Positions 1-43,898 of a stretch of 43,898 bases of DNA are shown one piece after another. The DNA is from a virus. The notes beneath the pieces were generated by a model. That model saw nothing but the letters and a program-made list of their open reading frames with translations, had not been told where the DNA came from and searched no databases. The translations under genes and the position numbers were made by a program. How positions within the stretch are numbered: position 1 is the first letter of the stretch; every line of letters starts with the position of its first letter. The stretch is taken from positions 1 through 43,898 of IMG/VR virus record IMGVR_UViG_3300028045_000032. One strand, given 5' to 3'.

Positions 1-17
1 CACCGGACTGTAAATTT
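1..17. repeat. Terminal overlap (circular closure)
   Basis: The first 17 bases are identical to the last 17 (43882-43898). This is the signature of a circular or circularly permuted genome cut open at an arbitrary point. A genuine 17-bp terminal repeat is possible but less likely. The TAAATTTAGC motif copy at 11-20 spans the end of this overlap. Confidence 0.8.
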
Positions 18-78
18 AGCGAAGAAAAAAAAGGGTCAAAAGCCCTTGACACGTGAGTTGGATTGTTTTTTATAGCCA

Positions 79-108
79 TTGACTTGGCTTCATACTTTGT
101 GGCATAAT
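79..108 (+). promoter_or_regulatory. Sigma70-like promoter, rightward
   Basis: The -35 box is TTGACT (79-84) and the -10 box is CATAAT (103-108), with an 18-base spacer, followed by ATGCG. The TAATATGC tail after the spacer is shared with the boxes at 186 and 43524, suggesting related promoters. Confidence 0.5.
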
Positions 109-185
109 ATGCGTGTTTTTAGGGTATTTTTTTTTGGTGTTTTTTGTTGTTTGACAAAAGTGGCGGGAAGTGGTGGAAATAGGGG

Positions 186-214
186 TTGACGCGGGGGGCT
201 GGAAGTGGCGTAAT
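186..214 (+). promoter_or_regulatory. Sigma70-like promoter, rightward
   Basis: TTGACG (186-191), 17-base G-rich spacer, CGTAAT (209-214), then ATGC. It has the same layout as the promoters at 79 and 43524. Confidence 0.4.
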
Positions 215-251
215 ATGCTGTGGATATTGTTCACCACGATTGACGTGGGTT

Positions 252-265
252 GTCAACTTGTTGAC
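252..265. repeat. 14-bp palindrome, possible operator
   Basis: GTCAAC-tt-GTTGAC is a perfect dyad lying between the promoter at 186 and the one at 382. Further GTTGAC words flank it at about 239 and 293. It could be a repressor or activator site; no partner protein can be named. Confidence 0.35.
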
Positions 266-381
266 TACTTGCCGGCGGATCCGGTGTATCGTGTTGACTA
301 CCACGAATGCGGGGAGTTGAATCGCAAGCAAATGTCTAATAGTCTATAATGTCCCGTTTTTGTTTGATATATGTAGCACTA

Positions 382-410
382 TTGACAAAAACGCAACAAA
401 ATTGCATAAT
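382..410 (+). promoter_or_regulatory. Strong sigma70-like promoter, rightward
   Basis: TTGACA (382-387), exactly 17 bases, CATAAT (405-410). It is one of the best matches in the window and points at the terminase operon. A TAAGTTTAGC motif copy lies about 60 bases downstream (468-477). Confidence 0.6.
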
Positions 411-658
411 ACCCATCAATTTTTTAATGATTACAATGAAAATGGAACGAAACCGCCCGCATTGCTGTAAGTTTAGCGAACTGGTAACTTCGGACAATGG
501 TGATTGTGCGAAGTTAGGGACGGGGTAGGGACACCCCCAGCACCCCCCGTTGTGGTACGATAGATATCCCGAAAAATTATATATCAAAAATCACCACATT
601 TCCAATTGCAACGCAACCCAATTGCGGATTTCTGGTTAATTTAGCTATATATATGCTA

Positions 659-687
659 TTGTCAGTACACCCAAAAAGTGCTACAAT
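659..687 (+). promoter_or_regulatory. Promoter of the packaging/structural operon
   Basis: TTGTCA (659-664), 17 bases, TACAAT (682-687). The transcript would have a leader of about 100 nt before terS. The leader contains GC-rich dyads (GCGCATGCGC near 708-717) and a near-palindromic GCTAAGTTTAGC at 774-785. Confidence 0.55.
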
Positions 688-773
688 ATACGTATCAAGC
701 CCCCAGCGCATGCGCCGAGGCACAGCCCCCATGCGCGCGACTCACAATACAGACTCAGGCGTTTTATAAATAA

Positions 774-785
774 GCTAAGTTTAGC
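774..785. promoter_or_regulatory. Dyad motif GCTAAGTTTAGC upstream of terS
   Basis: This near-palindrome differs by one base from the perfect GCTAAATTTAGC at 43743-43754. It lies nine bases before the terS start codon. It is one of several copies of TAAATTTAGC-like words concentrated in non-coding DNA, as expected of an operator. Confidence 0.45.
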
Positions 786-794
786 TAATTGCTT

Positions 795-1325
795 ATGAGT
801 AAAGACCCCCAGGTTGAGGTAGCTATAGTAGAAAACAAGCCAGAAGGTAGAGGTATAGACGACCTCACCTATTTTGAGATGCAAAATTTAGTAACAGATT
901 ACCTCGCCAAGGTACCGTCTGAGGACATTGCTGATAAGTATAAGGTTTCAGCCCGGACAGTATCGGCAATCATCAACAATAACCACATTACACGTACCGA
1001 GATCGAGCGACAGTCTATACTGTTCCCTATGCTACAAGAAAGCATGCGAATAGCAGGGATCAAGGAAAAGCTCCTAAGCGCCTTAGAACTCAATATTGCG
1101 CGTATGGTGGAGGATCCTAAGAAGAGCGCGGCCTACAATGATGATCTTCTAAATACGGGTAAATTTTTAGACACCATACAACGTTTAGATATAGACAAAC
1201 CAACAGAGATTAAGCGTAGCGAGATAGAGTCCAAGACAGTGGACTACAGCGACGTACTCAAGGATTTGAAGACAGAGGAGGATAAGAGGGCGTTTTTATT
1301 AGACTTAAACAGCAACAAAAAATAG
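795..1325 (+). CDS. terS: Terminase small subunit (probable)
   Basis: A 176-aa protein directly upstream of the large terminase, one base apart. Residues about 30-60 form a helix-turn-helix with the pattern IADKYKVSARTVSAII, as expected for the DNA-recognition domain of TerS. The middle and C-terminal parts are charged and helical, which fits oligomerisation and TerL contact. I chose ATG at 795; a TTG six bases upstream is in frame but less likely. Identity rests on position, size and the HTH rather than on a family signature. It would recognise the packaging site, perhaps within the adjacent non-coding hub. Confidence 0.75.
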   Translation: MSKDPQVEVAIVENKPEGRGIDDLTYFEMQNLVTDYLAKVPSEDIADKYKVSARTVSAIINNNHITRTEIERQSILFPMLQESMRIAGIKEKLLSALELNIARMVEDPKKSAAYNDDLLNTGKFLDTIQRLDIDKPTEIKRSEIESKTVDYSDVLKDLKTEEDKRAFLLDLNSNKK

Positions 1326-1326
1326 T

Positions 1327-2865
1327 ATGGATCGTAAAACCCAGCTTGCCGCCTTGGCCGAGAAACTGGATTTTCGGCTAAAGTTAGCGATAAATTGCGA
1401 GCAATCTGAAGCTAGGCGAGCTGTCTTCTATCAGATGTGTTCAGAGGATTGGAAATTCTTCGTTAACAACGCGGTGTATTTGCAGGACCCAGAGGCAACG
1501 AATCTTGAGGATAAGAACATACCATTTTTGCTATACGGATATCAGGAAGAAGTTGGAGACGAGATCGTGAAAGCGATTGAATCCGGTTACGATTTCCCGG
1601 TAGAGAAATCAAGGAACCTCGGAGTAACTTGGCTAGTTTTAGCCATATTTCTGTGGGGCTGGCACTTTCATGAATGGGAGTTACTGATCGGATCTCGTAA
1701 ATTTGAAGAGGTTGATAAGAAGGGAGACCCGGGAACGTTGTTTGAAAAGTTGAGATATATGATTGGCCGATTACCGGAATATGTGTTTCCGCATAAGTTA
1801 GATCATTTCACAGATAAGATGGGGGTGTTGAGACACCCTAAACACAATGCGACGATTGCTGGTGAGGCGAACAACGCAGACTTCGGTAGGTCTGACAGAC
1901 GTAAGGCAATATTCCTCGATGAGTTCGCTAGTTGGGAGAGTACAGATAAGGCAGCCTGGCAGAGTTGTGGTGACACGGCCAAATGCCGGATCCCGGTATC
2001 GACTCCTAACAGTCGTGGTACAGATTGTTTTTTCTATAAGTTAATCATGTCAGCTAGTGGTAAGAACCGACCCTATGGTAGGTTGCACTGGAGCGATAAC
2101 CCTAGGTTCAATGAGGGGTTATATGAGGACGAATCAGGTCAGTTACGTAGCCCTTGGTATGACGAGAAGGCAGACGCCGCAGCGGACCTCTCACAGATCG
2201 CTCAGGAGCAGGACATTAACTATGACGTAGCAGCTGGAGGTCGAGTGTTTCCAGGTTGGTCTGATGAGGTGAACATGGATCCAGCGGCGGAATATGATCC
2301 ACAGTTGCCGTTGTATATCGCATGGGATTTCGGATTGGACCAGACGGCTATGTTATGGATCCAGCCCGACAGGAGAAAAGGACTTTATAACATAATCGAT
2401 GAATACGTAAATGACGGTAGTGCGCAGGGTACGAGCATTTACCATTATATAGATATATTGGACGCGAAACCGTATAAGAAAGCACTGCATTTCGGTGATC
2501 CTCAGAGTGGTGAGAACCGGAGCATAACGAGTGGTCAGAGTCCGAAGACGATACTTCGGCAGTACGGGATAACGTTTAGAAGTAAAAGAACCAGGATAAA
2601 GAACCGGGTAATGGCCGCTAGGAACCTGACACCAGGTGTCCGGGTAAACCCAGATTGTGTATTAACTGTCGAGATGTTCCGACAATGGCGACTGCGCCGG
2701 CCTAAGAGCGGTAGTGGTCTAGGCCAGGTACCGGAGCATAGCGAGCATTCACATATAGGTGAAGCATGGACATACTTCACATTTAACTTCAGTAGACAGA
2801 AAGCAAACATAAAGCTCAAAGCCAAGACAGTGGTGCAGCCATCGTCTTCGGGAATAACATTATGA
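1327..2865 (+). CDS. terL: Terminase large subunit
   Basis: The packaging motor ATPase and nuclease, 512 aa, a usual length. The adenine-contact Q sits in LLYGYQEE (about residue 73). A Walker-A-like KSRNLGVTW is at 94-102, atypical in lacking the GK(S/T) ending, as often in phage terminases. Walker B IFLDEFAS is at 195-202, and the coupling motif STPNSRGTD at 225-233. The RNase-H-like nuclease begins at IAWDFGLDQT (D333) and continues with HFGDPQSGEN (D391). The signature AQEQDINY precedes the linker. It acts with TerS and the portal to fill proheads. The stop overlaps the portal start as ATGA. Confidence 0.97.
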   Translation: MDRKTQLAALAEKLDFRLKLAINCEQSEARRAVFYQMCSEDWKFFVNNAVYLQDPEATNLEDKNIPFLLYGYQEEVGDEIVKAIESGYDFPVEKSRNLGVTWLVLAIFLWGWHFHEWELLIGSRKFEEVDKKGDPGTLFEKLRYMIGRLPEYVFPHKLDHFTDKMGVLRHPKHNATIAGEANNADFGRSDRRKAIFLDEFASWESTDKAAWQSCGDTAKCRIPVSTPNSRGTDCFFYKLIMSASGKNRPYGRLHWSDNPRFNEGLYEDESGQLRSPWYDEKADAAADLSQIAQEQDINYDVAAGGRVFPGWSDEVNMDPAAEYDPQLPLYIAWDFGLDQTAMLWIQPDRRKGLYNIIDEYVNDGSAQGTSIYHYIDILDAKPYKKALHFGDPQSGENRSITSGQSPKTILRQYGITFRSKRTRIKNRVMAARNLTPGVRVNPDCVLTVEMFRQWRLRRPKSGSGLGQVPEHSEHSHIGEAWTYFTFNFSRQKANIKLKAKTVVQPSSSGITL

Positions 2866-4820
2866 CAAAAGAATATTTACCAATAGGTGAGAAGAAAGGA
2901 AAGTTTCATCGTTTCAATTCTAAGAAAGAATTAGACGACCGTTTTATGGAACATTATGATCTGTTTGAACGGTACAGGCAGAATAAGGAGCAGCACATTA
3001 GGTTTTTCAATAAGGACGGAGTATCTCGTACAATAAACGATTACGTTCGGGATAGTGTTGATCGGATGAATGAGTACCATTTGAAACCGAGTCATAAGGA
3101 CGATTGGCAGAACAACATGTTTGATCCAGTTACGCGGAACAAGTTGATAAGTATTCTAGCAATAATTGCTGGGTCGCGACTGAAGTTGGATTTAGTTATC
3201 AAACCGAAAAGTATTTTCACTAAGATGAAGACTAAGGTTAGACGAGACGTGATAGCTGACTTGTTGGAAAGCGCGAACGACCACAATAACCTTTTAATGG
3301 AAACAGTATGGGAGATGTACACAGCTATGAGCGAGGGTACTGTTATTGGGTTTGAGGGCTGGCGCCAAGGCGAGCGTGAGGTAGAGTACGTCAAAAGTTT
3401 TAATCCTGATACAGGAGAGAAGGAAACAGAGAAAGTTCGATCAGATTTATGGGACGACGTGTACGGATGTATCGTTCCGACAGAGGAGTTTTTCCCTGAG
3501 AACATTTGGGTTAACAGTTTCCGGAAAGATGTACAGCGATGTTTCTGGGTTAGGGAGATGTCATTCGCAGGATTCCAGACAGAGTTCGGTGCTTATCCTA
3601 ATGCTGATAAAGTTAGACCGGCGAGTTATTTCATTAAGCAAGACGATTTCGAATGGGGTATAAGTGAGAACGTTTACTCTGACAACGTGGAGATCATGCA
3701 GTATTACGATGAGGTCGATGACAAGTTAGGGATGTGGGCTAATGGGGTAGAGATTTATTACGGATGTTTACCATGGAACCATAAACGGTTGCCGTTCTGG
3801 GTATCGCAATTCGAACCTATTCATCATCAGTTTCTATACGGTAAAAGTTTACCAGATAAACTGATGGGCATGCAGGACGTGAACAACGCTATATTGAATA
3901 ATATTTTAGACCAGTTATATATCAGTTTGAACTCACCGATATTTGTTGACGGGGACTTCGACTTAGAAGACGGGTTCTTGGAACCGAAACGTATTTACAA
4001 CTTGGAACCAGGTAGTCGGGTACAGAAAGGCCAGCTTGGTAGCGTGGACCCTACATCGTTCCAGGTACTAAGTTTGCTACGGAAATCAATGGAAGAGAGT
4101 AGTATCAGCGCGCAGGCGCAAGGTGTACCGAGTGGTGGACGGAAGACAAAGTTCGAGGTCCAGCAACTTACAGAAGGCGCAATGCAGTTGGCGAGTTTAT
4201 TCTTGCAACTATACGAGAGCGCGTTCCGGGACAAGATGTTGCTCAGAACTCCCAACGTTCTTCAGTATTATTCGATGGCTAGACCAGAGAGGGACAAGGA
4301 TGAACGGTACCGGTACATTGAGATTGATACACAGTTGAGTAACGGTCAGAAAGGAACAAGGAAGATCCAGGTCGTTGAGAGTAAGGGCGATATCCCAGGG
4401 AAGGCTGATCAGATAAAAATGATTGAAGAGGAGACTGGTAAACCGTTTAATGCAGCAGAGACTAACGTTCAACCTGTGTTCATTACAAAAGACTGGTTGC
4501 TACATCGTGGGTACGAGATGGAATTCAAAGTTGTTGCTAACAGTTCAGTTAAAGACAGTGAGGTTCAGAGACGTAACAACGATATGGCTTTCTATCAGAT
4601 CGCGAACGGCGACCCTCGGTACAACCAGGAGAAACTCGCTGAGGATTTGGTGGACGCGTTTGGTAAGGATGAATCGGTACTTAGTAAACAGGGTAAGGTA
4701 GCAGGCGCAGCGCAACAGGCTCCGGGAATCCCGGGTATGCCAGGCATGCGAGGGCAACCAGCAGGCGGTCAACCGCCGGCTCAACCAGCTCAACCGGAGA
4801 TCGACTTAGATTTATTATAA
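2862..4820 (+). CDS. Portal protein
   Basis: A 652-aa protein starting inside the terL stop codon (ATGA), so translation is probably coupled. Size and place immediately after TerL fit a large podovirus-type portal, the dodecameric ring through which DNA enters and leaves. The region around residues 325-360 (GKSLPDKLMG, DVNNAILNN) resembles the long crown/stem helices of such portals. The tail is rich in Pro and Gly (PGIPGMPGMRG, then PPAQPAQP), a flexible end. No nuclease or protease domain is fused to it. The family call is by context and overall pattern. Confidence 0.85.
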   Translation: MTKEYLPIGEKKGKFHRFNSKKELDDRFMEHYDLFERYRQNKEQHIRFFNKDGVSRTINDYVRDSVDRMNEYHLKPSHKDDWQNNMFDPVTRNKLISILAIIAGSRLKLDLVIKPKSIFTKMKTKVRRDVIADLLESANDHNNLLMETVWEMYTAMSEGTVIGFEGWRQGEREVEYVKSFNPDTGEKETEKVRSDLWDDVYGCIVPTEEFFPENIWVNSFRKDVQRCFWVREMSFAGFQTEFGAYPNADKVRPASYFIKQDDFEWGISENVYSDNVEIMQYYDEVDDKLGMWANGVEIYYGCLPWNHKRLPFWVSQFEPIHHQFLYGKSLPDKLMGMQDVNNAILNNILDQLYISLNSPIFVDGDFDLEDGFLEPKRIYNLEPGSRVQKGQLGSVDPTSFQVLSLLRKSMEESSISAQAQGVPSGGRKTKFEVQQLTEGAMQLASLFLQLYESAFRDKMLLRTPNVLQYYSMARPERDKDERYRYIEIDTQLSNGQKGTRKIQVVESKGDIPGKADQIKMIEEETGKPFNAAETNVQPVFITKDWLLHRGYEMEFKVVANSSVKDSEVQRRNNDMAFYQIANGDPRYNQEKLAEDLVDAFGKDESVLSKQGKVAGAAQQAPGIPGMPGMRGQPAGGQPPAQPAQPEIDLDLL

Positions 4821-4825
4821 CTCCT

Positions 4826-4969
4826 ATGAGATTCATAAAGCCCAGGAAGAGTGAGAGTAGACCTGAATTCGTTGCTCGATTCGTTAAGACGAGATCAGCG
4901 ATTAAGGAGTACCCGAACTATGAGCAGAGAGAAGCAATGGCTTTTTCTCGTTGGGCAAGTAACCAATAA
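4826..4969 (+). CDS. Small basic protein, 47 aa
   Basis: Hand translation from ATG 4826 (after CTCCT) gives a basic protein beginning MRFIKPRKSE and containing YEQREAMAFSRW. This resembles the 'EQ..A.A.A' tail seen in many small phage and plasmid proteins found beside portal or capsid genes. It ends one base before the next gene. An overlapping frame starting with GTG at 4851 is the alternative, but its real start is more likely the ATG at 4971. Function unknown; the position between portal and scaffold suggests a minor head role. Confidence 0.6.
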   Translation: MRFIKPRKSESRPEFVARFVKTRSAIKEYPNYEQREAMAFSRWASNQ

Positions 4970-4970
4970 T

Positions 4971-5297
4971 ATGTTCAAAAAGTTTTTAATCAGATTGATA
5001 TACAATTTATACGTTGGTAAGAACAGAGATATATTGAAGTTAAGTCCTGAGATGGAATTCAAATGTTATCTGTTCAAGGATCCAGCTTTAGTAGAGGATT
5101 TAATCAAATCAAGGTTAACTGTTCTGACTCTGAAATATTTCGAAGCTACTTCTGAGGCTGACCGATTACGGATCAAAGGTGCGGCAGTAGAACTGAAAGC
5201 TATCAGAGACAACCATAATTTGGCATACCATCTATTAGACAAAGAGAAAGATTCCAAACGAGCGACCGAGGTGTTTCAACGTAAGAAATTTATTTAA
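4971..5297 (+). CDS. Unknown head-region protein, 108 aa
   Basis: Starts at ATG 4971, two bases after the previous stop, in the AT-rich context typical of this genome. Residues about 1-20 (MFKKFLIRLIYNLYVGKN) are hydrophobic and basic; the rest is helical (VEDLIKSRLTVLTLKYFEA, then a charged C-terminal helix). There is no clear membrane segment of full length. It lies between portal and scaffold, so a small head-assembly or connector accessory is plausible. No family recognised. Confidence 0.65.
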   Translation: MFKKFLIRLIYNLYVGKNRDILKLSPEMEFKCYLFKDPALVEDLIKSRLTVLTLKYFEATSEADRLRIKGAAVELKAIRDNHNLAYHLLDKEKDSKRATEVFQRKKFI

Positions 5298-5357
5298 TAT
5301 ATTTGTCGGCAAGTGTCACCGACCAACAAGATAGACATTTACTAATAACGAATATTT

Positions 5358-6083
5358 ATGGATGATGTAAACAAAGAACCCAAAAACGATGATGGTGTTG
5401 TGACACCACCTCAGGATGGTTCACCTGAGAAAAAAGACGGTCAGCAAGAGGAGAATCCTACTCCCAAAAATGACGGAGCTGATGACGGTGAAGTTAAACT
5501 TAGTCAGAAAGAATTTAACGATTTGCAGAAGAAGGCTAACGACTTTGATGGCTTGGTCAACAAGAACAGAGTTAAGGCATTATTCAACAAAGACAAACCA
5601 GAGCCAAAAGAGGACGGTGGGTCTCCCGAGTTCGATGAAGGCAAGATTGCTGAAATCGCTAAACGGGAAGCACAGAGTTTATTCCGGGAAGAACGAAAAG
5701 AATCTTATAAGGTCAACACTGAAAAAGCATTTGATGATTTCTTGAAAGAGAATTCATGGGCTGATAGTGATGAAAAGATCAAAGGGATTTCTAACAGTTT
5801 CAACCCAGGTTCTTCTACTAGTAAAGACGACATCAAACGGTCAATCGAACTAGCAGCGCGCGACGCTTATCCTAGTGAGTACGAGGCTAATTACGCGAGT
5901 AAGGTAAAGGGTCAGGTACTAGCTGAGATGGAGAATAAGCGAGCTGGTGGGATTGGTGGCGGATCAGTTAATCAACTTAATAAAGACACTAAGACGCAAG
6001 CCGAGAAGGAAGGCGACGAAGTATCTAAACGGATGACACGAGATTTACCACCGGGATTTGACTACGAGAAGAAGAAGAAATAA
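5358..6083 (+). CDS. Scaffolding protein (probable)
   Basis: A 241-aa, highly charged, low-complexity protein. The first 45 residues are rich in Asp, Glu, Lys, Pro and Gln, followed by a helical core (LSQKEFNDLQKKANDF; KIAEIAKREAQSLFREERKE). The C-terminus is basic and ends in KKKK. That architecture and its place just before the capsid genes fit a phage scaffold. The basic tail would bind the inner face of the coat protein. A GTCGG/CCGAC hairpin lies in the 60-base gap upstream (about 5305-5323). Confidence 0.75.
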   Translation: MDDVNKEPKNDDGVVTPPQDGSPEKKDGQQEENPTPKNDGADDGEVKLSQKEFNDLQKKANDFDGLVNKNRVKALFNKDKPEPKEDGGSPEFDEGKIAEIAKREAQSLFREERKESYKVNTEKAFDDFLKENSWADSDEKIKGISNSFNPGSSTSKDDIKRSIELAARDAYPSEYEANYASKVKGQVLAEMENKRAGGIGGGSVNQLNKDTKTQAEKEGDEVSKRMTRDLPPGFDYEKKKK

Positions 6084-6098
6084 ATAATTAAACACACT

Positions 6099-6500
6099 AT
6101 GAAATTTAAAGTAAAAGACGGCGAACAGGTCCGAACAGTTAAGTGTCTATTGGACACAGCAACAGTGATTGCGGCTGGTGACTTAGTAGCTATCGCTTCT
6201 AATGAAATTGTTGTGGCTGATTCAGCTTCAGTAGCTATCGCTTGGTGTCCTAAAGGATCAGCAAGTGGTGAGACTGTTTGTGAAGTTTCTATCGGTAATG
6301 ACTTTACATTAGAAGGGACAGGTGATGCAGTATTTGCAGCTTCTTATAAAGGTGGTGAATACGATATCAATGACACAACTCAAACAATTGACTATGGAGC
6401 ATCTACTACAGATGTGTTAAAAGTCGGAATTAGTCAAGACGCAGGTACAGTTGGAACAGCTGCCGGCGTAGAAGTAAGAATTAACAAACCATTATTCTAG
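6099..6500 (+). CDS. Capsid decoration / head-stabilising protein (probable)
   Basis: A 133-aa, all-beta-looking, low-charge protein immediately before the major capsid gene. The pattern (early KCLLDTATVIAAGDLVAIASN, then a beta-rich DDxVFGV-like middle and a final GVEVRINK) resembles DUF2190-type decoration proteins that precede the coat gene in other phages. It probably binds the assembled capsid surface. The start follows AAACACACT without an SD site. The domain assignment is from pattern only. Confidence 0.6.
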   Translation: MKFKVKDGEQVRTVKCLLDTATVIAAGDLVAIASNEIVVADSASVAIAWCPKGSASGETVCEVSIGNDFTLEGTGDAVFAASYKGGEYDINDTTQTIDYGASTTDVLKVGISQDAGTVGTAAGVEVRINKPLF

Positions 6501-6523
6501 TCTTAGGGAATGGTTAATATTTT

Positions 6524-7453
6524 ATGAATTCAGCAGATTACGCCTTACAGGCAGTCAAGGGGATTAAAGAATCTTTTGACAATGCTATCCAATACGGAAT
6601 TGAAGTTTATGCTGACAGCAGAGTTTTCAACATGATCACTACTAGTGAGACTTTTGAGATCTTCACTTCAACTGAAGGTTTGGATGGTTCTAAGGAATTG
6701 GCAGAGCAAGAAACTCCTCCATCATTGAAACTGGAAGACGGTTACAGTGTAACTCTTACTGAGAAGAGATTTGGTGGATCTATCGTTTTACCAGAACAAG
6801 TTTATAGACGAGACGGTAAAGACAACACATTGAAGGTTGAACAATATCTAGTTAGACAAAGAAACCAACTATTGAAAGATAGTAAGTATCTATGGTTAAC
6901 AAGAGCTTTCTTGATGTTAAACGAGGCTTTCGACAGCACTTCAGATTACCTAGCTCCAGACGGAGTAGAGCTTTGCGGTTCTCATACATGGAATTCAGGT
7001 GGAACTTTCACAAATAAAGCAACAGCAAAACTAAGTTCAGCAGCAGTTGATACTGCTATGGAATTTGGTGGAGCTTTCACAGATCCAGCAGGTAAACCAA
7101 TGCCAATGGACTATGACACTATCGTTGTTAAGAAAGGTTCAGACGCAGAACGAGAAGCTATTCGACTATTCGCTAAAGGAATTTCTCCTGTAGCAGTAGC
7201 TGATATCAATATCTATGAAGGAATGTTCACAATCATTTCAACTCCATACATCACAGCAGCTAATAAATACTATTGGTTCATGATGGATTCTAAACACGAA
7301 AGTTGTTTATATCTTGGTATTGGAGAAATGCCAACACTAAGAGAACCTATCCGAGAGAACAACGAAGCAATTAGAACTAATTGTACAGGTTTCTGGAAAC
7401 AGGGAATTAACAACATGCCTTTCGCTATTTACGGATCAGATGGAACTGCATAG
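6524..7453 (+). CDS. Major capsid protein (HK97-like, probable)
   Basis: A 309-aa protein at the coat position after scaffold and decoration genes. It begins with a helical segment (ALQAVKGIKESFDNAIQYG), has the long mixed core expected of an HK97 fold, and carries the phrase GLDGSKELAEQETPP, reminiscent of the E-loop of related coat proteins. Ending is PFAIYGSDG. No delta domain or maturation protease precedes it, so the separate scaffold probably does that work. A strong stem-loop follows the gene (7479-7523). Confidence 0.85.
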   Translation: MNSADYALQAVKGIKESFDNAIQYGIEVYADSRVFNMITTSETFEIFTSTEGLDGSKELAEQETPPSLKLEDGYSVTLTEKRFGGSIVLPEQVYRRDGKDNTLKVEQYLVRQRNQLLKDSKYLWLTRAFLMLNEAFDSTSDYLAPDGVELCGSHTWNSGGTFTNKATAKLSSAAVDTAMEFGGAFTDPAGKPMPMDYDTIVVKKGSDAEREAIRLFAKGISPVAVADINIYEGMFTIISTPYITAANKYYWFMMDSKHESCLYLGIGEMPTLREPIRENNEAIRTNCTGFWKQGINNMPFAIYGSDGTA

Positions 7454-7478
7454 AATTTAGCGTAATTGGAATTTTACA

Positions 7479-7523
7479 TACGCCTGGGTGGGGGCTTTAT
7501 ACCCACCCTACTGGCTGGGCGTA
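7479..7523 (+). other. Composite stem-loop after the capsid gene
   Basis: GGGTGGG (7486-7492) pairs perfectly with CCCACCC (7502-7508); an outer ACGCC (7480-7484) pairs with GGCGT (7518-7522). No U-run follows, so it is not a standard terminator. It could stabilise the 3' end of the coat mRNA or weaken read-through. Confidence 0.55.
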
Positions 7524-7555
7524 ATCCCCTCCCTTAAAAATAATACAAATTTTTT

Positions 7556-8044
7556 ATGTCAACTAAATACGAATATAGAGTTTCTGCGCCAGGTGTAAAC
7601 ACAGGGCGATTGGTTGTTAACAATTCAGGTGAATTGGTTTATACTGGTTCATTTGCAGCGTTAACATCACTAACACTTAAAAACGGTGTTGCTTACCCGG
7701 TTGTTGATCCAACAGCTACGGTAGACGCACAATCAACAAACGCAGTATTGACTTCAACTTCTTTCGGGAAGAACGTCACTAATACTGGCGCAACTGGAAC
7801 AATTACTTGGACACTTCCAGCAGCAGCTGACGTTATTGGTAAAGTTTTACGTGTACAAGTTACAGCAGCGCAAATCACAAGACTAGTGCCTGCTACTGGT
7901 GAAAAGATTTACTTAGGTGGTGATGGTGTCGCTAATAAATACGCACAAGTTGCCGGTACTGTTGGTAACTATGCTGATGTTTATTCAGACGGTACAGACT
8001 ATCTAGTGATCGGTTATTCTGGTGTTTTAACTAAAGAGGCTTAA
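7556..8044 (+). CDS. Virion-associated beta protein, 162 aa
   Basis: Low in charge and rich in Thr, Val, Ala and Gly. Residues about 57-160 (AQSTNAVLTSTSFGKNVTN..., LPAAADVIGKVLRVQVT, GNYADVYSDGTDYLVIGYSG) look like the beta-sandwich pattern common in phage fibre or capsid-decoration proteins. It sits between the coat gene and a small basic gene, with stem-loops on both sides. Most likely a decoration or fibre-like structural protein. Exact role unknown. Confidence 0.7.
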   Translation: MSTKYEYRVSAPGVNTGRLVVNNSGELVYTGSFAALTSLTLKNGVAYPVVDPTATVDAQSTNAVLTSTSFGKNVTNTGATGTITWTLPAAADVIGKVLRVQVTAAQITRLVPATGEKIYLGGDGVANKYAQVAGTVGNYADVYSDGTDYLVIGYSGVLTKEA

Positions 8045-8054
8045 ATATTTTTTA

Positions 8055-8074
8055 GGACCGGTTTACGCCGGTCC
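8055..8074 (+). other. GGACCGG/CCGGTCC stem-loop
   Basis: A perfect 7-bp GC-rich stem (8055-8061 with 8068-8074) and a TTTACG loop in the gap after the 162-aa gene. No U-run on either strand. It is probably an mRNA-stabilising or partial pausing hairpin. Confidence 0.5.
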
Positions 8075-8107
8075 GATAAAGATATTTAATTCTTAACATA
8101 AAAAAAT

Positions 8108-8305
8108 ATGGGACAAAAATGGTACAGAAACGGCAGATGGATTACAGCTGTCGAACTAAGAGCTTTAAGAGATAAACAATTAAACAAAAAAGTAGAAGAG
8201 GAACCAGAGAAATTAGAGGAACCAGGCGAGTTAGCTGAACCAGCAGAAGTCGCGGTTAAAAAGACATCTGTTTTAAGAAGGAGAAAAATTAAGAAAACTA
8301 AATAA
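8108..8305 (+). CDS. Small charged protein, 65 aa
   Basis: Starts after AAAAAAT. The N-terminus (MGQKWYRNGRWITAVELRALRDKQ) looks like a short folded motif. The middle is acidic and repetitive in Glu-Pro (EEEPEKLEEPGELAEPAE), and the end is basic (RRRKIKKTK). The acidic linker between two basic ends suggests an extended linker or a small head component. No family recognised. It lies inside the structural operon, 10 bases before the next gene. Confidence 0.6.
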   Translation: MGQKWYRNGRWITAVELRALRDKQLNKKVEEEPEKLEEPGELAEPAEVAVKKTSVLRRRKIKKTK

Positions 8306-8315
8306 CTAAACCAAT

Positions 8316-8753
8316 ATGATTAAAAGAGACGTGAGACAAGTTTTGTCATATGATTCTGTTGGTACAGTTGCCGCACCAGCAACTTTAACAGCTGCTTATG
8401 CGGGTAACAGCCAGGAACATTTGGCTAAAGGTTTTAGAACTATCAACTTTAATATCCGATACACACCCAAGGCAGGTGAGAGTAATCGTTACATTGAAGT
8501 TTTAGTAGAAGACAGTAATGATGATGGAACTAGCTACGAAGATCAAGGAGCGAAACAATATACTCCATCAACGATCAATGTTTACGACAATCAGGAATTA
8601 ACCTTCCCTGGTTCTAAAGTTACTACAGGTGGAACAACTTACACTGTTAGCGTTCCGGTCGAAGTTAATGGTGAAAAGGTAAAAGTTTCAGTTAGAGAAA
8701 ACGGTACAACAGACTTCGGTACTGTTAGTATTATAAGTACACTATTAGACTAA
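8316..8753 (+). CDS. Structural beta protein, 145 aa
   Basis: A beta-rich, neutral protein (INFNIRYTPKAGESNRYIEVLVEDSNDDG..., TTYTVSVPVEV, KVKVSVREN). It looks like a small virion protein such as a tail, head-completion or decoration component. It sits directly upstream of two secreted-type proteins and seven bases from the next start. No specific family recognised. Confidence 0.65.
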   Translation: MIKRDVRQVLSYDSVGTVAAPATLTAAYAGNSQEHLAKGFRTINFNIRYTPKAGESNRYIEVLVEDSNDDGTSYEDQGAKQYTPSTINVYDNQELTFPGSKVTTGGTTYTVSVPVEVNGEKVKVSVRENGTTDFGTVSIISTLLD

Positions 8754-8759
8754 GAATAT

Positions 8760-10913
8760 ATGAAAAAATTTTTATTTTTATTTTTCGCTTTGCTATTGGT
8801 GTGCGCACCATTAAGTGCTTCAGCACAAGTTCCAGGAATGAGTAGTGGTAATATCATTACTAGTTTATGGCAACTACAAAGCGACAATACAACAATAGAA
8901 CCGGTGAACGACTATGATGCTGAGATCGTTAACTTAACAGTTACCGGTACTTTAACATTTTCAGGCGTCATGGGTGGCGACTTAGATCTTGACAGTAATA
9001 AGATTTATAACGGCTATGCTGAGTTCACGCCTGATGTAGAAGTTACTTCTGATACAAACGATGGATCAACCAAGCCAATTGTTGCGCTTGATAGTGATTC
9101 CGCAGAAGTGTTTAGTGTTGATTCAGACGGTGGAGTTAGCGCTACAACTTTGGCGCTTACTGGTGCAACCTCTACTGGCGATTTAACAATTAGCAAATCA
9201 GAGGCTGAGGCCTATTTGAAATTTGATGTTGATTATGCAACTCCATTAGACGATGATCCAATCGCGCATTTTCAGTTTAATTCAAAAGATGATGCTGGTG
9301 CGGATATAACATACGCAGAAATATACGCAGAAATTAAAGACTCTGCAAGTCCAATTGCCGATGGTCGGTTAGATTTCAAAGTGGCCGGCGATGCGGTATT
9401 GAGAACTGGTATGTACATTCAGGGTGTTGGTTCATATGCTCAAGTTCAATTTGTAGGTGATGCAAACTTTCAAAGATCTTTATCAATGGGAGATAATCAA
9501 AACTTTGTTTTAGGTGGTACTGGTGGGATTCAGGCTGTTCTGAATTTAAGCACGGCACAAACAAATTCAATGTTTAGGATTGGTTCCTCAGCGAACTCTA
9601 ATGTTGTTTTATTTGATAATGGCTCAACAACAAATGATCAAGAGATTCCGGTGCAAACAGAGAATACTGTTGCAATCGCATCAAGTTCCACTTATGACCC
9701 AGACGACTCAAACAACGCATGGATGGCTTATCAATATGATGGCGATCTTGTTGTCTTTGGTGCGGATCAAGAAGGAGTAGGTGATACGCCAGCTATTTTG
9801 AATAATGGTGTGAACTTTGACCTTTCAGATATTACAGATACTCAGACAGATTCTTATGGATTGAGAGTTGAACGAGATATTGATGATTCAAATGCGGCCG
9901 GCGGTTCAGACACTTACGCCCATATCTGGTCAGATATGACAATTTCGGACGGAACAGGTGCTGATTATGAGTATTTATACTTAGGAACAACTGGCGGAAC
10001 TGATGTGTTTTCAGTTGATGAAGAAGGTACAATTGTTTCACCTAGAACTTATTTGGCTGATATAACAACTCCAACAAATGATAGATTCGAAATTTATCAT
10101 GGTGCTTCTGGTTCAGTTGCCGGCGCAAGCACTCATGCTAAATATACAGAGGCTTATTATGGTGGAAATGTGGCAGCCGGAACAGCAGATTTAGTAAATG
10201 TTTATACAGAGGGAATGACAACTGCTGGGAACTTAGTTGCTGGTAGATCAACAACTGTAAACGGACATGCTAGCGATGTTGCAAACTCTTTCCTTGCTGG
10301 TGCAATTTATGATTTCAATGCAAACAGCACGGGTGCTGCTTCTACTGGCGTTGCTTGTTTATTCACTAACGATCCTTGGGATTATTGTACAATCGCTGTT
10401 GCTGGGGATAATGTCATGTCTGCTGTGCTAGTAGGTCCTGGCGATGGAAAAAGAGTCGGTTTAGTCGGGGGAGCCGGCGTAACCGGAGGATCCGCACAAT
10501 CCGGTGGTGATGTGTATGTTCAACTTGGTGCAAATTCTGGTGGCGGAGACGATGGTAATTTCTATATCTATGATACTGATGGAACAACTGTCTTATGGGG
10601 ATTACAAGAAGATGGAGTTTCTATTCACGATGAATTGCTAACTGATAAATCAAGTCAAACTGTTGCAGATGATGGAACAATTACTTTGGATACTGGCGTG
10701 GTTGGGATTTTGACAGTTTGGGTTGAAGATGAGTATATGAGAGTGTATGTCAATTCAGACGGAGCGATCACTTCACTGGAAGGCTCAACAAATACAGCGA
10801 TTACAGATTCAGATACAGACCTTTGTGTCTATGACGGCGGAACTGGAGCGGTAATTAAAAACAGATTGGGAGCGAGCAAGACAGTTGGTTATACATTTGA
10901 TTATATTAACTAA
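8760..10913 (+). CDS. Large fibre-like protein with an N-terminal signal peptide
   Basis: A 717-aa protein. Residues 1-23 are a textbook Sec signal peptide: MKKF, then a run of Leu/Phe/Ala, and ASA before Gln as the cleavage site. The mature part is Gly/Asp/Thr/Ser-rich with recurring short strand-turn units (GDLDLDSNKIYNG, GNFYIYDTDGTTV), resembling trimeric beta-helix or fibre proteins. The C-terminal 80 residues look like a compact beta module. Its place in the structural operon suggests a fibre or spike, but a signal peptide is unusual for a cytoplasmically assembled virion part. It may instead be exported to the host surface. Start after AGAATAT, no SD. Confidence 0.75.
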   Translation: MKKFLFLFFALLLVCAPLSASAQVPGMSSGNIITSLWQLQSDNTTIEPVNDYDAEIVNLTVTGTLTFSGVMGGDLDLDSNKIYNGYAEFTPDVEVTSDTNDGSTKPIVALDSDSAEVFSVDSDGGVSATTLALTGATSTGDLTISKSEAEAYLKFDVDYATPLDDDPIAHFQFNSKDDAGADITYAEIYAEIKDSASPIADGRLDFKVAGDAVLRTGMYIQGVGSYAQVQFVGDANFQRSLSMGDNQNFVLGGTGGIQAVLNLSTAQTNSMFRIGSSANSNVVLFDNGSTTNDQEIPVQTENTVAIASSSTYDPDDSNNAWMAYQYDGDLVVFGADQEGVGDTPAILNNGVNFDLSDITDTQTDSYGLRVERDIDDSNAAGGSDTYAHIWSDMTISDGTGADYEYLYLGTTGGTDVFSVDEEGTIVSPRTYLADITTPTNDRFEIYHGASGSVAGASTHAKYTEAYYGGNVAAGTADLVNVYTEGMTTAGNLVAGRSTTVNGHASDVANSFLAGAIYDFNANSTGAASTGVACLFTNDPWDYCTIAVAGDNVMSAVLVGPGDGKRVGLVGGAGVTGGSAQSGGDVYVQLGANSGGGDDGNFYIYDTDGTTVLWGLQEDGVSIHDELLTDKSSQTVADDGTITLDTGVVGILTVWVEDEYMRVYVNSDGAITSLEGSTNTAITDSDTDLCVYDGGTGAVIKNRLGASKTVGYTFDYIN

Positions 10914-10921
10914 ATACTTAT

Positions 10922-11953
10922 ATGAAAAAATTTCTTAAAAAATTATCGTTGCCATTATTGACTGGGCTTTTGGTAGGTGTAATGATTGCAGGTTCAGTGG
11001 TGGCAACTGGAACTATTGTCGTCAAGACAAATGGTGGTGGAGATAATAGTGAGATTAAAATCGTCGAGGGTTTGTGGTTGACTGAATCCGGTACTCCGGA
11101 TATGAATGTGAATTACACATCTGGGGCAATTCGGAATGGTAATACTTATTACTACACGGCGGCTGGAGATGCTTTGGCTGTTTCGGCGGCAAGTGCCAGT
11201 ACTGAAAGACTGGATATAGTTCAAAAGCCTACTAATTCAAATGGCGCTCCTGAAATTAAACAGGGGAATGAGCAAGGCACAGGTACAACGAACATGGCGA
11301 CTGCAAGTAGCACTCCAGTTACTAGATACATATTTTATAATTCAAGTCCTGATTATTACAGATACCAGGCTTGGCAATATGTAAATGGTAGCGGAACAGA
11401 CTATTTGCTAAAAACATTATTAACAAATAGTGCGACTAATGGAGGTACTATCACTTTAAGTTTGTATGCGACTCCAGATAACGGAAGCGATAGTCCTGAT
11501 TGGGATAATAAGGTTTTAATTGAAACAAAGAGTGGTATATCTTCTTCGCCAAACACTCAAACATGGAGTGATATTGACACAACCTTTGATAATAGTGATA
11601 AGGTTTGGCTTGTTTTAGTAGGGTCAAATGCTTCTAATCCAAACCAACATTGGGGAATAAGTTGTGCGCAATCTGCTAACACCACAATGGGAACAGGGAT
11701 TACATCATTGCACAAATTATCTAACGATAACGGAGTTACTTGGAATACTAGTTTAGGTACAAATGGGTCATGGAAACAATTAGATGCTGGTTCAGCAGAT
11801 CCTAGTTACCCAACAGCAGATGCTAATTATGAGGCAATTGGGTACATTGGAAGTGATGCAACTCCAATTGCGGACGACACAGACGCTCTAACCACAGATT
11901 CTCCAACAGGAACAGAAGCTCAAATTATACCAATTAACGATAAACGACTATAA
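10922..11953 (+). CDS. Second exported or membrane-anchored beta protein
   Basis: A 343-aa protein with an N-terminal hydrophobic stretch after MKKFLKKLS (about residues 9-28, ending GSVVATG), so a signal peptide or an uncleaved anchor. The first six residues are close to those of the preceding gene. The rest is beta-rich (TGTIVVKTNGGG, then a central domain with YRYQAWQYVNGSG and KVWLVLVGSN, resembling carbohydrate-binding or jelly-roll modules). Together with the upstream gene it makes a pair of exported proteins inside the virion operon. Function unknown. Confidence 0.7.
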   Translation: MKKFLKKLSLPLLTGLLVGVMIAGSVVATGTIVVKTNGGGDNSEIKIVEGLWLTESGTPDMNVNYTSGAIRNGNTYYYTAAGDALAVSAASASTERLDIVQKPTNSNGAPEIKQGNEQGTGTTNMATASSTPVTRYIFYNSSPDYYRYQAWQYVNGSGTDYLLKTLLTNSATNGGTITLSLYATPDNGSDSPDWDNKVLIETKSGISSSPNTQTWSDIDTTFDNSDKVWLVLVGSNASNPNQHWGISCAQSANTTMGTGITSLHKLSNDNGVTWNTSLGTNGSWKQLDAGSADPSYPTADANYEAIGYIGSDATPIADDTDALTTDSPTGTEAQIIPINDKRL

Positions 11954-11956
11954 TCT

Positions 11957-12196
11957 ATGGAAAAAGTGACTGCCTTTACAAAAGAAACATTAATTCCATT
12001 TGGTTTGGTCTTATTGATGTTTGGTGGTATTTGGTATATGGCAAAAATGGATGCGAGGATTGATCATAATGGAGAAGAAACCGCTAGGATATGGTCTAGG
12101 TTAGATGATACTCCAACTAGGGCAGAATATAAGGTTATGCAAGAAGATATCGGAGAGATAAAAACTGATCTAAAAACATTGATAGGCAATCGATAG
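11957..12196 (+). CDS. Membrane protein with coiled coil, holin-like
   Basis: A 79-aa protein with one transmembrane segment at about residues 13-30 (IPFGLVLLMFGGIWYMA). It is followed by a polar helical tail that reads as a coiled coil (ARIWSRLDDTPTRAEYKVMQEDIGEIKTDLKTLI). Size and layout match small holin or membrane-accessory proteins next to lysis genes. The M23 peptidase lies 1.3 kb downstream, now separated by the SD-bearing cassette. It could alternatively anchor the two exported proteins before it. Confidence 0.6.
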   Translation: MEKVTAFTKETLIPFGLVLLMFGGIWYMAKMDARIDHNGEETARIWSRLDDTPTRAEYKVMQEDIGEIKTDLKTLIGNR

Positions 12197-12209
12197 AAAG
12201 GAGGCAGTC

Positions 12210-12368
12210 ATGGAACGAAGTTTGGTAAGTAAAATTTTTGGCAAAATGGTTGCCATTCCTATCTATATAGTTCTTTACATTTACATGTTGATAAAATCGG
12301 CCAGGAAGGAGGTTGCTAAATGGAACAAGCGAAGACGGATAAAAAATGCGAGTTCTGTCAGAAGGTAA
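12210..12368 (+). CDS. Small membrane protein, 52 aa (SD-bearing cassette)
   Basis: ATG 12210 is preceded by AAAGGAGG at ideal spacing, unlike the phage's own genes. The protein has a hydrophobic helix at about residues 13-29 (MVAIPIYIVLYIYMLIK) and a basic tail (KWNKRRRIKN). It overlaps the next gene by 49 bases in another frame. A small holin-like or membrane-targeting role is possible; no family recognised. First gene of the 12.2-13.46 kb cassette. Confidence 0.6.
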   Translation: MERSLVSKIFGKMVAIPIYIVLYIYMLIKSARKEVAKWNKRRRIKNASSVRR

Positions 12369-12478
12369 CTCTCCATAATCTTACAGTCAAATGGGAGAAT
12401 GGATGGGTTACATACGAGTTTGAATGCACTTTCTGCGGATTCACCGAAACCATTGAATACGATGAGAGCAGGAGGTAA
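12320..12478 (+). CDS. Zinc-ribbon microprotein, 52 aa
   Basis: Starts at ATG 12320 after AGGAGG. Two CxxC knuckles (KKCEFCQK at about 9-16 and ECTFCGFTE at about 36-44) predict a single zinc ribbon binding one zinc ion. The remainder is a short beta hairpin (WENGWVTYEF). Such ribbons bind nucleic acid or protein partners. It is one of three zinc-ribbon genes in a row with similar spacing, suggesting local duplication or a co-inherited set. Overlaps the preceding gene out of frame. Confidence 0.65.
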   Translation: MEQAKTDKKCEFCQKVTLHNLTVKWENGWVTYEFECTFCGFTETIEYDESRR

Positions 12479-12479
12479 C

Positions 12480-12665
12480 ATGGCGCTCATGAAGAAATGC
12501 CTATGTAATCATTGTGGCAAAGAACGAGACCACGAGATACTCCCCGTACAGATGAGCAACTACTTGATGTACCTCAACTACACCTGCAAATTTTGCAGGA
12601 ATGTACGAGGAGTCACAATGTCTATCGCTGACTGGTACAACCTCTTGAATAGGAGGGACGGATGA
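12480..12665 (+). CDS. Zinc-ribbon microprotein, 61 aa
   Basis: ATG 12480 follows GCAGGAGG. It has CNHC (about 9-12) and CKFC (about 35-38) knuckles, again one predicted zinc ribbon, plus a C-terminal helix (SIADWYNLLNRRD). A longer in-frame reading from 12399 exists, but the SD site fixes this start. It overlaps the next gene as ATGA, so translation is coupled. DNA, RNA or protein partner unknown. Confidence 0.65.
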   Translation: MALMKKCLCNHCGKERDHEILPVQMSNYLMYLNYTCKFCRNVRGVTMSIADWYNLLNRRDG

Positions 12666-12754
12666 AAACAATTGATGTCTTGATACTGTTCGCATTCTCG
12701 CTCTTGTTCCTTGCTTCGCTACTCATCACGATGAAAGGGTGTGGGTGCGTCTAA
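12662..12754 (+). CDS. Membrane micropeptide, 30 aa
   Basis: Starts within the previous stop codon after GGAGGGACGG, a good SD. The peptide is one hydrophobic helix (VLILFAFSLLFLASLLI) ending KGCGCV, possibly a lipid-modified or metal-binding tail. The stop TAA overlaps the next start (TAATG). A pore-forming or regulatory micropeptide is possible, but the peptide is too short for a family call. Confidence 0.5.
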   Translation: MKTIDVLILFAFSLLFLASLLITMKGCGCV

Positions 12755-12936
12755 TGGCAAAAGCAATCGGAGAGTGCATACAATGCAAAGTCAAGGGGGA
12801 ATTTACAGTTGCGAGTATTCGGTACGAAGGCAAAAATGCTTTCGTGAAACTCGAATGTAACAACTGTGGATTTCAAACACCTTTCCTCAAAATCAGGAAG
12901 GACACCTTGAAAGAACTGATAGGTGAAATTCACTGA
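12754..12936 (+). CDS. Zinc-ribbon microprotein, 60 aa
   Basis: Starts at ATG 12754 overlapping the previous stop. CIQC (about 8-11) and CNNC (about 39-42) knuckles flank a beta segment (FTVASIRYEGKNAFVKLE), predicting a zinc ribbon, and a basic helical tail follows. It is the third such protein in the cassette. A longer reading from GTG 12739 is less likely because it would run through the previous gene's end. Confidence 0.65.
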   Translation: MAKAIGECIQCKVKGEFTVASIRYEGKNAFVKLECNNCGFQTPFLKIRKDTLKELIGEIH

Positions 12937-13233
12937 TTCCTACCATACATCCTGCCTTTTATCCTCACACATGGGGGGGGTCCAACTGAACCCCCTACCT
13001 ACCTCTAGTATGTAGTCTGGTATAGATAGCATACTATGTACTATAAATAGTAAACAAATAAAATATCCAGCCATGAATTGGCTGAGCTGGTTGTGTAGAT
13101 GTCGGTGCATTGAAGCGTAAAAATGGCGGGCTTAGGCTCTGCCCCACCGCACTCTCGGACTATGACTTTAAGTCAAATCAAACCAATTCAATGATTGTCC
13201 GAGGTGGATTACATTTTCACAAGGAGGTCTGGA
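12937..13233 (+). ncRNA. 297-base gap with dyads, possible structured RNA or leader
   Basis: No gene fits here. The stretch has a G8/C5 hairpin (about 12973-12995), an inverted repeat TAGTATG/CATACTA (13006-13012 with 13030-13036), and a folded part. In the folded part, GCGG (13126-13129) pairs with CCGC (13147-13150), and CTCGGAC (13154-13160) pairs with GTCCGAG (13197-13203) around an inner GACT/AGTC hairpin. It ends at the AAGGAGG site of the next gene, so a cis-acting leader of that gene is one reading. Confidence 0.4.
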
Positions 13234-13458
13234 ATGAATCGACATCACATTTTTCCTAAAAGTAGGATACGTGATAAAGACAAGGACACAGACAACATCG
13301 TGTACTGGGAAGAGACGTTCCACAAACATTTCCATCAGCTATTCGACAACATGGTTCCAGAAGAGATACATGAGTTTATAGACGTTATTACAGAACCTGG
13401 TACAGTGTGGGATCATGAGACTTTGAAGAGACTACGCCAAGAAATAAAGGGCGAGTAA
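13234..13458 (+). CDS. HNH-like small protein, 74 aa
   Basis: Starts at ATG 13234 with AAGGAGG at good spacing. The N-terminus MNRHHIFPKSR is the HH-containing first half of an HNH/beta-beta-alpha motif. DNIVYWEETFHKHFHQLFDN supplies the Asn and His of the second half. The usual zinc Cys pairs are absent. Similar RHH..P.S proteins are common in phages and mobile DNA. It could be a small nuclease that mobilises or protects the cassette, or a degenerate fold with another role. Last gene of the SD-bearing cassette. Confidence 0.6.
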   Translation: MNRHHIFPKSRIRDKDKDTDNIVYWEETFHKHFHQLFDNMVPEEIHEFIDVITEPGTVWDHETLKRLRQEIKGE

Positions 13459-13493
13459 TACCCGTCCTTTTTCTAAGACATAACCAAAAAAAT

Positions 13494-14399
13494 ATGATCA
13501 AAACCAATCCTAAAATCAGCCTTAAAATCGCTAACCCGGTATTAAAGGCTAAGGTGACGCAGTATTTTGGAGTTCCAAAAACTGATTATCTCGCACGCGC
13601 GTATAGGTCTTTTGGACTAATTTGTTCAGACGATAAAAGTGATCTTTATAGAAAACCGTTCCATAATGGTATAGATTTTGGTACGTCTTCAGGTCAGAAA
13701 TGTTATTGTGTTTATCCCGCTGTTGTAACTAAGGCTGTTTATGGATCTAAATCGGCCGGTAATTTTGTTGAATTGACGACTGATGTTATCAATGAGAAAG
13801 GACTTGTATACAAATTGAAATTTCGATATTTACATTTAAAGAGTATTAGTGTTAAAAAGAATCAAAGACTTACTATGGGCGAAGTTGTTGGTCGTTGTGA
13901 TAATACTGGTTTCAGTACTGGCCCTCATTTACACTTTGATGTCATGTTGTACAAGGAGACAGTCGCTGGAAATTTCGCAAGGGTTAATAACGGATACTTA
14001 GGATTTATGAATCCACAGGAATTGTTTACTGATGTTAATTGGAACAAGTTGCCAGTCGATAAACGGTACGGACGAAAAAGAAATTATATCTTAGAATACA
14101 CATTAAGATTTGCCGCTACTCCACTTGGAGCTAAGATCACACCGTTCTTGAGTAAACGGATTAAAGACGGTCAATATATTCATAAGGTTCTAAAGAAACG
14201 AGGTCGAACAGTCCCGTTGATGACTAACCGGGAAAGTAACGCAATCATATACGGTAACTGGGGACCGGAGATCTTCAACGAAGCGATGTTCGCTAGTTAC
14301 GCTTGGTGCAGAAAAGAAGAGGTTGAACAAGCGTTGAAGGATCAGATGCCAATTGGTACTCCTTTCCACATGGGAGGTGAGAACGACGATAATAAATAA
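13494..14399 (+). CDS. M23-family peptidase, endolysin-like
   Basis: A zinc metallo-endopeptidase, 301 aa, that should cut peptide cross-links in cell-wall peptidoglycan. LytM motifs are complete: HNGID (H57, D61), YLHL (H114) and GPHLHFD (H145, H147). The catalytic part covers about residues 20-175; the C-terminal 120 residues are an unassigned helical or binding domain. No signal peptide is seen, so it either relies on the neighbouring membrane proteins as holin or is virion-associated. The start after AAAAAAT has no SD, unlike the gene before it. Confidence 0.85.
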   Translation: MIKTNPKISLKIANPVLKAKVTQYFGVPKTDYLARAYRSFGLICSDDKSDLYRKPFHNGIDFGTSSGQKCYCVYPAVVTKAVYGSKSAGNFVELTTDVINEKGLVYKLKFRYLHLKSISVKKNQRLTMGEVVGRCDNTGFSTGPHLHFDVMLYKETVAGNFARVNNGYLGFMNPQELFTDVNWNKLPVDKRYGRKRNYILEYTLRFAATPLGAKITPFLSKRIKDGQYIHKVLKKRGRTVPLMTNRESNAIIYGNWGPEIFNEAMFASYAWCRKEEVEQALKDQMPIGTPFHMGGENDDNK

Positions 14400-14408
14400 T
14401 AATCAAAT

Positions 14409-14795
14409 ATGCAGAAGAGACAAAAAATAGTAGCTACAGCAGTAGCCTTGGCGGTATTAACAGGTGTTGCAATTGGGTTCGGTGACAAGGTTAATTGTCT
14501 AATATCTCCTCACAAACTTTACCATGGAAAAACAAAGGTATGGTGTGGAGGCGAGAACGATTACAGGAAGATCAAAAAGACAATTGAAAACGATCACAAA
14601 GACGATGGGCAAGTTGATATTAATACCAGGGAACTAGTGATGTCTGTCCTAGATAAAGAGTTAAAGAATATTAGTGTAGAAGACAATGGTATGTTTACGG
14701 TTGATTTAACTAAACTTCCGTCAGCGTCCAAGAATGACGGTATGGGTAGCATTGATTTAAACGATTTAATTAAAGATTTAATATATGAAAAATAA
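14409..14795 (+). CDS. Membrane-anchored protein, 128 aa, lysis-cluster
   Basis: Residues about 6-25 form an N-terminal hydrophobic helix (KIVATAVALAVLTGVAIGFG), followed by a polar exported-type domain with two Cys (about residues 30 and 46). The C-terminal half is acidic and helical. Topology resembles an i-spanin or an anchored accessory of the lysis cluster, but no coiled-coil spanin signature is obvious. It lies between the M23 peptidase and the holin-like gene. Function unknown. Confidence 0.6.
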   Translation: MQKRQKIVATAVALAVLTGVAIGFGDKVNCLISPHKLYHGKTKVWCGGENDYRKIKKTIENDHKDDGQVDINTRELVMSVLDKELKNISVEDNGMFTVDLTKLPSASKNDGMGSIDLNDLIKDLIYEK

Positions 14796-14805
14796 CCTAA
14801 ATTAT

Positions 14806-14988
14806 ATGGAATTATTAAAAAAAGCACTAAAGTCAAAAACTATCTGGGTTAGTCTAGCGACAATCTGTACCGGTATCGGTATGTTTGTCTCAGGCGAACA
14901 GAACCTACAATCATTGATAGTGGTTGTTGTTGGTGCAGGTATGGCAGCTTTAAGATTTTTAACAGACAGTTCAATTAAAGACAAATAG
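14806..14988 (+). CDS. Holin-like protein, 60 aa
   Basis: KALKSKTIWVSLATICTGIG (first membrane segment), a short turn with GEQNLQS, then LIVVVVGAGMAALRFLTD and a basic tail. This two-helix hairpin with a 'KSKT.W' entry and a 'RF.T' exit is typical of small class II phage holins. I chose ATG 14806 because its TTATATG context matches other starts here; ATG 14785 is in frame and would overlap the preceding gene by 11 bases. It would form the membrane lesion that releases the M23 enzyme. Confidence 0.7.
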   Translation: MELLKKALKSKTIWVSLATICTGIGMFVSGEQNLQSLIVVVVGAGMAALRFLTDSSIKDK

Positions 14989-14995
14989 AACAACT

Positions 14996-15130
14996 ATGAC
15001 AGAACCAAAGAAGAGACAACGTTGCGAAATTTATTCTCGCGTCGTAGGTTACATGAGTCCGATCAGTCGTTGGAACCCTGGCAAGAGACGAGAGTTCGAT
15101 GACCGGAAAGAATACAAAGTTACAGGATAA
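14996..15130 (+). CDS. Stand-alone NrdD-type glycyl-radical tail, 44 aa
   Basis: Hand translation gives a 44-aa protein with RCEIYSRVVGYMSPISRWN and GKRREFDDRKEY. This matches the extreme C-terminus of class III anaerobic ribonucleotide reductase (NrdD), including the R-V-x-G-Y context where the radical glycine sits. The catalytic barrel is missing. In the family this tail supplies a Gly radical made by NrdG with SAM. Here it could be a spare part for a host NrdD, as YfiD/GrcA is for pyruvate formate-lyase. It may equally be a widespread mini-family with another role. The single Cys gives no zinc site. Confidence 0.6.
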   Translation: MTEPKKRQRCEIYSRVVGYMSPISRWNPGKRREFDDRKEYKVTG

Positions 15131-15141
15131 ACCATTTCACG

Positions 15142-15239
15142 CCTACTCGGTTAACGGCGGTAGGAGCAGTTCTGGTTTAGATTGAAATATTAATTTAAGC
15201 ATTTTCGACATTAAATACCCGCACTCAGCGAAAGTGCTT
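15142..15239 (+). other. Two stem-loops upstream of the connector gene
   Basis: CCTAC (15142-15146) pairs with GTAGG (15160-15164). AAGCATTTTCG (15197-15207) pairs with CGAAAGTGCTT (15229-15239) over 11 bp with one wobble. No U-run follows. It is an mRNA structure in a 135-base gap between lysis and tail genes, perhaps a processing or pausing site. Confidence 0.45.
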
Positions 15240-15265
15240 AAAGATAATAATTTAACCTAGTCAAT

Positions 15266-15976
15266 ATGGCACAAAAATTTTTAACTTATTCAGAAGTTGA
15301 TACAGCAATTCAGAACAAAATGTCTAACAGGGTACCTGCTGAAAGCAGAAGACTTGAAGCAATCAACGATCTCTTGCAAGGGATCTTTGCTCAATACGAC
15401 ATAAGCACTTCGTTAAGACGAGTGTCTATTTCTGTTATCCCAAACGGGACGGCGTACGATGTATCAGGGCTAGTTACCGATGACGACGTAAAGAAAATAA
15501 GAACAATCAAGTACGATGACGGTGACGATAACTACCAGGAATTCATTCAAGTCCCTAGAGAAGACTTAGAAGAACACATTGATAACAAGGTTTATATAAA
15601 CGAGTATTGTATTTATTTCCAAGACGGAGTTCAGTACCTGAAACTTAATTCAGTTGAGAATCTCACCACCGCTCAAACGGTTGATATGGATTACTTCACA
15701 TACTTCGTTGCGTACGAAACAGTGGGAGCAACATTTGAAGAACTATTACTATCAAATTCAACTTATGTTATTTTGTTACCTAAACGGTTCAAGAACGTTA
15801 TTGTTTGGGGAGCTGTCAAAGAACTCCTATACCCAGCGATTGGTGAAGATGCAGAACGTCGGTACGCGATTGTTAGCAATAAGTTCAAGAGCGAGTTAGC
15901 TAAGATCGGGTTAGATTACACAGGTACAAAAGCAAAATCAAAACATAAGCAAATTAAACTAAGACCACAATATTAG
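15266..15976 (+). CDS. Head-tail connector / adaptor protein (probable)
   Basis: A 236-aa protein at the start of the tail block. It begins LTYSEVDTAIQNKM, has a central beta part (RVSISVIPNGTAYDVSGL), and a helical C-terminus (KRFKNVIVWGAVKELLYPAIGED, then FKSELAKIGLDYTG). The layout recalls tail-completion or adaptor proteins of podoviruses (P22 gp4-like or T7 gp11-like role) that bind under the portal. It is followed one base later by the nozzle-like gene. The call is from position and overall pattern. Confidence 0.6.
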   Translation: MAQKFLTYSEVDTAIQNKMSNRVPAESRRLEAINDLLQGIFAQYDISTSLRRVSISVIPNGTAYDVSGLVTDDDVKKIRTIKYDDGDDNYQEFIQVPREDLEEHIDNKVYINEYCIYFQDGVQYLKLNSVENLTTAQTVDMDYFTYFVAYETVGATFEELLLSNSTYVILLPKRFKNVIVWGAVKELLYPAIGEDAERRYAIVSNKFKSELAKIGLDYTGTKAKSKHKQIKLRPQY

Positions 15977-15977
15977 T

Positions 15978-17825
15978 ATGTCGGATAAATTTAAAAATAT
16001 TACAGAGTTAAGAGGGTTGTATACTGATGCACCAGCGGACAAGATCCCGCTAGGGTACGCTTCTGATATTCTTAATATGGACCTATCACGAAGAGGACTT
16101 ATTCAGACTCAGAAAGGTTTCACTCTATATGGTAAGAACGACACTGAAGTTGGTAAAGGTTTAAGAGGGTTCTTGTTTAAGAAGAATTTCGGGTCAGTAT
16201 TGCGAGTAAGATTAAGAGTTGTTGATAATGGGACAAACAGTAAGCTCCAATGGTACAACGCTTCGAATCCAGAAGACGCTTTGGGTAAATGGGAAGACCT
16301 TGTTACAGGTTTAACGTCTGACGCAGTCATGGGGTTCCTTCCGTTCAATACAACCAACGAGAACACGCTTGTGTTCTGTAACGCAGTTGAGAACTTTTCT
16401 GTTTGGACAGGCGCAACTAGTTTAGTATCGTCAGTCACAACCAACACAATCGTTACTGCTGGTACTTTAACATTAGCAGAGGAAGGATTCGCTTCATCTG
16501 GTACTGTTGAAGTAAACGGATCAACTTATACTTATAGTGGGCTAAGTAGTAAAACATTCACTGGCGTATCACCTGATCCAGCGGCGGCTGGGGTGGTAGC
16601 GAACGAAGGGATTGCAGACGCGCCCGACACATCAACTTACGCAGCTAACCCTAAGGGTAATGTCTTATTGACAGCTTCAGCACGTGTTTGGGTAGCAGGT
16701 ATCGCAGCTGAACCTAGTTCATTATATGCTAGTAAGGTAGCTGATTATACAAACTTTACCGCTGGCACAAATCCAAGAGACGCTCTATACGAAGATTTCC
16801 CGGACGCTGGTGGACCAATTACGTTCCTTGATAGTAAAGACAACAACAACATTATTATCCATAAAGAAGACGGTATACTCCAGTACCGAATAGATTACAC
16901 AGCGACCGCGCAAGTACCGAACCTAGATGTTCTGTCTCTAGCAGACGACGCTGGTGCTTCTAACTTGAAAGCAGGCGCAGGTATTTCTGCTATATCGTAT
17001 TTCACTAGTAGACGCGAAGGTATCAAATCAATCGCTCGAGCAAAGGAAGGTGACAGACTGAATATGGATAGTATTACTGATATTATCTTGCCAACACTGG
17101 AGAACTTCGATTTGTCAGACGCGGCCAATGTTTATTTCCCACCGAAACGAGTTATTATGGTAGCTTGTAAGAGCTCACCTGACGTGTCAGCAAACGATAG
17201 AGTCATCTCATACTACTTGAAACGAGGATTATCAGGAGACTTTATAGGCGATATTTCAATCGACGAACTTAATGTAGCAGACTTTATCGTTGACCGGGAC
17301 GAAATGTTTTTCGTCAGTTCAGTCACTCAGAACACTTATAAGATGTTCGATACGAACGCAGCCAATGGGGTTGGTCGGAACCACAAATGGACAAGTGGAG
17401 AACTTTCATTCGATGAACCAGCTCGAGGTAAAGAATTCGATATCCTATACGTTGAAGGATTGATTGCCGTTAAGACAAAGATTAAAATAACAGTAGCTTA
17501 CGGACCGTACGGGATTGATGGAACAAAAACATATGTTCTCGCTTGGGACGACGATGTAGTTAATTCTAGTAAACTGTCAGCTATGGGTGACAACGTGTTA
17601 GGAACACTGCCAATGGGTGCAGCTAGTGCAGATTTCCGGGATAGTTTCCCGTTCTCAGTCCCAATACATTTCGATGTAACTAAATCCACTCGGTACACTG
17701 TACGGGTTGCGACTTACTATGACGACGACACAACAAGTGACGCGTTCTGGTCAATCTCCAACGTCAGTACGAATCCTGTATTAGATACTTATATGATAGA
17801 TAAAACAGTAAATAGTAACTCTTAA
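15978..17825 (+). CDS. Tail nozzle / stabilisation-type protein
   Basis: A 615-aa protein whose start (FKNITELRGLYTDAPADKIP... YASDILNMDLSRRGLIQTQKGF) is typical of podovirus tail-tubular or stabilisation proteins (P22 gp10-like role). These begin with a GLN-type loop and a repeated beta-propeller. Internal repeats such as ITFLDSKDNNNIIIHKEDGILQY fit a propeller. It probably forms the nozzle below the adaptor ring through which DNA leaves. This supports a short-tailed virion. Confidence 0.7.
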   Translation: MSDKFKNITELRGLYTDAPADKIPLGYASDILNMDLSRRGLIQTQKGFTLYGKNDTEVGKGLRGFLFKKNFGSVLRVRLRVVDNGTNSKLQWYNASNPEDALGKWEDLVTGLTSDAVMGFLPFNTTNENTLVFCNAVENFSVWTGATSLVSSVTTNTIVTAGTLTLAEEGFASSGTVEVNGSTYTYSGLSSKTFTGVSPDPAAAGVVANEGIADAPDTSTYAANPKGNVLLTASARVWVAGIAAEPSSLYASKVADYTNFTAGTNPRDALYEDFPDAGGPITFLDSKDNNNIIIHKEDGILQYRIDYTATAQVPNLDVLSLADDAGASNLKAGAGISAISYFTSRREGIKSIARAKEGDRLNMDSITDIILPTLENFDLSDAANVYFPPKRVIMVACKSSPDVSANDRVISYYLKRGLSGDFIGDISIDELNVADFIVDRDEMFFVSSVTQNTYKMFDTNAANGVGRNHKWTSGELSFDEPARGKEFDILYVEGLIAVKTKIKITVAYGPYGIDGTKTYVLAWDDDVVNSSKLSAMGDNVLGTLPMGAASADFRDSFPFSVPIHFDVTKSTRYTVRVATYYDDDTTSDAFWSISNVSTNPVLDTYMIDKTVNSNS

Positions 17826-17834
17826 AAAAAATAT

Positions 17835-19559
17835 ATGTCAACATTTCGGCCTTCGGGCATTTCAGTGTTTATCAGGGAAGACTTAGCGGAAGGAGCCGCT
17901 CGATCTGGTACTACACTTGTTGTCGATCCAATTATAACGAAAGATGGACATCGTGTTACAATGGCTAACATCGGTGACATTGGTTTCGCTAAGATAGATC
18001 AGGGCAACGATAGTGAAGAAATCATTTCATTTACAGGTATTACCGATAACACTACAACCTATACGTTGACTGGTGTTGTTTGGGGGTATTACTACTACAG
18101 TCTCGTTGGGGACGTTGACGCTAACAAGAAACGTCACAATTCAGGTGGTACATTCATCATCACAAACGACGATCATTTTCTTGCTTCTCAGTACGTTAAC
18201 AAAGACGACTTCGATCCAGATTCTAATACATTGAACTTAGGCGATGGTACAGATACTGATAAAACAATTTATGCTGATAATGGTGACGCTAACAAACCGT
18301 TCATGATATATGACGCGTCAGAGAATAAATGGTTGATTTCAAACAATGGAGTTGATACTTACGACATTGCAGCTGGTGGATCTGGTTTAACAGCGGGACT
18401 AGGTATAGAGATTGTGGCAAGTGCAATCCAGGTAAAACTTAACGCTAGTACAAAACTTGTCCGTAACCTTGGTACAGGAGTTGATGAATTAGCGCTTGAG
18501 ACTGATACTAATGACGCTTTAGACGGTAGTTCTGGAACGCCAGATGCATCTAATCCTTTCCTAACACAGGACGATACAGACGGTACAGGTGATATTAAAC
18601 GTAATAGTGAGGTAAGTGTCCAACCTATCGAACCAAACGCAGGAGAAACGATTGCAGGGGCTACTTTACCAGTACCTGTTTACCAGAATAAGACTGATAA
18701 CGAGGTATATAAATGTGACGGCAACGACGTTTCTAAGATTAAATTCTTCGGGTTCGCTACTTCAGATTCAACTGACGGCAACCCTATCACAGTAAAGATC
18801 GGTGGTGTAGTTTCAGGGTTCACTGGACTAGACGAAGGCGAATATTACTACTTATCAAACACAGCCGGAGAGATTTCAAAGACAACTTATTCAAACAAGT
18901 TAGTTGGTATAGCAGTAAGCGCGACAGAGCTTCTTATTATGAAGAACGATCCTAGACATCTAATCCAGGATTTACGTAACCCTATTCCAATCAATAAAAG
19001 CATTACACCGTTTGCTATCTCTGGAACTGGTTTAATTACTGTACCAACAGGACAGATTGCTGTTATTACGCATTGGTATGCAACTAGTTCTGATATTCTA
19101 AGAATAGATGACGCAGCTTCAGCGCAACAAGACGTTCTTGATGGAAGCGCCAATAACGCTATTGGTGATCATGTTCTTATTAGCCCTTTCCTTGTTGATG
19201 AAGATACTGACATAGCAACGTCTGCCGCAACCGGTACGGCTTTCGGGTATTATATAGATAAAGATTATAGAATAACTCCTGTTACAGAATTGATTTACGA
19301 TACTGTCCAATACACAGTCCCAGCAAATAAGATTTTCGTTTTGTTAAATGTCTATAGCGTTGTTAATACAAGCATTGTTTCTGCTAATTTGGGGGAAGTT
19401 TTTGATGCTGAGGATGTAAACAATATGACAGCCGGTACTGTTCAGGGGAATTTGTTTTCTAACCCTATTATCTTTGCAGCTGGTGATGTTCTTGATACAA
19501 CAGGTGTTGGGAATCAGGCAGTGATCAATGGGTACTTACTAGATCTAAGCGACTTATAA
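17835..19559 (+). CDS. Tail fibre or receptor-binding protein (probable)
   Basis: A 574-aa, neutral, Thr/Gly/Asp-rich protein. The N-terminal 110 residues (RPSGISVFIREDLAEGA... GDIGFAKIDQG) look like a virion-attachment domain. The middle (NTLNLGDGTDTDKTIYADNG, LSGLTAGLGIEIVASAIQVKLN) has the strand-turn rhythm of fibre shafts, and the C-terminal 200 residues form another beta domain. It follows the nozzle gene, as tail fibres do in podoviruses. It probably contacts the host surface. Confidence 0.65.
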   Translation: MSTFRPSGISVFIREDLAEGAARSGTTLVVDPIITKDGHRVTMANIGDIGFAKIDQGNDSEEIISFTGITDNTTTYTLTGVVWGYYYYSLVGDVDANKKRHNSGGTFIITNDDHFLASQYVNKDDFDPDSNTLNLGDGTDTDKTIYADNGDANKPFMIYDASENKWLISNNGVDTYDIAAGGSGLTAGLGIEIVASAIQVKLNASTKLVRNLGTGVDELALETDTNDALDGSSGTPDASNPFLTQDDTDGTGDIKRNSEVSVQPIEPNAGETIAGATLPVPVYQNKTDNEVYKCDGNDVSKIKFFGFATSDSTDGNPITVKIGGVVSGFTGLDEGEYYYLSNTAGEISKTTYSNKLVGIAVSATELLIMKNDPRHLIQDLRNPIPINKSITPFAISGTGLITVPTGQIAVITHWYATSSDILRIDDAASAQQDVLDGSANNAIGDHVLISPFLVDEDTDIATSAATGTAFGYYIDKDYRITPVTELIYDTVQYTVPANKIFVLLNVYSVVNTSIVSANLGEVFDAEDVNNMTAGTVQGNLFSNPIIFAAGDVLDTTGVGNQAVINGYLLDLSDL

Positions 19560-19575
19560 TTTAATATATACAAAT

Positions 19576-20880
19576 ATGGCTAAGAAGCAAATATTTAGAC
19601 AGGGACAAGACATCTTCGCTATTGAAGGTGACAGTGCTAGACTATTGAAACCAACTGAGTTCGATCGTGATTTCGCGTCCGACGCGCCAAACGTAATGGA
19701 TTTCGGGCAGAACCCGTCAATGTTTAAGAAGTTTTTCCCTACGCAAATCAAAACACCAACCGACCCGGTAGTTGATCCAGTAACCGATCCGGTAGTTGAT
19801 CCAGTAACCGACCCAGTAGTCGACCCTAATAATCTACCCAACAGGTTTGGTGATGTTAGATCAAGGATTGATGAGTTGTTTGAAGGGTTAGATACTGTTG
19901 TGACACCTGAGAGTATTGAAGAACAAAGACTTAAAGAGAATCAAGAGCGAGCATCATTAGCTGATTCGATTTTTAATCCTAGAATAGCAGAAGCTAGACG
20001 TGTTGGTGAGCGACGTGAAGGATCAACTGAAGCGCAACTAGGAATCAAACGTGGACTAGGGGCTAGTTCTCCTAAGTTGAGTTTTATTAACGAGATTCAA
20101 CGTGAGAACGATAACACTATTAAAGAGATTGAAAGACAAAAAGCTGACTTTATTAGAAGCGGTGACTTTGAGGCAGCGACTCGAGCTAGTCAAGCTGTAT
20201 CGCAACTACAACAACAGAAGATCAATCTCGCTATACAGAAAACAAGTTTAGTGTTTGACATGTTGCAGGAAGACCGAGCGCAGGAGAAGTTTGATATTGA
20301 GAAGAACGCGCTGGAAGAAGTCGATCCATTTTTCAAAGGTAGTGACGTTGTTAGTTTAATGAAAGAAATCCCAGTAGGCACAACGCAAAACCTTGTTGAC
20401 CCTAACACTGGAGTTGAGTACACGCTTACGGGACTAGCCACTGACGATCCGAATGTTAAACAGTTTACGGCTACAAATGATCAGGGTGATTTTACTATTA
20501 TAAATTTCGACGTCGAAAAGAACGCGCCAATAAGTCAGTCAACAATTGGTGGAGTTGGTAAGACTAAGACACGAGCAGCAAGCACGACAATCGTCTTGAA
20601 CCAGCAACAGCAATCTGATTTATCAGAAGCACAAGCAAGACTGGCTGAGACAATAGATGAGAACGGTAAATATGATACAGCAACAATACTTAAAGAAGCT
20701 GAGAATTACGCTATTAGTAATCCAGGCAAAAAGAAACAATTCCTTGATGCGTTCTCTGGTAACATCGATTGGACAGATGAATCGATCCGACAAGTGTACG
20801 GTAAGTTTACTCAAAGCACAGAAGATGATCCGTTTGCTGGGATAATGGAGAAATATGGTAACTTAGAACCAGCTGAATAA
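19576..20880 (+). CDS. Internal virion / ejection protein (probable), 434 aa
   Basis: A hydrophilic protein with three tandem 24-base repeats coding TDPVVDPV (residues about 62-84). It then has a long coiled coil (KRGLGASSPKLSFINEIQ... IKEIERQKADFIRSGDF... AVSQLQQQKINLAIQK, about 150-240) and a mixed C-terminus. Proteins of this make-up placed before a very large virion protein are usual for podovirus ejection complexes. The Pro/Asp/Val repeat probably acts as a flexible spacer. No enzymatic domain recognised. Confidence 0.6.
   Translation: MAKKQIFRQGQDIFAIEGDSARLLKPTEFDRDFASDAPNVMDFGQNPSMFKKFFPTQIKTPTDPVVDPVTDPVVDPVTDPVVDPNNLPNRFGDVRSRIDELFEGLDTVVTPESIEEQRLKENQERASLADSIFNPRIAEARRVGERREGSTEAQLGIKRGLGASSPKLSFINEIQRENDNTIKEIERQKADFIRSGDFEAATRASQAVSQLQQQKINLAIQKTSLVFDMLQEDRAQEKFDIEKNALEEVDPFFKGSDVVSLMKEIPVGTTQNLVDPNTGVEYTLTGLATDDPNVKQFTATNDQGDFTIINFDVEKNAPISQSTIGGVGKTKTRAASTTIVLNQQQQSDLSEAQARLAETIDENGKYDTATILKEAENYAISNPGKKKQFLDAFSGNIDWTDESIRQVYGKFTQSTEDDPFAGIMEKYGNLEPAE
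19759..19827 (+). repeat. Three tandem 24-base repeats in a coding region
   Basis: Units begin at 19759, 19783 and 19807. They differ by a few third-position changes and encode TDPVVDPV. A recent in-frame expansion of a Pro-rich linker is likely. Confidence 0.85.
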
Positions 20881-20889
20881 TAAAAAACT

Positions 20890-23800
20890 ATGTCTTTATT
20901 TGAAAAATTTATAAATCCATTCATTAGGTTTGGCCGAAATATAGATGAACAACGCGAGAAAAGTGAGGCGTTGATCGCCAAGAATATAGCAGAAAAAAAA
21001 GAACGTGAAAAACGGTTCGAGTTTAAGGTTGGTGAAGGATTAGAAAAAGAAGGAACAGTGGTAAGACCAGGACCGACTAGAAGGAAATTAGAAATCCCGG
21101 ATGATGAACCAGTTGAGTATTCACTCGATAAACCTTTAGCCGCATCACCCACTCTAGTGGCTAAGAAGATAGTGGAAAAACGAGCGCTAGTTGGTGACGC
21201 GCCAGCCAGACATCCTGGTGATAGACTAAAAGAACTACCCGGTGACGCCCTTAAAGGTACAGGTAATGTCCTAGCTTTAGGTGGTGATATAGCCAAAGCG
21301 GTCGTTAGAGCGCCTGTGAGGTCCATAGTTTCTCTGGGGTTAGAGGCTCCAACGTCTATAATGGAGTTAGTTACCGGTAGAGAGGTTCAGGAGAGTTCAT
21401 ATGTACCTAAAACAAAGTTCGAGAAAATAATATTTGGAGACGAACCAGTCAAGAATGTTTTCAGACAAACGTCTCAAAGATCTAAGGATATGAGAGAGAT
21501 AGCCGCAAAGATGAATATGAATAGCGATCTATCCAGCAGCGCGTCCTTAGCGTTAACACCTATGTTCTACGCCGGGATGGTGGGACTTGATCTATTGCCG
21601 TACGGCGGAGCTAGAAAAAAGGTTAGTCAAAAAGTCTTACAACAAATAGCAGCAGAAACTGGCGACGATGCTATTCTTGCTATACTTAGAACGGAATTCA
21701 AAAACCCCGAGAAAGATCTGAAGCTATTGGCAGGCGCATTATCGGACATGACGAACACTAAAGACGTGGCTGCTACATTGAATGGGTTCAAGGCTGCTAC
21801 TAAACACGTGGGGAACGCGTCTATTATTGACGAAGTAGCAGAACAACCTTTCAGGATTGATTACGGAAAACTAGATGCTACACCGAAAGAGAAACTTGTC
21901 TTACAGTTCTTAGAGAAAGAATCGTTTGAGAAAATCGCAGCCACCAAAGGTGATGTGTTAAAACTTAAAGAAGTAGCACAGAAAGCCGTTGCAGAGGGTA
22001 GTGTTTTAAATAAAGTTATAACTAGAAAAGAAACGAAGGACTTGGCCGTTATTGAACAAAGAACGGTCAATAGGCACGCCGCATTAAGGGAGGTTATATA
22101 CAACCCCAAAACTACAGCCGCAGACAGAAAGGCTATCATGCAAGAGTTTCTTGAGCTGGATGAGAGGTTGTTGTCATATAGTCGAGACTGGGGTAGACGA
22201 GGTAAAATGATGCAATTGGACGTTGCTAATGAAGAACAAAGTGCATTGGAAAACATACTAAAAAAATTCAGAAAACAGGAGGTTGACGTTAACAAACTCA
22301 AAGATGAAATAGCAGAAGTAGATTGGAACGATTACAAGTCTGTAGTAAATTTCTATAGAAGTAAAGTTAAACCTACTTGGAACGAAATAATAACTGAGTT
22401 CAGGTACAATAACATGCTTTCCAATCCTAGAACTACTATGAGGAACTTACTCACCGGCGCAGAACAGGCGTTTGTTGGTGTACCGTTACAGAAAACAGTC
22501 GAAGCATCGCTTGATTTTATGGATTTTTTTGTCAGAGGGAAGAAACGGGAAACGTTTTTCAAAGAAATCCCTAAATATTACAGTGAGCTATTTAAGTCTA
22601 TCCCTAATGGAATGAGAGCGTTCTCTGACGTGATGAAAGGAAACATACCTATTTCTAACCTAGACGTTAAACGGATTCCGACACAGTGGTTTCGGAAGAA
22701 GTTTGGTAAGTTCGGTGACGCTACGATGACATGGCCTAGTAAAACCATGGAAGGTGGCGATAGACTCTTGATGACAATGATCGGAGACGCTGAGAAAGCA
22801 AGGCTACTGCGCCAAGGTAGATCAGTTGAAGAGGCTACTAAGGCTGGCCAGAAACTTGGTGAATATTCTTTATGGAGACAAGGATTGTTCCCTGAGGGTC
22901 AAGGTGCTGTATTAAACAGTATAGATGAGCTAACTGCTGTTGCTGATAGGTTAAGGAAGGTGGCGGGCGGTACATTAAGTTGGGCTATCCCATTCCTAAG
23001 AACACCTATGAACTTCGCTAAACAATGGTTAGAGTACAGCCCCCTAGGTGTAACAACTTTAATCGGTGCAGCTAATAAAAAACAACAACTAGCGAAGTCT
23101 TTAATAGGATCGATGTTCACGTTCAAAGCGTTCACTATGGCGGCGGACGACAGGACTACATGGGCAGCGCCAAAAGACCCAGATGCTCGCTCAGCGTTTT
23201 ACGCTAGCGGGAAGATACCGTATTCAATAAAGATAAACGATAGATGGATCCCAATGATGTTTCTCGGCCCATACGCATACGCGTTCGCATTACCTGCGGC
23301 CGTTAAGTACATGCAAGAAGACAGCCCTAAAGCATTAACTCAAGGTGATACTGCGAAAATAGCAAGCGGTATAGCACTGTCAATGTCGATGCTAAAAGAT
23401 CAAACGTTCCTAGAAGGTATAGATCAAATAATGTCGACTGTAGAGGGGTTAGAAGAAAATGGAATGAGTGCTAGTCTGCAAAAACAAACGGCATTTACTG
23501 GTGGACAATTAGTGCCATTGCAAGGACTTGTTAGGTACATATCAACCATAGTTGACCCTGTGTATAGGGAAGTGGGGAACGAACAACCGTTAATAGACGC
23601 TTTCAAAAGAGATCTACCGTTTTTAAGCAAGAATCTTAATCCATACCTTACGCCAACAGGTGAGTTATCGAGACGGAATTTAAGTAATTATTTATCTCCA
23701 TACAATATAAAGGTTTCGAATGACGACTATCAAAGTATTCTTGACGAAACAACGAAGCTAGCTCAGAACAGGGAGGTCTTAAAGAAGTACGATAAGGCGA

Positions 23801-24303
23801 TAACTAACGAAGCCAAAGGTATCGTTGCTAAATTCTACACTATTCAAAACGATCCCAAAAAATCAGCTGACCAGAAAAAACAAGACACCGGTGAGTTGCT
23901 GGGTAGTGTTAAGGGAGATGAAGTAAAAAACTCAATTGCGTTACAGATTTTAGAAAAGGAATACAACTTGGAATCACTAGGTATTCCAATGTCAACATTT
24001 TTCAAGAGCGATAAAACAGTTGATAAAGCTAGGGTGGCTGACTTGATAGCTGGAGATTTATTGCTATTAGAAGGCAAGGGCGCTAAGGCATTACCACGTG
24101 AAGAGAGAGAAGAAACACTGGAGAGAATGCAGATCATGAGATCGAATGGACTATGGGATGCTAAGGTCTCACAGATGGTGGCACAACGGTTGAGCCAGTT
24201 CGAGCAGGGTGAGACGATAGCTGAGCAACGCGAGAGTGGTAACGAGCCAGATATAAGCGATATCTCTACGGAAGATTTACTCGAAGAAGCATTTTCAAGA
24301 TAA
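20890..24303 (+). CDS. Giant internal virion / ejection protein, 1137 aa
   Basis: The largest gene and the last of the late operon. It is mostly helical with long charged stretches and a few amphipathic segments (GTGNVLALGGDIAKAVVRAP; SSASLALTPMFYAGMVGLDLLP). A central phrase FLRTPMNFAKQWLEYSPLG recalls the 'TP.N' motif of large internal virion and polyvalent phage proteins ejected with DNA. I see no transglycosylase or peptidase motif. It would be packed in the head or tail hub and help DNA cross the envelope. The stop sits just before the shared terminator. Confidence 0.65.
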   Translation: MSLFEKFINPFIRFGRNIDEQREKSEALIAKNIAEKKEREKRFEFKVGEGLEKEGTVVRPGPTRRKLEIPDDEPVEYSLDKPLAASPTLVAKKIVEKRALVGDAPARHPGDRLKELPGDALKGTGNVLALGGDIAKAVVRAPVRSIVSLGLEAPTSIMELVTGREVQESSYVPKTKFEKIIFGDEPVKNVFRQTSQRSKDMREIAAKMNMNSDLSSSASLALTPMFYAGMVGLDLLPYGGARKKVSQKVLQQIAAETGDDAILAILRTEFKNPEKDLKLLAGALSDMTNTKDVAATLNGFKAATKHVGNASIIDEVAEQPFRIDYGKLDATPKEKLVLQFLEKESFEKIAATKGDVLKLKEVAQKAVAEGSVLNKVITRKETKDLAVIEQRTVNRHAALREVIYNPKTTAADRKAIMQEFLELDERLLSYSRDWGRRGKMMQLDVANEEQSALENILKKFRKQEVDVNKLKDEIAEVDWNDYKSVVNFYRSKVKPTWNEIITEFRYNNMLSNPRTTMRNLLTGAEQAFVGVPLQKTVEASLDFMDFFVRGKKRETFFKEIPKYYSELFKSIPNGMRAFSDVMKGNIPISNLDVKRIPTQWFRKKFGKFGDATMTWPSKTMEGGDRLLMTMIGDAEKARLLRQGRSVEEATKAGQKLGEYSLWRQGLFPEGQGAVLNSIDELTAVADRLRKVAGGTLSWAIPFLRTPMNFAKQWLEYSPLGVTTLIGAANKKQQLAKSLIGSMFTFKAFTMAADDRTTWAAPKDPDARSAFYASGKIPYSIKINDRWIPMMFLGPYAYAFALPAAVKYMQEDSPKALTQGDTAKIASGIALSMSMLKDQTFLEGIDQIMSTVEGLEENGMSASLQKQTAFTGGQLVPLQGLVRYISTIVDPVYREVGNEQPLIDAFKRDLPFLSKNLNPYLTPTGELSRRNLSNYLSPYNIKVSNDDYQSILDETTKLAQNREVLKKYDKAITNEAKGIVAKFYTIQNDPKKSADQKKQDTGELLGSVKGDEVKNSIALQILEKEYNLESLGIPMSTFFKSDKTVDKARVADLIAGDLLLLEGKGAKALPREEREETLERMQIMRSNGLWDAKVSQMVAQRLSQFEQGETIAEQRESGNEPDISDISTEDLLEEAFSR

Positions 24304-24306
24304 AAT

Positions 24307-24343
24307 AAATAGTGCCGTAACTCTAGGTTACAGCACTATTTTT
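24307..24343. terminator. Nested bidirectional terminator
   Basis: AAATAGTGC (24307-24315) pairs with GCACTATTT (24333-24341) around an inner GTAAC/GTTAC hairpin (24317-24321 with 24327-24331). A T-run follows on the plus strand and a T-rich tract on the minus strand. It separates the convergent late and replication operons, and the minus-strand nuclease stop codon lies inside the loop arm. Confidence 0.85.
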
Positions 24344-24735
24344 ATCCCGTACTTGATAGCATCATCTTTCGTGATGCTTCTTTTATTTTGTTTTATTTTT
24401 AGTACATGTTCGATATGAATGAAGTAACATTCCGTCTGGTTCTGTGGCATCTCGTACATGATCCCCACGTACGCGTCTGATTCACAGTACACGAACCCGT
24501 CGTATGGTTTAATCCCTAGGCTAGCGTCGGTCATCTTATGCGCATGGCAACTACGCCATGCGCGTTCGAGTGACGGGATCTGCTGGTCCTGGAACTTGGA
24601 GAACGGTACCGTCTTCCCGGTACTGGCTTTCAGTTCGTATGGGAACCTTGGTACTGGGAAGTATTTTTTCATCCACTTCAGGTTTGTAAAAACCTTACTG
24701 ATTTTAGACTGAAATTTAGCTTCGTGTTTATTCAT
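24328..24735 (-). CDS. RecU/Hjc-like resolvase-type nuclease
   Basis: A 135-aa protein with a PD-(D/E)xK-like core: YELKASTGKTVPFSKFQDQQ (residues about 33-52) carries the E-x-K catalytic pair and the 'K-G-K-T-x-P-F' turn seen in RecU and related Holliday-junction nucleases. A later PYDGFVYCES and ECYFIHIEH complete the fold pattern. It probably resolves branched DNA before packaging, in concert with the UvsW-like helicase upstream in the same operon. No first-Asp motif is certain. Last gene of the operon. Confidence 0.6.
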   Translation of the reverse strand: MNKHEAKFQSKISKVFTNLKWMKKYFPVPRFPYELKASTGKTVPFSKFQDQQIPSLERAWRSCHAHKMTDASLGIKPYDGFVYCESDAYVGIMYEMPQNQTECYFIHIEHVLKIKQNKRSITKDDAIKYGIKIVL

Positions 24736-24740
24736 TTTAA

Positions 24741-25367
24741 TTAGAACAAGTCGCTTAATTCAGCGACAAATTCGTCACCTACTTTATTATCTTTGAATAC
24801 GATAAGTTTAATGAACTCACTCAACCATTCATCTTGTTTGTATTCTTTATCAAGATTGAGATCGACCTCAACAATGTCTGCTTCGTTTAATAGTTTAACG
24901 TACATGATAAGAGAGTTTCTATCCTTCTCGTCTAGCTGAACAGATTTCAATAAGTACCCTTTCTCTTCCATGTCCTTTAGTAACTTCTTCTCGTTCTCTT
25001 CCCTTGCGGCGTTGACACCTTTCTGAAACTTGTGGACTTCAACCTCGTTGGCTTTCTTCTTTTCTTCCATAACCTTATCATTATCGTCAGCTAAGATTTT
25101 GATATCCTTAGTAGCTTCATTAAGTTCTTCTTGGATCTTAGCAACTATTGCTTGGATTTTTTTACTAGACTCTTTGATCTGTTCGTCAACGAACTCGTTA
25201 TGTTTCTCAAAGTCTTTGTTAGCTTTCTTAAGTTTATCAAGGATGCTTCTCTTTCTAGTGAACGATTGGAATTCGTCACTACACGATTTCATATCTTTAT
25301 GATACGAACTTTCTCTGTCGTAGGCGTTAAGCACGCTAGCGAGCAACGCCACTTGGTAATTCTTCAT
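24741..25367 (-). CDS. Coiled-coil protein, 208 aa
   Basis: Residues about 30-135 form a long charged coiled coil (KRSILDKLKKANKDFEKHNEFVDEQIKESSKKI...). The C-terminal 60 residues are a small acidic globular part (NEADIVEVDLNLDKEYKQDEWLSEF). Its start overlaps the helicase stop (ATGA), so the two are translationally coupled. It may be a helicase or nuclease partner, or an SbcC-like spacer without the ATPase head. No family recognised. Confidence 0.65.
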   Translation of the reverse strand: MKNYQVALLASVLNAYDRESSYHKDMKSCSDEFQSFTRKRSILDKLKKANKDFEKHNEFVDEQIKESSKKIQAIVAKIQEELNEATKDIKILADDNDKVMEEKKKANEVEVHKFQKGVNAAREENEKKLLKDMEEKGYLLKSVQLDEKDRNSLIMYVKLLNEADIVEVDLNLDKEYKQDEWLSEFIKLIVFKDNKVGDEFVAELSDLF

Positions 25368-26716
25368 ATTAGTTTATTGTGATCTAACCAACCTTTGTCC
25401 TTGTAGAACCTACGTCGTGCAAGAAACTGTCGATGAAAGATCCCGTGCTTATTATCATCGAAATCAATAATCAACGGATGTTTCTTATCGTCAAACAGAC
25501 GCAGTATTCTACCGGCACTTTGGCCAGTTAGAATATTAGATTTTAAGTCGCCAGCTATAATTAAAGTATCTAGCGACGGAATGTTTATACCGGTGCTAAG
25601 CAACGAGAACGTTCCTAACAACACGTTATAGTCACATTTATCATTACGCAAATCTGAAAGGAGTTTTGACCTGTCGTCGTCTTTATCTTTACTTGAGATA
25701 CTATAGATACCACCCTTACTGTCGAGGTACCCTTTAAGGATCTCGTTATGTTTGATCCGTTTCGTTAATATCAGGACCTTACGCCCTTTATCAACCATAC
25801 TGATTGCGATGGCGTAGATGAGCGTGTTCCTTTGTAGCGAATCAACCTGGTCGTCTACCATCTCATGATAGTTATCGCTCATTAGAATCGGTACATCAGT
25901 ATGGTAAGTAATCACTTCGGGTTTGTCTTGAGGGAGTTCTTCATCAACAACGATCCGGCCGAACACGAACTCAATCGCGTTCGTCTTCCCGTCACTTCTC
26001 TCAGGTGTACCACTCATACCGTACAGGTACTTGCAGTTGAAACTCGTGATAACTTTCTCGCGTTTATCAGTGATAAAGTTATGGCACTCGTCGACAATAA
26101 CACACCCGAACTTTTTCCCTAGCGACTCGTAATCGCGTTTCGATAACGTATCGATCATCGCAACCGTCACGTCCTTAACATCGAACTTAGTTCCTGCTAT
26201 CTGTCCAATATCGTAGTCAAACCATATCTTAGATTCTTCTACGAACTGATCAAAGATCGCGCGCCTGTGTACGATAATCAATGTTTTCTGTTGGATATTC
26301 TCAACTAACTTAAGAGATATCAACGTCTTACCGAACCCGGTACCTAGCTTGATTACACCTTCAGTGTTACTAGCAATGTCTTCCGGTACACCTTCTTGGT
26401 ATTCACGAAGAGCAAACCCCTGTACGCTACAGAACTTCTCAACTAACGGTTGTTCAACTGTCTCGTCAGTGTACTCGAACTTACCCAGTAGCGGTATTAC
26501 AAGTGTAATACACCCACGTGGGATGATGAACAAATCACCCTGCTCTTCGTAATACTTAAAGAACTGAGGGATAGCGTACAACGCTCGCATGTTGCCCTTA
26601 GCTGACATGATCTGGTACGTTGGGTTAATCATTGTCAGGAGTTGTTTGACCCTCTGTTTCGTCGGATGGTCCAGCCCCTGGATCAGTAGCTTGTTTGTCT
26701 TCGTTACTTTTATCAT
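25364..26716 (-). CDS. UvsW-like SF2 DNA helicase
   Basis: A 450-aa superfamily 2 helicase. Motif I is GTGFGKT (125-131), motif II VDECH (208-212), motif III SGTP (235-238), and motif VI GQSAGRILRLF near 400. The N-terminal NKLLIQG... INPTYQ... IIPRG matches the accessory domain of UvsW-type enzymes, which rewind and branch-migrate recombination intermediates. This supports the ATG at 26716 even though it overlaps the upstream glycosyltransferase by 92 bases; ATG 26632 would cut this domain off. It likely works with the downstream resolvase-type nuclease in recombination-dependent replication or repair. Confidence 0.88.
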   Translation of the reverse strand: MIKVTKTNKLLIQGLDHPTKQRVKQLLTMINPTYQIMSAKGNMRALYAIPQFFKYYEEQGDLFIIPRGCITLVIPLLGKFEYTDETVEQPLVEKFCSVQGFALREYQEGVPEDIASNTEGVIKLGTGFGKTLISLKLVENIQQKTLIIVHRRAIFDQFVEESKIWFDYDIGQIAGTKFDVKDVTVAMIDTLSKRDYESLGKKFGCVIVDECHNFITDKREKVITSFNCKYLYGMSGTPERSDGKTNAIEFVFGRIVVDEELPQDKPEVITYHTDVPILMSDNYHEMVDDQVDSLQRNTLIYAIAISMVDKGRKVLILTKRIKHNEILKGYLDSKGGIYSISSKDKDDDRSKLLSDLRNDKCDYNVLLGTFSLLSTGINIPSLDTLIIAGDLKSNILTGQSAGRILRLFDDKKHPLIIDFDDNKHGIFHRQFLARRRFYKDKGWLDHNKLI

Positions 26717-28196
26717 ATTTAGTTACGCTATCGTTATTCTTTTCTTCTGCTTTTTGAATAACCGATTGTATCTCCTGTTGGTTATTCGCAAAGTAATCGT
26801 TCACATCGTACGCTTTAGGTCCAACATGTCCTATAATACAAGTCGGATCAACCCATATCCGGAACCCTAGGTCACGAGCTTCCTCACAAAACCCCAGGTC
26901 TTCTGATATGTCGACTTTACTCTTGAACCAGGGAGCTTTCATAGCTTCAAACACTTTCCGTTTGATCAACATAAACGCTGTCCCTACGGCATCAACTTCG
27001 AACAAATAGTCTGGCCAGATAACAACTTCTTGGTACCGTTTCTCTTTCGTTTTCTTCCGTTCCTCAAACTTAGGATGACGCATAAACATTGTCGGTCTAT
27101 ACGGGTGCCGTTTCCGGACACATACACCTGATACGATATCAACGTCGTCCCGTTCAAGATGTTTCTTCAACTGCACAAACGCATTAGGAGGGAACGCCAT
27201 ATCAGCGTCAATAAACATTAAATAGTCCCCGGCCATATCGCGTACCGCCATGTTGCGAGCCTCATCAACAAGCGCACCACCTATGAAACATGTCTTACAT
27301 CCCTCAGCTCCGTTCATCTGGTACAGACTCTCAACCGTTTGAGACGGGAAATGCCACATATGTGGGATTGCGATAGTACCAGACGCGGGATTAAGCGTTG
27401 TGTTAACTTCCCAGTTCCCCCATTTCTTCCGTAGTAATGCCAGTTTATCATTAACATCTTTCATGTATAGGTCAGCAGCTTCAGTCCCGTTCTCATAGAT
27501 TTTATCGCCAAACTTCTTTTTATACGAAGCAGACCCTTCATGTATAACATCAACGTCACGGGAGATGATAAGTTTATACCCGGCTTTCTTCATACGCATA
27601 GAGATGTCTAAATCATCAGACGACCCTAGTCCAAACACAGGATCAAGCATAGCAAGCCCGTTCACGTTATCTAGTCCCATATCCTTATCAACTGTACTCG
27701 CTATTTTTTCAAGCGCTTGACGGCTACACGTTAGCATCCAGCCAACTAGGAAACTAGCTTTATGGTGAGCAGGGAAATCATTGTTGTACTCCCGTTTCTG
27801 GAACCCCATTGTGAAGTTCGATACCGGTCCAACCATACCAACCTCGTCTTCGTCAGAATAGAAATGACTCAGCGTTGTGTCTAACCAGTCGTCTGTTGTA
27901 ACCTCAATATCGTTATTAACAAACATCACGTACGGGGTTTCATGATCAATAAGTTCTAACCCTTTATTGATCCCACCAACCCAACCGGTGTTTTCCGGGT
28001 TGAAATACACACTGATGTTAGGACACATCTCAGACAGGTCAGCTAAATATTCTTTGCTCCCGTCATCAGAATTGTTATCGACGACGATAAGTTCATAGTC
28101 GTCGTTCTTGGTATGTCTCTGAAGAGAGACAACCAGTTTAGTCAACTGTTCTAACCCGTTCCAGTTGACGGTAATTATCGATACCTTTTTTCCCAT
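26625..28196 (-). CDS. Tandem GT2 glycosyltransferase
   Basis: A 523-aa protein with two GT-A fold domains. The first (about 1-260) starts KVSIITVNWNG, has VVDNNSDDGS and a metal-site phrase FVNNDIE (94-98), like rhamnosyl-type GT2 enzymes. The second (about 270-465) has FIDADMAF (DAD, 330-332) and SEDLGFCEEA (431-440) with a final H457. A disordered acidic tail follows. It would transfer sugars to a virion protein, host glycan or modified DNA; the acceptor is unknown. Its place among DNA-metabolism genes makes DNA modification worth considering, but no base-hypermodification enzyme is seen. The 3' end overlaps the helicase start. Confidence 0.85.
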   Translation of the reverse strand: MGKKVSIITVNWNGLEQLTKLVVSLQRHTKNDDYELIVVDNNSDDGSKEYLADLSEMCPNISVYFNPENTGWVGGINKGLELIDHETPYVMFVNNDIEVTTDDWLDTTLSHFYSDEDEVGMVGPVSNFTMGFQKREYNNDFPAHHKASFLVGWMLTCSRQALEKIASTVDKDMGLDNVNGLAMLDPVFGLGSSDDLDISMRMKKAGYKLIISRDVDVIHEGSASYKKKFGDKIYENGTEAADLYMKDVNDKLALLRKKWGNWEVNTTLNPASGTIAIPHMWHFPSQTVESLYQMNGAEGCKTCFIGGALVDEARNMAVRDMAGDYLMFIDADMAFPPNAFVQLKKHLERDDVDIVSGVCVRKRHPYRPTMFMRHPKFEERKKTKEKRYQEVVIWPDYLFEVDAVGTAFMLIKRKVFEAMKAPWFKSKVDISEDLGFCEEARDLGFRIWVDPTCIIGHVGPKAYDVNDYFANNQQEIQSVIQKAEEKNNDSVTKYDKSNEDKQATDPGAGPSDETEGQTTPDND

Positions 28197-28432
28197 AGTA
28201 TTTTTTTAATTATTTGTAACGCGATCTTGCGCTTGTTACGTTGTAATGATGTAATAAGTCCTCGGTAATCCCGGTATGAGATTGATTTTTGTTTTAGTGT
28301 TACCACCCACGGGAAGTTAACCTCAGGGTAAACTTTGGTTAACCATCGTGAGTGATCAATCCATTGCAACAACGTAGCAAGTTCACTATCCCTGATTGGT
28401 CGGTTGACTGGGAATGACTGTATTGGTATCAC
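28175..28432 (-). CDS. Small basic protein, 85 aa (GTG start)
   Basis: A basic protein with HSRWLTKVYPEVNFPWVVTLKQKS and a Lys/Arg-rich C-terminus (RNKRKIALQIIKKILWEKRYR). It overlaps the upstream gene by 47 bases and the downstream GT2 gene by 22 bases. The only usable start is GTG, unusual here, so the true start is uncertain. The basic tail suggests nucleic-acid binding. No family recognised. Confidence 0.5.
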   Translation of the reverse strand: MIPIQSFPVNRPIRDSELATLLQWIDHSRWLTKVYPEVNFPWVVTLKQKSISYRDYRGLITSLQRNKRKIALQIIKKILWEKRYR

Positions 28433-29141
28433 CTGCCTTAATCACTTCAACGTTGCTGTCTGCACGTGAAGAATCCACTGATTTTATTATATTATTAAGT
28501 TCAGTCTGCATTGTAAGGGTCTTATTGATATCAACTCTTAAATCAGTCTTGGCTATGTTAAGCGCGTTATGAGTAATCCCTTCATCAATTTTCTTAATAG
28601 TCATCTTAGCTACCCAGCTAAACATACTATCACTTGATCCGAACTCTTTCATATAATCCCATACAGCTGTTCTTGAAGACCCTTTAACTTCTAGTCGGTA
28701 CACTATGTCATCGATATAGAAATACACGATTGTGTACAGGACATAGTTATCTTTATATTTTTCTTTGAACTCTTTATACTTCATTGTTTCGAAAACCTCT
28801 TTCTGAAACGTTAGCTTGATGTCTTCGAAAAAAGTATCAAACTCAAAACTCTTGAAATTCGGTACACCAGACGTATCAGCTTTTTTATATTTCTTATCAA
28901 CCCGGTACCGTACCTTGAACGGTCGCATGTCGAACTCTTTCTCAAAGTTCTCAACAACAAAGTCACCTTTCTCGTTACGTTTGGCGATAGTGAACACTTG
29001 GTCAGCTTCAGGTTGACCGTCTTTTTTAGTGTTGTTAACTCTAATAATTGGAATGAAAGGTAGATTTACTCTGTTCACCCCACCGTTTTTGTTTAGTTGA
29101 TCGATCACGCTCTGATCAACTACTGCTTTTTCTTCAGACAT
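28386..29141 (-). CDS. Possible ssDNA-binding or replication accessory protein, 251 aa
   Basis: A soluble protein with an N-terminal beta part (RVNLPFIPIIRVNNTKKDG... VFTIAKRNEKGDF), a middle of aromatic strands (YVLYTIVYFYIDDIVYRLEVKG), and a helical, polar tail. This order resembles phage single-strand DNA-binding and associated proteins that sit upstream of recombination genes. I cannot see a definite OB-fold signature. It precedes the basic small gene, GT2 and UvsW-like helicase in one operon. Other reading: a recombination-mediator protein. Confidence 0.4.
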   Translation of the reverse strand: MSEEKAVVDQSVIDQLNKNGGVNRVNLPFIPIIRVNNTKKDGQPEADQVFTIAKRNEKGDFVVENFEKEFDMRPFKVRYRVDKKYKKADTSGVPNFKSFEFDTFFEDIKLTFQKEVFETMKYKEFKEKYKDNYVLYTIVYFYIDDIVYRLEVKGSSRTAVWDYMKEFGSSDSMFSWVAKMTIKKIDEGITHNALNIAKTDLRVDINKTLTMQTELNNIIKSVDSSRADSNVEVIKAGDTNTVIPSQPTNQG

Positions 29142-29380
29142 ATTTTTTTGCCTGATACGAATTCAACAAGATCAACATCTAAACATGTTTTAATCTTAAT
29201 GAACGTATCAATTTTAATTTTTAGTAACTGCGCAGGCCCCGCCTTTGCAATGTTAATAAGTGTGAACTTATTGATCCCACTCAGTTTAGATATCTCATCC
29301 CATGTGAAATAACTTTCTTGCCTCTTGTAAATAGTCAGAGGATTCTTATCATTCAATTTTCCTTCCATAGTTTTTGTCAT
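29120..29380 (-). CDS. XRE/Cro-like helix-turn-helix regulator
   Basis: An 86-aa protein with an HTH at about residues 21-50 (YFTWDEISKLSGINKFTLINIAKAGP). It then has a helix and the phrase IKTCLDVDLVEFVSGKK, the end of a Cro/CI-type domain. It probably binds a dyad operator as a dimer; the GCTAAATTTAGC copies are candidate targets. ATG 29380 is preferred; a GTG at 29395 and an ATG at 29368 are alternatives. It overlaps the next gene by 22 bases. Confidence 0.65.
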   Translation of the reverse strand: MTKTMEGKLNDKNPLTIYKRQESYFTWDEISKLSGINKFTLINIAKAGPAQLLKIKIDTFIKIKTCLDVDLVEFVSGKKICLKKKQ

Positions 29381-29435
29381 CAACTGTTCTGTCACCTAAC
29401 ACTAGCTGGTTGGTTGACAATGAGTTGACAATAAA

Positions 29436-29897
29436 TTATTTATTCCTCTTCTTGTTTTGTATATTAAATGTTTTTCTTATTAGACTGTAGAAAGCCCAGA
29501 AATGCGGGAACTCTTTATGAAAACATTTATGGCAGAACCCGCTATAGTAATGTTTCTTAGTGTTCTTACCACACCCTTTGCATCCCATGATTCTATGTTT
29601 CTTACTCCAATACACGGCCATGGTACTAGGATAACACTCCAGGCAGAACTCATTATGGGGGGAGAACTGTTCACGGCCGCCAACTTTCCCACACTTACTA
29701 CACATGAACGTGAGGAACTTCCTTGGGCGCCGTACTACCTTACCGTTATTAAGAATCTGATCAACGCGTTGTTTACTTATTGAGAACAAATGCGCCAACT
29801 CAATAACCCTCATACCGGTTTGGTATAAGCTGATTATCTTTTTACATTTACTACCTTGAGTGTTCTGCATAAATTGTCTAAATGGTTTTTTATTCAT
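29436..29897 (-). CDS. HTH plus zinc-finger DNA-binding protein
   Basis: A 153-aa protein. Residues about 18-50 form a sigma-region-4-like HTH (KIISLYQTGMRVIELAHLFSISKQRVDQIL). Cysteine pairs follow: CSKC, CLEC, CKGC and CHKC, suggesting two zinc-binding knuckle sets of the recombinase or transposase-zinc-ribbon kind. The C-terminus is basic (KKRNK). This domain pair fits a phage transcription factor, possibly a late activator. It is not a complete sigma factor. It is followed by the HTH regulator at 29120. Confidence 0.65.
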   Translation of the reverse strand: MNKKPFRQFMQNTQGSKCKKIISLYQTGMRVIELAHLFSISKQRVDQILNNGKVVRRPRKFLTFMCSKCGKVGGREQFSPHNEFCLECYPSTMAVYWSKKHRIMGCKGCGKNTKKHYYSGFCHKCFHKEFPHFWAFYSLIRKTFNIQNKKRNK

Positions 29898-29899
29898 AA

Positions 29900-30412
29900 T
29901 TATTTCCTAAACCAATGTAAGTGTTCGCTTAGTATATGTACCCTGTCACTATCGTACCAGTCATCGCCCCATTCATCGTCCTTGTCTTCAATCTTGAACG
30001 CCCATGGGATTTCTGATCCGTCTTCTGTTTTTACAATAACTTCTCCATCGTCACATAGACTATCTATAACCACAGGGACATCATGATTGTATAGTTTTTT
30101 ACCTTCCTTAACTTCACTCCACATCATGAAGTCTTTTAGTCTAGGGAGTATATATTGCATAACGACAAACGCTCTTTCTGGTGTTCGGCAAAACTCCCTA
30201 AACACAGAAACCCCATCTCTATAAATTACCATCTCTCCACCTTTTCTGTATTGATCTCCAGACAATTCACTTTCCTTTAGGTATGTCTTGGGTATGTACT
30301 CAAAACTCCACAGAGTGAAATGGCCATCAAAACTAATGCCGTCTACAAAAGGTCCATCACGCCTCGTGTCGTACTCAACTTCTTTGTATTGGTTGTGTAT
30401 TTTTACTTTCAT
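29900..30412 (-). CDS. Unknown acidic protein, 170 aa
   Basis: An acidic, aromatic protein (ISFDGHFTLWSFEYIP; a run DDEWGDDWYDSD near the C-terminus). Its start overlaps the HAD gene stop (ATGA), so it is coupled to it. No membrane segment or family motif recognised. The compact mixed composition suggests a cytoplasmic globular protein; an anti-host or phosphatase-partner role would be speculation. Confidence 0.6.
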   Translation of the reverse strand: MKVKIHNQYKEVEYDTRRDGPFVDGISFDGHFTLWSFEYIPKTYLKESELSGDQYRKGGEMVIYRDGVSVFREFCRTPERAFVVMQYILPRLKDFMMWSEVKEGKKLYNHDVPVVIDSLCDDGEVIVKTEDGSEIPWAFKIEDKDDEWGDDWYDSDRVHILSEHLHWFRK

Positions 30413-30807
30413 AGTATTTCTTTTAACTTAGTTAATGTCTCGTTCCAATCACCCTCAAACTTCAATGCTCTATCGTCAACGTATACATACGCTGGGAGTT
30501 TACGCTTGGTTATACCAAGAACATTCCTCTTGGTCCAGAACTTTTTCCAGAACGGTATGATCCCTACGCTGTAGCCAAACAACCATTCGTCAAACGGCAT
30601 ATCAGTCGCATAGTATAGGTATTCTTTCAACCATTTCTTTATTTGTCGTGGGCTACGTGATGAGAAGATAAACACAGAGTTATCTTTCATTAAATCTTTA
30701 ATGATATCAAAAACCCCGTCGAACGAATCATCGTAAATCGTCCCGTCTTTCCACCCTTCGGAGTATTTATGTATAACCCCATCAAAATCTATTGCTATTG
30801 TTTTCAT
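30409..30807 (-). CDS. HAD-superfamily phosphatase
   Basis: A 132-aa protein with motif I TIAIDFDGVIH (DxD at about 7-9), motif II SVFIFSSRSP (about 45-54), and a late VYVDDRAL as motif IV. These are the classic residues for phosphoryl transfer through an Asp-phosphate with Mg. Size is close to small phage HAD phosphatases acting on nucleotides or DNA ends; substrate unknown. It begins with the 22-base module also found before the methyltransferase start (AATAGGGTATAAATATATG plus AAA). Confidence 0.75.
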   Translation of the reverse strand: MKTIAIDFDGVIHKYSEGWKDGTIYDDSFDGVFDIIKDLMKDNSVFIFSSRSPRQIKKWLKEYLYYATDMPFDEWLFGYSVGIIPFWKKFWTKRNVLGITKRKLPAYVYVDDRALKFEGDWNETLTKLKEIL

Positions 30808-30818
30808 ATATTTATACC

Positions 30819-31172
30819 CTATTTATGTGTTAATCTTTTCATTATTTCTTTTATTACGTTCACTGTGACTGCATTCCCACAACATTTATATCGCTGAGTG
30901 TCAGATACCCCAGCAGTCCAATCGTCTGGGAATCCTTGCAGTCTTTCGCATTCTTTAGGGGTTAGTCGGCGGATAGCATTGTCCCCCTGTATAAAGGTAC
31001 TGTCGGCCTTTGACCCCATACCTACTCGGACTGTTGTACTAAGTTGGGTTTGTGGCCGTGTTCCGTCTGGTTTATCTGTTTCATCAAGTAATCGGTCATC
31101 TTCTCCGATAGGAAATACTTCGGGTCGACGTGTTCCTCTAAAATAGAGCTTAGACTTATTTGTTGTTGACAT
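30819..31172 (-). pseudogene. C-terminal part of a C5 cytosine methyltransferase, -1 frame
   Basis: It holds motif IX (RRLTPKECERLQGFPDDW) and motif X (RYKCCGNAVTVNVI) of a Dcm-type enzyme, in the frame -1 to the upstream half. Residues before about DETDKPDG are probably read from the other frame. The junction at MKQ/TDKPDGT can be explained by a -1 slip in the AAAC run near 31080. An ATG at 31172 could also let this piece be made alone. It belongs with the N-terminal part at 31022-32383. Confidence 0.7.
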
Positions 31173-32383
31173 ATTTTTTCCACTTTAGTTTTATAAATGT
31201 TGACCCAATCTTTTCCATCTCCGATTGAGTAAAAAAGTCCCCCTTTATATGGTTGCACCGCAAACAACAAAGGGCTAGATTTCCAACTTCGTAATGTTTC
31301 TTTGAATCCAGTCTGTCTATTGTCATTCTTTGAGTCTTGTTGTTGTATTTGTCCGATACCTTTGAAAGCATCTCCTCCGTTAGACCACAATAGCAACATT
31401 TCTTCGGTTGGGATTGATACCACTCCACAAACTCCTTCTGTGTTATTTTCACTTCCCAAGAACGCTTCGAGTGTTTCAACTTCTTGTATATTCCCTTTGG
31501 ACTCCTGTCGTAAGTCCTGTGGTTCTCTCTCAATTTCTGAACATTCTTCTCTCTGTATTCCTTGTTCAATTTGCGTGAACAAATCTTGCATTTGCTCGAC
31601 GGATAACTTTTCTGTCTTGCTTTGCTCCATACCCAAAAGAAGTGTTCTTGCGTTCTCGGAAACACTTGCTGACATTTGGTACACTTTTTCGTTAATTGTT
31701 TTTTCATATACATTCATTTTATCACACTTGTCTATTGTCGTCAAGTAGTTCTCATAATTTAATGGAAAAACATTAGGTCGTTTAGTTCCCCTTCTGTTGC
31801 CGACAATGAACACTCGTTCTCTGTTTTGTGGGACGCCGAAATTTTTGCTGTTAAGCACTTGCCATTGACAGTCATACCCCAATTCATCAAGCGTGGAGAT
31901 GATGGTAGTGAATGTATTTCCTTGGTCGTGAGATAAAAGCCCTTTAACGTTCTCAAGCAACAGAAGGCGTGGTTGTTTTTCTTTAATAATCCTAGCGATT
32001 TCAAAGAAGAGCGTGCCTCTGGTATCATTGAATCCACCTCGTTTTCCAGCGATTGAGAAGGATTGACAAGGGAAGCCCCCAACCAACAAGTCAAAATCTG
32101 GTAAGTTTTCTGGTTGAATTTTCGTAATGTCTCCATAGTTTTTGTGGTTAAAATGTTTTTCGTAGACCTGGATTGCGTATTTGTCGATCTCGGAGCAACC
32201 AATACAAGTGGGACTTGTCCTCCCCCCATCCCAAACGAACTCTGTACTGCTGGACTTATCCCTACTGGATTGTATATTCTGTCCCCTTGCCTCTTCGCCT
32301 TTTTGAGTAACATAATCTTCATATGCTTGTTTAATTCCTTCTTCGAATCCTCCGATGCCGGAGAACAATGATATATATTTCAT
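31022..32383 (-). CDS. C5 cytosine DNA methyltransferase, N-terminal part (frame stays open through the HNH gene)
   Basis: Transfers methyl from SAM to cytosine C5, probably against host restriction. Motif I FSGIGGFE (7-14), motif IV GGFPCQSFS with catalytic C106, motif VI LLENVKG (142-148), motif VIII QNRERVFIVG (186-195). Then about 185 residues follow that translate the nested HNH gene in another frame without a stop, and the frame returns to the methyltransferase-like SSILEEHVDPKYFLSEKMT. It ends early; motifs IX and X continue in the -1 frame. Whether a full enzyme is made needs slippage or an editing or assembly error. Start is in the repeated 22-base module. Confidence 0.8.
   Translation of the reverse strand: MKYISLFSGIGGFEEGIKQAYEDYVTQKGEEARGQNIQSSRDKSSSTEFVWDGGRTSPTCIGCSEIDKYAIQVYEKHFNHKNYGDITKIQPENLPDFDLLVGGFPCQSFSIAGKRGGFNDTRGTLFFEIARIIKEKQPRLLLLENVKGLLSHDQGNTFTTIISTLDELGYDCQWQVLNSKNFGVPQNRERVFIVGNRRGTKRPNVFPLNYENYLTTIDKCDKMNVYEKTINEKVYQMSASVSENARTLLLGMEQSKTEKLSVEQMQDLFTQIEQGIQREECSEIEREPQDLRQESKGNIQEVETLEAFLGSENNTEGVCGVVSIPTEEMLLLWSNGGDAFKGIGQIQQQDSKNDNRQTGFKETLRSWKSSPLLFAVQPYKGGLFYSIGDGKDWVNIYKTKVEKICQQQISLSSILEEHVDPKYFLSEKMTDYLMKQINQTEHGHKPNLVQQSE
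31156..31713 (-). CDS. HNH endonuclease nested in the methyltransferase gene
   Basis: A 185-aa homing-type endonuclease. N-terminal zinc finger CTKC...CKIC (residues 11-45), then KKCCYCG (105-110), TIDRLD (131-136) and the final N-x(3)-C-x(3)-CN-H core (GNLALCCLRCNHIKGD, 144-159). It lies in a different frame inside the methyltransferase reading frame, in the region between motif VIII and motif IX. A promoter-like TTGACG-17-TAAAAT lies just before its start. It probably cuts methyltransferase alleles that lack the insert. Confidence 0.85.
   Translation of the reverse strand: MYMKKQLTKKCTKCQQVFPRTQEHFFWVWSKARQKSYPSSKCKICSRKLNKEYREKNVQKLRENHRTYDRSPKGIYKKLKHSKRSWEVKITQKEFVEWYQSQPKKCCYCGLTEEMLSKVSDKYNNKTQRMTIDRLDSKKHYEVGNLALCCLRCNHIKGDFFTQSEMEKIGSTFIKLKWKKYVNNK
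31716..31744 (-). promoter_or_regulatory. Promoter-like boxes before the nested HNH gene
   Basis: On the minus strand TTGACG (31739-31744), 17 bases, TAAAAT (31716-31721). The start would give an almost leaderless HNH mRNA. The boxes lie inside the methyltransferase coding region, so chance is possible. Confidence 0.4.
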
Positions 32384-32387
32384 ATAT

Positions 32388-32756
32388 TTATACCCTATTG
32401 TCAGGGGTGAATACTTTAGGTTCTTCTTGTTTTCTTTTGGCTAATCTCTCTCTTAATAATCCTTCTAACAAATGTAGATAGACAATATTATCGCCTATCT
32501 TCTCGTTAATAAGCTCTTCAGTGATCCGATCAGGTTCAGTCTCGGTCCATTTGATCAGGTCTAACACTGAGACGATATGCTTGGACATGAACCCCCCGAG
32601 CGCTTGCTCTGGTGTACCGCCAAGGATCTCTGCCCCGCGCCGGAAGTTATGGAACCGGTCGCCGTTGGACGCGTACTCAGCTTGTTTGCTATCAAGAGTT
32701 GTAATGACACTGTCATTACGTTCTTTCACTATCTTCATTAGGTCTTGTGAATTCAT
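32388..32756 (-). CDS. MazG-like / nucleotide-modification-associated protein, 122 aa
   Basis: An all-helical protein with AEYASNGDRFHNFRRGAEIL, TPEQALGGFMSKHIVSVLDLI and INEKIGDNIVYLHLLEGLL. This matches a common phage family related in pattern to all-alpha NTP-pyrophosphohydrolases and DUF1599-type proteins. If active it would hydrolyse NTPs or dNTPs; the metal-binding acidic residues are not certain. The start overlaps the previous stop (ATGA). It sits upstream of the methyltransferase. Confidence 0.55.
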   Translation of the reverse strand: MNSQDLMKIVKERNDSVITTLDSKQAEYASNGDRFHNFRRGAEILGGTPEQALGGFMSKHIVSVLDLIKWTETEPDRITEELINEKIGDNIVYLHLLEGLLRERLAKRKQEEPKVFTPDNRV

Positions 32757-32890
32757 AATTCTTTATTTAGTTTGTTAAGTATAAACACCTCAATCTCTTC
32801 GCTTGTTATTAAGTCTGCACTTGTTCTCTCGTTTAGATATTGTCTCAACTGTCCTATATTTTGTTTTAGTTGCCTCTCTTGTTTTGTCAT
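32753..32890 (-). CDS. Small helical protein, 45 aa
   Basis: Hand translation from ATG 32890: begins MTKQERQLKQNIGQLRQYLN and has a second helix (ITSEEIEVFILNKLNKEL). Two amphipathic helices make a hairpin. It shares the MTKQE start with the next upstream small gene and with the gene ending at 40729. Coupled to the next gene by ATGA. Function unknown. Confidence 0.55.
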   Translation of the reverse strand: MTKQERQLKQNIGQLRQYLNERTSADLITSEEIEVFILNKLNKEL

Positions 32891-32893
32891 AAT

Positions 32894-33022
32894 TCAAGCT
32901 AAATTTTTTATGGTTTGTAAACGCTCTTTGTATTCATTTATTTCTTCGTCTTTTTCGTTAATTAAATCTTCTAATTGCTCTATTGTTATAGTTAGGTCAT
33001 CAATTTCTTCTTGTTTTGTCAT
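32894..33022 (-). CDS. Small coiled-coil protein, 42 aa
   Basis: ATG 33022; MTKQEEIDDLTITIEQLEDL followed by INEKDEEINEYKERLQTI gives a continuous heptad-like coiled coil of about 38 residues. Probably a dimerising peptide. It is three bases from the next small gene. Function unknown. Confidence 0.55.
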   Translation of the reverse strand: MTKQEEIDDLTITIEQLEDLINEKDEEINEYKERLQTIKNLA

Positions 33023-33026
33023 AGGG

Positions 33027-33191
33027 TTATTGATTTATTATTTCAATTTCGTCTTCTCGATAAGCTCTCTGAAGATCTTCTTTTTCGTCAATGTAACCGT
33101 ACTGATGACCTCCATAATAGTTATCGTATGCACAGACTTCTTTTACCTCACCAGTCTTTTTTACTTTTATTGTACATTTGTAATTACTCAT
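33027..33191 (-). CDS. Small unknown protein, 54 aa
   Basis: ATG 33191; begins MSNYKCTIKVKKTGEVKEVC with a beta-hairpin look, then a Tyr/Gly-rich turn and an acidic helix (YIDEKEDLQRAYREDEIEII). The pattern resembles short phage proteins with a beta-beta-alpha fold. Two Cys are too far apart for a simple zinc site. Function unknown. Confidence 0.55.
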   Translation of the reverse strand: MSNYKCTIKVKKTGEVKEVCAYDNYYGGHQYGYIDEKEDLQRAYREDEIEIINQ

Positions 33192-33208
33192 ATCTAGTCA
33201 TATCTCTT

Positions 33209-33412
33209 TTAATTTAATCTTAATACTTTGTGCCAGAACTTGTTCCATCGACTACAGGGTATCTCGTCATGCGTCATGAAAGCGTCCGCTACCATGGCGT
33301 AGATACCTTCTTTGGTTCTGTGGGCTGTGACACTAACACATTCATCGTCTATGTACAGTTCGGCTATGTAATAGTTACATGGTTTCTCAATTGTGAATTT
33401 GTATGTTTTCAT
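33209..33412 (-). CDS. Small unknown protein, 67 aa
   Basis: Begins MKTYKFTIEKPCNYYIAEL, then beta strands (DDECVSVTAHRTKEG) and a helix (YAMVADAFMTHDEIPCSRWNKFW). It is the first gene downstream of the large structured RNA, whose 3' side runs into its leader. The start follows AACAT without SD. No family recognised. Confidence 0.6.
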   Translation of the reverse strand: MKTYKFTIEKPCNYYIAELYIDDECVSVTAHRTKEGIYAMVADAFMTHDEIPCSRWNKFWHKVLRLN

Positions 33413-33424
33413 ATGTTTAATAAC

Positions 33425-33915
33425 CTTAACAGGTGCTGTCAGCAGTTGCTAAGTTGTTGCGTACGCTTGACCGCAAGAGGGACGAATCCCTATAACACCT
33501 GCTGGGATAACTAGCTAACTGGGAAAAGCGTTTAGAACCAATGTCAGTGGTTACATAGATAACTCAATCAGTGTTTGTAGAATAGGCGAGTTTTATTTCC
33601 ACTAATTATTATCTCGGCTATTCGCGTCATCCTTGTTGGCCGTGAAAGGATAATCACATTTAATCTAACGCTTTCCTTAGTTAACTAACCACCTTAACCA
33701 GCAAAGCGAGCGCCTCGCTGGTATTATGATTGCGAAAGGGAGAAGCCATGCTTAGAAACTCCCTCACAACAGTAAAGACTGTTTGCTTAATGTGACTTGC
33801 AGTCCCGGAGGGTGGGATCTACACATTAGAACGTTGCCCTTTTCATGTTCCTTCTCAAGGAATTCTGTTGCTAGTTAAGGTGGTTAGTTTAATTCGTAAC
33901 TGTCCGTCTTACGGA
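33425..33915 (-). ncRNA. Large structured non-coding RNA (about 490 nt), class unknown
   Basis: No gene fits in this gap between minus-strand genes. A perfect 16-bp helix joins 33683-33698 to 33874-33889 and encloses a 175-nt domain. That domain contains AGCGAG/CTCGCT (33705-33719), GGGAG/CTCCC (33738-33763), AACAGT/ACTGTT (33768-33783), TAATGTG/CACATTA (33788-33828) and TTCCTT/AAGGAA (33848-33862). A second long helix joins 33522-33536 to 33664-33676 around GAATAG-G-CGAG/CTCG-G-CTATTC (33580-33623) and ATCCTT/AAGGAT (33629-33651). Further stems: CAGGTG/CACCTG (33430-33501), CTTG/CAAG and AGGGA/TCCCT (33466-33491), TCCGT/ACGGA (33903-33915). The strand is inferred from the operon. The size and complexity recall ROOL or GOLLD RNAs. 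Confidence 0.75.
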
Positions 33916-33918
33916 TAA

Positions 33919-34179
33919 TTATTCACTCACTTTCTCTACTAAAGTCTTATCAAACAGCTCAATCTCGCCTTTCGTTGCAAGCTCGTCTGCCAAGTACTGG
34001 ATATTTTTAGTGTAATCCGTTTGTGTTTTAGTAACACCGTTACCGTACCCAATTGACTGACCTACTGTGTAAGCAACAGCCGAGGTGATTGCATTTCTGT
34101 ATACAATAACAACGACCGTGTTCGCAACTGTCAAAACAATCGCTACTACCAATAAGAACTTTGACATTTTGTCTAACAT
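33919..34179 (-). CDS. Membrane protein, 86 aa
   Basis: An N-terminal transmembrane segment at about residues 7-27 (FLLVVAIVLTVANTVVVIVY), then a Gly/Tyr-rich link and a polar helix (LADELATKGEIELFDKTLVEKV). It is probably anchored with the C-terminus outside or inside depending on the Lys at residues 4 and 7. It lies immediately upstream of the large RNA. Function unknown. Confidence 0.6.
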   Translation of the reverse strand: MLDKMSKFLLVVAIVLTVANTVVVIVYRNAITSAVAYTVGQSIGYGNGVTKTQTDYTKNIQYLADELATKGEIELFDKTLVEKVSE

Positions 34180-34195
34180 AGTTATTTTGAGTTAA

Positions 34196-34549
34196 TTATT
34201 TAAATAAGGCGAACGGATTAGGGGCAGACGCTTTCTCTGTCTGTCTTTTTATATCAGCCATACAGATATCCATTATGTTCTCTTCACCAGCGGCGGAACC
34301 ACTACCTACAACACGTTCCCCGGTATCAGCTATAAGAGGTTCACCACTTACAACTTGCAGGTTGAAGATATACGCACCAGCTTTGTAATACTCCGTTGTT
34401 GTTTTGCAGGTCTCTTTGTAAGCACGCATTGCGTTATGCATCTTTTTAATAGCCACGATCGCCAGGTGCTGTGCTGCTCGCACGTCTTTCAATGTAGCTT
34501 TCTTTTCCTTTGTCACTTTTTTAGGTTCTACTTTCTTTGTTGGTTTCAT
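34196..34549 (-). CDS. Unknown protein, 117 aa
   Basis: A very basic N-terminus (KPTKKVEPKKVTKEKK), then a helical core (VRAAQHLAIVAIKKMHNAMRAY) and a C-terminal part with Gly/Ser and three Cys. It could bind nucleic acid through its Lys-rich arm. The start context is TTTTATG. No family recognised. Confidence 0.55.
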   Translation of the reverse strand: MKPTKKVEPKKVTKEKKATLKDVRAAQHLAIVAIKKMHNAMRAYKETCKTTTEYYKAGAYIFNLQVVSGEPLIADTGERVVGSGSAAGEENIMDICMADIKRQTEKASAPNPFALFK

Positions 34550-34567
34550 AAAATTGTTTTATGTTAA

Positions 34568-34786
34568 TTATTTCCCTTCTTTTCTAACACCGTTTTCACC
34601 GATAATAGATTTAGCTTCTTTAGTAAGTGCTTCTTGAACTTGCGGTAGCTGAAATAACGCGTCTTCCATAACCTCTCTACCTTTCTCGGTTAATGAAGCG
34701 TCTTCATTAACAAGATCAGCTTGGTACTGCGCTCTTAGATCACCTTTTAAGATTCGTTTTAATGACATTGATAATGTTCTTAACAT
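34568..34786 (-). CDS. Unknown small helical protein, 72 aa
   Basis: Two to three helices (LSMSLKRILKGDLRAQYQAD, KGREVMEDALFQLPQVQEALTKEAKSI). Resembles small phage proteins with a short HTH-like start but no clear match. Expressed within the replication operon between the 117-aa and 60-aa genes. Confidence 0.5.
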   Translation of the reverse strand: MLRTLSMSLKRILKGDLRAQYQADLVNEDASLTEKGREVMEDALFQLPQVQEALTKEAKSIIGENGVRKEGK

Positions 34787-34815
34787 AGATTTTTTATTGA
34801 TTTCATATTTATTTA

Positions 34816-34998
34816 TTAGCTAAATCTCCTTGGCTCAGGATCCTTGGCCTTAACAAAGATCTTTAGAGTCCGGTTGTCATCCTGCATCTGAACTGTCACG
34901 TTGAAGTTATTATCCCACATAGTATAAGCCCGGCCCTGGTCATCTATGACTTCAACCCGCGTCACGCGCGAGGTATCAACACCATTTTTTTCTTTCAT
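34816..34998 (-). CDS. Unknown beta protein, 60 aa
   Basis: Small beta-rich protein (VTRVEVIDDQGRAYTMWDN, FNVTVQMQDDNRTLKIFVKA). The strand pattern fits a five-stranded barrel or a small regulatory fold. It overlaps the upstream 80-aa gene's end by 23 bases. Function unknown. Confidence 0.55.
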   Translation of the reverse strand: MKEKNGVDTSRVTRVEVIDDQGRAYTMWDNNFNVTVQMQDDNRTLKIFVKAKDPEPRRFS

Positions 34999-35218
34999 AT
35001 ATATTATATCTAGTAAATAATCGTTCTAAAGTCTTGAACTGTTCTTTTGTTATACACCACCAGAACTCGCGTCTGTCCTCTAGCGTCATCACCTCGAGAC
35101 GGTCGCTTAGGTACGTGTAATCGGTGTCATACCGAGCAATAAACCAGTCGTAGTCCTGCAAGAACTTAATCATATAACTCAACTGGTTTAATGATATTGT
35201 CTCTTCTTCTTTCTTCAT
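34976..35218 (-). CDS. Unknown protein, 80 aa
   Basis: Acidic start, then helical and aromatic (LSYMIKFLQDYDWFIARYD; FWWCITKEQFKTLERLFTRY). First gene after the internal promoter at 35227-35255, from which the downstream block of small genes can be transcribed. No family recognised. Confidence 0.55.
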   Translation of the reverse strand: MKKEEETISLNQLSYMIKFLQDYDWFIARYDTDYTYLSDRLEVMTLEDRREFWWCITKEQFKTLERLFTRYNIYERKKWC

Positions 35219-35226
35219 ATATTTAT

Positions 35227-35255
35227 ATTATAATACATTCCAATTGAATAGTAAA
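35227..35255 (-). promoter_or_regulatory. Internal leftward promoter
   Basis: On the minus strand TTTACT (35250-35255), 17 bases, TATAAT (35227-35232). A perfect DnaA-box word (TTATCCACA, 35261-35269) lies immediately upstream, so binding there could affect the promoter. Confidence 0.5.
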
Positions 35256-35271
35256 GCAATTTATCCACAGG

Positions 35272-35613
35272 TCAACTGATAATGTTTTGTAGCTTTCTAA
35301 CAAGCCGTTCGTTAGCCTCGTAAAGCTGAGATTGAGAGGCGAATCTTTTACTGCCCCAGAAAGTCATATCGGCCAACAATGCGTGGATAACTTCGTGTTT
35401 GGCGGAGTTTTTTACTTGAGTAGCAGTCATCTCTATATCTACATTGAAATGAAAGTATAGAACCCCGCTCTCAACCTGACTTAAATCAATCTCGGCCCGA
35501 CTACCACTATCTGTTTCAGTCCCAAACCTAATCCCGTAATCGTCGATCTTGAATCTATCAAGCCAGCGTAAACATTCTTTCTTGAACAAATTGAACCGTT
35601 CTTTTTTTGTCAT
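35272..35613 (-). CDS. SprT/WLM-like zinc metallopeptidase domain
   Basis: A 113-aa protein with KHEVIHALLADM, an HExxH zinc site (about residues 77-81) on a helix after a beta sheet (VLYFHFNVDIEMTA). A late acidic/aromatic helix (YEANERLVRKLQ) may supply the third ligand. The SprT/WLM type is linked to DNA-protein crosslink repair, which suits the replication operon; other short HExxH phage proteins exist. The start overlaps the CHC2-like gene stop (ATGA). Confidence 0.65.
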   Translation of the reverse strand: MTKKERFNLFKKECLRWLDRFKIDDYGIRFGTETDSGSRAEIDLSQVESGVLYFHFNVDIEMTATQVKNSAKHEVIHALLADMTFWGSKRFASQSQLYEANERLVRKLQNIIS

Positions 35614-36113
35614 AGATAATCTTTTATTATTTTAAGCGACCGTTCGAAGGTCGTGTCGTACAGTTTCATGACCAGGTCAATCACTGATCCCCCGCAACTC
35701 TCCCCGAAATCGTACCAACTATTAGAGTCAGTGTACACAACAAGCGATGGGGCTTTCTCGTCACGCCACGGCGCCTTGTATTGCAGACGATTGATACTAG
35801 TGCTAGCCGGGTCGCCCAAGAACTCCCGGCATTCGACCTTTTTCATCTCGTCTAAATCGTATTTATGTTTCCGGTACCGAGCATCGTGTTTTGATCGGAT
35901 ATTGTAAAAATGTTTTCGTTGCCGTTCTAAATCTTCTATCCGGTCATCAGCCATTTCAATCAGTACATCAATTAAGGGGAAATCTTTCTCGGTTACTTTG
36001 TTTTTTGATTTAATTGTTTTATCCCTAGCAACACGCGCGTGGTACAGTTGGTCGTCAAAGTCTGCAATCTTCTCACGGCACATGATATTTATTTGTTTTG
36101 AATCATCGATCAT
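35610..36113 (-). CDS. CHC2-like primase accessory without zinc cysteines
   Basis: A 167-aa protein. The N-terminal 105 residues are a charged helical or coiled part. The C-terminal 60 follow the DnaG zinc-domain template (YKAPWRDEKAPSLVVYTDSN, then WYDFGESCGGSVIDLVM). The CHC2 Cys/His ligands are replaced (Y, W, D, E), leaving only one Cys. It may be a degenerate template-recognition module for the adjacent D5-type enzyme. It is coupled by ATGA overlaps on both sides. Confidence 0.6.
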   Translation of the reverse strand: MIDDSKQINIMCREKIADFDDQLYHARVARDKTIKSKNKVTEKDFPLIDVLIEMADDRIEDLERQRKHFYNIRSKHDARYRKHKYDLDEMKKVECREFLGDPASTSINRLQYKAPWRDEKAPSLVVYTDSNSWYDFGESCGGSVIDLVMKLYDTTFERSLKIIKDYL

Positions 36114-37480
36114 AGAGGTATTTCTGTTAAGTCTTCGATCTCCTCAACGCCTTGCTCGGCCAGAGCGTCTTTCTCAAACGCGTTCAACATCCTTATGTTC
36201 CGGCCTCGTACTACCCCGTTCTCCCCGTCCCGGTTCCGAGTGGATTTAACCCCCGGTATATTATTCGTCAAGTCTCGGAAGAATTTATGTGAGCTGAACG
36301 GTTTCTTGTTATTGACACTGCACCAGTCTTTGTACTCAGAGTACAGCAAATCTGTCCCAGTGAACGCCTCGTCGTCAACCGTGTACCCGCCATAGAACCA
36401 TTGCATAACTCCACTGATCTCTTTCTTGAACTCTTCCATGGTGTGCTGACTAGCAGACGACGGTGTGAATATGAAATTGGCGGCCGTTAACCGTTTCGCG
36501 CCCTGTATTGCCCACGCCATGATACCCGGTAACTCAGCCGCTAATTTCTTACCCAAATCTTTGTCCTGTTCCTCTGGAGTAAAACGTCTATAGAAGGGCA
36601 GCAAATGTAATCGCCGTATCAACCCGTAATTAAGGTCGCTGAACTGAGGGAGTTTATTGGTAGAGAAAACGTATTTTGTACGTGGTTTGAACGTGAACGG
36701 GTCACCGAACTTCCTCTCTCCCGTGACTTGTTCACCTGTAATAAGTTGTTTGAACACGTCCGCGGATATATACGTACTCTCGTCTTCTGTAGCGATATTC
36801 AACCGTTTCCCAACAAGGTCGGCGGTTGCCCAACGGTCAGTTGTAAGACGCCGTACGCTCATACTAACAACGTATTTGTCGCCTATGATCAACCGAATTA
36901 GGTCGGTTACTTTACTCTTACCATTACTACCACCACCAACCAGGAAGAACGCCGCCTCGGCTTTGAGGGTACCAAGAATAAAGTACCCAAACATCTCTTG
37001 TAACAGTTCACGCAACTTCGTATCGGGTTTGTTAACATCATCCTTATATACTAAACTAGTAGCAAGAAACTTATCGAAATGAGGTGTTGGGCATGCCGTG
37101 TCAGCGAAATCAAACTCAAACCCTAGCGTACAGATAACGTCTCTTGTGAATTCTAATGTCCGGAACTGTTTCAAATCGTATAAACAGTCAGCGAACGCAA
37201 GAGTATTGAAATCCTCATGGTCCGCGCGACGAATACATTCCATCCCCAATAACTTAGTTAAATCCCTTAGCTTCCCGTGCGAGATATTCTTCAATGGGAA
37301 TTTCGTCTTGATAAAGTCCCAGACCAATCGCATCAAGTCTTTGTTACTAACAAAATCATAGTACCTGCCGTTATATAACACAAAACTGTCGTAGTCTTCC
37401 AAGTAGACTAAATCATTAGCGAACTTATCGCTCATTAAAAAAGCTGAAATCATTTCGTAGTCTGTGAAACTTTTTGGCAT
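36110..37480 (-). CDS. D5-type SF3 helicase (primase/helicase)
   Basis: A 456-aa superfamily 3 helicase. A D5 N-like region covers about 1-165, then Walker A GGGSNGKSK (182-190), Walker B LNIATEDE (227-234) and sensor/motif C VFSTNKLP (271-278). A C-terminal DNA-binding winged-helix-like part follows (DLLYSEYKDWCSVNNKKPFSSHKFFRDL). It unwinds DNA at the origin or fork; a catalytic AEP primase domain is not visible. It is the main replication protein and sits 390 bases from the DnaA-box region. No DNA polymerase is encoded, so it must recruit the host's. Confidence 0.85.
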   Translation of the reverse strand: MPKSFTDYEMISAFLMSDKFANDLVYLEDYDSFVLYNGRYYDFVSNKDLMRLVWDFIKTKFPLKNISHGKLRDLTKLLGMECIRRADHEDFNTLAFADCLYDLKQFRTLEFTRDVICTLGFEFDFADTACPTPHFDKFLATSLVYKDDVNKPDTKLRELLQEMFGYFILGTLKAEAAFFLVGGGSNGKSKVTDLIRLIIGDKYVVSMSVRRLTTDRWATADLVGKRLNIATEDESTYISADVFKQLITGEQVTGERKFGDPFTFKPRTKYVFSTNKLPQFSDLNYGLIRRLHLLPFYRRFTPEEQDKDLGKKLAAELPGIMAWAIQGAKRLTAANFIFTPSSASQHTMEEFKKEISGVMQWFYGGYTVDDEAFTGTDLLYSEYKDWCSVNNKKPFSSHKFFRDLTNNIPGVKSTRNRDGENGVVRGRNIRMLNAFEKDALAEQGVEEIEDLTEIPL

Positions 37481-37737
37481 ACACTATCTATTCTTGTTAT
37501 TAGTGAAGTTAAATCCCCCCGCCGGTACTCTCCCGTGGTTGGGATATATATATCGTTGAGCCAGTAGTTCTTCCCGACCAGTACCCCGATCCGGTACCGG
37601 GCGCCAAGGTAGTATTCAATGAACATGAAGTTCATCTTGTTACCCTCGCCCTGGCTGAACGCGACTAGGTCAAACACGCTCACAACTAACCGGTCAGTGA
37701 ATAACGTGTCTAAAAATTTGGTGACTGTGTCTTTCAT
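37450..37737 (-). CDS. Unknown first gene of the replication operon, 95 aa
   Basis: A mixed alpha/beta protein (KFLDTLFTDRLVVSVFDLVAFSQGEG; FIEYYLGARYRIGVLVGKNYWLNDIYIP) ending in a polar helix. It is the first gene after the strong leftward promoter at 37871-37899. It overlaps the helicase start by 31 bases, so it is probably coupled to it and may be a replication initiator or loader. No family recognised. Confidence 0.6.
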   Translation of the reverse strand: MKDTVTKFLDTLFTDRLVVSVFDLVAFSQGEGNKMNFMFIEYYLGARYRIGVLVGKNYWLNDIYIPTTGEYRRGDLTSLITRIDSVCQKVSQTTK

Positions 37738-37870
37738 ATAAACACAACAACCCCAAGTGATGGATAAAACAAAAATAAAAAAAACCCATCAAAATGAGGT
37801 TGCCGTGTTTATATATAAAACGTTGTAGTACATATTTTTTGTTTTTTTATTTTAGAATAAGTACATAGCT

Positions 37871-37899
37871 ATTATACCCCGGAATTGTACCCTAGTCAA
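37871..37899 (-). promoter_or_regulatory. Strong promoter of the replication operon
   Basis: Minus strand TTGACT (37894-37899), exactly 17 bases, TATAAT (37871-37876), the best consensus match in the window. The leader to the first start codon is about 125 nt and holds a T-rich hairpin that might attenuate it. Confidence 0.75.
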
Positions 37900-37926
37900 A
37901 TTGGCAAATTAAGCAATAAAACGGAC

Positions 37927-37949
37927 TTATACACAAGCTGTGTGGATAA
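37927..37949. other. Inverted pair of DnaA-box-like sites
   Basis: TTATACACA (37927-37935) and TGTGGATAA (37941-37949) match the DnaA consensus TTATNCACA in opposite orientation five bases apart. A further perfect box is at 35261-35269. They fit host-DnaA-dependent initiation or regulation. Confidence 0.55.
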
Positions 37950-37989
37950 AGTTTGGGGAGGGAAACTGTAGACGCGAGGCTAGAATTGC

Positions 37990-38012
37990 AATCTAAAATA
38001 ATATTTTAGATT
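37990..38012. repeat. 23-bp perfect palindrome
   Basis: AATCTAAAAT (37990-37999), AAT spacer, ATTTTAGATT (38003-38012). It lies upstream of the replication promoter next to the DnaA boxes, so an operator or initiator-binding dyad is likely. There is no U-run, so it is not a terminator. Confidence 0.6.
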
Positions 38013-38111
38013 GGAAACCAAACTCGGCCCACCATTGTCTTTTGTATATGCGGTATATCTTCGGTCGGTATTCGTCGTAAATTTAGCGGTTTTGCGGGTT
38101 GCCGGAAGTAT

Positions 38112-38151
38112 AAAAAAAGCACACTTCCCGCCCCGCGTCGGGTTGTGTGCT
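38112..38151 (-). terminator. Rho-independent terminator of the early operon
   Basis: On the minus strand AGCACAC (38145-38151) pairs with GTGTGCT (38118-38124), with an inner CCCG/CGGG stem, followed by seven T (38112-38118). It lies 38 bases after the last gene of the early operon and insulates the replication promoter. Confidence 0.85.
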
Positions 38152-38188
38152 TGTTTTGTTATCTTGTTGACCCCAAAATAAATATAAT

Positions 38189-38383
38189 TTATTTAGTAGT
38201 GTTTTTAGATAAGTGTTTAAGCGCTATTGTTTCGGCTGATTTTAGATTGCGTTTGATTTGGTTCATAACTTTTTCATCGTCGACCACATAGTCCAAGTAA
38301 TCAAGTAGAAAAGTAAATTGACTTATCAACAAACAATCCAGCATAAGTTGAGCATTCTTTTTAATGAGTTCATCTCTTGTCAT
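38189..38383 (-). CDS. Unknown helical protein, 64 aa
   Basis: All-helical (KKNAQLMLDCLLISQFTFLLDYLDYVV; VMNQIKRNLKSAETIALKHL). It is the last gene of the early operon, before its terminator. It might be a small inhibitor or adaptor, but no family is recognised. Confidence 0.55.
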   Translation of the reverse strand: MTRDELIKKNAQLMLDCLLISQFTFLLDYLDYVVDDEKVMNQIKRNLKSAETIALKHLSKNTTK

Positions 38384-38395
38384 AATGTTTTGATT

Positions 38396-38716
38396 TTAGT
38401 TTGAATAATTAGCGTGTTGCCATAAAACTTTTTTACCCTTAGACAATGATATTTTTACAATGCAATTGTCCAAAAGACTAGCGCCACCACTTGCGCGACT
38501 GTTATAAATGAGTAAAGGGATTTGAATAGCCCCGCAACTTCGTCCGACATAGCCGGATATATTATAGCGCTCATTCCAGCTTTTGCCGGTCTTTATGTCG
38601 CCATAATCCAACACCAATCGCATATCGTTAGCCCTAGCGTTCTCTAAAATCTCGACAATCTCGTCCGGCGTATCTTGTTTATAAGATGTGCCGTTGACTA
38701 TTTTGTATTTGAGCAT
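38396..38716 (-). CDS. Conserved mobile-element protein of unknown function, 106 aa
   Basis: The pattern DEIVEILENARANDMRLVLDYGD, ISGYVGRSCGAIQIPLLIYNSRASGG, then DNCIVKISLSKGKKVLW is one I recognise as recurring in many phages and plasmids without an assigned function. It is a compact beta-rich fold. It is coupled to the previous gene by a 19-base overlap. Confidence 0.65.
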   Translation of the reverse strand: MLKYKIVNGTSYKQDTPDEIVEILENARANDMRLVLDYGDIKTGKSWNERYNISGYVGRSCGAIQIPLLIYNSRASGGASLLDNCIVKISLSKGKKVLWQHANYSN

Positions 38717-39054
38717 AGGTTTTTGTTAGTTTTTAATAATTGGATTGCTCGCTCGTTAAGGTCAAACATTTCGTCAACTGCCTCGTCAAATTCGACCTCG
38801 TCGCCTAATTCTACATCGTATTCAAGTATAATCGTTTTTTTGATAGTAGAACACCAAACATCGGCTTGAAACCAAGCGTCTGTGCCGTTGGTGTCCATTC
38901 TACCCTCAAGCGAATAGCTAAAAACTAATTTATTGTCTGATGATTGTATAAAGTTTATAACATTATCAGTGAAAATTTCATCTTTTTTTATACCCTCATC
39001 GACCAAATACTTTTCAAAACATTCTAAAATCTGTTTTTTTGTTAGCTTTTTCAT
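38698..39054 (-). CDS. Unknown acidic protein, 118 aa
   Basis: Start chosen at ATG 39054 (MKKLTKKQILECFEKYLVD), because its TTAACAATATG leader matches that of the gene at 42051; a longer reading to 39096 is unlikely. The middle is beta (KLVFSYSLEGRMDTNGTDAW) and the C-terminus is very acidic. The leader holds a stem-loop at 39090-39117 and a TATAAT at 39076-39081. Function unknown. Confidence 0.6.
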   Translation of the reverse strand: MKKLTKKQILECFEKYLVDEGIKKDEIFTDNVINFIQSSDNKLVFSYSLEGRMDTNGTDAWFQADVWCSTIKKTIILEYDVELGDEVEFDEAVDEMFDLNERAIQLLKTNKNLCSNTK

Positions 39055-39089
39055 ATTGTTAATGTGCGGGGGTTCATTATAATTCCATT

Positions 39090-39117
39090 CCAACAATCAA
39101 AATGAATTGATTGCTGG
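39090..39117 (-). promoter_or_regulatory. Stem-loop in the leader of the 118-aa gene
   Basis: CCAACAATCA (39090-39099) pairs with TGATTGCTGG (39108-39117), with one wobble. A TATAAT (39076-39081) lies 22 bases before the ATG, and both features are mirrored before the gene at 42051. It could be a promoter with an operator over the -35 region, or a translational control stem. Confidence 0.45.
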
Positions 39118-39130
39118 GAGGGTTATAAGG

Positions 39131-39589
39131 CTACCAAGACGACTGATAACAAAAACAGCCGTACCCGTCTTCCGCTAGTAGTTTTTTTATGGTTTTTTGT
39201 GTGTATTCTAGTTGTTCAAAATAGTATTCGTCATATTCTTTACCACCGAAAAAAAATCCTTGACTGACCGGTAATAATCCGTGCGCCTTGTCGTGGTCTT
39301 TTAGTACTTTGTTGATTATCTTTAATAGTTCCTCTAAGTGTTCCGTTGTTACATCGTACTCCAAGCAATTGTCTTCGCCGTCTTGGACATTATCAACTAG
39401 CCATTGGTGTATTTGGTTTGCTTTTCTCCAATACGCCACTTCCTCGATTATATAACTGATTCGTGAGGGTTGTATTGCTGGGTGTGCTTTGCCCCCTTTT
39501 TTGATTGTGATGTCAAAATGCTCTTTTTCGTCTTCGTGTTTCCAATTTTTCACACAACTTTTTTTTGATAGATACATGTCTAATCCCAT
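39131..39589 (-). CDS. Conserved phage protein of the 'MGLDMYL' family, 152 aa
   Basis: Begins MGLDMYLSKKSC and contains EVAYWRKANQIHQWLVDNVQDG, LPVSQGFFFGG and YDEYYFEQLEYTQ, the conserved phrases of a common phage and plasmid family with no known function. It often appears in early or accessory regions. It is complete and of normal length here. Expressed from the early operon. Confidence 0.75.
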   Translation of the reverse strand: MGLDMYLSKKSCVKNWKHEDEKEHFDITIKKGGKAHPAIQPSRISYIIEEVAYWRKANQIHQWLVDNVQDGEDNCLEYDVTTEHLEELLKIINKVLKDHDKAHGLLPVSQGFFFGGKEYDEYYFEQLEYTQKTIKKLLAEDGYGCFCYQSSW

Positions 39590-39614
39590 AGGTTTTATTG
39601 TTAATTATTATAAA

Positions 39615-39788
39615 TTAAATAAGTCGCCACATTGCTTGTTTAAGATAGTTTCCCATTTTCTCGGTGTCTTTGTTGTCGTAAAATTCAAACATAACAATGG
39701 GGCAATCACTACAAGACCAAATCTGTGTTCCGTTTAGTTCCGTGTGTTTTAGGTCGCCGGCACACATTGGGCATTTTGTTTTAGTCAT
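39615..39788 (-). CDS. Zinc-finger microprotein, 57 aa
   Basis: Hand translation from ATG 39788: CPMCAGDLKHTELNG and CSDCPIVMF give two CxxC knuckles, one predicted zinc ribbon, followed by an acidic link and a helix (MGNYLKQAMWRLI). It resembles the zinc-ribbon proteins of the 12-kb cassette in design but not in sequence. Function unknown. Confidence 0.6.
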   Translation of the reverse strand: MTKTKCPMCAGDLKHTELNGTQIWSCSDCPIVMFEFYDNKDTEKMGNYLKQAMWRLI

Positions 39789-39810
39789 AGGGTTTGTTAT
39801 TTATAAATAG

Positions 39811-40125
39811 TTATCTCAATCGCCGGTCTATCTCCATATCAACGGCGATGGCGTTGTGCTTGCTGTATTCCTCGCCGGATTCCTTGCATTTAACATAGTG
39901 ATCCTGATACAGGATCAGTTCGCCAAGTCTCCAATCCTCAATATTGTCTGGGTTGTCATCGTTTCCGGATAATTCACATTGTCCAATCACTCGCGTTTCA
40001 CTTAGTCCATTCGGGGTTGTAAATGCGTACCCGCAAAAATCGTATAATTCCGATTTGATTTCCTCAATGATTTTTCTGTCTCTAGCCGTCTCATTCGGTA
40101 GAGTGAAAATAATTTGTTTTTTCAT
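39811..40125 (-). CDS. Unknown protein, 104 aa
   Basis: The N-terminus MKKQIIFTLPNETARDRKIIEEIKSE is a strand-helix start. A later ISG-like turn and WRLGELILYQDHYVKC complete a small alpha/beta fold, ending in basic residues. It may be a nucleotide or nucleic-acid binding protein, but no motif decides it. Confidence 0.55.
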   Translation of the reverse strand: MKKQIIFTLPNETARDRKIIEEIKSELYDFCGYAFTTPNGLSETRVIGQCELSGNDDNPDNIEDWRLGELILYQDHYVKCKESGEEYSKHNAIAVDMEIDRRLR

Positions 40126-40135
40126 AGTTTTATTT

Positions 40136-40240
40136 TTAATTAGTTAAATAGTTGGCGAATAAACAGACCGCCACAACAACCAAAAACTGAGCAATCACAA
40201 TGGCAATTAGTCCTTGTTCGTGTAAAGTTGGTTTTCTCAT
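40136..40240 (-). CDS. Membrane micropeptide, 34 aa
   Basis: Hand translation from ATG 40240: a short polar start (MRKPTLHEQG), then one hydrophobic helix (LIAIVIAQFLVVVAVCLFANYL). Probably a small membrane peptide of the early operon. Function unknown. Confidence 0.45.
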   Translation of the reverse strand: MRKPTLHEQGLIAIVIAQFLVVVAVCLFANYLTN

Positions 40241-40250
40241 AGAATTAAAG

Positions 40251-40727
40251 TTAGTTAATTGATTTTTTAGATTGCGTTTTAAGGCGGTCAATAGTTTGCT
40301 GTCGGCGTTCGTACCGTCCTAATGTCTTGTCGCCTTTCCTAAATCTAGTCTCTCGACCAGATTTTATCAAGTTCTGATCAACAACAATGCGAGCGTTGCG
40401 TTTATTATGGTTTCGCATTTTCTCCCGATCGTCGGGGGTTGTGATTCCCTTAATCCTATCAAGCCCGAATTCCCGTTTATACTCTTCGGCGGGTACCTTA
40501 TGCACTTGCCTAGCGTGATGACACGGGCGTAAATACAGTTTACCGCATATCTGACAGGGCAATAAATTGTCCGCGCCGTGTTTTGCGATCAACTTTTTTT
40601 GTAAATAGTCCCGTTGCTGTTCGGGGGTTCGGGTTGGTTTTGGTCGGCAAGCGGGGTTGCAATACTGTTGATTATTACAGTATTTGTTTTTAGGTATGAT
40701 TGGTTTGTTGCAGGTTTTGCATTTCAT
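40251..40727 (-). CDS. MucR/Ros-type zinc-finger protein, 158 aa
   Basis: Two cysteine-rich segments. The first is CKTCNKPI with YCNNQQYCNPAC. The second, CQICGKLYLRPCHHARQVHKVPAEEYKREFGL, follows the Ros/MucR zinc-finger template (C..C, H...H, 'P.EEY...FG'). The C-terminus is basic (RYERRQQTIDRLKTQSKK). This predicts sequence-specific DNA binding and a regulatory role; an HNH-like nuclease is the main alternative. Confidence 0.6.
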   Translation of the reverse strand: MKCKTCNKPIIPKNKYCNNQQYCNPACRPKPTRTPEQQRDYLQKKLIAKHGADNLLPCQICGKLYLRPCHHARQVHKVPAEEYKREFGLDRIKGITTPDDREKMRNHNKRNARIVVDQNLIKSGRETRFRKGDKTLGRYERRQQTIDRLKTQSKKSIN

Positions 40728-40728
40728 A

Positions 40729-41082
40729 TTATATAGATTGCCAATTCATACACGATCCGCCGTTACCAGTATATGCTTTGTCCTCAATCCCGAACATATA
40801 ATGTGATAGTGTGCTGACAGTGTGAAAATGCATGTCCATGCCACAACCTTGCACTTTTAAGCCCGTATCGTTCACATTCCAGTCAAGCACATCTCCAACA
40901 AGATAAGTAATCCGATCAAGTCGATTGGATTTTTTATTAACAATGTACAATTCAAGCCGTCTTGTCATTCCCGAACTCGAAACACTCGTCTGGTTCACGA
41001 TAATTGTTGAGTTTGGTTTTAGTTTGTAGACTTGTTTCAATGTTTTGATTGCCTCGTCTCGGGTTTTTTCTTGTTTAGTCAT
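40729..41082 (-). CDS. Conserved phage protein with a GCGMDM motif, 117 aa
   Basis: Start at ATG 41082 is preferred because MTKQE is shared with other small genes here; an in-frame ATG at 41115 adds 11 residues. GMTRRLELYI and QGCGMDMHFHTVSTLS match a recurrent phage and plasmid family of unknown function with a beta-rich fold. First gene after the terminator at 41239-41278. Confidence 0.65.
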   Translation of the reverse strand: MTKQEKTRDEAIKTLKQVYKLKPNSTIIVNQTSVSSSGMTRRLELYIVNKKSNRLDRITYLVGDVLDWNVNDTGLKVQGCGMDMHFHTVSTLSHYMFGIEDKAYTGNGGSCMNWQSI

Positions 41083-41128
41083 AGATTTGTTTTTTTTGTC
41101 GGTAAATCCCGACATAATTTAGTTAATA

Positions 41129-41207
41129 AAAATGAAAGTTCGCTACCCATTGTCCCAAAAGTAAATAAAGTTTTTAATGATAAAATGAAAGTTCGCTACC
41201 CATTGTC
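41129..41207 (-). repeat. Two 26-bp direct repeats before the 117-aa gene
   Basis: Identical 26-base copies at 41129-41154 and 41182-41207, starts 53 bases apart, containing ATGGGTAGCGAAC read on the minus strand. They lie between a terminator and the next gene, where a promoter is expected, so activator or repressor sites or duplicated promoter parts are likely. Confidence 0.65.
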
Positions 41208-41238
41208 TTTTCTGTTTTTTGTTAAGTGGTTTTTTAAC

Positions 41239-41278
41239 AAAAAAACGCGAATCCTAGCCTTGCGATCTAGTTTCCGCG
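41239..41278 (-). terminator. Rho-independent terminator
   Basis: On the minus strand a stem (41246-41278, CGCG ends with CTAG inner pairs and a short mismatch) is followed by seven T (41239-41245). It ends the block of genes starting at 43388, so genes from 41082 onward need the promoter or operator region at 41120-41210. Confidence 0.7.
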
Positions 41279-41322
41279 CTTGTTGTGAATAAGTCGAATA
41301 TAAATATATATTTATATTGTAG

Positions 41323-42051
41323 TTATTCAGTATCCAGCGTTTTGAGTATAGCAGTTATGCTTTTCGTTTGCCGTTTGATTTTATCATTTAAGATTTTATC
41401 AGTTGACAGCCTTTTTAATATACTGTCAATGTTCTCAATGTTTAATTCTATTTTTTGGGATATGATTGACTTGTTATCAATTTCACTTTCAATGTCGTCA
41501 GTTTTTTGCTCAATTTGATCAGTTAGAAAATATTCAAAACTCAAGCCGTTGTTATAGTTTTTGATATATTCTTTTATGTATTCAGTTTCCTCAAGCATTG
41601 CCTCAATCTCATCAAGCGTGAAATATTCAGTTTCCTTGCCGTCAATAATTCTGTTTAAATCATTTTCTACTTCGTCCCAATTAAACATTTCAAAACACGC
41701 CCAACCTCCCGATCGTCCCATTGAGTATACTTTTTCAAAATATTGGAACTGTTTATGCTCATCTGTCCCGCCTTCAGTGATATCTTGTATGTCTGATAAT
41801 TCGTATTGTAATTGATACCAAGAAAACTCTAAAAATGAATAATATGAATTGTCAATTTCATCATCATTAAAATAACTTTTTAATTCATTTTTAATCCATT
41901 TTTTTGTGTCAATTTTTTCCAACAACTTATCAATCCCCACATAATCATTATATCTCTTTACATTGACGGCGTGATATTTTTTATAATCATATCTACGCAT
42001 TTCATCATTTAAACATTGCCATTTTTCTAATAGCATTTTTGCTTTTTTCAT
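41323..42051 (-). CDS. Unknown acidic helical protein, 242 aa
   Basis: Acidic and rich in Asp, Glu, Tyr, Ile and Asn. The C-terminal 70 residues form a likely coiled coil (LTDQIEQKTDDIESEID... ILKRLSTDKILNDKIKRQ). The N-terminal part contains MLLEKWQCLNDEMRRYDY. The leader has a stem-loop (42090-42119) and TATAAT as in the 118-aa gene. Longest gene of the early operon; function unknown. Confidence 0.6.
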   Translation of the reverse strand: MKKAKMLLEKWQCLNDEMRRYDYKKYHAVNVKRYNDYVGIDKLLEKIDTKKWIKNELKSYFNDDEIDNSYYSFLEFSWYQLQYELSDIQDITEGGTDEHKQFQYFEKVYSMGRSGGWACFEMFNWDEVENDLNRIIDGKETEYFTLDEIEAMLEETEYIKEYIKNYNNGLSFEYFLTDQIEQKTDDIESEIDNKSIISQKIELNIENIDSILKRLSTDKILNDKIKRQTKSITAILKTLDTE

Positions 42052-42089
42052 ATTGTTAAGGTTCGCAAGGTTTCATTATAAGTCCATTT

Positions 42090-42119
42090 CACGGCTTGAA
42101 ATTGAGATGTCAAGCCGTG
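42090..42119 (-). promoter_or_regulatory. 10-bp perfect stem-loop in the leader of the 242-aa gene
   Basis: CACGGCTTGA (42090-42099) pairs perfectly with TCAAGCCGTG (42110-42119). TATAAT (42075-42080) and TTAACAATATG follow, the same layout as before the 118-aa gene. No U-run. Likely an operator or translational control element. Confidence 0.55.
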
Positions 42120-42125
42120 TTAAGG

Positions 42126-42674
42126 TTATAATTTAATTATAGCTTCGTGATCTACAAATGGGGTTATTTTGCCGTTATATTCTACAAATGTCTCCCAATT
42201 CTTTTGAAATACGCGGACGCCTTGCGGTGTAAATTTATTCATTCGATCTCTTGTTGTTTGGGTATTGTGTCCGCCAGTAAACAAAATGAGATTTTTGCCT
42301 TTCAGTTCTACAATGTTGGTATCGTATAATCGTATAATGCGATGATTGCCCGCAAGGTCGACTTGAATTGTGTTACGGTCAATCACGGTTGACTTCTTTT
42401 CCTTTATAGGCAACTTTTCGAATACTCCTAGATATACTTGAAATTGTCCAATAGAAGTCAAGCAAGTATATACGGTTTTGCGTTTTTCCAACAAGTCCGC
42501 GAGCTTTTCCATAAGTTGACCCTGAGTGCTGGCTGGCTCATTTTCTGCCCCTAGTCTGGAGTTATCGCAAAAAATCTCCTCAATTAGTTTATACCCTTTT
42601 AGTTCAGCGGTTTCAATGCTCATTTCTTTTGACTTGAAAACATCATTGATATTTTGCATTTTGATTTTCTTCAT
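42126..42674 (-). CDS. Unknown protein, 182 aa
   Basis: Mixed fold: a helical N-terminus, a central beta part (TVIDRNTIQVDLAGNHRIIRL, KNLILFTGGHNTQTTRDRMNKF), and a final FVEYNGKITPF. The phrase GGHNTQTT.DRMN is seen in several phage and plasmid proteins of unknown role. It starts nine bases after the GCGGGGA/TCCCCGC stem-loop. Confidence 0.6.
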   Translation of the reverse strand: MKKIKMQNINDVFKSKEMSIETAELKGYKLIEEIFCDNSRLGAENEPASTQGQLMEKLADLLEKRKTVYTCLTSIGQFQVYLGVFEKLPIKEKKSTVIDRNTIQVDLAGNHRIIRLYDTNIVELKGKNLILFTGGHNTQTTRDRMNKFTPQGVRVFQKNWETFVEYNGKITPFVDHEAIIKL

Positions 42675-42683
42675 AAGGTTTCG

Positions 42684-42708
42684 GCGGGGATTGTTTTATT
42701 CTCCCCGC
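42684..42708 (-). promoter_or_regulatory. Start-proximal GCGGGGA stem-loop, copy 1
   Basis: GCGGGGA (42684-42690) pairs with TCCCCGC (42702-42708), nine bases upstream of the start at 42674. A near-identical element sits at the same distance before the next gene upstream. A translational switch or protein-binding hairpin replacing an SD is plausible. Confidence 0.6.
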
Positions 42709-42734
42709 TTGTTTAGTTTATGATTGTTTAATAG

Positions 42735-42977
42735 TTATAAGTTTTCTATCATATCCGCATACTTTTTGGGGATTTTCTTGTATTGCTTGACTGAATAAGC
42801 ACTTGACCATTCATTTAAGTACTGTTCTCTAATAATAGCCGTGTGTAGTCCTTCGCATTGAAAGACTGCTAATCCAAAATTAAGTAGTGAGCCGTCGCGA
42901 AGTGTGATAATTTCCCCGCCCTTTTTAACGAATTTGTCCGCTAGATTGTCGACGGCTTGCATTGTGTATAGTTTCAT
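42735..42977 (-). CDS. Unknown small protein, 80 aa
   Basis: Begins MKLYTMQAVDNLADKFVKKGGEI, then short strands (TLRDGSLLNFGLAVFQCEGLH) and a Lys/Tyr-rich helix (VKQYKKIPKKYADMIENL). It starts nine bases after the second GC-rich stem-loop. Function unknown; a small early regulator is possible. Confidence 0.6.
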   Translation of the reverse strand: MKLYTMQAVDNLADKFVKKGGEIITLRDGSLLNFGLAVFQCEGLHTAIIREQYLNEWSSAYSVKQYKKIPKKYADMIENL

Positions 42978-42986
42978 AATGTTTAG

Positions 42987-43011
42987 GCGGGGATTGTTAT
43001 CTTGCCCCCGC
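42987..43011 (-). promoter_or_regulatory. Start-proximal GCGGGG stem-loop, copy 2
   Basis: GCGGGG (42987-42992) pairs with CCCCGC (43006-43011), nine bases before the start at 42977. The surrounding AAACAAGCGGGG and AATCCCCGCC words match copy 1, so the two leaders are duplicates or under common control. Confidence 0.6.
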
Positions 43012-43032
43012 TTGTTTAATTTATGATGTTAG

Positions 43033-43170
43033 TTAAGATTTTTTAACGGTCAAACAGCTATCAACAAATTTTTGTCTCATTTTGTTATAGGCTTGCGGAT
43101 CATTTTTCTGTAAATTTAGTAAATATTCTTTGAATCCGGCGTACTTGCCGGCGGTTTTGTCTACGATCAT
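43033..43170 (-). CDS. Small protein, 45 aa
   Basis: Hand translation from ATG 43170: MIVDKTAGKYAGFKEYLLNLQ and a second helix (AYNKMRQKFVDSCLTVKK). It is found between two membrane or small-protein genes. A two-helix peptide; function unknown. Confidence 0.55.
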   Translation of the reverse strand: MIVDKTAGKYAGFKEYLLNLQKNDPQAYNKMRQKFVDSCLTVKKS

Positions 43171-43184
43171 AATTTTATTATTAG

Positions 43185-43388
43185 TTAGTTATTAAGATAA
43201 GCAAGGGGCAAGGGTAAACTATCTATGTAGTTGACTACTTGCCATAATACCACGCATATGAGCGCCAAAACGGCTGTTATAACGATAATTCTAGCGATTA
43301 GGTCTATAACTCTATTCCGGCGCTGTATTCTCTGAAAATAGAACTCAGAGCGTTGCAAGTGGTCGTGTTTGAAATTTTTAAGAATCAT
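43185..43388 (-). CDS. Membrane protein, 67 aa, first early gene
   Basis: A basic N-terminus (NFKHDHLQRSEFYFQRIQRRNR) and one membrane helix (LIARIIVITAVLALICVVLWQVV), then a short exit. It is the first gene after the early promoter at 43419-43447, so it is made soon after infection. It may act on the host membrane, for example in superinfection exclusion; no direct evidence. Confidence 0.6.
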   Translation of the reverse strand: MILKNFKHDHLQRSEFYFQRIQRRNRVIDLIARIIVITAVLALICVVLWQVVNYIDSLPLPLAYLNN

Positions 43389-43418
43389 AATTTTTTATGT
43401 TAGTTTTTAACTAATTCC

Positions 43419-43447
43419 ATTGTATAACAAAAGAAAAAATGAGTCAA
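43419..43447 (-). promoter_or_regulatory. Early leftward promoter
   Basis: Minus strand TTGACT (43442-43447), 17 bases, TACAAT (43419-43424). It directs the small-gene operon ending at 38189. A near DnaA-box word (TGTGGATAT) lies at 43468-43476. Confidence 0.65.
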
Positions 43448-43523
43448 GTGTTTGGGGTTGGTAAACTGTGGATATCTTCAAAAATGAGGATTTGGGGGTT
43501 GACAAACTAGGGGATATGTTAGC

Positions 43524-43553
43524 TTGACAATGAGTGGGGTATTGTGGTGTAAT
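43524..43553 (+). promoter_or_regulatory. Rightward promoter
   Basis: TTGACA (43524-43529), 18 bases, TGTAAT (43548-43553), then ATGCGG. It shares the TAATATGC tail with promoters at 79 and 186. Confidence 0.45.
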
Positions 43554-43607
43554 ATGCGGTTTTTGGCAAAAACGAGGAATTGGCTAAAACTAGCGAGAAT
43601 TCAGGGG

Positions 43608-43636
43608 TTGACTCATTTTTTAGGTACATACACAAT
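43608..43636 (+). promoter_or_regulatory. Rightward promoter
   Basis: TTGACT (43608-43613), 17 bases, CACAAT (43631-43636). It would transcribe through the AT-rich centre into the closed end, possibly giving a primer or leader RNA. Confidence 0.4.
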
Positions 43637-43742
43637 GGCGGTTTTCGCCCCAAATTTAGCGCATAATCAGACCCGCCGGCGCGTTTCAAAAAACAATCGA
43701 ATGTCGATGTCAAGGGTTTTTTGCGGTTTTAAAATTTATTTG

Positions 43743-43754
43743 GCTAAATTTAGC
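43743..43754. promoter_or_regulatory. Perfect dyad GCTAAATTTAGC
   Basis: A 12-bp perfect palindrome, the best copy of a motif found at 774-785 and, as half or partial sites, at 11, 468, 636, 7452, 38078 and 43651. It lies seven bases before the first GTGTACAC block. Likely a repressor or initiator site. Confidence 0.55.
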
Positions 43755-43760
43755 AATCGG

Positions 43761-43883
43761 TGTGTACACTTGTGTACACTAGGATTCATATTAAGGTAAT
43801 AAAAAAAAAATAATATATATATATATAAGAAAAAAAGATAAAAAATATATAAAGTTAAAATGAAGTGTACACAAGTGTACACA
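43761..43883. other. Iteron-flanked AT-rich element (candidate origin or packaging site)
   Basis: The block 43761-43780 is two tandem 10-base units with GTGTACAC cores. The block 43864-43883 is its perfect reverse complement. Thus four GTGTACAC dyads, paired one helical turn apart, flank 83 bases that are almost wholly A/T with long A and TA runs. This is the architecture of a protein-bound unwinding element. It lies about 0.8 kb before terS once the circle is closed, so a packaging-site role is also possible. Confidence 0.7.
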
Positions 43884-43898
43884 CCGGACTGTAAATTT

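Follow-up and report, generated by a model that had tools for sequence, protein, structure and literature searches.

The DNA examined is the 43,898-base virus record of an uncultivated phage, and "the window" refers here to this stretch at its full length. Its structural genes lie on the plus strand and its replication-type genes in an arm read from the minus strand, where 506 nt at 33413–33918 are bounded exactly by the stop codon of the upstream gene and the ATG of the downstream gene. The main features are as follows.

1327–2865, plus strand, terminase
2862–4820, plus strand, portal
20890–24303, plus strand, internal virion protein
24328–24735, minus-strand arm, resolvase-like protein
25364–26716, minus-strand arm, SF2 helicase
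31022–32383, minus-strand arm, C5 cytosine methyltransferase
33209–33412, minus strand, downstream gene, 67 aa, no known family; its ATG is one limit of the RNA
33413–33918, minus strand, noncoding structured RNA region ("window RNA"), no ORF; fold z −5.04, 0 of 100 shuffles
33919–34179, minus strand, upstream gene, 86 aa with a hydrophobic N-terminal stretch, no known family; its stop codon is the other limit
35610–36113, minus-strand arm, CHC2 zinc-ribbon protein
36110–37480, minus-strand arm, D5-type primase
37871–37899, minus strand, promoter-like TTGACT-17-TATAAT, read by eye, which could drive an early transcript

The original prediction described about 500 bases without a gene, and the exact gene-to-gene fit bears this out. 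An overlooked coding frame, named there as counter-evidence, was looked for inside 33413–33918 and none longer than 45 aa from stop to stop was found, except for frames that enter from outside (one on the plus strand that runs to 33514, and the first part of the downstream gene). The proposed placement of a structured noncoding RNA in an early or replication operon is supported as well, both by the D5-type primase, CHC2 zinc-ribbon, SF2 helicase and resolvase-like neighbours and by the finding of noncoding, structured stretches in this arm in two of the relatives. Besides, across all arms of the 43,898-nt window a Shine-Dalgarno-like motif stands before just 2 of the 49 starts, a share lower than the 10% found at random, and this scarcity suggests a Bacteroidota-like host.

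Folding statistics confirmed that 33413–33918 is a structured noncoding stretch. The minus strand reaches −154.7 kcal/mol (z −5.04) and the plus strand −158.9 (z −4.54), with 0 of 100 shuffles as good in either case; the sense strand is thus better by z, although the total energy is slightly lower on the plus strand. The genome in general folds well, however: 86 windows of 506 nt gave a mean z of −1.3 (sd 1.7), and a few others reach about −5 to −6 (only 10 shuffles each). The region stays outside the top 20 of a 240-nt z-score scan, probably because short windows cut its long stems. Concomitantly, the plus strand of 31453–31692 within the methyltransferase gene was seen to fold strongly (z −8.2, 12 shuffles only). 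The fold of the window RNA consists of three successive branched domains, A (207 nt), B (176 nt) and C (about 100 nt), whose parts are listed below, all on the minus strand.

33903–33915, minus strand, perfect small hairpin UCCGU-AAG-ACGGA, immediately following the stop codon of the upstream gene
33683–33889, minus strand, domain A, a long closing stem enclosing about five hairpins; z −5.4
33868–33889, minus strand, 5' arm of the domain A closing stem, 22 nt, 95% complementary to 33683–33704, outer 16 bp perfect
33683–33704, minus strand, 3' arm of the same stem, pairing with 33868–33889
33512–33687, minus strand, domain B, closing stem 33667–33687 with 33512–33532 enclosing several hairpins; z −5.2
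33413–33515, minus strand, domain C, a closing stem and three 5-bp arms meeting in a four-way junction; z −2.6
33431–33500, minus strand, core of domain C, weakly fitting tRNA cloverleaf spacing (2-1-4-1 linkers), its loops not tRNA-like

The perfect 16-bp long-range stem of the original prediction (33683–33698 with 33874–33889) is present, as the outer part of a 22-nt stem at 95%. Throughout the 43,898-nt window, this stem and one at the genome end are the only perfect inverted repeats of at least 15 bp with a loop of 80–500 nt, while the longest such stem in 15 shuffled genomes is at most 14 bp. The second predicted stem also proved real (33512–33532 with 33667–33687, 21 nt at 81%). When the closing stem is kept, the domain A interior scores z −1.0 against shuffled interiors, that is, its inner hairpins are not above chance, and the domain B interior scores z −2.1. 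The signal beyond chance is therefore the three long closing stems and not the number of helices: the argument that more than a dozen helices could not be chance holds for the closing stems but is overstated for most inner hairpins, which singly do not exceed it. With an ensemble diversity as high as 99.5 over the 506 nt, individual hairpins are uncertain. Taken by domain, B and C favour the sense strand in folding and A is neutral.

The window RNA matches no Rfam 15 family, either at the gathering level or at E<=10, so the search against the ROOL, GOLLD, OLE and raiA models that had been suggested for it yielded nothing up to E 10. The search itself works, as it recovers a partial ROOL in Brochothrix phage ADU4 (L343). 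No tRNA or tmRNA was detected by ARAGORN, and no tRNA occurs in the whole 43.9 kb. Riboswitches and group I and group II introns were rejected for want of an Rfam match, and a manA match was dismissed as noise (15.9 bits against a gathering threshold of 55.2, overlapping the upstream gene).

Searches for homologues of the window RNA were likewise negative. None was found by blastn in phages and plasmids, collections that may omit near-identical records, and the records of relatives gave no sequence match. A covariance model built from the domain A sequence alone had no match over 352 kb of relatives, nor when run unfiltered on two candidate loci. A 17-mer pattern gave 30 matches in viral contigs, about the chance number for that collection size by a rough estimate. 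As no homologue was found, the standing of the window RNA as a new RNA family is unproven. The protein baits 34196–34549 and primase alone yielded nothing, the terminase alignment retrieved mainly distant phages, and the phages collection held no relative of the portal.

Alignment-based scans of IMG/VR identified three relatives, G022, G052 and G055, together with fragments, part of which belong to these same viruses (G051 is 99.96% identical to G052, and L185 100% identical to G022). G022 (portal 54%, primase 41% identity) ends where the RNA region would be expected. G052 (portal 50%, primase 37%) and G055 (portal 49%, terminase 47%, primase 39%) each carry a noncoding structured stretch in the same arm, at 5154–5418 (z −7.14 sense versus −5.21 antisense) and 32161–32430 (z −4.08 versus −2.88), respectively, and in both the sense strand is better by z and by energy. 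Neither RNA resembles the window RNA by sequence or by the domain A covariance model. Since their positions relative to neighbour genes differ among the window phage, G052 and G055, these RNAs are analogous by arm and not strictly syntenic. A further large noncoding hairpin lies in the same arm of G052 (6660–6800, L195), and in G055 a short glycine-rich reading frame directly follows the RNA (L283, about 12024–12140, minus strand). The noncoding end of the window carries a perfect 23-bp inverted repeat (43758–43780 with 43864–43886), and long inverted repeats likewise lie at the genome ends of G055 and G052 or close to them.

The G055 RNA weakly matches (E 0.07–0.3) noncoding, unannotated regions of four phages, namely Enterococcus phage VEsP-1, Brochothrix phage BtpYZU01 and two Latilactobacillus sakei phages. 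The motif GTGGCGGAAWAGGTAGACGC is common to the G055 RNA and all matched regions, and the phage copies additionally have GGTGCAAATCC in common; on a 7-bp acceptor stem, the former may be read as a leucine-tRNA-like D-arm and the latter as a T-arm. From acceptor to acceptor the element spans 80–258 nt with a variable insert, and the G055 copy has lost the T-loop. Further copies were found in Brochothrix phages BL3, YZU02, ADU4 and A9, in two Bacilli genomes, in Bacillus phi3T and in Paenibacillus Pd_22F. The loci, in phages and Bacilli genomes from several genera of Bacillota and in G055, are as follows.

L283, 12161–12430, minus strand, the G055 copy
L336, 1509–1712, tRNA-shaped element
L337, 1496–1680, tRNA-shaped element
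L338 and L339, around 1505–1584, tRNA-shaped element
L340, L343, L344, L345, L346, L347, L348 and L349, further loci of the element

For covariation, the middle of the alignment was removed by hand and the ends were picked by motif and acceptor-arm complementarity. Among 8 distinct copies, 10 of 16 pairs are altered on both sides and 95% of cells pair, a count that is partly built in for the acceptor stem, given how the ends were picked, but not for the D- and T-stems. The covariation score is 0.70 versus 0.24; 0 of 500 shuffles reach it and sliding controls give 0.03–0.13. Besides true tRNAs, no Rfam 15 family covers the elements in the loci examined, and a literature search, which was not exhaustive, found no name for them. 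The putative tRNA-shaped element is widespread in phages and absent from Rfam. The hosts of the phages in which it occurs, apart from the present lineage, span at least five genera (Brochothrix, Enterococcus, Latilactobacillus, Bacillus and Paenibacillus). The element covaries strongly, and its function is directly testable because several carriers, phi3T, BL3 and A9, are cultivated laboratory phages. In the unrelated phages the gene neighbourhoods are unlike that of G055; in ADU4 the element lies within about 1 kb of the partial ROOL, a drum RNA match and tRNAs. The sharing of the G055 motif with noncoding regions of unrelated phages and the covarying stems show that this lineage carries bona fide structured RNA in this arm.

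The best explanation, to which we give about an even chance, is a functional structured RNA within the early transcript, most likely trimmed into a stable noncoding RNA that acts in trans. Since no promoter or terminator beyond chance stands beside it, the minus-strand RNA would be transcribed within a long early transcript, which may begin at the promoter-like sequence 37871–37899. Its three multi-branched domains follow one another along the RNA; the closing stems would protect them and keep them apart, domain C, with its cloverleaf-like form, could serve RNase P or other tRNA-processing enzymes as a point of attachment, and the trimmed RNA would persist and act during early infection. We infer trimming, stability and action in trans from the closed multi-domain design, from the sense-strand bias in relatives and from the relative's RNA having homologues elsewhere. 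Against this stand the lack of any homologue found for the window RNA, the chance-level interior of domain A, the slightly lower plus-strand energy and the fact that the RNAs of the relatives cannot be aligned with it.

The main rival is a cis-acting element between cistrons of the early mRNA, which would protect or process the flanking genes or uncouple their translation without ever becoming a separate RNA. The missing promoter and terminator and the exact position between two genes of one operon would suit such an element. Nevertheless, cis-acting intercistronic elements usually need far less than 506 nt in three closed domains, and the G055 RNA holds an element that recurs in unrelated phages in other gene contexts, which makes this account possible but rather unlikely.

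A quite improbable reading makes the window RNA a far-diverged member of the same tRNA-shaped class as the G055 RNA, a class that would be undescribed and widespread, with the anticodon arm replaced by a large variable structured insert; in this lineage the RNA would have lost its D-arm and T-loop sequences and grown into a 0.5-kb three-domain early-infection RNA. The two phages are related (see above for the portal, terminase and primase), in the G055 RNA about 20 bp of closing stem surround five hairpins within 196 nt, much like the design of domain A in 207 nt, and the T-loop is already gone in G055 itself. The GTGGCGGAAWAGGTAGACGC D-arm motif next to a 7-bp acceptor is, however, absent from the window RNA, where the best match needs 8 edits, and from G052. 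A T-arm with a 7-nt T-loop before the 3' acceptor strand is absent too, the loop at that place being 3 nt in domain A and 4 nt in domain C. Coarse tree distance between domain A and the G055 RNA is not significant, with 9.5% of shuffles as close. Domain C does fit the 2-1-4-1 cloverleaf linkers, at about 2% chance for such a length with a descriptor picked after the fold, but shuffled genomes yield about two such geometry matches per strand. Membership in the class is not claimed, because the D-arm is absent, the tree distance is not significant and the cloverleaf fit is weak and post hoc.

There is a slim chance that the inverted repeats act at the DNA level, as cruciforms in a replication origin or recombination site. 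Both strands fold well, and replication genes and a resolvase-like protein share the arm; yet the region has neither a direct-repeat (iteron) array nor an AT-rich stretch (G+C about 0.42), the sense strand is clearly better folded in the relatives, and it is at the genome end that the longer inverted repeats lie. The decayed remnant of a mobile element or intron within the operon would account for presence and sequence varying between relatives, but it is very unlikely given the failure of the group I and II intron models and a perfect 16-bp long-range stem that decaying sequence would hardly retain.

The presence of different structured RNAs in the early arm of lineage members would suggest a fast-evolving slot that the phages keep. 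Among known systems, the tRNA-shaped phage element resembles the window RNA as a noncoding phage RNA whose closing stem surrounds several hairpins, found in the same arm of a relative; the window RNA differs in having neither the GTGGCGGAAWAGGTAGACGC D-arm nor the T-loop. ROOL and GOLLD, the ornate phage RNAs with which the original prediction had compared it, did not prove to be its class. ROOL (RF03087) is likewise a large multi-branched noncoding phage RNA, and is often, not obligatorily, near tRNAs (PMC12286853), whereas the window RNA has no tRNA island nearby and no Rfam match at E<=10. Many GOLLD RNAs, also large and ornate, exceed 800 nt and have a conserved 3' region (PMC12286853), whereas the window RNA is about 500 nt long and does not match the Rfam model holding that region. 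OLE and raiA are large structured bacterial RNAs of the same size class, with host contexts unlike the present one and models that the window RNA does not match. Altogether, large structured phage RNAs are few, and the window RNA, with its different sequence, is a further candidate.
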